DNA from: Antedon bifida
Lineage: Eukaryota; Echinodermata; Crinoidea; Comatulida; Antedonidae
DNA length: 64,000 bases
Direction: 5' to 3'
Assembly: GCA_963402885.1 (NCBI GenBank)
Contig: OY727098.1
Span: forward strand, 1,166,001 to 1,230,000
The translations under genes and the position numbers were made by a program. How positions within the stretch are numbered: the stretch's first letter is position 1; each line of letters opens with the position of its first letter. Below are positions 1-64,000 of the stretch, piece after piece. The notes under the pieces are model-generated. The model had not been told where the DNA came from. It searched no databases and saw nothing but the letters and a program-made list of their open reading frames with translations.

Positions 1-457
1 ATTTTACACTTATGTTAACTAGCATCTTGACAATAATTAAGTAAAGTTTCAAAAAATTTGATGAAATTCTAAGATTTTTACTAATTAATTACTAATTAGC
101 ATATATAAAACTCTTAAAAAGTAGGGTAAAAACAAACGCGTTTTTTTTCATGTGCGACGAATTTTTTTTTAATAAAAAAATCATCAATCTAAAGTTTAGA
201 TACTAATATTTATGAATCAAGTAAAAAAAATTTGGGGAAACTTATTTGCGCTCCGCGCCAGAGCCACAAATTTGTAAGAAATTCAAAGATTTTATCTGTC
301 GGCAAGATCAATCGGATGTACCTATTGTTCTCTATTTACATATTTAAGGTAAATTTTACTATGAGAAACAAACTTTAAAGGTAAACTGAAAGGTCCTGAA
401 TAATTTGGATTTACGTTTTAATATAAACACAAACTAAAAATAAATTTCTAGTAAAAT
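1..457. repeat. Left terminal inverted repeat of the 6.2-kb transposon
   Basis: Imperfect inverted copy of about 5723-6190. The stretch around 245-330 (gcgctccgcgccagag, ttctgtcggcaagatcaatc region) reappears reverse-complemented near 5870-5950. Divergence rises toward the inner end. Confidence 0.85.
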
Positions 458-530
458 TTAAACGACTAACCCATGATGAAATTAAGCAATTACTATCTGA
501 GCTCAACATTATAACTCGCTTAGCTTCATC

Positions 531-690
531 AAGCCTGTTATGTTTTCCACAAGGTGAATTTATTCTCGCGAATTGAACATTTTTTGCATGCGCAGTTTAT
601 TTTTATCAACAACGTGTTCCATTGGGCGTGCGCGTATACGCGAAAATGTTTGATTTGCGCGAATAATTTCGCCTAGTGGAAAACAGGCTT
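531..690. mobile_element. Nested palindromic MITE
   Basis: The left arm starts aagcctgttatgttttccac and the right arm ends gtggaaaacaggctt; the arms pair over about 45 bp with small gaps (ggcgaa/attattcgcg region). The element has no coding capacity and lies inside the 3' part of the larger transposon. The target duplication is not clear. Confidence 0.6.
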
Positions 691-718
691 TACAACATAA
701 TTTTCTTATCTTCTCATA

Positions 719-1122
719 TAGGGAGTTTTCGCACGAGCACGTTAACGCTATTTTCCAAGCTCCGCCCACTTTGTAAACAACTTGATCTGTGCGTGCGCAA
801 GCATTACGAAAAACTTTAGTTACGTGCGTCGAGAACCTTATTTCTGAAAAATAGCGTCAATGAAAAACGTTAACCAAAACATGATTAAACATGCCTGGCT
901 AGGCTTAGTCTCTAAACCCAAGGTATTCCGTGATTTGTGTCAATACTTGTGGCGTATGTTGCGTGCGCTACACATGTGTTACGTTCTACACTTCCCGTCG
1001 AAGCGCGAAATCAGTACAGAAAAGCAAGTACGTTAACGCAAATGTTCGCTGAACTCTGTTGTTATGCAAATGAGTAGAATGGTGACAACCGTTAACGTTC
1101 ATGTGCTCGTGCGAAATTTCCT
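719..1122. mobile_element. Second nested inverted-repeat element
   Basis: The left end agggagttttcgcacgagca pairs with the right end tgctcgtgcgaaatttcct, and gttaacg motifs continue the arms inward. About 400 bp, no ORF. It sits next to the first nested element inside the transposon. Confidence 0.55.
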
Positions 1123-1300
1123 AATAATTCGTGGCCTAAACAATAAATTATTGTTTTACCATTGTTTCACCCCTTCGCTTTATTAAAAATTTACAGAACG
1201 CGACTTAAAATACTAACAATTTAGACAACAGAATCGTCCCACATATTAAATTGTTATTTTAAAGAATTCTCACAGACACAGTTTTACCTTCGTTGCTACC

Positions 1301-4300
1301 TTAATCAATCGAGCAACTGCACGTGGAAACCAGCTTTCCCAGCAAATCAATGTATGGCTTCTTGCGCTTTATGGTTATATCTGTGGTATCAAGTTCAAGA
1401 GAAGTACACATTTCTTGCAACATTGGCAAAGAGAATCTGGAGAGTTTTTCTTGAGCTTTCAGTTCACAAATATTATGCCTTTCAAACATTATTGGATGCT
1501 GCAAGCCTATTGTGTCCAGTACGGTTTGCGACAAAATTTGAATTTCTCTTTCTTTTTCCGTTTTTGAATCGTCTCCATTTTCTTGGACTTCGTCACCATC
1601 TTCAATACTATCGTAATCATCATCTTCGTCATCATCATCATCATGAACGGCTGCATCTGTCCTCCTTTTTTTAGCTAAGCGTGAGAAAAAACTTGCAATC
1701 TGCTGTGCTGTTAAAAATTCACTCTTGCTAAATAGATGTGAACCATCGCTGTGCCTGCCCGATCTCATCTCTCGTGAGACATCACATGGATCAGCTTTCT
1801 GTCCTGTCTGCTCTCCAACGTCAAAACATCAATAAGGTAGGTTTTCTGTGGAACAGAAAATCGGGTTTTTTTTGCAGAGGACTTTAACGCCCAGCCCATT
1901 TGCAGGTCGGGGCCAATGTCAAACCGTGGCAAATCGTTGGTTCTTGTTGGTTCTGGATTTTTAGAAGTACCCTCTTCTAGTTGTGTTGCGTATAATTTCA
2001 TTGCCCTGTCATATAGTGTTTCATGTTCTAGTGCGTTCTTGTGATTTTCATAATCTAAGTGTTTCTCTAGGGAAGAGTATCTCTGATATGACCTAATGCA
2101 ACCTTGTTCGCGACAAAAGAACAATTTGCTGGGGGTGCCAGGACTTTCTTCACTTTCTATTTGTTCGTCGTCATTTATATCAGCTTGTTCTTCATGAGAT
2201 GTCTTGGCTTGTATTCTTGCTTTCACTGTAATAAATGATACTTGATTTTGATCAGACGTTGTATCCTTGTTATGAATTAAATTGGGTAGTTTCGAGGGCA
2301 CACAGAATTTACTCAAAAGTAGATTTTGTCCTGCACCAATACCATACGCCATCCACACCTTCATGGACCTGCTTCCGAACTCTATGTTGTTGATGTGACT
2401 CACGCCTTTCCATTTCCCTGCTGCACAAATAGTACCAGTAGGTAAAGCACAAACTATGACTTTCACTCCAGGAATGCCTCCAAAGGACTCAATTGCTGCC
2501 TTCATCTGCTCTGGATTTTCAATATCTTTTCCTGAATTAAGATATTTATTCATGTGATTTTTGATATGGGCTGCCTTGCGGTCACATGCGCCCTTCCCCC
2601 CTTGAGGGTCCGAAAAATCAATACGTCGGATTTTGATCTTCGTTTCTTTCGCTATCTTTGGTAACGAGAGTAATGTTAGGGCAGAGTGGTAGCATCCTGC
2701 ATTATCTTGACGCAGATACACAGAGTGTATATCGGGTGCAATAGATGGCAGCTGCCTCAACACATCGTCGATGATTGCCACAACAGTAGTACTATCCTGA
2801 CTGCAAGATTTAAAAATATGCACAAACGTAAGCATCTGTACCTCTCTATCTTTATTCTTTTTCGTCAAGACCGTTATGTGCCACGGAAGTCCACGCTTTC
2901 CAAACCAGTCTCTTTGGCTTTCGCGGTATTTACGTGGTACAAACTTCATCGCCCAGTCTAAAACAATTAGGGCACAACCAGGATTCAAATCTCCTAAAAT
3001 ATCATGTCGTGCAGCGTCTTGGTTAATGGATCTTAAGATATGCGCCTTCCACGTCTCGATGTCTTGGACTGACCGTGTAATTACGTACTCCATGTCATCT
3101 TTTTCTTCAGAAGAGCAGCGCACTTCGTTTAAAGCTTCAAGAATTTCAGACAAAGCTTCTGGAAATATACGACATCTGTCACATCTTGCATTGTGGTCAT
3201 GATCACAGACAGTCTGGTAATATTTGTCTTCGCAAGAACTAAGAGCATACGCCCTACAATGATCGGCAACTTCAGAATGGTTAGAAATGTGAATCTGCAA
3301 TAATATATAAAAGGAATTGTATAAAAAATGTAATTAGTCTTGAATGTTTCTTACATGCTTTACTGAGCAACATACAACGCGCTACTTTGCCTTTTTTATT
3401 ATATTGTTTTTCTATTTATACTGTAGCAGTTATCAAGATATTTAAACAAGATTGTTATTACCTTATAGTCACCTTTTAGGTAGCGCTTGGCATCTTTAAG
3501 TTTTTGGTTTGTTTGTTTGGCCCAAGTCAAACCCATTTCATAGCAATCTCCCAGCTTATCAACGATGTTCTCCAGGTCATCGAAGGCTTTTCCACCATTG
3601 GCAGAGATATAATCAAGGCCCTGTAAGGATTTGCGTACAGAAGCAGAACAAACACTGAGAACTCTACGCAATGTACTGCGGCTCATAGGTTGAAAATTCT
3701 TCTCTTGACAGTAACTCTCGTATTGAAGAATACATTGTTCTGGGATAAGATTACGCACAACATTTGGGATTTTTATAACTCTGTCTGTAGAAAGTTTTAG
3801 AGTTTTTTCTCCAAATGGCAAGTCTTGTATAACTTGAGAACTTGTTATAAAGGTAACAAAGTGGTCAATTTTCCCTGGCTGTACGCATACTCTAGTGTTC
3901 TTTAGAGGTTGAATTACAGAACCTCTACCATGTAACAATAAATGGTGTTTGGCCACGTTAAAACGGTATCTAGTCAAGTTAGGTATCCATTTCTGCAGTT
4001 CCTTGAAGGTAACCTTATCAACCATGATCGATAAAATCTGACGTCTTGTACTCCAGTGGTTAGTATGAAGATAGCATTCTGATAGAGCATCTAATAGAGA
4101 AGAATCGGTTCTTTCGTCAGCTTCTGTGGTTTTATCACTTGATAAGCCTTCAAGTAGAGTAGTCGACTGACCAGGTGCGATTTCTTCCAGGCACATAGAG
4201 ACAACTTGACGAGCCTTGCGCATGTGGAAACGTTTAGTACGGTCTGAAACTTGCTCCAGCGGTGCAGATAAAGGATATCTAATTGGACTGACGTCCCTTG

Positions 4301-5364
4301 AATTGAGAAATGCATTTAATTTTTCTCTTGGTGTAGATTGAATTGATTCATCTTCTGAGGTAGCTGAAGCAAAAGTTGGATCGCAAAATTGATATAGGCT
4401 CATTTGAGTATCCATAACATCACACGCCGGTGTTTGACAAGTTGGAGTGGCTAATGACATGTAAAACTCATCCTTATTACTTTCCTGAAAATAAGAATAA
4501 TATTGGTAAAAAATTACTACTGACTTTGATTCAATTATTGACGCACTGATTCGTGATATATATAAAATGATGATGACAATGGCAGGGAATGCAGAAAATT
4601 TTCCTCCTACCACCAACATACGAAAAAAAATGAACAAAGTAACATGAAACACATTATTTACTTAATCTTTCCGCCAATAAATGCGTATTCATAAATGTCA
4701 TACTGTACGGTATTTTTTAACTTACAGTTGTTAGTGCGCTCATCTGATCGACGAGACTAGGGTTATTTGTTTCAGTGTTCGAGGTTACAGGTAACAATGA
4801 CTTCAGCATCTTACGGCAAGTTGAACAGATACCTGATAAAAAGCGTAAAAACATTTACTTACAGGGTTTTGTTTAACAGTTTAAATTACATTAAATATAT
4901 AAAAATATAAAAATTAAATTATATTTACCTGAACCAACTTGCAGGAAAGTTCCTGTTTTCTTTAATATTAGTTGCGAATCTTCTTTGCTAATACCCCTAT
5001 CGCACTTGGGTCCCTTTCCTTTGCTTTGGATGTGATTAGAGAGATCAGGCGGCACTCTACATCTGTTGTTATTTCCTCGAGACCAACCTAAGCCAAGTTC
5101 CGATCGATGCAAGGGACAAACAGTCCAACTATGTATATCAGCGGGCAAGGTAAACATGGCTGCTCGACTAAGAATTAGGTCTACCTCACTATCGATGCCC
5201 GTAAACCTAAACATGTGTCTGTGTGCAGCGATTTCCTTCTGGCATGCTTGTAAAGGTAGGAATTCAGTGCTCTGTTTGCGGTCTTTTCTATCGAATCCAC
5301 AAGCTCCGCCAACAACCGATTTAAAAGAACATGAAATCTCCATCTTGTTTGAACTTAAAGCCAT
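1301..5364 (-). CDS. Transposase of the 6.2-kb element, spliced, one frameshift
   Basis: Four exons fit in frame: 4929-5364, 4726-4832, 3462-4484 and 3294 down to 1301. All introns are GT/AG. Exon 1 encodes a Cys/His segment (WTVCPLHRSELG...). Exon 2 carries CSTCRK. Exon 3 is a long region I do not recognise. Exon 4 carries a Cys/His cluster (CDHDHNARCDRC), candidate catalytic acids in VLDWAMKF, LRQDNAGCYHS and GKGACDRKAA, and a C2H2-like finger (FCREQGC...HLDYENH). The frame breaks at 1765-1768; the next frame carries a conserved-looking tail with FLTAQQIASFFSRL and a run of acidic residues. The start at 5364 is the first Met before the conserved part; an upstream non-coding exon is possible. 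A DDE/D type is inferred only. One frameshift could be decay or an assembly error. Confidence 0.7.
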
Positions 5365-5722
5365 CAGACAATAAGTATATATAAAAATTATTTTCAACAC
5401 GTCTTTACATTGTAAGACATAAACTAAAATGGATAACAATTCAGTTCCGTTGTCAACGCCAATGAAGATATCGTTGTCTATCGAATATATGCAGTAAAGT
5501 GTTTTGTCTACTGTGGTTAATGTTTTGAAACATTCTCGCTGAGTAAGTTCGACCAGGTTCGACAAACAGGAAAACGATAACAAGTTAAAACAAATGTGTT
5601 TTTCAGTTTTATCCTATAAACTATGAGAGGATGGAATAATTTATAATAATGTGGTTTGACAAAGAATAAGCGAGTGATTTTTAGTTAATTGCTTGATTTT
5701 GTATATTGATTAGTAATTGAAA

Positions 5723-6190
5723 TTTTACCAGAAACGTATTTTTAGTTTGTGTTTAAATTGCAACTTAATTCAAAATTATTCCAGGAACTTTCAGTTTATC
5801 TTTCAATTTTGTTTCGCGTAATAAAAGTTTAGCTCAAAGCGACTTAGATTGCTAAATAGATAACAATAGGTGCATCTGATTGATCTTGCCGACAGATAAA
5901 ATCTTTGAATTTCTTACAACTTTGTGACTCTGGCGCGGAGCGCAAAATAGTTTCCCCAAATTTTTTTTACTTGATTCATAAATATTAGTATCTAAACTTT
6001 AGATTGATGATTTTTTTATTTTAAAAAAATTCGTCGCACATGAAAAAAAACGCGTTTGTTTTTAACCTACTTTTTAAGAGTTTTATATATGCTAATTAGT
6101 AATTAATTAGTAAAAATCTTAAAATTTCATCAAATTTTTTGAAACTTTACTAAATTATTGTCAAGATGCTAGTTAACGTAAGTGTAAAAT
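5723..6190. repeat. Right terminal inverted repeat of the 6.2-kb transposon
   Basis: Reverse complement of bases 1 to about 457. It ends exactly at 6190 (agtgtaaaat); the following attaaaacgc is outside the visible match. The transposase promoter must lie between here and 5364. Confidence 0.85.
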
Positions 6191-6784
6191 ATTAAAACGC
6201 TAGGTTGCTACATTTGGCTTCCAGAGGCTGTTAAACTTAATGTAAATTATACACCAAAAATTAACAAAATTGGCCGAAAATCGTTATTTTTCGATTTTCT
6301 CGAAAACTAAGCGATATTTTACCAAACAAACTACACATCAGGTTTACTTACATCAAGGTCTACCAATGTGCAAAATATGAGACAATTCGAAATTTTGACC
6401 CTTGCCACCTAATGTTTGATTTTTAGTGACTGGCTCTCTTAACAAGTTTCAGGATCAATTTTTGATAAAAAAATACCCTTCGTGGGAGCTTGTGGGATCG
6501 CGATCAAAAAACAATACCTCTCGTAGAATCGCAATAAAAAAACAAGGCCTTTAGTGGGAGCTCGTGGGAGCGTGTGGGATCGCGATCAAAAGACAATACT
6601 TCTTAGGTTTAACAATTCCCCACACGTGGGCTACGAAGGGTTATGCGTGGGAACGAAGCTAATTAGTGGCTGTATTGTAGGGAAGTCGGTATTACTTGAT
6701 TATTTCACTAAATATTACCATCTTCTGTTCTGTGAAATGGGTTTAGTTGGATATGGTCAGTTGTAGTAGAACACATATACTTAC
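6191..6784. other. UCKL1 intron sequence between transposon and exon 14
   Basis: No UCKL1 exon was found here in any frame. About 6480-6600 holds an imperfect direct repeat with an 81-base offset (gtgggatcgcgatcaaaa occurs twice). Otherwise AT-rich with no recognisable feature. Confidence 0.5.
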
Positions 6785-9700
6785 TAATAGCACCCTAATC
6801 GCCATCATGGCCGCTGCACCGGTGGCAACTGTAGCGTCCATTAAAATCACATAGTCCTCATGAATATCCTTAGGAAGTCTTAGATAGTGTAGCTGAAATA
6901 CATATTTCACATTACTATTACTGTATAAACAACTTTGTCCTATTATGATCAGGTTCAACACCATACTTAATGTAATTTTCCCTTCAAAATTCAATTAAAA
7001 ATAGACATCATTATATTGAATATATTTTTATTATTTTTAATTTATGTCTTTAGGCAAGGATTACCAATAGTAAATAAATCACTGTCCTATCAGTTTTGTA
7101 TGCTAACCTCTGGTTCCTCTGTGTCTAAGTTTGTTTGTATTAAAATCTTTCCAAGTCTGATGTCTTTACATACTTCACATAGGGCAGGCTCCATCACCTC
7201 ACCAGCTCGAAGGATTGAAACTCCACATATCTATAATGAAAGTAGCATAAGAAAAAAGAGAAAATAGCGATGTATACAGTACATCAATGATACTGAAACG
7301 TGTCTAAAATTAGTCGAAGGAGACAATAGTGTTTAAAAAATGTTCACAAGGGGCTGTTACTAACAGGACAAAATGGTTTGTTTTAATTTTGGAATTATTA
7401 TAAACTCAAACTAAAGCTCTGCCTACATTATCAAACTTTATGTGACAAAAAAATGAATGTGCTCACATATGGACCACTAGGTCTAGTGGTGGGCCTGGTA
7501 ATTCTCCAATCACCAGATCTACACATAGGTCTATAGAGGTGGAAAATAACGAGGAAACAAAAATAAATATCAACAAACCCTTCCTTTGAATCGTTTGCCT
7601 GTATATTGTCCACCCTGTGGTGTATCAACTTCATGATCCTGGAAAAAAAAAAGCTTATAAGCAACAATTATTTGAATAATGTTTCACAGGTTATAAAGAA
7701 GATATACAGGGCCTAAAAGTAGTGAAATGAATGGCTGAACTTAAATTTGATGTCCTATCTTTTGCATTAGAATTTGTGAAATTTAGATGAGGCCCGGGCC
7801 GACTGCGCCCCACCTTGAATCCGCCCTTGAGATTTAGATACTTACAGTAAATGGTAACAAAGAGAGTGAATGTTCTATAAGAATTCTTGTAAGTCGTTTA
7901 GAATAAAAGATGAATTCATCTCTCGACGTATCTTTGTTTCTGAATTATAAATAATAAAGAGAACATTTAAAGATATATTGTCCCCTTAAAAAACATTTTT
8001 TGTTGAATATGCCATTTTAATGTCACCAAATAGTTATTCACTTTGACCAAAACCTGGATCGAAAAAAAAAATTATTTATCTGAAAAAATATAATTTAAAG
8101 CAAAAAATACTTAAATTGTCTGTCAGACAATGTTTTTTGGTTAAAAGGTAAACTTTGAAGAATTTAATTCATAAAGTACCTTATAAATGTATGCAGACCC
8201 CGCACTTGGGTGGTATCTTTTACTTTATACAGTGTCTGAGGCAGAGGTTGGTCAACATGAGCGGAGAGTAAATCAGCCCTATTTGTGTAAAAATAAAAAT
8301 ATAATAAAACAAAAATAATGATTAAGTAAATTTCCTTTATATTATTCTGTATTTCTTTTTTACTTTTAATGAAAGTTAAATTTGCCTAGATTTTCCAGGC
8401 CTGGAAAATGAAATGAAACCTCAAGCAAATCATTTTACCTTAGTACAATGACTACAAACCATTAAATAAAAAGTCTACAAAAAGAAACTACTGCTATTAA
8501 GTAATTCATTTAATATCATAAAGTCATCAGCTCCCAACACATCAGAAAAAATGTCAGAAAACAGTATATATGATTCTCCCTGTAAATTTGTATTGCAAAC
8601 TCAAATTCTTGTTTATATATAATATATAAATTATAAGAATATCAATATAATTGATACTTACCTGAAATTGAATCCTCTCTGAAATATAAGAAAGTAAGAA
8701 AACAATACTAATATTAGTTTCAACATAATAGAATTGTAATGGTTTTAATATTTTGATAATTTAAGAATTTCCTGTTATCCTATTGCTATCAACACTTTGC
8801 TGTTTACAGTAAAGGTAAAAATAATCAACATTAAACTTAATTTAGTTTTAGGTAAATTTATTTAGTTGTAGGTAAGTTGTAGGCAAGTTGTAGGTAAGTT
8901 GTAGGTAAGTTGTAGGCCTTGAAAACTTACCAATTCCAATTGGTCATGGACATGTTGTACAATTAAACTCATTGCAACTTCATTTTCTGCACCTGAGTAT
9001 AACATAGAATAATTACAATGTTATTGTTGGATATTGTTGTGCCTCAAATCAGGGAGATGTAATTACATCTCCCTGCTCAAATTACATTTTTTCAGGCATT
9101 GCCTTCTGTTGTGAATTTGAATGACAATATCCATCTATCAAAAAGTGGCATGGACATTGATGAAAAAAATTAAATATACCATATATGACAGAGTAAATCC
9201 CATGCCAGTACCTTATTTATTGTAAGCTAAATTTAGATATTTGATCTTGGTAAATTCCACTATATACAATACGACAATACGAAGTATTTTCCCCAATAAA
9301 TTAATTTAAGACTGTTCTAAAAAAAAGTATGTGACCCCGAAAAAAATATTTTTGCATATTTCTTTGTTTTTTTTTCATTGTTTGTTTTATATGTTTATGT
9401 GAGGGCCCCTTGAGCACATACTGTTTAGGGTTACCCTCTTTAAATAAGGTTAAATAAATAAAATAAATTTATTGCAATATTTTGACTTACCCCTTGGAAC
9501 AACAATATCTGCATACTGAATTGAAGGTTCTATAAACTGCTCAAACGAAGGCTTTACAAACTTGTTATATTGCTTAAGAACGCCAACTAAATCACGCCCT
9601 CTTTCAGAAATATCACGCTTCAACCTCCTCGCCAGTCGTATATCTGAGTCGGTATCAACAAAGATTTTCATATCCATTATCTAAAATTCAATGAAAATTA

Positions 9701-12440
9701 GCCGTAATGAAACAGCCGAATTAAGTTGATGTCAACATATTTTACATAGCCATCAATTGCATTCAATTTATGTCTGTTAAATAATAATAATAGTTCATTC
9801 TTATAAGCAAGCTCTCAATGCGCTGTACATAAATTAAAATACTGTAGATCAATGAGAAGTGGCAATAATTTATATCAATGAAAAACTTGTTTAAAAAGGA
9901 AAGACTTCAACTGGGTTTAGAGTAGACACTGTCTGATTGAAATAGGGAATTCCACAGAGTTGGATCTGCCAAATAAATAGTTTGTTTTGAACAATTCCAT
10001 TGAGTTACAACACTTACATCTAAAAGTCGTTTGTTTGCAAATGATAAAATGCCCTCAAATATTACAACATTAGCTCCATACATAACTTTCTGCAAATTAA
10101 AAAGCAAAATGTTTTAATTTGTCAATGAATATCAAACCTACAGTAGCATGTATGTGCAAGGCAATCTAACAACAGGACAATGAGCTTGCCTTGCCAAGAT
10201 AGGAACTCGTAACAGTCCTTTGATCTTATGTATGGCTGCGACAAATACCAACAGTACTTTAATATGTACATAATCTTTGCAGTGCTCAGTGTCTGTTAAA
10301 AGACATGAAACTGATCGTGTTGCAGCCACAGAAAAACCCTTTGATCTCCAGAGCTCAGCATCCTGTTGTTAGATTGCCTTTGTATGTGTGTGTGTTTATC
10401 CTGTAAAATAGATTGTCACTTGGTAGTAACTACATTTACTCTTGCCAATTAATTAATTCATAATATTTTCACCTTTTCCTTTTGTCTTGCATGAGTTGTA
10501 AAATCATATATCGGAACCTGTAATTAAATATTAAAGAAATTCTTAATATTATTATATTCAATTAAAGTTATTTATTCTAAAGCTCTGTCTACACTATCAA
10601 ATTAGTTAGACAAAAAATGTTTATTTAAATATTGTATTTACCTCAACACGTTTGCCTTCTTTTAATTTCTTTAGTGTTTTTATTAAGAGGTCATAATCAA
10701 ACGCATCAGGGTGATCAAAATTGTATTCATTTTCAGCAGCTTTAATATGTTGTTCTTCATTTAAAACCTAAAGAAAAAAACCAAAAAATGTAAAATTCAT
10801 TATTACTTCATTACTGTCAAAACAATTCCAAAATAAACATGAAAAAGTGTAGTTTTGAGCATTAACGTTAAATGTATATTTGTGCTGTTCATTGTTCAAT
10901 AGTGTCGCTCATCGTTCATTAGTGCAAAAATATATCCATATAATAATAATAATAATATCCTGGATTTATATAGCGCCTAATTTTTTGGATCAAACACGTA
11001 TGGAAACATACTCCCATAATGCTGCTTGTAATCAGCACAAAGTTTTGTCTTGATCTAACCGGGTTCCCATTTATACACCTGGGTGGAGAGAGGCAAACGT
11101 AAATAAAGTATCTTGCCTAAGGATACAAGCAATGTGGCGGGAGTTGGATTCGAACCTCGATCTCACGATCAGTAGTCCAACGCCCAACACACTGCGCAAC
11201 ACACACCTGAACATACGTAATTATCCAATCAAATGATAAGTATACAGTACACTGAAATGTGTTATAATAATGTATCTTCACTTACTTTGTAGAATGAATC
11301 CATTGATAACAGAATAACCCATGGAACATTGAGCTCCTCAATGATCTTGTTAGCAACAGTAGTCTTGCCAGAAGCACTGCCACCACACAATCCTAAATCA
11401 AGTAAATCAACTCAAATCAACAAAACTGGACCTATAGTTGTGCCTCTGTTGGTACAGTAAAGCATTCGGGCAGTCTTTGTGATTATTTTCACTTGATACA
11501 TATTACATTTAGTGAGCTGTATTTCAGATGGTTTTAAATTTCTATGGCCACATTAATATAAAAATAATGAATGTTTGTAAGTTGAATGGTGAGAATATTT
11601 CATGAGTTGACAAATTGACTGCTCTAATAGAGCAATAGAACTAATAACGAACAGCATGTGATGTGTAATTAAACCAATCAAATGGCAAGAATACAGCTGT
11701 GTTATAATACATCTTAGTACTGAACAACAAAGAATACAAAGTAATATGGTAAAACATGTTTGCACTGTACCTATGACAAATGCTCCTTTAAGTTGGCCAT
11801 GTGCGTTGTACCAGGGTGGTCGACCCGCTGTGTAGATTGTTCTTCGGCTCGTCCTTAGAACATTTTCAGAACCTACTGATATGGATCTTTTTCGTGGAAT
11901 ACGAGTTGGAGAAGAAGACATTGAGGAGGGTGCTATACTACCATCAAACAGGTCATCGCTAGAACTAAAATTAGAAGATAATAATTGCAAGAAAAAAACT
12001 ATTACAGGTGTTATGCAATGATACTTTTTTTTGGCAAAAATACAGAGTTGATGCAGACTATACGAGTCAGACAAGGGAAGTAAACATGTGGAATTGTAGG
12101 CCAGTTCAAAAAGTGTAACAAGTTATGTGGGATACAAACAATGTCATTAAAACAAATTGTAGTAGGTAACATTGCCATTGAGCAGACTAAATACTAGGGT
12201 CTCTCTCTAGGAAAAGCAATGAAACAGCATTTTGAACCAAAAAAATTAATAAATACATTTTGCAACCATAGAAAGCAGGATACTCATTTTTGAAAGGTTT
12301 GATTCATCACACATTAGTTGAATGAAAAAGCCCTCATTACGCTTGAATTATGCATTATTGTACAAATGAGCTTCTGCACAGTATAGGATGATGATGTCTA
12401 CTTACTTGCTGTCCGAACTGACAACAGATGCATACTCCAT
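6785..12440 (-). CDS. UCKL1: Uridine-cytidine kinase-like 1, 3' end missing
   Basis: Salvage enzyme of the uridine/cytidine kinase family fused to a uracil phosphoribosyltransferase-like domain. Exons: 12406-12440, 11771-11964, 11286-11392, 10642-10767, 10473-10517, 10018-10089, 9491-9680, 8931-8992, 8662-8678, 8180-8278, 7846-7939, 7579-7638, 7108-7230, 6785-6892. All join in frame to 444 codons with GT/AG introns. Seen: [12 protein letters not shown] before the kinase, Walker [10 protein letters not shown] (about residues 80-88), [15 protein letters not shown], then the UPRT-like half with SILRAGE and the PRPP loop [13 protein letters not shown] (about 423-435). The start is the ATG of the short first exon (MEYASVV). 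The last roughly 80-100 residues expected for UCKL1 are absent, so the final exons should lie left of the window, beyond the transposon. Exon 9 is only 17 nt. Confidence 0.95.
7411..7450. repeat. Partial MITE end (AAAGCTCTGYCTACACTATC family)
   Basis: aaagctctgcctacattatcaaactttatgtgacaaa-type sequence matches the ends of better copies at 48716-48946 and 60001-60173, and a second partial at 10578-10620. Only one end is evident here, in a UCKL1 intron. Confidence 0.45.
8865..8918. repeat. Short tandem repeat, unit about gttgtaggtaa
   Basis: About five copies of an 11-12 base unit (ttgtaggtaag with variants) just downstream of UCKL1 exon 8, in the intron. Several copies contain gtaag on the plus strand, which is antisense to the gene. 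Confidence 0.8.
9051..9076. other. Perfect palindrome
   Basis: gggagatgtaattacatctccc is a perfect 22-base palindrome in the UCKL1 intron between exons 7 and 8. No flanking element was recognised. Confidence 0.7.
10156..10385. mobile_element. MITE with terminal inverted repeats
   Basis: aaggcaatctaacaacagga at the left is the inverse of tcctgttgttagattgcctt at the right, spaced about 230 bp. It lies in the UCKL1 intron between exons 5 and 6. A decayed relative of the interior (gatcgtgttgcag... ccctttgatc) is at about 31640-31715. Confidence 0.7.
10935..11212 (-). mobile_element. tRNA-derived SINE with LINE-like 3' tail
   Basis: Read on the minus strand, it starts with a tRNA-like head (B-box-like ggttcgaatcc near 11150) and ends with tatagcgc-type sequence followed by (TTA)n at about 10940-10955. 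The same ggcgctata...attattatt ending is found on the LINE fragment at 20070-20335, suggesting a shared reverse-transcriptase recognition tail. Confidence 0.65.
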
Positions 12441-13470
12441 TTCTTCAAGAATTTACTCTCTGCAGTTTGCATTAAAGACACTAGTTAGAATAGTAGACGG
12501 TTGTTGTCATTCTTTGCCCTAGGTTAAAAACATGGGTTTTCAGTAAAAAGTAGAATTCTACTGTTTTGATAAATTGCCTTAAACTGGTCAGTTTTGTTAA
12601 TTGTTTATTATATTATTTTATTCAAAGAAAATACAAATGAATACCTTTCATATACATATTTTATACACATCCAACAGCGAGAAACGTCCAATTATAGGAT
12701 GGATATTAACTATTTTATAATTAATTATTATTGTGCTTATAAACTAAGCCCTAGGCCCCTAAGTCTCATTTGAGGTTTAGGGATCGTGGAGTTGAAAGAG
12801 TCGTGAGTTACAACCCTGTCACTAGTTCAGGATTGAACCCTGGACCTTGGGATTGGAAGGCAAGCACGTTAACCACCAATCTACAGCTCCACTACATATA
12901 GCAAATTATATAGAAAAAAAATGGAATAAGGACTGCGAAGCAAGTACAATTATTATCAATTCAATAGGTGACAAGGCGCTACTTAATACTACCTAGCTAG
13001 AGGCCTAGTATAGTATTTAGTAATAATCAATAATACAATTAAAGTGAACCAACAAACAAGAAAAATGGTTAGACTCTCTGGTAATTATTATATAGAAAAG
13101 TAAACCGCTTGCTTATACTCTATCTTCTAGCCTAGCTAGGCCTAGCTAGGCCTAGAGACCCTATAAAAGGCATCCCATCCCTGTCTTGTCTACCCTAGTA
13201 GTAGACCTACTGTAGCTAGGGCCAGGCTAGGCCCTAGCTAGGCCTATTATGCTCTGAACGCCCATACTAATAATAATTATAATCATTTATATCCTAGCTC
13301 CTATAATATATTTGCAAATCAATACATGTAATTATTTTTACCAGGAGTTAAAATACGCTTCGACTAGCCTAGGCTACAAACAACTGTAGTATGTCTCTCT
13401 GCTGCTGCTGGCCTAGCTCATCCGGTTTTGTATACTTTTGGTCGACGAATCGTGGTCTCACGGGAGAGGT
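12441..13470. promoter_or_regulatory. UCKL1 upstream region
   Basis: Holds the presumed UCKL1 promoter and 5' UTR, but no TATA box or start site can be fixed. It contains a SINE (12664-12893) and a cluster of palindromic cctagctaggcctag blocks at about 12990-13250. No other gene was seen. Confidence 0.4.
12664..12893 (-). mobile_element. tRNA-derived SINE, copy 1
   Basis: On the minus strand it begins ggagctgtagattggtggtt and carries ccagggttcaatcc, a tRNA-like A/B-box arrangement. The body includes aactaag...tctcatttgaggttt and ends near catccaacag. A second copy lies at 46384-46590 in ASH2L. Confidence 0.7.
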
Positions 13471-13574
13471 ATATTCAGAGCGTCATTCTGACGACTGGAG
13501 CATTCTCTACTTCTCTACGGGGCGCCATTTATGCCTTTATTAATAAATAATAGAAATAGTACTACAGTACGGTA

Positions 13575-13800
13575 ACTGCTCAAGTGGACCCAATTTAGCA
13601 CCAGGGTAGCATAGTGATATAAAATAGAAATAAAGTCACTAAATTTTAATATCTTTTCGTATGTTAATACACTGTGCTCAAGTGGACCTAATTTGAAGTC
13701 GCTTAAGTTTCAATATCTTTTCGTATGTTAATATACTGTGCTCAAGTGGACACAATTTGGCACCAGTGGAGCACAGTGATATAAACTAGAAATAAGTCAC
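13575..13800. repeat. Left subterminal repeats of the 3.9-kb element
   Basis: Three copies of tgctcaagtggac at about 13577, 13676 and 13739, each followed by a caatttg-type block and an atatctttt-cgtatgttaa block. Confidence 0.8.
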
Positions 13801-14097
13801 TGAATGTTAATATCTTTTCGTATTTAAAACATCGAGAAAAAATACTTCAGGAAATACTTCAACAATATTTCAAACTTGCTATATAATGTTAAATATCGGT
13901 TACTCCATCCGTAATACAAAAGAAAAAATAGTTTCAAGCCATATCAGTGATTGTAATAACTTGCGTTTGTCTAAGAGATCTAAGATACTTATTTTGTGTC
14001 CCCGGAAAGTGCACATATTCCTTGATGATATGAATTAATTAAATATTAAGTCTCCAGTATTAGCCCACCATGGTTGGGGCAGAGCTAATAATGAAAA

Positions 14098-15335
14098 TAG
14101 ATTGATTGATTGATTGATTTTATTTGATATTCATACATAAAAGTTAAAATATACAATGTATAAAAAGAATACCTGGATAACCCATTAAGTCGACAAAAAA
14201 GTAAACTTATTTCCAATGGGGTCCAATCCGTAATGACTGAAAAGTGAGTGGTTGGGCCTAGTACAATTATCGTTAAGTATGACTCAGTAAAAATGAAAAA
14301 ACAAGAAAATACATACAAGACAAGAAAACATCAAAAAAACAATATTAAAAATAGCTTAATTAAACTGAAATACCAAGCTGTTCATTATTAAAATATTCTT
14401 TAAGTTTTATTTTGAAGGTTGCATTATTTTGTATTGATTTGAGTGAATTGGGGAGCCTGTTCCAGTCACGGATACCTAAGAAATAAAAAGTCGTATCATT
14501 AACGCCAGTAGCCTTAGGAGTGACAAAATTAAATGTTGTACCCCTGGTGAAATGGTTGTGATGATCAGAAATTAACAAAAAGTTATCCTTAAGGAAAGAA
14601 GGCGTATTAAAGTTATAACGAATTTTGTGAACATAATTTAATCTTAAAAACTTATTTCTGAGGCTGACATTAAGAAACCCAAGATCGGAAAGCTCTTTGG
14701 CACCTATGTGAGACCTCGGACCAACATTTAAAATGAAACGTGCCATCTTGTTTTGGGCAGTTTGTAATTTATGTTTAAGATTCTTATTGACACCGCCGTA
14801 CCATGCCGAGGCAGAATAGTCAAATGTACATTGTATTAAAGCAGTGCTTAATAGTTTACGACATTTTTTATTCAAGCACGAACTTTGCCTATGTAAAAAC
14901 TTCAACCTTGACTTAACTTTACTGATAACACTAGTTGCAATGATATCACATGATACATATTGGTCTAAATCAATACCTAAATATTTAACTTGCTTAGTAC
15001 TTTTGATTCTACGGCCCATTAATTCTACAGAAAACTCTTTTACTTTGTTAAGCTTCGCTCTGCTACCAAAGATAATACTTTCGGTTTTGCCAACATGTAA
15101 AGATAATTTGTTTTCAGTTAACCAGTCCTGGCACTTAGCTAGGACAGTACTTAATTTATGAGCGATTTTGGTGGCATCGTGATGAGAATACAGAATCGTA
15201 GAATCATCAGCATAAAGCAATAATTGAACATCAGAATCAATACAAGAAGCAATATCATTTAAATAACATAGAAAAAGAATAGGGCCCAAGATGCTACCTT
15301 GCGGTACACCATGAGTAAGAGTTTGCACTTATACT
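14098..15335 (-). pseudogene. 5'-truncated non-LTR retrotransposon (reverse transcriptase C-terminal part)
   Basis: The open frame 14360-15328 (322 codons) starts just before the motif GVPQGSILGP and contains the catalytic YADDS, then a long C-terminal region ending DWNRLPNSLKSIQ. The finger/palm part before the B motif and the endonuclease are missing, as in typical 5'-truncated LINE insertions. The 3' end carries a (GATT)n microsatellite at about 14098-14120. It lies inside the 3.9-kb inverted-repeat element. The intact frame suggests a fairly recent insertion. Confidence 0.9.
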
Positions 15336-15959
15336 TATTACTATACATAATCACCTATGATAATTATGATAATGTTAAAATTTCAACTATCCAGATGCTA
15401 CTTTTAAGTGGGGTTTTCTACTTTGAAAACTCGACTTCGTATATGCCTAAGGCCTAGCTCGGCGGCGGAATTAGTCTATGCTTCGAAATTGGTCTAGAAA
15501 TCGGCAACTTTGCAAATGTTCTATATTTTATCTTATTTCACTCTCCATTAACCCCATACAAAAACCATCGGAAACAAACTATCTGTTTAAAACATGTTTA
15601 TTCTGGGAGGGTGCGGCCATACACACCAACTACCATAAACGTTTATTCATAACATTTTACAATAGAATATCTTGCATGAATTGGACATTTTTGCTACCAA
15701 TGTAGCAACATTGATTAACAAAATAAAAATTTAACAGTGTGGCGTGTTGACCGCGAATGACTAACAATACCATCTTTCCCACTACACCTGCAGAACTCAT
15801 TTGCATTACAACGCAACGGCATACCAAACCGTTTGGTACACCTGCGATGAAAATAATAAATTCAATTTCTTTTAAAATTGAGGGCGGCAAACATAAAATT
15901 CACGAGATCGAATACAGGTTGAAAAAAAAAATCTAATAAAAAAAAAGATGTTAGCCTAA

Positions 15960-16202
15960 ATGTGCTCTCCCTGCCTCAGCACTAAGGCCCTGCCACAGCC
16001 TTTTGGGGTCGTTTCCAGCACATCACCAGATGCATTGATGTTGTCGCCTCATGATGTGTGGTGGAAAGGGGGACGTATAATTCTGTGAACCCCAAACACA
16101 GTGGCCGCATGCCTTTAACTCTATTCCACCGACCAGCGTGGGAATCGAACCCACGACATACGTGTTGTCAACACGACGCTCAGGCGACTGAGCTAACTGA
16201 TC
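15960..16202 (-). mobile_element. SINE with near-intact tRNA-Val(GAC)-like head
   Basis: Minus-strand 16202-16130 folds as a 73-nt cloverleaf: acceptor gatcagt/gctggtc, D stem gctc/gagc, anticodon loop ttgacaa (GAC), T arm gtggg-ttcgatt-cccac. There are two G-U pairs in the acceptor and one mismatch in the anticodon stem. The body continues to about 15960. Its position inside a mobile element, and the body that follows, argue for a SINE rather than a working tRNA gene. Confidence 0.65.
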
Positions 16203-16305
16203 ATTTTGATTTTAACAAGGTTAATATGATAGTTATGACGTACTGATGAATTACGTAATACACGTATAAATAGACTATTATCAGCTGATCATTCATGTAC
16301 TACTT

Positions 16306-16400
16306 TGTGGCCGAACGGGTAATGCTCAGGTTTGGGTGTTCTCAACTCTAGTAGATTGGGTTCAAACCTCTACGGATATTTTTTTTTTTTTTTTTTTTTT
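16306..16400 (+). mobile_element. tRNA-like sequence with long T run
   Basis: gtggccgaacgggtaatgctc (A-box-like) and gggttcaaacctc (B-box) resemble a Leu/Ser-type tRNA. They are followed at once by about 20 T, a possible Pol III terminator or SINE tail. The arms do not pair well, so this is a pseudogene or SINE head. Confidence 0.5.
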
Positions 16401-16867
16401 GGAATTGAAAATAAAGATTGTTTTTCTTTGATTTTGAAAGAAAGATATTTCATTTTTTTCCTCGAAAAGAAGCCCATGTACATGTTTGTACTCTTGAGTG
16501 GACTTCTTTTCCACATGGAGTTCTTTTCGAGATTACTTTTGCAAACTAAAAGAGAAGAACTGATAGTTTCCCGCCTGGAAAATGTTTTATTTACATGATT
16601 TGAATAATCTTCTAATGTAAAGATTTACAACATCAACATTTTAAACATTGACTCTGCTAAAGGGAAACCAAAGGATATTATATTGTTGAAGGATTGCATG
16701 GCGAAATCAAATGTTGATATAAAGTTTGCGGTACACCACGTATTAGTTCTGAAAAGAACTGTTGAGTTTCTCGACGTTTCGATAAATATGCTTTGATCGT
16801 CCTGTATTAACATACGAAAACACTTATTTTTATTTTATATTACTGTGCTCCACTGGCGCAAAATTGG

Positions 16868-17265
16868 GTCCACTTGAGCACTTGTGTATAGAACATACAA
16901 ACAGATATTAAAGTTCAGTGACTTAATTCTATTTTATATCACTGTGCTCAACTGGCTCCAAAATGGGTCCACTTGAGCACAGTTTATTAACATACGAAAA
17001 GATATTAACATTTAGTGACTTTATTTCTGTTATATCGCTGTGCTCCACTGCCGCCAAATTGAGTCCACTTGAGCACAGTGTGTAAACATACGAATGAGAT
17101 ATAACATTGTAGTGATTTTATTTCTATTTTATATCCCTGTGCTCCGCTCGTGCCAAATTGGGTCCATTGAGCTCAGTGTATTAACATACGAAAATATATT
17201 TAAATTAGTGACTTATGTCTATTCTATATCACTGTGCCAAATTTGATCCACTGGACCAGTTACCG
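16868..17265. repeat. Right subterminal repeats of the 3.9-kb element
   Basis: gtccacttgagcac at 16868, 16967 and 17063, with weaker copies near 17160 and 17247, spaced about 96-99 bases. Inverse of the left set. Each unit includes tatatcactgtgctc. Confidence 0.8.
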
Positions 17266-17581
17266 TAGTACTATTTCTATTTCTGAAGTAAATAAAGGCA
17301 TAAATGGCGCTCCGTAGAGAAGTAGAGAATGCTCCATCGTCAGAATGACGCTCTGAATATTCCTCCTCACTGTATCTGGACTAGACTCTGGTGGGAGTTT
17401 GGTGGATGATCGAGGCGGCAAACGTCTGTATCATCGCAAGTCTACTACTTCTTTAAACTTGTTTTCAAAATAACCAGAGGGCGGTATATATTCAATTAAT
17501 TACATTTCAGTATACCACCGGGCGGCTTAGAATGTAATATGTGCCTGTGGTTTTTTTCATACCATAGGTACAGAACAAATT

Positions 17582-17654
17582 CTAAACCGCCCAAAACAAG
17601 ATTCGAACCCGACTGCTTCATGCAGATGTCCTAACCATTAGACCACTGGGGCTT
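17582..17654 (-). mobile_element. tRNA-like SINE head
   Basis: The minus strand reads gccccagtggtctaatggtt ... gggttcgaatc, with tRNA A- and B-box spacing and partly pairing acceptor arms. The anticodon loop is not canonical. Probably a SINE or tRNA pseudogene. Confidence 0.5.
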
Positions 17655-18484
17655 TCATGTATTGTTCAACCCCCATTGGATAGCGACTCTTTAACATTAT
17701 CGGCATGGTACGGCGAAACAGCAGGCTATATATTGTTAAGAATTCTAGAAAATAAATGCTTTGGAATATATAACAAATTGGAGAAAAATCAAATATTATT
17801 TATTAAAATGGAATTTTGTTATTCTGAAATGTCAGAATATTCTGTTTCAAAATGCAACCATAGCTTTTAATATTATGTTAATGTTACATTGACAAAAAAA
17901 GATAAAACAGGATATGTTCAATCAGTGTGTGAGCAATGAATAAGAATAAGAACAATACGGAATGTCATTGAACGAATGGAATTTGGCATTTTATAGATGG
18001 AGAAGTGTGTTATTATTATTTCCAGGCTTAAAAAAACTATTCCCCTTGTAATATCATTTCTGATGATTGGTCAATTCGTCTTATTTGTGAATTCTGTCTT
18101 CATTTTTCGGTGACATTTTATAAAATAGGTAGTATATGAAAAAATATACGTTAAACTTTTTAATGAGTTTATCTCATTTAATATATTGCCAATAACACAT
18201 TGTTTAAAATTGAAACTCAGCTTAAATACAGATACAAGAAAACCATTAAACAAACATGGTTAAAAGTAGTTAAAATTGGTTACAATTTTTTTAATTACAG
18301 GCAAATTACGCGCAGAAGAAACATAGCGAAAACCTTACTTTGCAAATTAAACAGCAACAGAGGGCGTTCTATTGATTATTTCGGCCCATATTGAAGATAA
18401 AGATAACTCGAGGTTGAGGTTTTAGTAAGCATTTGTGACGTCACCAATATATCGATTTTCCTGACGCATGGTCTGTATACCTAT
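17655..18484. other. Intergenic, no feature recognised
   Basis: AT-rich sequence between the inverted-repeat element and the LINE fragment at 18485. Short open frames here show no family features. Confidence 0.5.
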
Positions 18485-19110
18485 TAATTCAATTCAATTC
18501 AATTCAAAATTCTTTAATTATTCCACACGGGGCAATTCAAATAAAAAGGTCTGGATTAAAATGATCTTACAAAATATACAAAATATCATAATACACAGTA
18601 CAATATAACAAGAGTCAAAGTTCAAGAATTTAAGAGTCGAATGGCCACTGGGCAAAAACGAATTCCTTTTCCGGTTTGTTCTACATGTCGGGCATCGAAA
18701 GCGACGCCCATGAGGCATGAGCTCGAAATCACTGAACAAGGCATGGTTAACATTTTTTAGAATAGCTATACTTTTTTCTAGAGTTTGCATGTCACAGAAA
18801 GAAGATGAGCTACGAAGTTTACAACCTATTAATTTAGAACTTAAGTTAATAATTAGTGTAGTAGTGAGTTTCTCTCTTTGACGCTAAGACTAAAAAAACA
18901 GCATATAAAGGAAAAAGTTAAAACGTTCTCAATAAAGGAATTATAAAAAACCCTAAGAATTACTTTATCAACATTAAAATGGTTCAGCTTCCTTAACAGA
19001 CAAATTCTCTGGTGTCCTTTCTTTACTATTGCCTCTGTATTTAATTCCCAGCCGAGATTGTCCTCAAATATAGTACCTATGTATTTAAAGGAATGTACTT
19101 TTGACTGAAA
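18485..19110 (-). pseudogene. LINE 3' fragment
   Basis: The minus strand encodes a decayed reverse-transcriptase-like stretch (YIGTIFEDNLGWELN at about 19090-19045, then RICLLRKLNHF). Its 3' end carries a (TTGAA)n tail at 18487-18506. Stops and frame changes break it. Similar (TTGAA)n tails occur at 48725 and 59730. Confidence 0.7.
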
Positions 19111-19488
19111 ATTAAATTAATTAATTAATTAACTATATTTCTTTTATATAATATTTACATTATTATTATTAAAGTTGTAATGTGTAGTGTAGAGAATACT
19201 TAAATATCGTGGCCTAAGAATACAAATTAATTTTATTATACTGTATAATAACGTTATATTCATTATAATTCTAATGATAATAATAAAAACATTTAGTATT
19301 TTATTTTTTTACGGTTTGTATACTACAAATATTACCATAAATGACTTTCAAGTACTAAGCCTACTTAAGTATTAGTTTTAAAGAAAATATGTGACCCATA
19401 TCTATCATAGGACTGTATTATTCGTGATTAAGTAAGAGCTATTTTTAGAAATTTACTTTCTTGTTTGAATAATAGCTGGTTTGTTATA
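19111..19488. other. 3' flank of lectin gene C
   Basis: AT-rich and probably includes the 3' UTR of the adjoining minus-strand gene. The motif gaataatagctggtttgtta just after the stop is shared with the 3' flank of gene A (about 33332). No other gene was seen. Confidence 0.4.
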
Positions 19489-19718
19489 TTACAAACCGAC
19501 CCTTTTGTTTCTAAAAACAAACTGTTTCAAATAATGCCGCTCATTGTACTTATTTACATCCTCTTCAATCTGACATCCTGCAGATGTATCAATGTGAAAT
19601 CCTTGACAGTCATCTTTTCTTAAACACTGTAAAGCACATCTCATGTACTCAACTCCAAACTCAGACACTCCAGAGTTCACTCCACGAGGCTCGGCAGATT
19701 GGAAATAGACACTCATTT
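19489..19718 (-). CDS. Gene C terminal exon: PAN/apple-like domain
   Basis: 76 codons to TAA. CALQCLRKDDCQGFH followed by AGCQIEE is the typical PAN/apple four-cysteine core. It joins CTLD5 in phase 1 as Glu-Met-Ser. Confidence 0.75.
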
Positions 19719-22700
19719 CTGAAAATATAAATGCCGTCTCATTTTAAACGTGACGTGCATAGGTAGGTTAAAATTATCATGAACTCACGCCACAAATGTA
19801 AACACGCACCAAGATAGAAAACACATTTTCAATCTATTGTAAAAGATGAATTATTTAAAATTCATTTGGTATCTGAAAGAAAAATACGGGCTAAAAAATG
19901 ATATTTTTGGAGCTGATTTTACTTTAGGCGTAAGGTGTAGGTTATGGCCGGTTTGCTTATAGAAATCCCAAATGTTAGAACGCCCAGAAATGTCATTTAG
20001 ACGCAGACGCATGAAACGTTTTCAATTTCATTTTGCCTTATTATTGACAATATAGAAAATATAGGATTGTCTTCGTTCGGCTGATCAAAACCTACTACTT
20101 GTTCCTAGAATTAACACCAAATCTTATGGACAAAAGTTATTTATGTTCTCTGCTGCTTCTCTTTGGAATTCTCTCCCTCGTCATTTTACTAAATCAACTT
20201 CTATTGCTATTTTTAAAAAAGAACTTAAAACGCATCTTTTTTAACATCCAATATAAGCGCCTTTGATTTTTACTTCGATTTAGTTGATTCTGGCGCTATA
20301 CAAATACCTAAATTATTATTATTATTATAAATCAGTTTTTTTTTGCTTGTATTTTCAATATTAAATCGAATTTTAATTTTAAAATGATACGGTATTTATT
20401 TACACCTCAAACTAATCACTTACCCTGCTCACAGATATATCCGTCAGAGTTTGAGTTCAAATCAGCGGTCGCATCAATGTCTAGGAGCATCATACCTTTA
20501 GTATCAATTCTGGTGCCAGCTATAACTTCTCTGCTAGTGCCCGGATCTTCCGGATTCCACGCAATCGAAGAATCAAACTCTTGTCCTGTTTCCCATTTCC
20601 AGTTTGTATCTTCGTTACCTAATCCCGCCTGACGTGATAATCCGATGGCGTATATACCTTCTTTGTAAACGGTATTAACGTAGCCAAGTACTGCAGTAAC
20701 TTCATCATTGGTAAGAAGAGTAGCAAGATATCCACCAGAAGACTCACATGTAGCTCTTGCATCAGACCACGTCATTATTGTTTCATAACGTAACGTCGTT
20801 ACAACATAACGTGACAACTTGTATAATAATTCAGCATAATCTTTGGAGAAATATAAGAAAGTGCATAAAAACCCATCTCACCTAATTAGAAAAACGTCAG
20901 TTGTAATAATTATTCTGTGATCTTTGTAAACATTTCGTCTGTGAAAACAAAGGCCCTCTCCATTATAAGAAGAATTACACAATGTATTGCATATTATTAA
21001 CAAGATAGTTTTTGTCTTAGTGTTTTTGGGTCATCTGTTTTGAGTCAGTCCTAGAATGTTTGAGGTTGAGGCGAGTAGGTGACAATTGTCACATCATTAT
21101 CTATCATGCGCAGTTGAAAACACTGACATAAATTACTTACTTTCTTCGCAAATGAAGCCCTTGAAGTACGTGTTCAAATCCTCGTCTTCATAAACGTCCA
21201 CCAATCCGACACTATTGGTAAAAATGGCAACACCAGCTCTTTTGCTCTTGATGCTATCGGGATCACCAGGAAGCCATGGAATAATAGAGGAATCGAATTC
21301 TTGGTTTGTTTCCCATTTCCAGTTTGTATCTTCGTTACCTAATCCCGCCTGACGAGATAGTCCGATGGCGTAACCACTTGCTCCGTAGACGGTATTAACG
21401 TAGTCGAGTACTGCAGTAACTTCATCATTGTTAAGAAAAGTAACAAGATAGCCACCAGAAGACTCACATGTAACCTTTGCGTCTGCCCATGTCGTTACGT
21501 GTTGTTCGTTAAACATCGTCACAATGTACCGTGACAGACTATACTGTAAAGCAGCATCGCCTTTGAAATAACAAAAATTAAATCACACATCAACATTTGA
21601 AGCATTGCTTTTCTTGGTTTATTCAATTGCCTTCGGCATACATTAATAGCAATTTGTTCAAACGTGTGGATTTTTTTAAACATAGGAACTGAAGAAGAAC
21701 AATGTCAAAGAATGAGAAAACTCTACAAACAGTATTAATGCAGAGGAAAATGTTGTTATCACTATTAACACCTTAAGATTGCCATTTCTTTTCCGTTTTC
21801 TAGGCATTTATATTTTTGGAGGAGGAATAATTGATCTCAATAAACTTACTTTCTTCACATATATACCCCTCTGAGTATGTGTTCAAAATGTTGTCTGCAT
21901 CAGTATCTATCAAATAGATTCCAGTAGTATGGATTCTCACAACAGCTGCTATATTGTTGTCGCTATTAGGATCATCAGCATGCCACGTAACAGAAGAACC
22001 AAACGTTTGTCCTATTTCCCATTTCCAGTTTGTATCTACGTATTTTTTTAATCCCGCCTGACGTGATAATCCGATGACGTATTGACCTTCTCCATAAACG
22101 GTATTAACGTAGTCGAGTACCACAGTCAGTTCATCATTGGTGAGAAGACTGACAAGATAGCCTCCAGAAGACTCACAGTCAGCCTTTGCGTCAGACCAGG
22201 TCATTGGCTGTTGGTCATTTAACATCTTGACAGTGTACAGTGACCATTTGTATTTCAATTCAGAATCACCTTTGGTAAACAATGAAAATACACATACTTG
22301 GATTTTTCTTTCAATACTTTCTATTATTCTGAACAAATGAGGATTGAGGTACCCGTCATATAAAATGGTTTATATTCAATTGTTAAGTTTGTAATTGTTA
22401 ATCATTTTTTATATTTGGATTAGAATAAATATTTCTAAATAAGTTTTTTAATGTAGGCTTATCGTTGTATATTTTTAATAGATTAATTTGCAATGCACAA
22501 ACAAAGAATGCTTTGTTTCAAGATTATGGTTCTTTGAGCTTTCCAGTCATTTCCGTTTTCAATAAGTAATTTTTGCATTTACAGGATATTAACGGATTGA
22601 GATAAACTGTATGATCACATTTGTCATTACAATACCGGATACCCTAAATGATACAATTTATAGATAAATATAAACGGCAACAAAACATAACTTTGGTCAA

Positions 22701-25208
22701 GTAGTAATAATTTTACTTACTCTGTTCACATATGTACCCATCTGAGTATGTGTTCAAAATATCGTCTGCATCAGTATCTATCAAATAGATTCCAGTAGTA
22801 TGGATTCTCACAACAGCTGCTATATTGTTGTCGCTATTAGGCTCATCAGCATGCCACGTAACGGAAGAACCAAACGTTTGTCCTATTTCCCATTTCCAGT
22901 TTGTATCTACGTATTTATCTAATTCCGCCTGACGTGATAATCCGATGACGTATTGACCTTCTCCGTAAACGGTATTAACGTAGTCGAGTACCACAGTCAG
23001 TTCATCATTGGTGAGAAGACTGACAAGATATCCTCCAGAAGACTCACAGTCAGCCTTTGCATCAGACCAGGTCATTTCTAGTTGATCATTTAACATCTTG
23101 ACAGTGTACAGGGACCATTTGTATTTCAATTCAGAATAATCTTTGGTAAACAATGAAAATACACATACTTGGATTTTTCTTTCAATACTTTCTATTATTC
23201 TGAACAAATGAGGATTGAGGTACCCGTCATATAAAATGGTTTATATTCAATTGTTAAGTTTGTAATTGTTAATCATTTTTAATATTTGGATTGGAATAAA
23301 TATTTCTAAATAAGTTTTTTAATGTAGGCTTATCGTTGTATATTTTTAATAGATTAATTTGCAATGCACAAACAAAGAATGCTTTGTTTCAAGATTATGG
23401 TTCTTTGAGCTTTCCAGTCATTTCCGTTTTTAATAAGTAATTTTAGTATTTACAGGATATTAACGGATTGAGATAAACTGTATGATCACATTTGTCATTA
23501 CAATACCAGATACCCTAAATGATACAATTTATAGATAAATATAAACGGCAACAAAACATAACTTTGGTCAAGTAGTAATAATTTTACTTACTCTGTTCAC
23601 ATATGTACCCATCTGAATTTGAGTTTATTTTACCATCTGCTGGTGTGTCCATCAAAACCATATCAGTAGTACGAATTCTCACGCCAGATGTAATAGTGAC
23701 ATTATTATCAGGATCAGCAGGATGCCACTGAATATTAGAACCAAACTCTTGTCCTGTTTCCCATTTCCAGTTTGTATCTACGTCTCCATCTAATCCCGCC
23801 TGACGTGATAATCCGATGGCGTATATACCTGCTTCGTAAACGGTATTAACGTAGTCGAGGACTGCAGTAACTTCATCATTGTTAAGAAAAGTAGCAAGAT
23901 AGCCACCAGAAGACTCACAGTCAGCCTTTGCGTCAGACCACGTCATTGGTTGGTCATTCATCTTCGTCACAGTGTACCGTGACCACTTGTATTCTAATTC
24001 AGCATCGCCTTTTGGAAGAAAATTAAATACATCAAAGTTATCGTTCTTGATTATTTATTGAAACATTTACTTTAATACATTACAGTAGGTAACCCTTTTT
24101 AATAATTGTTTTAAAAATGCTTTCAAGCACTATTTTGTGTCTTACTATTTTCGTACGTTAAAAAAAAAGTGTTGATAAGATAATTATTCTTAACAAGATA
24201 ATTAATCACGATATTGATTAGGTTCTTGCACCAGACCACAAACGTATCTGTTCTCTGTGTATAATTAAGACAATCAAACACAATGGTGTACGTCTTTGCG
24301 TAACGTTTACGTTGCGCGCGTAGGTTGCGTCGCTAGTGGGAAAACCACGCTTTTGATATACAAGCACAAGGCAAGAACACTGAAAAACATGGTACATCGC
24401 GGGTTGGGGGTACGCGGGGTGAATCAGGTCAAGTCTATGGCCGACTGGAAACTGATTTTGGGTTTACAACCCCCTCAAACAAGCCCAAAAATAAATAATT
24501 CTGGTTGTATGTTTGACTGGAATATGAAAAGTTCTGTAATAAAAATGAGAGTTGCTTTTTGTTGAAGTGACGTGTATTAGTGTTTCAATTTAATTTATTT
24601 CCACAATATAATAACATACATACAGGATAATAAATGCAATGAAGTAATAATGTGGGGGGGGGGGGGAGAGTCATATAAGTTAGAAAGACTTTAAGTTTGA
24701 CCCACCCGAAGATATAAAATTAAATGCGAATATGAAAAAGAAAAAAAATAGACATAAACTAATAATAAATAAAAGAAAACAAAGCTACAATCAATTTCTA
24801 TTAAAAACCATATTATCCGATCTTAACAGGTCTTATAAAATATATATATTTAACGTTCATCATATCTTAAAAGTAAATAGTTCCTGTATATACTAATTTA
24901 AATTTAGAAGTTGTAGATGCAGTTTTAATATCTACATGGATTGAATTCCATAATTTAGCTCCTTGGTATTTAATAGAGTTCTTGATCAATTTGTAACATT
25001 TGTCATATTTGCGCGCGTAAACTGATTCAAAATGATCTAGATTGCCCTGGAACGCCAAACCGAGCCCTTGGCCCCAGCCTATTGTTCCTCGCTTCGCTCG
25101 CAAAATACTCAATTATCGTAAATACTATAGATAAAAATAATAAAATAAACCTCTACTTATCACGTCCAGAATCCAAGGAAAAAAGACGATGAATTTCCAG
25201 CCAACCAT
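19489..25208 (-). CDS. Lectin gene C: secreted protein with five CTLDs and a PAN-like domain
   Basis: Predicted secreted poly-lectin. Exons: signal 25157-25208 (tentative), CTLD1 23592-24008, CTLD2 22721-23140, CTLD3 21850-22269, CTLD4 21141-21560, CTLD5 20424-20840, PAN-like 19489-19718. Each CTLD exon is 417-420 nt, begins after AG and ends A|GTAAGT or G|GTAAGT, giving phase 1-1 modules that join in frame. Each domain shows MTWSDA..(D/T)CESSGG, IGLSRQA, WKWE and GYICE/GFICE. The two inner CTLD cysteines and WND are absent. No transmembrane segment follows the PAN domain. The signal exon (MVGWKFIVFFPWIL...) differs from genes A and B and is the least certain part. CTLD2 and CTLD3 are recent duplicates. 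Ligand unknown; defence or mucus roles are inference. Confidence 0.8.
20070..20335 (+). pseudogene. LINE C-terminal fragment with (ATT)n tail
   Basis: The plus-strand frame (LLLVPRINTKSYGQKLF, then AASLWNSLPRHF) is a typical end of a LINE reverse-transcriptase ORF, with a stop near 20243. ggcgctatac and (ATT)n follow. It is inserted antisense in the gene C intron between CTLD5 and the PAN exon. Confidence 0.75.
20424..20840 (-). CDS. Gene C exon CTLD5
   Basis: Carries TCESSGG as first Cys, WNPEDPG at the sugar-site position and acidic loop LLDIDATADLN. Nearly identical to gene B CTLD4 and close to gene A CTLD6. Confidence 0.85.
21141..21560 (-). CDS. Gene C exon CTLD4
   Basis: Carries WLPGDPD and acidic loop LVDVYEDEDLN, ending GFICEES. 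Counterpart of gene B CTLD3 and gene A CTLD5. Confidence 0.85.
21850..22269 (-). CDS. Gene C exon CTLD3
   Basis: Carries WHADDPN and loop LIDTDADNILN. Almost identical to CTLD2, including upstream intron sequence. Confidence 0.85.
22721..23140 (-). CDS. Gene C exon CTLD2
   Basis: Carries an EPN triplet (WHADEPN) where CTLD3 has DPN; loop LIDTDADDILN. Confidence 0.85.
23592..24008 (-). CDS. Gene C exon CTLD1
   Basis: Carries WHPADPD and loop LMDTPADGKIN. Counterpart of gene B CTLD1. Confidence 0.85.
24590..25112 (-). pseudogene. LINE fragment in gene C first intron
   Basis: The minus frame 24867-25112 includes SIKYQGAKLWNSIHVDIK, typical of the end of a LINE ORF. Downstream sequence to 24590 is probable 3' UTR and includes a G run at about 24653-24667. 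Confidence 0.6.
25157..25208 (-). CDS. Gene C candidate signal-peptide exon
   Basis: ATG at 25208, then a short hydrophobic run (FIVFFPWIL). The donor A|GTAGAG leaves phase 1, matching the CTLD1 acceptor. Chosen because phase and distance fit; the sequence is unlike the paired signal exons of genes A and B, so another exon is possible. Confidence 0.4.
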
Positions 25209-25486
25209 TGTGATCGAAGCAATCCAACTTTAGTATAACGATAACGGTTATAACAAGACGTTGTATCAATTCCCACACGTTATCATATTTAGTACCGTAA
25301 TTGACGCTGCAAATTCATTATTCGCTATGTAGTAAAACATATAATACGCCAGTTATATAAGCATTATTTTGAATTAACGATTTTAAAAATTTATAATGTA
25401 GTGTGTTGTGGGAAAGATGCAAGGCCAACATATGGATAAGTAAATAATGTCATACCATGGTTATCAACTTTAACCATTCAAACAAA

Positions 25487-26345
25487 ATGCTAAATTTCCA
25501 ATTATGTTATTATTCTATGCACAGAAAACGTGTTTTAAATAATTCATGTAAGTTTTTTAAATTTTAAATTTAAAAAGGCCTATATTACATAATAAAACTT
25601 TACTTTTAAGAGAATAATAACGCAAACAATTTTAATAATGCTATAGTTATCAATTTTAACTATTCAAAAAAGATGCTAAATTTCCAATGATGTAATTATT
25701 CTATGCACAGAAAACGTGTTTTAAATAATTCATGTAAGTTTTTTAAATTTTAAATTTAAAAAGGCCTATATTACATAATAAAACTTTACTTTTAAGAGAA
25801 TAATAACGCAAACAATTTTAATAATGCTATAGTTATCAATTTTAACTATTCAAAAAAGATGCTAAATTTCCAATGATGTAATTATTCTATGCACAGAAAA
25901 CGTGTTTTAAATAATTCATGTAAGTTTTTTAAATTTTAAATTTAAAAAGGCCTATATTACATAATGAAACTTTACTTTTAAGAGAATAATAACGCAAACT
26001 AAATTTTAATAATGCTATAGTTATGAACTTTAAATATTCAAAAAGATGCTAAATTTCCAATGATATAATTATTCTATGCACAGAATTTTTTCATTTTTTT
26101 CATTTATTCATTTAGCATCCATTCAACAATACATTTAAAATACATAACAAAGAAAAAAACAAACAATTGGAATATTAAAATTGATTAAAACCAAAGTGAA
26201 TTGATGCAAGGACGACCCATAAAATCGACATGTCAATTTATTTCCAATGGGTTATTTAAAACGTGTGTTAAATAATTCATGTAAGTTTTCAATTAAAAAA
26301 TGCCTATATATTACATAATAAAACTTTACTTTTAAGAATAAACGC
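25487..26345. repeat. 186-bp tandem repeat array, interrupted
   Basis: atgctaaatttccaat starts at 25487, 25673, 25859 and 26045, exactly 186 bases apart. Each unit holds gcacagaaaacgtgttttaa and aaaggcctatattacataat. A fifth partial unit resumes at about 26262 after an insertion. Confidence 0.9.
26085..26262 (-). mobile_element. LINE 3' end fragment inserted in the tandem array
   Basis: Splits the array's last unit. cgacatgtcaatttatttcc followed by aatggg resembles the 3' region of the LINE at about 14190-14220 (cgacaaaaaagtaaacttatttccaatgggg pattern). Confidence 0.5.
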
Positions 26346-27352
26346 AAACATAATACTAAATTATCAATAATAATATAATAATACAAAAGGAAAAACAACG
26401 CTAGACGATGAAACGCCAGTTGTTGAGAATAAAACATTTTAGGTTTCGAAACGTTCTGTAAGTTCGCTTACAATGTTTTTTACAAAAAGAAATTTTGTTA
26501 TACCAAAAGGCGTGGTTTAAATAATCTAAATTAAAAATATCATACAATCGCAGTGAAAATATTAAATACTTGTTAGCACACAGTGTGATATCATCTCTAG
26601 GACAATACATATTCAAAAATGCAATCGAGTATCTATAGTTTTAAAAGACATTTTGGGAATGAAGAAGTGTGACACGTTTTGTGCCTGTTCCTTGCGTTAG
26701 CCATGCTAAGAAGTCTAGGCTGATCATACTAGTATAGAAATTTTTGTTTACTTGTATTTATTGGGACTTAATTCTAAAATGGTTCAATACATAACAAGTG
26801 CAATATTAAGTATAATGAATACAAAGAACATTATTGAAAGATCACAAATATATCTAATATAACTACAATAAAGCCCTTATCATAATCTAAGAAATGAGTT
26901 AAGGTGGTTGGTTTTTCAATCTAAAGATCATCTAATAAAATACCGTATTATACTCTCTTTCTTTATCCCTCCGATTACTACCGTAATCGCTTTAAGTTAA
27001 TGTCGTCATAGAGGTAACATTAGGGTAAATCAATATTTCAATTTTAGTTTTTAAAAAAGCATAGATAAATATACTTATGCATGATTTAATGATGCTAATA
27101 CAATGCAAATAGTATGGAAAAATATTATTGTTCAGGCAGTTAACAGTTAAGGGAAAAGGCCGTTTCAAGAGGTACCTCTGATGACAAATGTTCACTGGAA
27201 ACCTTTTCCAAACTCCTATTTCATGAAACTGTATTAATTCTATGTTTTGTTTTGTTAACATTCTTTAGTTCGGGCTGTGTTTGAACTATTTAATTATAGT
27301 CATGTTTTTGTCACTCAAACGCATCTCATCTGAGCATTGGGGAATTGTAATG

Positions 27353-27603
27353 TTATTCATATAAAAGTCCGACTTTCTTGTTTCTAAAAACAAACTGTTT
27401 CAAATAATGCCGATCATTGTACTTCTTTACATCCTCTTCAATCTGACATCCTGCAGATGTATCAATGTGAAATCCTTGACAGTTATCTTTTCTTAAACAA
27501 TGTAAAGCACATCTTATGTACTCAACTGTCATTTTAACTCCAAACTCAGACACTCCAGAGTTCACTCCACGAGGCTCGACAAATTGGAAATAAACACTGG
27601 TAT
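27353..27603 (-). CDS. Gene B terminal exon: PAN/apple-like domain
   Basis: Core CALHCLRKDNCQGFH and AGCQIEE. Ends KKVGLLYE, so the reading continues past the point where A and C stop. Confidence 0.75.
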
Positions 27604-30600
27604 CTGAAAGACAAATACGGACTCGGAAAATGATATATGTTGGAGTTGATTTTTGATGTGTAGGTTGTAGCCGGTTTGCTTATAGAAATCCCAAATGTTA
27701 CAATGCTCAGAAATGTCATTTGGAAATAAACACGCAGACGCATGAAACGTGTTCAATTTCATTTTGACTTATTTTTGACAATATAGAAATTATCGGATTA
27801 GAAATTATAAATCGTTTTTTTTTTGCTTGTATGTTTATATTTCCAATATTAAAACCTGATTGATTTTTTTTAATGATACGGTAGGCCTTACTTGGTACAT
27901 ATTTACACCTCAAACAAATCACTTACCCTGCTCACAGATATATCCGTCAGAGTTTGAGTTCAAATCAGCGGTCGCATCAATGTCTAGGAGCCTCATACCT
28001 TTAGTATCAATTCTGGTGCCAGCTATAACTTCTCTGCTAGTGCCCGGATCTTCCGGATTCCACGCAATCGAAGAATCAAAATCTTGTCCTGTTTCCCATT
28101 TCCAGTTTGTATCTTCGTTATCTAATCCCGCCTGACGTGATAATCCGATGGCGTATATACCTTCTTTGTAAACGGTATTAACGTAGCTAAGTACTGCAGT
28201 AACTTCATCATTGGTAAGAAGAGTAGCAAGATATCCACCAGAAGACTCACATGTAGCTCTTGCATCAGACCACGTCATTATTGTTTCATAACGTAACGTC
28301 GTTACAACGTACCGTGACAACTTGTATAATAATTCAGCATAATCTTTTGAGAAAAATAAAAAAGTGCATAAAAACCCATCTCACCTAATTAGAAAAACGT
28401 CATTTGTAATAATTATTCTGTGATCTTTGTTAACATTTCGTCTGTGAAAACAAAGACCCTCTCCATTATAAGAAGAATTACATAAGGTACTGTATTGCAT
28501 ATTATTAACAAGATAGTTTTTGTCTTAGTGTTTTTGGGTCATCTGTTTTGAGTCAGTCCTAGAATGTTTGAGGTTGAGGCGAGTAGGTGACTATTGTCAC
28601 ATCATTATCTATCATGCGCAGCTGGAAACACTGACATAAATTACTTACTTTCTTCGCAAATGAAGCCCTTGAAGTACGTGTTCAAATCCTCGTCTTCATT
28701 AACGTCCACCAATTTGACACTATTGGTAAAAATGGCAACACCAGCTCTTTTGCTATTGATACTATTGGGATCACCAGGAACCCATGGGATAATAGAGGAA
28801 TCGAATTCTTGGTCTGTTTCCCATTTCCAGTTTTTGTCATTGTTTATTTCTAATCCCGCCTGACGAGATAGTCCGATGGCGTATCCACTTGCTCCGTAGA
28901 CGGTATTAACGTAGTCGAGGACTGCAGTAACTTCATCATTGTTAAGAAAAGTAACAAGATAGCCACCAGAAGACTCACATGTAACCTTTGCGTCTGGCCA
29001 TGTCGTTACGTGTTGTTCGTTAAACATCGTCACAATGTACCGTGACAGACTATACTGTAAAGCAGCATCGCCTTTGAAATAACAAAAATTAAATCACACA
29101 TCAACATTTGAAGCATTGCTTTTCTTGGTTTATTCAATTGCCTTCGGCATTCATTAATAGCAATTTGTTCAAACGTGTGGATTTTTTAAACATAGGAACT
29201 GAAGAAGAACAATGTCACAGAATGACATAACTCTACAAACAGTATTAATGCAGAGGAAAATGTTGTTATCACTATTAACACCTTAAGATTGCCATTTCTT
29301 TTCTAGGCATTTATATTTTAGGAGGAGGAATAATTGATCTCAATAAACTTACTTTCTTCACATATATACCCATCTGAGTATGTGTTCAACATATCCTCTG
29401 CATCAGTATCTATCAAATAGATTCCAGTAGTATGGATTCTCACAACAGCTGCTATATTGTTCTCGCTATTAGGATCATCAGCATGCCACGTAACAGAAGA
29501 ACCAAACGTTTGTCCTATTTCCCATTTCCAGTTTGTATCTACGTCTTTATCTAATCCCGCCTGACGTGATAATCCGATGGCGTATTTGCCTTCTCCATAA
29601 ACGGTATTAACGTAGTCGAGTACCACAGTCAGTTCATCATTGGTGAGAAGACTGACAAGATATCCTCCAGAAGACTCACAGTCAGCCTTTGCATCAGACC
29701 AGGTCATTTCTAGTTGATCATTTAACATCTTGACAGTGTACAGGGACCATTTGTATTTCAATTCAGAATCACCTTTGGTAAACAATGAAAATACACATAC
29801 TTGGAAAATCTTCTATAAACAATTCTTTCTGTTTATTTCTACTTTCTAAACAATCATCATATAATATGGTTCATATTCAATTGTTTTCAAAAGTTTGTAA
29901 CCCAGGGTGTTTAACCATTTTTAATATTTGGATTAGAATAAATATCTCTAAATAAATTTTTTAATGTAGGCTTATCGTTGTATATTTTTAATAGATTTAT
30001 TTGCAATGCACAAACAAAAAATGCTCCATTGCAAGATTATGGTTCTCTCAGCTTTCCAGTCATTGCCGTTATCGATAATTTTAAAATTTACAGGATTTGT
30101 CATTAAAATACCGGATACCCTAGATAATACAATTTATAGATAATAAAGGGCAACAAGAAATAACTTTTGGTCGATTAGTAATAATCTTACTTACTCTGTT
30201 CACATATGTACCCATCTGAATTTGAGTTTATTTTACCATCTGCTTGTGTGTCCATCAAATCCATATCAGTAGTACGAATTCTTATGCCAGCTGTAATAGC
30301 GACTTCAGTATTAGGATCATAAGGATTCCACGCAATATTAGAACCAAACTCTTGTCCTGTTTCCCATTTCCAGTTTGCATCTACGTCTCTATCTAATCCC
30401 GCCTGACGTGATAATCCGATGGCGTATATACCTGCTCCATAAACGGTATCAACGTAGTCGAGGACTGTTTTCAATTCATCCTTGGTATGAAAACTAACCA
30501 GATAGCCTCCAGAAGACTCACAGTCAGCCTTTACGTCAGACCACGTCATTGGCTGTTGGTCATTTAACATCTTGACAGTGTACCGGGACCACTTGTATTC

Positions 30601-30846
30601 TAATTCAGCATCGCCTTTGGAGAACAATGAACATTTGTTTTGAGCAATTCTTCCATAAATATATTCGAGAAAAGAGGATTGTCTTTCCAACAATCTGAAC
30701 ACCAAGATTTATTGGAAGACAATGGGAATACATTTTGCGATTTTTAAGTCTATAACCAAGTTTCTTTAATTGAAAGGTTATTACTTACTGAATCCAATGA
30801 TAAACTGCACAGAGAAGAAACATAGGTGAATCTTTGAATAAAACAT
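27353..30846 (-). CDS. Lectin gene B: secreted protein with four CTLDs and a PAN-like domain
   Basis: Paralogue of genes A and C. Exons: signal 30789-30846, CTLD1 30195-30614, CTLD2 29353-29772, CTLD3 28649-29071, CTLD4 27927-28343, PAN-like 27353-27603. The signal exon (MFYSKIHLC...FIIGFS) has a clear hydrophobic core and ends phase 1 at A|GTAAGT. All internal exons are multiples of three in phase 1-1, about 660 residues in total. The PAN exon has a small insertion (VKMT) before its first cysteine and a longer tail than A or C. Together with its introns, the stretch holding CTLD2-CTLD4 is almost identical to gene C about 7.5 kb away. No membrane anchor; predicted secreted. Function unknown. 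Confidence 0.85.
27927..28343 (-). CDS. Gene B exon CTLD4
   Basis: Carries WNPEDPG and loop LLDIDATADLN. Counterpart of gene C CTLD5, with matching flanking introns. Confidence 0.85.
28649..29071 (-). CDS. Gene B exon CTLD3
   Basis: 423 nt, one codon longer than its gene C counterpart. Carries WVPGDPN, loop LVDVNEDEDLN and GFICEES. Confidence 0.85.
29353..29772 (-). CDS. Gene B exon CTLD2
   Basis: Carries WHADDPN and loop LIDTDAEDMLN. Matches gene C CTLD2/CTLD3, present once here. Confidence 0.85.
30195..30614 (-). CDS. Gene B exon CTLD1
   Basis: Carries WNPYDPN and loop LMDTQADGKIN. The helix region differs from its neighbours (FHTKDELKTVLDYVDTV). Confidence 0.85.
30789..30846 (-). CDS. 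Gene B signal-peptide exon
   Basis: ATG at 30846; hydrophobic core LCFFSVQFIIGF; phase-1 donor A|GTAAGT. The last 12 residues match the gene A signal exon. Confidence 0.75.
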
Positions 30847-33352
30847 TGTTGACAGTATATGAAGCCGAAGTGCCGATAACAAGTTATAAGTAATATGTAC
30901 AGGAATGTTTAAAGTGATAGAATATATAAAGGAATTATTTATTTTTTTAATAGCTTCCTCCGTGGTTTATTGATTCAAAATTAATATTTCATTTTCGAAA
31001 TGATAACAAGCTACACGAATCAATTACAATAACTGTAGAAACGAAAGTAGGATTTTCATTAACAATAAAATATATAAATTGTGGTTTTTTAACACAATAC
31101 AATAATATCTTTGATATATAATAATAGACACGCTATCTCCATGCGACGTGCTTTACGTATGAAAACAATTATACTTTACTTTATTTAGAATTTCTTCCTT
31201 TTTTGTTATTGTTTTATTAATATCCAGTCTGCGATTATTACAATAATATCTACAATTAAATACACAATGAAAGGTAGAAATCGTCGTTCTAATATTATTC
31301 AAAATTTAATTTATCTAGAATTTTATAGCTATTTCTACTTTTTAAACGAGTATACGTTTTGCTCATTAATTAATTTTTATTCGATTTTCCATTAATACCA
31401 GCTCATACACCTTTTTTTAAATAAGGAATTATTTTTTTAATTTGTAACTCCACCTTATCTTTTAAAATTGAAGTATTGTTAGATCTTTTTATTTTTGTTT
31501 ATTTTAACTTTCTCTACTCGCTCATTCAATCCATCGCCAATCCAAAGCGTCGATTTTATTTATTTATGGTATGTTTTGGTATTATCGTTGTTGTTTGTTA
31601 TTTAATCAAATAATTTTTTTTATTCATTCATGGCAGCAGTGTTATACAGTACACTTGCCTTGCTTAGATCGTGTTGCAGCTACAGATAAACCCTTTGATC
31701 CATCCTGTTGCCATGGTTATACTTTTTAGTCAATACTTTTCGAGTTAGTCATAGAAAATTATCTCCCACTAAAGGTTCCGTCGTTTTAAACCTTGGTGCC
31801 ATCTTAACGCTTTGTAAGAAGGAAAGAACAAATGGTATAAGTGCTTTTGCTTGCATTTATTATAGTTTAATTGGCGAATACGGTATTAAAATACAATAGT
31901 AAAATAGATCAACAATTTTAAATCCGTAAAAAACCCAATGATTGATATCAATTTCTAAACTGACGCTAAACAACTGTATAAATGTAGGCCTATTTTTTGT
32001 CAATAAGTGAGTCAATAAAAAGGACAAACATACCAAAATAGAGACTACCAGAGTGCATAACCTAAAGAATAACAAAACAAAAATGCTTAAATAAACGATT
32101 ACAAATAAAATTAATTATTTTTTAAAATATTTATCTCGTAAACTGGACGGCAACTCACACCTACAGACGAGGAAAGTAAAATAGAGCATTTCAAACAATC
32201 CGTTTTATTTATGAATAAAAACTAAGGTCATTTTACTTTTAAAGTCTGAGAGTTGATATCAATGCATTTAAGAGTTTGAAATTGTATAATATCAAAGGTA
32301 TATTTTTTAGTACTTTATGATAATATACCAGCTATAGCATTATATCTTTTTTAATTGGGGTGTTGTACAAATGGTGCATAAAACAAATGGAAAAAGAATT
32401 AATTAAATCGTGACATGATTATCAACTTTAATTATGGTATTGTTGTATTGTTTCATTACTTTTTGATATTGTTGACCATTGATAGAAATTAATAGATATA
32501 TGATATACTGAAACAATATTCAAACATACTATAAAATAATGCTATTATTCTATGCGCATAAAGCGAAAATACTTTCTTTTTAAAGGGAACATTATGATTT
32601 GTTTTTGAATTCAAAACATGAATTAAATAACACACAAAAATGGTGCAGTAAAACTAATTGAACCAGGATAACCAACAATGTTTTTTAAAACATTAATTAC
32701 TTAAATTATTAATAATTAAGTTAATTAAATTATATTATTTGAAAATAATATAATTTGTTTCCAATAGAGTTCTTAGTAACAATTATGAGTCAAGTGTTTA
32801 ATAGTAGTTTTGATCCCTGTGGTCGTCTTACTCGTGCCTCTTAGGCCTATAGGTATTGCTTTTATTTTAATTTATGCAGCCTTGATGTTACTATTAATGC
32901 TACGTTATCTATTGACCATCACTAAACAAATGATATATAAATAAGTATATACAATTGCAACAATTGTACTAGTAGTAGAGTTCCATACGGAGTTTTGACT
33001 TAATATTAGTAAAAAGATAAATATGTTGGCACATATGGCGTTTCATACATACTAAAAAAAATAAATAAAAAAGACAACAAATACAGACTTGGTGTCTACC
33101 AATGTACTTTAAGAGCATAATGCACTTAAATGCGGTGTTTTATAGTCTACAGGTCTTTAAAAATATATTGCCTTTATGATGTCAGAATAAATATACACTA
33201 TAATATACATCATTTAACAATTATTAGTCTATATACTTTTAATAAGCTAAAACTTTTAATAAGCGTAAATTGTGGTCAAACTGTCTGTTTATTGAGACGT
33301 TTTTTCTCTGTGATCACAGTACAATTAACTGAATAATAGCTGGTTTGTTATA
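30847..33352. other. Intergenic between lectin genes B and A
   Basis: Strongly AT-rich. It must contain the gene B promoter and gene A 3' UTR, but no gene or element could be supported, apart from a decayed relative of the 10156-10385 MITE near 31640-31715. Confidence 0.45.
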
Positions 33353-33582
33353 TTACAAACCGACTCTTTTGTTTCTAAAAACAAACTGTTTCAAATATTG
33401 CCGTTCATTGTACTCATTTAAATCCTCTTCAATCTGACATCCTGCGGATGTATCAATGTGAAATCCTTGACAGTTATCTTTTCTTAAACACTGTAAAGCA
33501 CATCTCATGTACTCAACTCCAAACTCAGACACTCCAGAGTTCACTCCACGAGGCTCGGCAGATTGGAAATAAACACTCATAT
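33353..33582 (-). CDS. Gene A terminal exon: PAN/apple-like domain
   Basis: Core CALQCLRKDNCQGFH and AGCQIEE, stop directly after VGL as in gene C. Joins CTLD6 as Asp-Met-Ser. Confidence 0.75.
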
Positions 33583-36500
33583 CTGAAAATACAAATGTCG
33601 TCTCATTTTAAGCGTGACGTGCATAGGCATATGTTAAAATTATTCTGAACTCACGCCCACCAATTTGAACATGCACCAAGATAGAAAACACAATCATTTT
33701 CAATCTAGATGAAGAATTTAAAATTCTGTTATCTTTCTTCAGTTTAGAAATTATCAGATTAATTCGCAATTGTAATATTAAGTGATGGGTTTGTGTACTA
33801 AATGAAGGAAAAATTACTTTTAAATAGGTTTGTATCTTTCTGAATTTGAAAGATTACGAAACGAATTAAATACTGTGTAAGTTTGTTTTCATTTCTTAAA
33901 ACAATGGAGATTCACTTACCCTGCTCACAGATATATCCATCAGAGTTTGAGTTCAAATCATCGGTCGCATCAATGTCTAGGAGCATCATACCTTTAGTAT
34001 CAATTCTGGTGCCAGCTATAACTTCTCTGCTAGTGCCCGGATCTTCCGGATTCCACGCAATCGCAGAATCAAACTCTTGTCCTGTTTCCCATTTCCAGTT
34101 TGTATCTTCGTTTATGTCTAAACCAGCCTGACGTGATAATCCGATGGCGTAGATGCCGTTCTGAACAGAATTAACATGCTGGAGTACTGCAGTAACTTCA
34201 CCATTGGTGAGAAGACTAGCAAGATAGCCACCAGTAGACTCACAGTCAGCCTTTGCATCAGACCACGTCATTGTTGTTCCAGAATGTAATGTCGTTAAAA
34301 TGTACCGTGAACGCTTGTGCACAAATTCAGCATAACCTTTGGAAATTAAGGTTCATATTGTAAGATCAATTAATAGCTACTGGAGATTAATTACTACAAA
34401 TACAGCTCTACTCTAATATTTGAAAACACGGTGTGAATAAAAATGGTTCTTATAATTACTTTCTTCGCAAATGAAGCCCTTGAAGTACGTGTTCAAATCC
34501 TCGTCTGCATCAACGTCCACCAACTCAACACTATTGGTAAAAATGGCAACACCAGCTCTTTTGCTATTGATGCTATTGGGATCACCAGGAACCCATGGGA
34601 TAATAGAGGAATTGAAGTCTTGGTCTGTTTCCCATTTCCAGTTTTTGTCATTGTTTATTTCTAATCCCGCCTGACGAGATAGTCCGATGGCGTATCCACT
34701 TGCTCCGTAGACGGTATTAACATAGTCGAGTACTGCAGTAACTTCATCATTGTTAAGAAGGGTAACAAGATAGCCACCAGAAGACTGACAGTCAGCTCTT
34801 GCATCAGACCACGTCGTTTTCTTTGTGTCGTCTAACATTGCTACAGTGTACCATGACAAACTGTAATATAATCTTGGATCACCTAAAATACATATTTAAA
34901 AAACGTTGTTTTTCTTAATTAGTTATTTCTTAATAACAATTCAATATTTAACTGAAACTGTTTTAAAACAAAAAAGTCTTTACGAAGTTATAAAACATCT
35001 ATAACGACATTAATATACCAATCATACAGCAACGCAATGTTTTATGACTAAAAATGTTTGTTTCGTATCCATGATAAACTTACTCTGTTCACATATGTAT
35101 CCATCTACGTTTAAACTCGCCTCTGCTTTCCTGTCTTTCAACACAGCATCCTCAGTACGAATCCTAACGCCAGCTGTTTTGTTGATGTCAACATTAGGTT
35201 CATCGGGGTACCAGCTGATATAAGAACCAACAAACTCTTGTCCTATTTCCCACCTCCAGTTTGTATCTTCGTTACCTAATCCCGCCTGACGTGATAATCC
35301 GATGGCGTAAATGCCTGCTCCATAAACGGTATTAACGTAGTCGAGTACCACATTCAGTTCATCATTGGTAAGAAGACTGACAAGATAGCTTCCAGAAGAC
35401 TCACAGTCAGCTTTTGCATTAGACCACGTCATTGATGTTTGATCCTTTAACATCTTTACAGCGTACCGTGACCACTTGTATGTTAATTCATTATCTAAAT
35501 AAGTACAGTAAATATAATGTATAAACAATTAGGTTAATGATGAATGAGAATTCTGTATATTGCCTTTTTAGTCTGAAGATTGATTTAACTATCAATGTAT
35601 AATAAATTGATAAAGTTACAACTCAGGCACTGTGTTAACAATCGGTTTAAAAAATACTACAGTATACTTTTGCCATTATCGGTACTACTAAAAAAGTAAA
35701 ATGGTACTTAAAATTGGTCCAATATATGCAGAAATGTGATTTCAACGGATTTTAAGTTTATAATTTATCTCATAAACAAAAACATTATTTAAAAATGGGG
35801 CCTAAAATGCAAAATGTTTTTCGTGTAGAAGTGGCTTTCAGACTGTAGAGTTTTTGATGGCGTAATAATTTAAACTTTAATTCACTTACTCAGTTCGCAT
35901 ATATAACCGTCTGCGTTCAAACTAGCCTCTGTATCAGTGTCCATCAACACAGAATTAGTAGTATGAATTCTCACGCCAGCTTTACTCGTTACATTAGTGT
36001 CGGGATAGTTGCGATTCCACGCAATATTAGAACCAAACTCTTGTCCTACTTCCCACTTCCAGTTTGTATCTACGCTTCCATCTAATCCCGCCTGACGTGA
36101 TAATCCGATGACGTATACACCTGCTCCGCAAAAAACGTTAACATAGTCACGCACTAAATTCAGTTCATCATCGGTAAAAAAGCTAACAAGTTCATAGCCT
36201 CCAGAAGACTCACAACCAGCCTTTGCGTCAGACCACGTCGTTGTTGATTGGGTATTCAACTTCGTCACAGTGTACCATGACCACCTGTAGATTAATTCAC
36301 CATATTCTTTGGAAGACAATGAAAATAGAGACATTTGTGATGTTCGTGAATTCTCGTGGAATTTGCTATAAACGTTTACTATCAATAAGAAACTACTATC
36401 ATGAAACAGGATCATGGTGTATGGATAGTCCTACCTACGATGGTGGAACTCGAACCTAACATACAAACCTAATAATAAAAATTGTTAAGTTTGCAACTTG

Positions 36501-38426
36501 TCTTTGGTAATTCAATAATACTATTATATAACTAAGACAACAAATTGTCTGCCACTTTTAATAAGCCTTGAACGCATAACAACAAAGACGGGATTTTTAC
36601 TATAATCTCATGATACCAGTGACTTCAATTTTCATTATCGTTACTAATAAACAAAATCAAAATAATATCAAACATTTTTCTACTTTGTCCTCTAACGGAT
36701 TTGGACTGTTATTTAATTTAAGTTTAAATAATACCGTAATATCAACAAATAGAAATATAATGATATGCATATGGGTTGGTAGAATAACCTAACCATGTTT
36801 GTGATTTTCTCTTGGAAAGAAAAAAAACTTACTATATTCACATATATACCCATCTGAGTTTGAGTTCAAAGTAGTCTCTGCATCACTGTCCCTCAAAGCA
36901 ATATCCGTAGTATCAATTCTCACGACAGTTTTACTCGCTACGCTATTGTCAGGATTAGGAGGACTCCATGTAATAATAGAAGAATTAAAATTCTGTTCTG
37001 TGTCCCACTTCCAGTTTGCATCTACGTCTTTATCTAATCCCGCCTGACGTGATAATCCGATAGCGTATACACCTTCTCCGTAAACGGTATTGACGTAGTC
37101 GAGGACTGTTGTCAATTCATCATTTGTAAGAAAACTAAGAAGATAGCCTCCATAATACACACAGTCAGCTTTTGCGTCAGACCACGTCATTGCTGGTTGA
37201 TCATGTAACATCTTCACAGTGTACCGGGACCACTTGTAATTTAAATTACCTTTGGAGAAAAAAACATAAAACAAGATAGCATTACGCTGTAATGTTCTTG
37301 CAATATATAAACAATTATATTTATTGTGAAGGTTATTGTAGATTAAATCATGGAAGAATTATTTAGTGTATGTAATTGTAATTTTATTTAGCTTTTTTAA
37401 TATTTTTTTTTTTATATTATATATTTCAAATTCAATACTACCTACCTTGTTGAAGTAGTACCTTATTAATTTATATTTTGTAATTGTTTATAAAAGATGA
37501 AAGAAAAAAAATAAATGTTTACGTTGAAGTAATACTTCCATGATCTAATTTTTTGGTAGACGAGTAATGATTCCTCAATAAACTTACTCTGTTCACATAT
37601 ATAACCATCTATGTGTGACCTTAATGTATCCTCTGCATTATAGTCTTTCAACTTAACATCAGAAGTATGAATTGTCACGCCAGCTATTTCATGTTTGTTA
37701 CTGTTAGGCTCATCATGGTACCACTCAATATTAGAACCAAACTCTTGTCCAATTTCCCACCTCCAGTTTGCATCTACGTCTTTATCTAATCCCGCCTGAC
37801 GGGATAATCCGATAGCGTATACACCTTTTCCGTAAACGGTATTAACATGCTGGAGTACTGCAGTAACTTCACCATTGGTAAGAAGACTGACAAGATATCC
37901 ACCAGAAGACTTACAGTCAGCTTTTGCGTCAGACCAGGTCATGTTTGGCTTGTACTCCAACATCTTCACAGTGTACTGGGACCACTTGTACTGTAATTTA
38001 TCATCGCCTTTAGAAGACAATCAACCAAAATCAACGCTGTCATTCTTGCTGTATTAGCAGTTACTTTCATAGCAATGACGATAACATTTTTAATATAAAA
38101 TAGTCATAAACTTCTGGTTGAGATTTATCCCATCAAGTTTGATAATTAAATTTATATAAAATAAATGTAATAATAGTTTTTAAACTTCTTTCGTCTTTAA
38201 TTATACATTTCCAATAATGCAAAGTAACATATGTTAAAGTATTTCACTTTAACAATATTGGAAGTAACTGGATCAATCTATCAAGATGGTCTTAATTTGA
38301 AATATAAAGCCTAACATACATTCTAGTTTTAATGTTATTGATGAACATTTATAAAGCCTACTTACTGAATCCAATGATAAATTGTACAGAGAAGAAACAT
38401 AGGTACTGGATCATTGAAAAAAACAT
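33353..38426 (-). CDS. Lectin gene A: secreted protein with six CTLDs and a PAN-like domain
   Basis: Largest of the three. Exons: signal 38366-38426, CTLD1 37588-38007, CTLD2 36833-37249, CTLD3 35890-36306, CTLD4 35084-35494, CTLD5 34460-34882, CTLD6 33920-34336, PAN-like 33353-33582; about 930 residues. All junctions are phase 1. The signal exon starts MFFSMIQYL and ends QFIIGFS. CTLD1-4 have diverged from each other and from B and C, while CTLD5, CTLD6 and PAN are close to the last three modules of B and C. EPN triplets occur in CTLD1 and CTLD4 only. CTLD3 has one extra cysteine. No transmembrane region, so secretion is expected. Ligand and role unknown. Confidence 0.85.
33920..34336 (-). 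CDS. Gene A exon CTLD6
   Basis: The helix/loop before IGLSRQA is altered (QHVNSVQNGIYAIGL). Carries WNPEDPG and loop LLDIDATDDLN. Confidence 0.85.
34460..34882 (-). CDS. Gene A exon CTLD5
   Basis: DCQSSGG, WVPGDPN, loop LVDVDADEDLN, GFICEES. Its donor is the weaker A|GTAATT rather than GTAAGT. Confidence 0.85.
35084..35494 (-). CDS. Gene A exon CTLD4
   Basis: Has WRWE instead of WKWE, an EPN triplet (WYPDEPN) and shortened acidic loop LKDRKAEASLN before GYICE. 411 nt. Confidence 0.85.
35890..36306 (-). CDS. Gene A exon CTLD3
   Basis: GCESSGGYELVS carries one extra residue. An extra Cys (NVFCGAG) precedes VIGLSRQA, leaving an odd cysteine count. Carries WNRNYPD and loop LMDTDTEASLN. Confidence 0.85.
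36833..37249 (-). CDS. Gene A exon CTLD2
   Basis: DCVYYGGYL replaces the usual CESSGG. WKWD, WSPPNPD, loop LRDSDAETTLN. Confidence 0.85.
37588..38007 (-). CDS. Gene A exon CTLD1
   Basis: DCKSSGG, WRWE, EPN triplet (WYHDEPN), loop LKDYNAEDTLR. Confidence 0.85.
38366..38426 (-). CDS. Gene A signal-peptide exon
   Basis: ATG at 38426, with a second Met four codons on. Hydrophobic core ends QFIIGF, phase-1 donor A|GTAAGT. Confidence 0.75.
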
Positions 38427-40469
38427 GTTGACTTGAGTGAGTTGAAATCGAAGTAAAGAACATATATGAAATAGAATATCAAAAATTCCATCAACTGTGG
38501 TGTATTGATTTGACATTAATGTTATAATTGGGAAATAACAACGTACACGAATCAACTACAGTTATCAATAAATGAACAAAAGACAAGTAGAGTTTTCATT
38601 TACAATAAAAAAAATTATTATTGCCTATTTCCTCTGCAATTTATATATTTTTTTATATTTTTCTTAAAAATGTGCCGATCTCAAACGTTGGAACTCATAC
38701 CATGAAGGAACATAACCCCTTGTTTGTTGTCGAATGCATTAAGTGTATCACATGTCTTCAAATAGTGCTACCGTATCTAGAAAGGACACGGCACTTGCCA
38801 ACCAATTACACTATCCAAACACAGTACTTTCATTTTTCTATAGATTTATATTTTACGTTAATCAATCGCAGTTCAACTCAATTATGTATACAATGAGTAA
38901 AGCAGAAATAGTCGTTTAACAAAATCAATGTAAATTATATAGTCATTTATACTTTTTAAATGACTTTTTGCTTATTATTCGATTCTCATATAAAAACCAT
39001 TTTCTATTATATAAATAATGAATGTTTTTGAGGTACAAACGGCTTGAATTGAATGATAAAAGATTTGAATCAAATTAAATAAAAGGTAGGCTATGTCTAC
39101 GTTCAATTCACCTTGAAACAATAATATTTATATGTTTTTTTAAAATAATATATTAGATACTATATTTATTTGGATTTTATAAACACACCTACTTATAAAC
39201 GACAAATCAATCCAGGCCTAGCTAGCCTAGAAAGGCAGCGATACGATTACGAAACTTCGACAGGCAACTGGAACTCATCTAGGCTAATCCTGTTTTTTCC
39301 AACAATGAGATATGTTTCCATTAAATAATCAAAATCATACAAACGATTTAAAGTGTTTTTTTTTGTTTTTTTTATAATTTGTCAGAGAACTTTTATCACG
39401 GAAGATGGCGCTTGTATTATACTTTACTCCTCCTAATCAGTATATAACCACATATTAAGGCAGAAAAGATCACGGCTAAAACTGCTAGTATACTATTATT
39501 ATCATTATGTACCTTTGCTACATAATACATACTTTTCGTTTTAATTTACCGCCTACCTAGCGCTGCCTTTTCAACAAAAGACGTGTGCATATCAGAATTG
39601 AAGAGAATTGTGAGTTTTGATATAATATCCCAAACGACGATACTCACATATTGAAAAATGAGAATAGAGATGATCCAAACAGTTAAATTTAAAACCAAAT
39701 TAATTGTGGTCAGTTCTTTTTTTTCATATCATAATTTTCATGTCATTTTCACCACGACTGACACACTCTATCCTCCTCTTTTTTTTTAAACAGACCTAGT
39801 ACTGATTCCTTATAACACGCATTATACTTCAAAACATATCAGAAGCTTGGTTTAATTGTAATTTTAATAGAAGTTCGTTTTAAGAATTAGAAATGAAAAT
39901 ACTATTTTGTATTGTTAAAATTGCTATATGTTATTGATTGTGAAATAAACTGTATACTCAATTATTTACTATTCAAAAACATTTATTAATTTATACAAAA
40001 ACATTAGTTTAAAAAAAGTACACTACAATGTACAGTAATTACATTATCCACCGCTTATGGAAGTTAATTTAAATTCATATAATAGAAAAATTGATTTGGT
40101 GTACAATGAAATACATTTTGTTTTTAATATATGGCTAGGCTGAAGTTTGGTCAGCGATTATTTGCTGGTGGTTAGGTCATTTATTTCTCAACAGTCAATC
40201 ATCAAATCACAATTTCTGCTCTGGGACTGACCGGTCAAGACATGTAATATGTCCAGAGTCGACTAGTCTCAGTGTCATGCTCTTTTTGAAAGTTAACCCT
40301 GACCATAGACAGCATAACGGCACAGCTAAGAAACTGTTTGTTTATTTTGGAAGTCCATGAGATGGCGAAAAGAGACATTGTACCCTTTATCTCGATGTAA
40401 GGCTTTCTAATTCAATTGTTTATACAGATAGACAACCAGTCCCTATCATCTTGCGATAATAAACCTTAA

Positions 40470-40530
40470 TTTGTCTATGAAATATGCTGCCATTAGGTTT
40501 TGCTTTTTTTGTTCTTCATTTTATATTTGA
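40470..40530 (-). pseudogene. Partial duplicate of the ASH2L last-exon end
   Basis: tgtctatgaaatatgctgcc with attaggtttt and a downstream ttcttcatttt block resembles 40815-40875 (tgtctatgaatatgctgcca, ctaggttttt, cttcattttgtacatga). Frame not kept. Confidence 0.5.
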
Positions 40531-40538
40531 TACAGTAG

Positions 40539-40679
40539 CACTCCTATTAAGGGAACACACAGGGAACCAAAAGGTGTCCCCTTATAAGAGTTATCCCTTT
40601 AATAAGGGTTAGCCATAGTGTTAACATATATTTTCCCCCTTATTCATGCCATGGAAAAGTGTACCTTTAATAGGAGTGT
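40539..40679. mobile_element. Small MITE
   Basis: cactcctattaagggaacac at the left pairs with gtgtacctttaataggagtg at the right. 141 bp, no coding capacity. A related fragment (ccccttaataagagtgtccc) is at about 62545. Confidence 0.6.
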
Positions 40680-40814
40680 CCACTTAATGTATCCTGAATA
40701 GGGATGTCCTAAAAAAAGAAGTTCAATCAAAGTAGTACAATAACTACTAGAGCATTCATACCAGCTTGACTGTAAGATTGTCTTTCCATGCCCAATAGCC
40801 ACTTGTTCTTCTGT

Positions 40815-43800
40815 CTATGAATATGCTGCCACTAGGTTTTTTGCTTCAATGTAGACATCTTCATTTTGTACATGATAGAGGATATCTACTAGAGTGTTCT
40901 CAACGGCTGATTGGTTTGCTGCATTCTGGATTGGTTCATACTCACAAACATCAGTTGGAGGAGGGTGCTTGAAATTTGGTCCAAAATTTGCCCGCACCTA
41001 AACAAATATACAGTATTAGTTGGCTTCAGAGACATTTATTTATAAATAATAGGTTTTATTGTGAAAAACCAAAGTAAAAAGCTCAGATCAAGTGGCTTAC
41101 TATGACCTTTAACTGACAGGAATGACCTCTACCAAGGCTTTAACCTTTAACCTTTGTGGGATGTAACCCACCCATTAGATAGAAACATATCAGCAACATA
41201 ATATAATGTAAATTGTGTTTCCATTTGTGTTGTGTTTTTTAGTGTCTCTTTAAAATTTTGTATAGGTGTTAACTCTCTTCTCTCTTAACTCTCTTCTCTC
41301 TTAACTCTCTTCTCTCTTAACTCTCTCTTTTCTCTCTTCTCTCTTGACTCTCTTCTCTCTTAACTCTCTTCTCTCTTAACTCTCTTCTCTCTTAACTCTC
41401 TCTTTTCTCTCTTCTCTCTTGACTCTCTTCTCTCTTAACTCTCTTCTCTCTTAACTCTCTCTTTTCTCTCTTCTCTCTTTTCTCTCTTCTCTCTTGACTC
41501 TCTTCTCTCTTGACTCTCTTCTCTCTCTTCTCTCTTAACTCTCTTCTCTCTTGACTCTCTTCTCTCTTGACTCTCTTCTCTCTTGACTCTCTTCTCTCTC
41601 TTCTCTCTTAACTCTCTCTTGACTCTCTTCTCTCTTGACTCTCTTCTCTCTTAACACTCTTCTCTCTTAACTCTCTTCTCTCTTGACTCTCTTCTCTCTT
41701 GACTCTCTTCTCTCTTGACTCTCTTCTCTCTCTTCTCTCTTGACTCTCTTCTCTCTTAACTCTCTTCTCTCGTAATACTCTTCTCTCTTAACTCTCTTAA
41801 CTCTCTTAACTCTCTTGACTCTCTTCTCTCTTAACTCTCTTCTCTCTTAACTCTCTTGACTCTCTTCTCTCTTGACTCTCTTCTCTCTTGACTCTCTTCT
41901 CTCTTCTCTCTCTTCTCTCTTGACTCTCTTCTCTCTTAACTCTCTTCTCTCGTAATACTCTTCTCTCTTAACTCTCTTAACTCTCTTAACTCTCTTGACT
42001 CTCTTCTCTCTTAACTCTCTTCTCTCTTGACTCTCTTGACTCTCTTCTCTCTTGACTCTCTTCTCTCTTGACTCTCTTCTCTCTTAACTCTCTTCTCTCT
42101 TGACTCTCTTCTCCCTTAACTCTCTTCTCCCTTAACTCTCTTCTCTCTTAACTCTCTCTTTTCTCTCTTCTCTCTTGACTCTCTTCTCTCTTAACTCTCT
42201 TCTCTCTTAACTCTCTTCTCTCTTAACTCTCTCTTTTCTCTCTTCTCTCTTGACTCTCTTCTCTCTTAACTCTCTTCTCTCTTCTCTCTTGACTCTCTTC
42301 TCTCTTAACTCTCTTCTCTCTTAACTCTCTTCTCTCTTAACTCTCTCTTTTCTCTCTTCTCTCTTGACTCTCTTCTCTCTTAACTCTCTTCTCTCTTAAC
42401 TCTCTCTTTTCTCTCTTCTCTCTTAACTCTCTTCTCTCTTGACTCTCTTCTCTCTTGACTCTCTTCTCTCTTGACTCTCTTCTCTCTCTTCTCTCTTAAC
42501 TCTCTCTTGACTCTCTTCTCTCTTGACTCTCTTCTCTCTTGACTCTCTTCTCTCTTAACACTCTTCTCTCTTAACTCTCTTCTCTCTTGACTCTCTTCTC
42601 TCTTGACTCTCTTCTCTCTCTTCTCTCTTAACTCTCTTCTCTCGTAATACTCTTCTCTCTTGACTCTCTTCTCTCTTAACTCTCTTCTCTCTTAACTCTC
42701 TTCTCTCTTAACTCTCTTAACTCTCTTAACTCTCTTGACTCTCTTCTCTCTTGACTCTCTTCTCTCTTGACTCTCTTGACTCTCTTCTCTCTTGACTCTC
42801 TTCTCTCTTAACTCTCTTCTCTCTTGACTCTCTTCTCCCTTAACTCTCTTCTCCCTTAACTCTCTTCTCCCTTAACTCTCTTCTCTCTTGACTCTCTTCT
42901 CCCTTAACTCTCTTCTCCCTTAACTCTCTTCTCCCTTAACTCTCTTCTCCCTTAACTCTCTTCTCCCTTAACTCTCTTCTCTCTTAACTCTCTTCTCCCT
43001 TAACTCTCTTCTCCCTTAACTCTCTTCTCCCTTAACTCTCTTCTCTCTTGACTCTCTTCTCTCTTAACTCTCTTCTCTCTTAACACTCTTCTCTCTTAAC
43101 TCTCTTTTCATTTTATATTCTACTGTATAAAGAAAAGAAATAAATGTAGTGATTGATTGAACACTAGATGCGACCATCTCTGATAACTTTGTATACTTAC
43201 AGCAGCATTCTTATAAAGTGAAATAGATGGGTAGTATGTCCCTTCATATACATCTTCATATGCAACTCCTTGACATACACCATTTTTATAGAAAATTACC
43301 TGAGAAAAATATAGATTTTGAATTTAAACATTACATAGCAGTATAACTAATTTATTGTTTATTATTTCTTTATACTGTAACCTCTTCAGTCAAAGAAGCC
43401 CAGTTGAGATGAGTGACTATGTGCGACAGTGGCTATGTGTGCACTAGTACTCTTACTTGCGCATATTGTAAATCACTAATGCATGGTGTTTACCTGAGTC
43501 CCTTCAGATTTTTGAAGACGCTGCTCAGCTTCCTGGATTGCATCCTTTTCCTCAAAGTAGAAATGACTTTTAAATTTGATCAAGGCCTAAAAAACAAAAA
43601 TTAAAGTTATTATTTAAAGTATCTTTTCTCTCTAAAGTTTGGTTGCCATTAGAACGCAACACAACGGCATATCATCGACGCAAATTGTTGTATTGCGTAA
43701 TCACAAGTGGGAACCGACAACACAACACTTCTACAAACATCGCTACCAGAATTCAAATCAGTTTGATTTTACGCAATAAAGTGATGCAAACATGGCATTA

Positions 43801-46800
43801 TATAAAAATTTTAAAGAACCACAAAAATAAATTAATACAGTACAGCGTTTATAAATTATTCTATAGCTATTGTGGCAGTGAAATGAATACAAGGATCATT
43901 TATAAAATATGGTACGGTTGATATGTTGAACATACAGACAATGTATGAACAGTGGTGGATGACCGATAGGTTGGCATGACTTCAAACTGCCATATCTGCC
44001 ATATTAAACGATCTCTTACCATAGTGGATCACGTTATTGACCTGTGATTGTGATAGAGTTCACTCTCTAGTAATAGAATACCTCTATGGAGTGTATGCAA
44101 ATGTTAGTTGTTACAGTAAGTAATAAAAACACTCACCTTATCTTTGCAGGTAGGGGGTAACAGCTTGTCTGGAGGTAAACTATTAGGTAATTTAATAAAG
44201 AATCCGAGGACATCACCACTGGTGTAATCATCTCCGTAATGCTTGCCCCTACTCATATGAAACTTGGTTCCTTTCTTACTCCGCCAAGAGTAACTGAATT
44301 TGTCGTAACCAAGTGGGGCTTGCAGATTACCTACAATTTACATAAACAGTGTATATTTATAAAACATTCTGATATTAAATAATCAGAACAAGTAATTATT
44401 CATTGCATTATAAAATGTTTCTTTGAAAGACAATACAAAAAATAATGTCCTAGTTGTTTTCTGTTTATTTGTCCTGTCCCCGTGTCCCGCTTGTCTTTGT
44501 CCCTTTGTTTTGTGTCCAAGGCAGACCCGACTCAAGATCCTGTATCTTTCTTCCTTTTCCCCCCAGATTTATTTATTATTTGTTTCATTATTGTTCAATC
44601 ATAAAGTAAATACAGGAAGTAAATAAATGTTACTTTGAATTGAATAACATACAGAAATGCAGTACAGTATATTAATTTACCCAAAAAAGGCAGAATAGAG
44701 GTTGTTGTTATCTGAGCTGGGTGGATCTAGACATTTTCAAGAGGAAGACTGAATATTTGAGCCACATGGCATTTTGAAAAATAGAGTTGCCCCACCATGG
44801 TTGGGGTTGAGTGGGAAATTTCTATTTTTGTTTTTTCCATTGTGTAAAAAAGGGCACCTGTAAAATTTATCCTTGCTGAGAGTTTTGTTAGTTATGTTTA
44901 CCTAATGAGAGAGACCATCCTATTCTGGTACAGGTTTCTGGGGGCATGTCATCAATAGTAACTTCAAAATACCAGTTACCACGATTCACCCCATGTGTCG
45001 CCCTCACCATACTGTAGCCTTTCTCACCAGTCACTGTTAATCTGTCATCAGAAATCTTCAACTGTGGAGCTGTAAAAGGAGTGAAAAATAATAAATTATA
45101 ATGAAAATAATGTAATGTATTTTAATGTTTTTGCAATCTGGAATTTTTAACTCTTTTGTGTATTTGTTATATTTTACCTACGATTTTGATGTTTATATAT
45201 TTTTATAGATATTTTAATTGTCCGAGCTGTGGTGTACATAAAGCAAATTTCTAATATTATTGTATATTTATATTTGACAAATAAATGCTGTATAAGCAGT
45301 GTATTCATTCATTTATTTATAGTGGTTTTCTTTTTTAACCATAACAAACTCAACATGCCATTACTAATTCACAGGGCCAACATGCCACTAATCTCACTAA
45401 AGGCTTAATATTGGCTTCAAGTAATACAACCAACATTTTGCCATTCTCACTAATCCATGCCAAAAAGATCACTCAATTCGAGCCTAGGGCTGACATGCTC
45501 ACTCATGAAAACCAGTACTAATTAAGATCGCTAACATGCTCACTTAATTAGAGGTCCAACACAAATACATATGTTTTGCCACTAACCTCTATCATGTAGA
45601 GCTAGAAGAACTTCTGTACCTAGAGCTGCTCTGTACAAATGAGCTGGAATGGGTTTGCCTACAAACTGATCATGGTCAAACGTTTTAGCTGGTGAATGAG
45701 GATCCTCTTCCGTGAGGATATAGCGATATCCATCTTTATTGTAAGGATGTTCCAGAGGATATCCATGAGGAGGAAGTTTCTGAGATGTCGAGAAATCACT
45801 AAAAGTTTAAAAAATGATCTTAAAGTTGGATCATCACTGAATTGATTTCTTGAGTCTGAATATTAGAACATTAACAATCAGATATACTGATACATATATT
45901 ATAAAGGCATTAATGTAAAATTATATACTAACTAAAATTACATGCATGGCCTGCCAGCATTATTTTTTTCTCAGCATGAAAATCATGAAATAAGGTACGA
46001 TATAGGTCATTACAGTATTCTGCAAGCCAATTGTCTATAGATCTGAAGACGAAGGTTCCAACCAATCGAGGCTTTATTTTAATAGTTAAAAGAGATTATT
46101 TTTAGAGTGTTAACCGACAGAAGTGCGATGTGTATTTATATGTTAAAGTTCTTCTTTTTTCCTCTCTTCAGAGAGAGAGGCTATTGTTGGTTTATCCAGG
46201 TAAGCTGTGCACAAAATAGACTAGCTTTCTTGCAATTCTTTAACATAAAAAATAATCATGCATTATACATGATTTCTGGCTTAACATGTTGCGAAACAAA
46301 ATAATGAGGCCTAGCAACTAAACAGCGCTAATTATTTGGTGATAAAACAGGGACCAAACACTATTTATAAAATTGGTTTTTTTTTATACGCATCCAACAG
46401 CAAGTAACTTGCCAATTACAGGATGGATAAGTTATTTTTATAATTTATCATGCTTATAAACTAAGTCTCATTTGAGGTTTAGGGAGCAGAGTTGAAAGTT
46501 ATTGTATAACCTGGCACTACCTAGGTCAGGAATGAACCCTGGACTTTTGGATTGGAAGGCAAGTGTGTTAACCACCAAGTTACAGCTGCAGTTCTTACCT
46601 TCTAGCTTTTTTGCTTGACAAAAGATTCTGACTGCTATCTAGACCCCCTTTCCTTTTACTACTCCGACCTTTGCCAGAAGACGAATTTAAACTTGAGTTG
46701 AAAGAACCTGTTAGCAGTGAACTCACTTTCTGCCCTAAATCGCTTTTTCCTTGCAATGTTTGTTTTTCATAGCTAGGGCCAACTTTAGACAAATCCTTCA

Positions 46801-49800
46801 ATTTTAAAAAGTATACAAAAATATGTTTTAAATACAAAAACCTAACCATTGATGTATCATTTGATCTGTATTGTTATCTAGTTCAAAGTATGATTTTGCT
46901 TTATTTTTTAGTTAATTAATAAAAGTTAGTGACTTAAATTAAATGTTTATTTTCAAGACTAAGTTTATTTACACATATTTATTCTTTATTCTCACAACCA
47001 ACAGTGCAAAACACTAATGACAGGTAGATAATAAAATATACACTTAAAAACAAGGTACAATAATTCAAAAAAATATTGAAATTGAGAAAGGCTACAGATA
47101 CAATTAATAAAGTCAAAGCTAGATCTTACATCGTCTGCAAGGCCAAACAAAGGAAAGTCTTCTTCATTTTCATCTTCATCTGTTGGTTTCTCTTTCCCAA
47201 TGAAAAGTTCTGGGTTGCTCTGTAACAAAAACAAGTATTAGTAAACATAATCTGAACTTGAAAACTTGATAAATGAGGAATTTCATTAATGTTCTAAGGT
47301 TACAGGTTATCACATGTTTTTAAAAGTGTTGGGGGAGTAAGTTAGCTATAATGGTTTTTAATGGTTTTAAATTTATATAGCGCAAAATACAAATAGTCTC
47401 TATGCGCTGTTTAGCACAAGTGTGAAAATGAAAATGTTGATGTAAAATAAACCATGAAATAGCTTAAAAAACCGAATAAATTGACCAAGACAACAGAAAA
47501 AAAAGTCCGAAAACGGAATCTCACATCACCACACTGTTTCACTAACTTGTCAAGACATGCTAGCTATTTATTCACAAGAGTCATAGTGATGTGAGCATCT
47601 GACTATCCTGCCTAACAAACAATAAAATGAATAAAATGTATATGAAAAAAAAATGGTATAGAAATACTAAATCTATAATGTTTTATTATAGGGTGAAAAT
47701 AAATGGAGCGAGATTATAAATTAACCTAATGAATATGATATATTTAGCATACCATAGCTTTAACAATTGAGTTATGCCATGTGGTTGTAGTCCTGCGTGG
47801 CATGGCACTCAGATACTCCCAATGTCTGTTGATATAAGGAACAAGCTCCTTGTCTTTGGAGAACATTCGCTTTGCTTTATCAGCCTTCTTCTGTTGATGT
47901 GTTAGATTAGCAAGAGCAGCGACACACAGCTGACTGAAATCTAATAAAAAAAAACAAAATATAGTAAAATCTCCCAACAACGAACTCTCTGAAAACCGGA
48001 AAGACTGTTCTTGAGGCACAAAAGGGTCATATATGTTTTTACCATTAAAAACACATTCAGAATATCAGACTAGGCCAGACTGAAGGTGGGAGAGTTGACT
48101 GTATATTTATTGTGATGTCATAACATGTATCATTGTGGAATGTTTGAACTAATGATATAGTATTAATAAACTTACTACAAGTTTTCTTGGTAAACTGCTC
48201 TATACTGGATGGATGGCATAACCGACAGGTGAACGAATATGCTGTCATAAAAGACATACAGTAACTAAAAAGAAACAGTTGAATTTAGAGAAGATAACAA
48301 TTAAAATAATTAAAGCTACAAAACAACAAAACAAACAAGAATATAAAATATAATATTACTTTTTTTTGCATAAGAATAAATGTAAAGAATTACACGCTTT
48401 ATTGGTTAGACTGGCTATATTCAATGGAAAGTTTGACTATGGACTGGCCTAAACCAGTTTATTACAACCTCAAGAGGTGGTCTAACTTTATACAGGTCTA
48501 AATAAATTAAGAGCAGTGTAAATCGTGTCTTGGTGAGGCTATATTTTATTTTTTAATAACAATTGTCATACCCAATATTAATTGAAACGCAGCCAGCATG
48601 AAACCATTTGAAACATCCACTACATTGAAGCTCTACACCTTCCAAAGTTCTCTCTTTACCACTAAAATTTTAAGAAAAACATCAAGAATTTTGTATTTAC
48701 AGTTACTGTCATACTGGTCTACACTATTCAATTCAATTCAATTCAACTTTTATTTCTTCCTTCAAGAAAATGAGGTAAACATAATAAATTCCAGTAAAAT
48801 ATATAACGGGTCAAGAATGAAAAAATTGATGACAAAAAAAGTGTGATGTGCCCAAAATATGGTAGTGATATGACATCATCATGTCTATATATGGGCACAT
48901 CACATTTTCTTGTCACATAAAGTTTGATAGTGTAGACAGAGCTTTAGGGTATGTTTACAGTGAACGTCAAAGCACAAAAATAATGATTACCAATAACACT
49001 CTTCTTCTTTCATCTTTTCATCTCCATTTTCACTTTCTTGCGAGACGTTCTCCTTTTCATCATCATTGGCAGTGCTGATACTGTCCGTGGTCTCAGAAGC
49101 TGTATCTACAGCATCTATTACCTTAGATTCTACTTCTTTCATTTCGACATCTTTACATTCATTCTCTTCTAATTCTTTTACAGTTTCATCTTTACTGTCT
49201 GCTTCCTTGATCTCAGATTCCTGTGGAGCAACCTCTGGCACTTCTGCAGGGACAATGGCTTCACTAGTATCTTGAGTATCGACAGAGACTTCCTCTGAAA
49301 TGGTTACTGCGGTTGATGATTCTGTAACAGGGTCTTCTTCTTCTTTCTCATCTGTCTTTTTATCATTGTCTTCTTTTTCATCTACTTCCATTTTTTCAAC
49401 TACAGCCTCATCAACTTTCTCTGTATCAGCTTCTTCCACGGTAGCTTCAGGGAGTGATTCATCACTGGCATCTATCTCCTTGACAACTGATTTAGAATAA
49501 TCAGGTTCCTTAGCTGTAGGTTCTGGTGGGATTGTTTCTTTAGAACCAGTTTCTGTAGGAGCTTGAGTTTCAGATGGTAGCTCCTTGGCATTTGGTTCTT
49601 TAACCTCGGAATCCTTTTGATCACTTTCTTCGACGACCTTATTATCTTCTTCTGTTTTATCCGTTTCCATTGGGACTTCTGATTCAGTTTCTATATTAAC
49701 AGAACTACAAAAAAAAAAAAAAAATGCTTTAATACCATTATTATACAGGCACCAGTATACACACACCCAATAACAATTCAAAACCATAATTTCTTTTTTT

Positions 49801-52800
49801 GAATTTCTTTATTTGGTAATCAAGGTTAAAAGACAATAAAATATAATACATAGAAAATAGAAAAAACAATTGCACAGAAAAACAGGCCTTGATTACAAGG
49901 AATGCCAAGGAAAGTTAAAAACTTATTTCCACATTCTCTTAAGTAGGTCTGTAACCTAAAATTATACCAACAAAATCATTGGGTCATTGGTTGGTAATTT
50001 TTTGTGCATGCAAAATTCAATAAGATAGAAGGCTTATTACATCTACATAAAATAGGAAATTATAAGTTTATTTTGTTTTCTCTCATAAATTCAAATTTAT
50101 TGTTTTCATGTATCTTTTGTACAGTACAATTATATTTGCGAGATCTGGGCTTGTACCTTCTTCTTTCTTAATTTTGTTTAAATATATATTGTTCATTGAA
50201 TCAATTTTGTATATGAAAGGAGAAAATAAATGTTGCTTTGAATGAATGAAAGATCTACAGTAACTTAAGTTCAAAAAGACAAATTTATGTTTGTGCATTG
50301 ACTTCTCGGTCACATCTCTAACAGTCGTCACATCGTTGACGCAGTGCGGTAAATTATAATCACCAAGGGACGCAATTTACAAGCTTGTTTAGTTCTCCGA
50401 TTTCTACAATTTATACACCTTTCTGCTACTTGATGTATTTTTAATCTTTAAACAACAAATCTGTCAAAACAGAAACAAGTTTTGCTAACAGATAATCTAC
50501 GCTATAGGAAATTAATCATTCTAAAAATAGAGAGTTTACTAAAGATTTGAACTCAAAACAAACAGTACTGTAAACAGCTATACTATGTTTACCTATATAA
50601 GAATAGGTTATTTATAAATTGAAATCATATTATTACATAAATATATTTAACTCAAATTAAGAAAAAATAACAATGTTTCAGAACATATACATTTTATATT
50701 GTGCAATTGTGTATTACTGTCAGTACAGAAAAAAAGGTAAATGTCAACTGGCATATGAATAAAATTGAAAGTGGCAATACTCAAGATTTAAACTCAAATT
50801 AAGATAAATTTGACAGTGTTTTTCAACAACATTCATTTTAATTATTAGAAAAAGGCCATACAGTATCATAAGAATGTTTATAACATATTAATATACTTGA
50901 GAATTAGATTTTTAAATTTATGTACCATACATTTATTGCTTTTTGTTATGTATATATAGTATGTTCTCTCTCTATGGATATTTATCTTGAATAAAGAATG
51001 AATGAAAATAATGAAAAAAAAAAATAAATTATTCAACACAAGGTGTTAAAATGATAATCATAATCAATTATAGATATTCAAACTAAACAATTTAAAAAAA
51101 AAAAAAAGATTTTAATTTATATTATAATTTATTTATGCTATAATTTATTTTCCTTTCACCATAGCAACGGATGGGCTTAATATTGTGAATAAATAAACCT
51201 ACATACAATCCATATTTTTTAATTGCGAGTATACAGTATAAATAGTTTTCTATCTTGATTCTTTTTCTACCTTTACAGATTATAATTGTATTACTACTTA
51301 AGTACAGTAGGTTTCTCTTTCTAAGCAATCCTTCTCAATCTTTTGCTTTCGTAGATTTCGTCCCCTTTTAATTTACTATTAGTGCGATACGAGAATTAAG
51401 TGTGAATTTAAATTGAATATTGTAGCTTATTATTTTCTTATGTAATCATTGTTTTACCTTTTTTTAACCTTGGAATGATTCATTGAAATAAGCAAAAATT
51501 TTCTTTCTGATTTGAAAACACACCCATTAGGTTAAATTTGAATTTCTGAATTGAAATGAAGTTGCTATCCTCAGCGTATCTCAAAATAACAGAACTTCAA
51601 CCCATGATTCATTCATTAGGGTTTGTGTTGAATCACCATCAACTAGTTAAGATGGGAAGCCATGTGTCGAAACAAAAACATGTTATCTTGCCTGGCTACG
51701 AAAATGAGTTCAGAAAAGCGGACATTTTGCAGATATGGCACCTGCCTAGTTCAACCGAGGGTAAGTTTATATTAAAACTACAGTACTTTTGCAGTAGCGA
51801 TTGATTCAGGATTTCGAAATAAGGGCCTAAGGCTTAAAATTGTGGAACCAAGTTATGAAACTTGAACCTAATGTCCTATCTTTTGCAATGTAAATTCCGA
51901 TAACAACCGCCATTTCACATTGCGCTTCCAATTTGCCAACATAATATTTAGAACACTGTCTGTCAAGTTCACCGCAAAGTTATCACTTCACAGATTGACT
52001 TAAACAATTGGTGTTATCTCAAAAATGCTAATTAGGTGATCATTTAGAATAAAATGATCACCTATTGTTATTGTATAAAATCTTTATTATTAAATTATTA
52101 TTAAAGTTTAATGTCAATGATTACAAAAATTTCAGAATATCTTTCAAATAATATAACTTAATCCTAATAAGCTTTCCAGCGTGATCACTCATCCGTGACG
52201 ACATTTATACGCCATTTTGCGAAATCACATTATCAATCATATCTCCATAATTCATTATCACATATTAATGAAATTCACTACACGTAAACTTCAGATCAAG
52301 GGTAAAAATATTAGCAAATAAAAACGCACGCGCACGTAGGTTCATGCGCGTGATATCGCGCGTTAAAAATTTAAAACGCTCAAAATTAAGTTTTGATCAA
52401 TTTAGAGCATGAATTAGGCCATTTGCGTGTTTCAAAAAATTACTGCGCAAAAATGCGTTTTTGCGCGCGCGATACTTAAAAAGCGTAAAAAACATGAATT
52501 TTGTTTACAAATCTCATTCTACTCACCATCCTTAGTACATTCACCAAATTTGAGTCAGTTCCGACTTAAAATAACGCTATACGAGCACGTTAAAAATGAC
52601 AAAATGCGCACATTAATTTTACAAAAGTTCTGAAAATGGTGAAAAATAGGTCTTTTTTAAAATGAAAATAATTCTTCAGAATGCAAGATGACCCCCGATT
52701 TTTTTAACTTATTCTGGAAGCCATTGAGTTGTAGATATGAATTCATGTACACATTTTACGTACAAAATGTTTTGACGTCATCAAATGGCCACTTGAATTT

Positions 52801-55181
52801 AAAAATTAGGATTTGTTATCTTTTTGTGTAGATTATCACATTCAACAGAGCGCATCTTGGTTATGTGTGCTCGAATTTCGCACAACTTTCAGTATGTGCT
52901 TGCTTAATTAATTATCTTTATCATGAGTTGACACTATCTTCATTTTAATGACGTCATCACGCGTAAAAACTTGAATAACGTAGGCCGTGTAATTTCACCT
53001 TCGCAGTAAATTTGAATATCTTACAGCTCTTCAGAATTGAAGGTTACCTTGATGATTATAATTTATTATGAAAGCTGATGAAATGTAGATATTAATTCAT
53101 ATAAAAATTAAGCCTATCGGATGTTGTGACGTTAACATATGGCCAGTTGAAGTGAAAAAGTAGTTTTTTCATATTTTTCGTCAAAGTTATACACAATTCA
53201 AAGAGCGCGCACAGCGCTTCTACGTGCCAAATTTTTTTCCAAATCTTATATTTTTTTGCTCAATTAATTATCTTTCGAAATTGTCATCTTAAAGTTTAGT
53301 TTGATAACGTCATCATGCCAAAAAATTAGAACATGTGTGTCCCGTAATTTCACCTATGCTACACTGTATATAGATATACAGTATATACTGTACATATTGT
53401 ATATGGCATATAGGCACAACTCAGCACTATAAGCATATAATAGGATGGCATACATCAACATTTTCCGATCGTATGTTAACGTACGTGCATGTTTAAAAAA
53501 AATTAATTTCAGTAAAATGATAAAAATGATCACCTATAATTCGTCAAAGTGACGAATTAAATTCTAGTTTTCTTTTATTATGGTTCAAGTTGTGAAAAAA
53601 TCAATATTAAAAGGTTTGCACAGGGTTTATGTTTTTAGTTTTGTGATTAAAAAATGTAATTTTTCAAAATATTTATATTTTTCACCCCAAATTCAAATTT
53701 ACAGTAGCAATTTAAATTTTTGTTCTGATTTAAATTGTCTGTTTTATAGTTCTAGTCATAATGTAATCAATATTAAGTGATTTGGAGGAGTTTGTGCAAG
53801 GTTTGTGGGGGTTTGCACAAGATTTTTGAGTAATTTAGCAATATCCCTCTAAAGGATCATTTATAATTTTAAAAAGATTGGAATTCATTAAAATCTTAAA
53901 AAACTTATTCTCAATTGTCCTTCAGATTCAAAATGAAGTATTTGCAAATTGGAAAAACAGCAGATCTGGCTGGCATTTTTCAATATTTTTGCTTAAGTCA
54001 TGTTATTGTTAGTGTAAGTAGTGCTTAAGCAAAAATCTGAAGACTCACTATCAAACTCACCTCTTTTAACACAATACATGAAGTTGAACCATGGAGTTTT
54101 ATACCTCCATAAAACAAACAATATATTTTTCGTTATGTATATAGATACGGTACCGTATCTATACTTAGGTACGGTCATTACAGTATAGAGGGCGCTATGT
54201 AAGCATAGATGTTAATCAAATAGGTTATGGAAATGGTTTTCTGCAAGCCAGATGTGTGGCGTGGTGGGCTTGAGTTGAGGCTATGGCTTAGTGGTTGCTG
54301 GATCGATTCTCTGCTTTTAAGAGAAAGTATTTAGAGGGTTAGGTTTTTAATATTTAAGACGATTTTGAATAATTAGGAAGAGTTTGAAATAGAGTAATGT
54401 AATTTTATTTTTACCGTACCTTTTATCAAACAGAAGTTAGGATACGTTACCGTATCTTTAGCTACGAGGTATTTTTTAAAATAAATTATTTAAGGGTCTT
54501 TCACACCTGTTCCGGCATGGTTCCGTTCCGGCAAATTTAACGGCAATGTTTCGTTTTAACAACGCTCCATGCGGCTATGAGCCAATCGATATGCGTGTGA
54601 AAACGAAACATTGACGTTCTATTGGATTTGCCAGCGCCAGACCGGAACCGTGCCGGAACAGGTGTGAAAGACCCTTTAATTAAGCAAAATCGTATTCATT
54701 CATTCATTGACTAAAAAAATATATATATTATATATACTAGGCCTACTAGGCCTAGTTAGCTAGGCCTCACCTAGTAGTAGGCCTAAATATATTATTTCAT
54801 AAATTGCCAAGTTTGATAAATCCGAGACACCAGGACAATCACTATATTCTTATTTTATTTTGCTATGTTGTTGGACGACGACGTACACCCAATTATTGTC
54901 GCATTTATTCCATGTGGGACGAAATATCCAACCGAATCACACGACGTAAGAACAAGACGTTTTTGGCCAGCCGTCCCAGACGGTACACCAGCGTCCCCTC
55001 ACTTTTTAGGCCTAGCTAGTATAGGCTTAACCAAAATACAACATGTAACAAAGGAAAAAAATATGTACTTTAAGTAAACTTAATTGTAAAATGCATTATC
55101 AATAATACCGCAATTGAAAATATACTTATTGTTATTATTAAGACAGACTAAGTACCTTTTTTCAGATAATTCGGTAGCCAT
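40815..55181 (-). CDS. ASH2L: ASH2L, core subunit of MLL/SET1 H3K4 methyltransferase complexes
   Basis: Nuclear scaffold that with WDR5, RBBP5 and DPY30 activates H3K4 methylation. Exons: 55156-55181, 48991-49704, 48572-48661, 48176-48264, 47753-47940, 47130-47219, 46599-46795, 45587-45798, 44902-45069, 44137-44330, 43494-43586, 43201-43299, 40815-40997; 780 residues in frame. Order: acidic region (about 9-246), atypical PHD-type fingers ([17 protein letters not shown]; 250-306), winged helix ([20 protein letters not shown]; 307-369), basic linker SSKRKGG/SSKKARR (about 430-464), SPRY domain ([39 protein letters not shown]) and the DPY30-binding SDI helix ([13 protein letters not shown], about 752-764). 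Human ASH2L is about 628 residues; the excess is in acidic exon 2. The acceptor of exon 7 (ttgaag) has a poor pyrimidine tract. Confidence 0.95.
41269..43108. repeat. 1.84-kb pyrimidine-rich minisatellite
   Basis: Units around 16 bases (ttaactctcttctctc) mixed with ttgactctcttctctc and ctctcttttctctctt variants. The plus strand is almost all C/T apart from aa, ga and rare gta interruptions. A higher-order period is visible: 41761-41820 and 41941-42000 are identical, 180 bases apart. It fills the last ASH2L intron, between exons 12 and 13, so the sense transcript carries a GAGAGAAGAGAG-rich tract. Confidence 0.95.
46384..46590 (-). mobile_element. tRNA-derived SINE, copy 2
   Basis: Same family as 12664-12893: shares catccaacagc, aggatggat, ctcatttgaggtttaggg and gattggaaggcaag. 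It ends within a few bases of ASH2L exon 7 (donor at 46598). Confidence 0.7.
48716..48946. mobile_element. MITE with a nested LINE-tail insertion
   Basis: The ends ggtctacactatt and agtttgatagtgtagacagagc are inverse. After about 12 bases the left arm is broken by (TTCAA)n and a LINE 3'-like segment (48725 to about 48820), after which MITE sequence (gatgacaaaaaaagtgtgatg) resumes. In ASH2L intron 2. Confidence 0.55.
49795..49960 (-). mobile_element. LINE 3'-UTR-like fragment
   Basis: ttctttatttggtaatcaag followed by a gacaataaaatataatacat run resembles the 3' ends of the other LINE copies here. In ASH2L intron 1. No coding part left. Confidence 0.4.
52017..53567 (+). mobile_element. Probable non-autonomous Helitron
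   Basis: The 3' end has the Helitron signature: a hairpin aattcgtca-aag-tgacgaatt, then aaatt and CTAG at 53564-53567 followed by host T. The 5' end is placed at TC (52017) after host A, close to a subterminal palindrome (aggtgatcat...atgatcacct). The interior carries two imperfect direct repeats of about 345 bases (gacgtcatc...aatttcacct) and no ORF of note. It lies in ASH2L intron 1. The 5' end is less certain than the 3' end. Confidence 0.65.
54494..54674. mobile_element. 181-bp MITE flanked by TTTAA
   Basis: The ends gggtctttcacacctgttcc and ggaacaggtgtgaaagaccc are perfect inverses; TTTAA flanks both sides (54489-54493 and 54675-54679). The body is GC-rich for this locus. TTAA-type targets are used by piggyBac and Kolobok elements. 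In ASH2L intron 1, about 490 bases from exon 1. Confidence 0.85.
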
Positions 55182-55666
55182 GATTCGCCAAAAATTTTAA
55201 AGCGTGTGTTTTCACAATAAAGTTCAAAGGTCAAACAATGTCGAGAATATATTTTCATTTGCTAACTGTTTGAAAACATTATTTTAGAACTCTGAAATTG
55301 TATTTGTTAACTTTAAAATATATTCAGATTATAATTGAATATTGATTGTATAGAAATCACCCATTATTTTTTTCTTTTTCCTTTGAAAATGAAATTTAAG
55401 ATGACTCATTTTGGTGAATTGTGGGTAAATCGTTGGGAAACACCACCTTGATAATTCTTTGCGATCACACATCATCGGTCTAAAAAAGATCATCACACTA
55501 ATTTTTTGACGGAGAGCTCAGCTGAGAATTCAAGAATAATTATACTACAGACGTTCGTTAAAAATAACCAACGCATCAATTATTGTTGGTAAATTATCTA
55601 CTATGAGTTTGGCACTAAATAATTGTGAGATATAGAGAACTAAAAGTGCAACTCTCGTTAAGCGCG
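55182..55666. promoter_or_regulatory. Divergent promoter region of ASH2L and AAK1-like kinase
   Basis: The two start codons are 485 bases apart and head-to-head. No TATA box stands out for either gene. taggccta palindromes lie on both sides (54737-55010 and 55757-55905). Confidence 0.6.
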
Positions 55667-62355
<6,689 letters not shown>

Positions 62356-62365
62356 GTAAGTTATT

Positions 62366-62545
62366 ACTTATTGAGCGACACTTTTGGCACCTAACAAAGT
62401 AAAACTTTTGGCATCCAACAAAGTGACACTTTTAAGATCCAACTAAGTGACACGTTTGGAACCCAACAAATTCAACACCTTTAAGACCCAGCAAAGTGAC
62501 ATTTTGAGACCCAGCAAAGTGACACTTTGAGACCCAGCTAAGTTT
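62366..62545. repeat. Tandem repeat, unit about 27 bp
   Basis: Roughly six imperfect copies of cacttttgagacccagcaaag-type units directly after the last visible kinase exon. Confidence 0.75.
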
Positions 62546-62689
62546 CCCCTTAATAAGAGTGTCCCAAATGAGGGAGTTGATTGTTACTCTTTGTACATAT
62601 TAGTAGAGCAGTTAGTGCCATAAAAATAGCCAAGTTGTGCACTTTATTACCAAAGCATGAAACTTGCCACAAAGTTTCTTTGATGTATA

Positions 62690-63070
62690 TAGATTAAAAA
62701 TATCGGGGGGTGCCAAGTGTCCAACGTCCGGTATGGCGGCCATCTTGATTTCAAAATGGCCACCATAAAAACAAAAAGTGTTCATATCTTGGCAACTATA
62801 AACAGTAGAGACTTGATTCTGGTGTTAAATTGTTCACAAACCACATATTTGTATTTGCTCTAATGAAAAGTTTCGTCGAAAAATGACCGGAAATGACGTT
62901 TCATCCAGTTTGACCTTTGACCTCTTATCTGTATATCTCGGTAACTACTGATCATTTTCAATCGATTTTGGTGTCATTTTGTTCAGAATAGAGACATTTA
63001 TATTTGTATTAATAAAACATTTTCACATAAAATGACTGGAAATACAATTTATAACCTTTGACATATATAA
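62690..63070. repeat. Dispersed-repeat-like sequence with two internal copies
   Basis: Two related segments of about 150 bases, each with a (t)tggtgt(c/t)aaattgttca-like and aaaatgac(c/t)ggaaat block. Between them is tgacctttgacct (62911-62923), a direct repeat of nuclear-receptor half-sites. No ORF. Confidence 0.5.
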
Positions 63071-63348
63071 GTATGTGAACATACTGTATGTGGTTTACAT
63101 TGGTATAAATGCACCTAATTTTTTTAAACAAAATAAATGACACTTAATGCAAAAATGACCAGGAATTATTATTCTGAATTTTTGACTTTTGATGTGATAG
63201 GATAGGCGTAAAGTATGACAGATCACTGAGAAACAGCATTCACTGAGCTCATCTATGCCGACTTGTTTGCTAAACTGTGATGTGTCAATCGTTGGATAAA
63301 AGTTTTGGTCCTCTCTCCTTCATCTTTTTTTTTTTTTTTTGCAATGTA

Positions 63349-63693
63349 TTATACCATATGGACAATTGTCTGAAATAAAAGTTGAAGTGAATTGTTAGAT
63401 GCCATTTGGAAATATTTTTGATGTAAAGTAGCATTCTTTCGTTGGCCTCTTTGATGTTGCATATGAGACAAGTTCGGAAAGTTCTCATTTTCATGAGTTA
63501 AGAGAACACCGTCTTTCAAAGTACATACTACAAACTTATCCTGCATTTGTGCAGTAGACCTACTTTCATTAGTCAGAAACTCAGATAATTCTTGTTCATT
63601 TTCGTTGCATCTAAAAAAATGTACTCCATTTTTATGGTAATGGGCCTTTGCTGTAAACCATCTGAATCCGTTTTCTCGATTTTCTCTAGTCAT
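63349..63693 (-). CDS. Unrecognised 114-codon open frame
   Basis: Opens MTRENRENGFRWFTAKAHYH and has balanced, protein-like composition, but no family was recognised. It is antisense within the downstream part of the kinase gene. Could be a mobile-element remnant, an exon of a nested gene, or chance. Confidence 0.25.
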   Translation of the reverse strand: MTRENRENGFRWFTAKAHYHKNGVHFFRCNENEQELSEFLTNESRSTAQMQDKFVVCTLKDGVLLTHENENFPNLSHMQHQRGQRKNATLHQKYFQMASNNSLQLLFQTIVHMV

Positions 63694-63892
63694 TGATTTT
63701 TTAGCAAAATCCGAACCAAATCAATTCGTAAAAGACATCTCAATATAATTATTCAAGTAATTCTCAAATTAGTGACATGGACCTACAATATACTGTACTA
63801 GACCTTTTTAGGCATCCACCTGTGGACTTTCACTTTGAAGGTCTTGGTCTCCTAATCATACAAGAAACAATGTCTAATTTAATCAATCAAAG

Positions 63893-64000
63893 TAGTGGAT
63901 CCAGACAAAGAAGGGGGTGTAAGACCATCCACAGACAAAGAAGGGGGTATAAGACCATCCACACACAAAGAAGGGGGTATAAGACCATCCACACACAAAG
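63893..64000. repeat. 30-bp tandem repeat, cut by the window edge
   Basis: acaaagaagggggtataaga followed by ccatccac recurs every 30 bases, at least three and a half copies. It continues past 64000. Confidence 0.85.

Follow-up and report, generated by a model that had tools for sequence, protein, structure and literature searches.

Members of the mannose-receptor family (MRC1/MRC2, LY75, PLA2R) are membrane-anchored proteins in which Cys-rich and FNII domains accompany eight to ten CTLDs. Shorter arrays are found in the multi-domain bivalve lectins CfLec-3, CfLec-4, AiCTL-9 and Cnlec-1, which contain three to four tandem CTLDs; according to excerpts of the source, several of these multi-CRD lectins are secreted and their xPx motifs differ between domains (PMC12842671). 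In echinoderms, CTLD proteins are known from the skeleton: a feather star, Anneissia japonica, has two in its skeletal proteome according to the excerpted account, which also mentions repetitive acidic stretches in most of the urchin skeletal forms (PMC7351957).

The genes described here lie in a window of 64,000 nucleotides (the whole stretch of DNA that was analysed) from the crinoid Antedon bifida. They share tandem CTLDs with the mannose-receptor family, whose members are among their best PDB matches in both sequence and fold, but they have a PAN-like end and no anchor. Membership of that family was considered and rejected, given that in genes A and B the signal exon leads straight to a CTLD exon and that no hydrophobic segment follows later. 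The likeness to the bivalve lectins, drawn from the excerpted description, consists of tandem CTLDs with varied xPx motifs; a PAN domain goes unmentioned in the excerpts of PMC12842671, whereas the crinoid genes end in a PAN-like exon. With the echinoderm skeletal C-type lectins, also compared by description, they have the CTLD in common and differ in its repetition and in the PAN-like end. Assignment to the spicule-matrix C-type lectins was discarded, since the predicted proteins have no repetitive tail.

The minus strand of the window carries three adjacent genes, A, B and C, with six, four and five CTLDs, respectively, and every array closes with a terminal exon that holds four cysteines. 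The cluster is bounded by 19489 (the stop of gene C) and 38426 (the ATG of gene A), in exact agreement with the gene models, whose predicted exons are the following:

38366..38426, minus strand: gene A exon 1, containing the start codon and encoding a predicted signal peptide, ending in phase 1 at GTAAGT
37588..38007, minus strand: gene A CTLD 1 exon, motifs EPN and LKD
36833..37249, minus strand: gene A CTLD 2 exon, NPD and LRD
35890..36306, minus strand: gene A CTLD 3 exon, YPD and LMD, one extra Cys
35084..35494, minus strand: gene A CTLD 4 exon, EPN and LKD
34460..34882, minus strand: gene A CTLD 5 exon, DPN and LVD, counterparts B3 and C4
33920..34336, minus strand: gene A CTLD 6 exon, DPG and LLD, counterparts B4 and C5
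33353..33582, minus strand: gene A terminal exon, encoding the PAN-like domain with its four Cys, and the stop
30789..30846, minus strand: gene B exon 1, containing the start codon and encoding a predicted signal peptide
30195..30614, minus strand: gene B CTLD 1 exon
29353..29772, minus strand: gene B CTLD 2 exon
28649..29071, minus strand: gene B CTLD 3 exon
27927..28343, minus strand: gene B CTLD 4 exon
27353..27603, minus strand: gene B terminal exon, encoding the PAN-like domain, and the stop
23592..24008, minus strand: gene C CTLD 1 exon, with no signal exon found upstream
22721..23140, minus strand: gene C CTLD 2 exon, which forms a recent tandem duplicate pair with CTLD 3
21850..22269, minus strand: gene C CTLD 3 exon
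21141..21560, minus strand: gene C CTLD 4 exon
20424..20840, minus strand: gene C CTLD 5 exon
19489..19718, minus strand: gene C terminal exon, encoding the PAN-like domain, and the stop

All 15 CTLD exons of the window were recovered at E<=0.01 in a search of the species' own genome in which the best candidates were scored. Each CTLD is a single exon, in phase 1-1 and flanked by a consensus AG acceptor and GT donor (15/15 in both respects), and none of the 15 contains an internal stop codon. Pairwise identity among these CTLDs ranges from 49 to 97%, which, taken together with the stop-free exons, places the cluster beyond chance. The first-pass annotation, which had described three same-strand paralogues with these CTLD counts, this domain order and one exon per domain, is borne out in all of these points, and so is its claim that a membrane anchor is absent: the predicted proteins have no membrane-type hydrophobic stretch past residue 25 and no C-terminal anchor. 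Apart from the signal peptides predicted for A and B, they contain the CTLDs and the terminal domain alone, with a spacing of 8–10 residues from the last Cys-Glu of one domain to the Ser-x-Tyr of the next, and they are predicted to be strongly acidic (net −58, −49 and −66). An AATAAA at 33293 accompanies the terminal exon of gene A.

Every window CTLD matches the Pfam Lectin_C profile at E<=1 (best 5e-9). The curated cut-off was passed by four of the five longer CTLD ORFs, which were scanned first and singly, while A3 falls below it (18.5 vs 22.6 bits). The CTLD structure model has a pLDDT of 70.6 and a pTM of 0.72, and the fold search matched 305 PDB chains at E<=0.001; the 50 of these that were listed are CTLDs or CTLD-bearing proteins, or so we take them to be where the title is silent. 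Profile and fold searches thus agree with the earlier reading of these domains, and both the sequence and the model place them in the CTLD superfamily. Canonical CTLDs have two disulfides, between cysteines C1 and C4 and between C2 and C3; here C1 and C4 are invariant (15/15) and C2 and C3 are missing throughout (15/15). Other CTLDs that lack the C2-C3 pair are known, so that membership of the superfamily stands.

Ca2+ site 2 of the sugar-binding C-type lectins is made up of EPN or QPD, a Glu and WND. In the window CTLDs the xPN loop reads EPN in three cases (A1, A4 and the second CTLD of gene C), DPN in five, DPG in three, DPD in two, NPD in one, YPD in one and QPD in none of the 15; the WND position is occupied by LxD in all 15, x being K, R, M, V, L or I, and there is no conserved Glu after the loop. 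The canonical set for Ca2+-dependent sugar binding is therefore incomplete in these domains, and Ca2+-dependent binding is uncertain. Variability among the 129 alignment columns peaks in the xPN ligand loop, which is the top 14-column stretch and was chosen after the profile had been viewed; this loop is also the region of the model with pLDDT below 50. The ratio dN/dS, compared by region, shows no excess in the ligand loop (0.54 vs 0.56 and 0.40). Among the 12 pairs listed, 11 have values within 0.31–0.87, and B1-C1 is the sole pair nominally above 1 (1.35).

The notion that each protein ends in a PAN/apple-like domain is weakly supported. Four cysteines are kept in all 16 aligned terminal exons, out of 19 known, and apple-domain proteins gave weak matches; the structure model of the terminal domain is of low confidence. 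The PAN profile cut-off was passed by none of the three window exons and none of ten paralogous exons (best 20.0 vs 21.4 bits), and the terminal exon of gene B gave no Pfam match. The term PAN-like is used here as a plausible but weak assignment, and it is somewhat unlikely that the exon encodes an unrelated four-cysteine module instead.

A signal peptide had likewise been attributed to all three genes, which is consistent with A and B, whose first exons are homologous (88% over 75 bases), but the genome search found none for gene C. Across 315.6 Mb, the 96-base stretch of gene A exon 1 matches gene A itself and gene B at E<=10 and has no third match; the 3.3 kb that precede C contain nothing that stands out as homologous (best E 0.06), and a loose signal scan of the upstream sequence gave one candidate against a shuffle mean of 1.66, that is, no excess. 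A 186-base tandem array and an ORF that resembles a transposon remnant lie upstream of the gene. The chances are about even that gene C is not independent and represents either a read-through from B that skips the PAN exon of B, or a 5'-truncated copy without a product. Besides the missing signal exon, this is favoured by the recent origin of B and C as copies of one another (89.1% over 2,890 aligned bases, introns included) and by the phases, which match throughout the cluster; since every CTLD exon has phase 1-1, a B-C read-through would preserve the reading frame. However, the six exons of gene C are all open and have consensus splice sites, a polyadenylation signal (AATAAA at 19305) follows its stop, and the gene may use a non-homologous first exon, farther upstream or of another form.

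As to function, A and B, and also C if it is expressed, may be secreted as rods, perhaps rigid, of abutting CTLDs with one PAN-like closing domain. A single CTLD would present one ligand face, and four to six slightly different faces joined together would provide avidity and mixed specificity, which suggests a probably extracellular, multivalent recognition or agglutinating lectin. It could act in coelomic fluid, in mucus or on the body surface, possibly in defence, with the PAN-like domain docking proteins or glycans. This secreted recognition lectin with a PAN-like cap is the reading that we favour, tentatively and with a little less than even confidence. In its favour are the CTLD fold, the signal exons of A and B with no hydrophobic segment behind them, the genome-wide family described below, the varied xPN loop beside an invariant LxD, the short spacing of the domains, and the bivalve multi-CRD lectins, whose domains also differ in their motifs. 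It is weakened by the incomplete Ca2+-site set, by a ligand loop that shows no dN/dS excess and is modelled at low confidence, by the missing signal exon of C and by the weak evidence for PAN. The acidic net charge suits a matrix role equally.

The main rival, which we regard as unlikely, is that these are acidic secreted CTLD proteins located in or around the calcite endoskeleton, where they would bind mineral or matrix rather than recognise microbes. The skeletal CTLD proteins of echinoderms, including the two of Anneissia japonica cited above, speak for it, as do the strong acidity and the missing anchor, but mineral binding has no need of a variability peak in the ligand loop, and inspection of the predicted proteins by eye revealed no repetitive acidic or Pro/Gly-rich region. 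Multivalent CTLD rods with a putative PAN-like docking domain would, judging by their anatomy, also fit a mucus, adhesive or gamete-coat protein whose array cross-links the animal's own glycoproteins or takes part in egg-sperm recognition, a proposal that we find still harder to favour. Least probable is a modular repertoire, in which the phase 1-1 exons of A, B and C would be variably joined and capped by one of the three PAN-like exons; B-C read-through would then supply C with a signal peptide, and individuals would carry changeable sets of secreted arrays. If arrays did vary by individual or by splicing, they would form a recognition repertoire of a new kind in an invertebrate.

The domain order had been proposed as novel, and no description of a CTLD(n)-PAN order was found among the papers listed in searches of an open-access library; nevertheless, the order is not unique to the window because the same genome holds a CTLD-PAN family. 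The PAN exon has 16 matches elsewhere in the genome, and in 12 of the 16 a family CTLD lies upstream, on the same strand, no farther than about 1.5 kb away. The family loci are a cluster at C16 13.73 Mb and sites at C8 32.22 Mb, C11 3.20 Mb, C15 12.98 and 14.66 Mb, C13 10.23 Mb and C10 22.10 Mb. Homologous signal-like exons are predicted ahead of the three C16 genes covered (3/3), and one candidate lies ahead of the C11 3.20 Mb gene. These relatives agree with the window genes in domain order and in the four terminal-exon cysteines, and the CTLD signature IGLSRQAGL...W is recognisable in them, although varied. Within the flanks covered, most have one CTLD, and the C11 3.20 Mb gene has two, in contrast to the four to six of the window genes; a further difference is that the C16 and C8 CTLDs bear extra cysteines. 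A, B and C form a poly-CTLD expansion within this CTLD(n)-PAN family (branch support 97/97). Crinoids are the sister group of the remaining echinoderms, and the family would add to them a predicted secreted lectin of unfamiliar domain order. Array length would have changed as single phase 1-1 exons were duplicated in tandem, each together with its intron. Such duplication appears to have been caught underway in CTLDs 2 and 3 of gene C and in the comparison of B with C, which makes the cluster a clean case of the lengthening of a multi-domain lectin.

Three gene-like units are found in the window (contig C11, 1166001-1230000), all on the minus strand, and each is closed by a four-cysteine terminal exon, referred to here as the PAN exon, whose likeness to PAN domains is weak and passes no Pfam cut-off.

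38426-33353 (-): gene A, signal exon at 38426-38366, then six CTLD exons and a terminal exon ending at 33353
30846-27353 (-): gene B, signal exon at 30846-30789, then four CTLD exons and a terminal exon ending at 27353
24008-19489 (-): gene C, five CTLD exons starting at 24008 and a terminal exon ending at 19489

Each CTLD of A, B and C is encoded by one exon, 411-423 bases long, of phase 1-1 and bounded by AG and GT, and a search of the same genome with one CTLD as query recovers these 15 in the window (E<=0.01). The predicted proteins comprise 931 residues in A, 662 in B and 774 in C (the last counted without its 5' start and with a placeholder base); they stop immediately past the terminal domain and have no hydrophobic segment beyond residue 25. 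Their net charge is strongly acidic (A -58, B -49, C -66).

A signal peptide had been attributed to all three genes in the first-pass annotation, and this stands for A and B. Their exon-1 stretches agree at 88% over 75 bases, and a whole-genome DNA search with that of gene A (E<=10) matches A and B only. The stop codon of B and the first CTLD of C are 3.3 kb apart; this interval has no clear signal-exon homologue (best E 0.06), the one signal-like exon in it does not exceed what 200 block shuffles give (mean 1.66), and the window has no N bases. Since no signal exon was detected for C, this gene would be 5'-truncated, use an unrelated first exon or be read through from B. The stretch searched also holds a tandem repeat (25460-26085; 186-base unit, 3.4 copies, 96% matches), and a short ORF upstream of C (24867-25112, minus strand) has a putative likeness to the C-terminus of non-LTR reverse transcriptases.

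Across the genome (315.6 Mb, 27 contigs), the PAN exon has 19 matches at E<=10, three in the window and 16 elsewhere, the weakest two at E 0.11-0.12. A same-strand family CTLD exon lies upstream of 12 of these 16, in the roughly 1.5 kb of flanking sequence retrieved (loci L012-L018, L020 and L022-L025); within that flank none was found at L019, L021, L026 and L027, and L019 has a CTLD match containing a stop 3.5 kb upstream. Two CTLDs precede the PAN exon at 3.20 Mb of contig C11 (L033), and the remaining CTLD-PAN loci outside the window show one each within the flank. A homologous signal-like exon precedes the CTLD in all three genes covered on contig C16 (the sequence of that region, L034, stops short of the fourth), and the L033 gene has one candidate. 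In a tree of 28 CTLDs, from which one short row and second copies of the same place were left out, the 15 window CTLDs form one side of a branch with support 97/97. Taken together, the signal-like exons, the mostly single-CTLD loci and this branch imply that the ancestral unit was probably signal-CTLD-PAN, lengthened in the window cluster. The CTLD-PAN genes of contigs C16 and C8 (L034, L017/L018) differ from the window copies by extra CTLD cysteines.

The same tree groups some CTLDs by position (A5/B3/C4 and A6/B4/C5), so the last two CTLDs are older than the three genes, and the same reasoning makes the PAN exon older too. Aligned across 2,890 bases, introns included, genes B and C agree at 89.1%, and inside C the C1-C2 stretch is repeated as C2-C3 (90.5% over 1,320). 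For 12 CTLD pairs chosen out of 105, 11 of the dN/dS values fall between 0.31 and 0.87 and that of B1-C1 is 1.35, a pattern of constraint on the whole that does not establish diversifying selection.

All 15 CTLD exons match Lectin_C at E<=1 (best 5e-9), and four of five scanned singly pass its cut-off. The AlphaFold model, built with the 15 window rows as input, has a pLDDT of 70.6, with the long loop mostly below 50, and matches 305 PDB chains (E<=0.001), the 50 listed being CTLDs or CTLD-bearing proteins. In canonical numbering, cysteines C1 and C4 are invariant and C2 and C3 absent in all 15; A3 has one additional cysteine. LxD replaces WND throughout, and the xPx triplets are DPN (5), EPN (3), DPG (3), DPD (2), NPD (1) and YPD (1). 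The xPN loop (columns 96-109) has a mean column entropy of 1.74 bits, against 1.64 for columns 115-129 and 0.75 elsewhere, the loop being the most variable of 129 14-column stretches, picked after the profile was seen. It is not singled out by dN/dS, which averages, over all pairs, 0.56 in the N-terminal half, 0.54 in the long loop and 0.40 at the C-terminus (mean dS 0.98).

Judged from sequence, the products are most likely secreted, multivalent, lectin-like recognition proteins; whether they bind sugars in a Ca2+-dependent way is doubtful, as they lack part of the canonical motif set. Next comes a role as acidic proteins of the skeleton or extracellular matrix, a reading to which a feather-star skeletal proteome with two CTLD proteins lends some weight (PMC7351957); use in mucus, an adhesive or a gamete coat ranks third. 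The component domains are familiar ones; their order and the expansion to poly-CTLD arrays seem uncommon, and among the matches listed from the open-access literature no description of a CTLD(n)-PAN order was found.

The CTLD repertoire of the genome is large, with at least 158 Lectin_C matches, many in tandem clusters (C9 4.26-4.34 and 32.81-32.86 Mb, C7 8.04-8.06 Mb, C13 11.08-11.14 Mb).

On the mitochondrial contig (C27), with genes named by eye, nad4L sits between nad4 and nad5, not between cox1 and cox2 as in echinoids. It translates by the echinoderm code, with AAA at the second Asn of the COX1 motif DRNVNTTF, which we take to be conserved. Its COX1 strand (15,844 bases) has A 26.4%, T 46.8%, C 11.4% and G 15.4%; the feather star Cenometra bella has 24.38, 47.79, 11.16 and 16.68 in 15,872 bases (PMC9176372). 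These mitochondrial features point to an echinoderm, most likely a crinoid.

Elsewhere in the window, two long ORFs (1768-4661, minus strand; 522 and 420 residues) have no Pfam match at E<=0.1 and are perhaps a transposon, and a reverse-transcriptase ORF lies at 14363-15328 (minus strand; RVT_1, E 2.8e-15). Strand asymmetry is strong in 40001-44000 (GC skew -0.33 and -0.54), which includes a stretch whose complement reads as Arg/Glu/Lys repeats (ORF 42380-42691). There are also an exon of an ASH2L-like gene (47747-48064, minus strand; PF21198, E 8.7e-25), a protein kinase fragment under the cut-off (60161-60460, plus strand; PF00069, 21.4 bits) and a tRNA-Val gene (16129-16203, minus strand).
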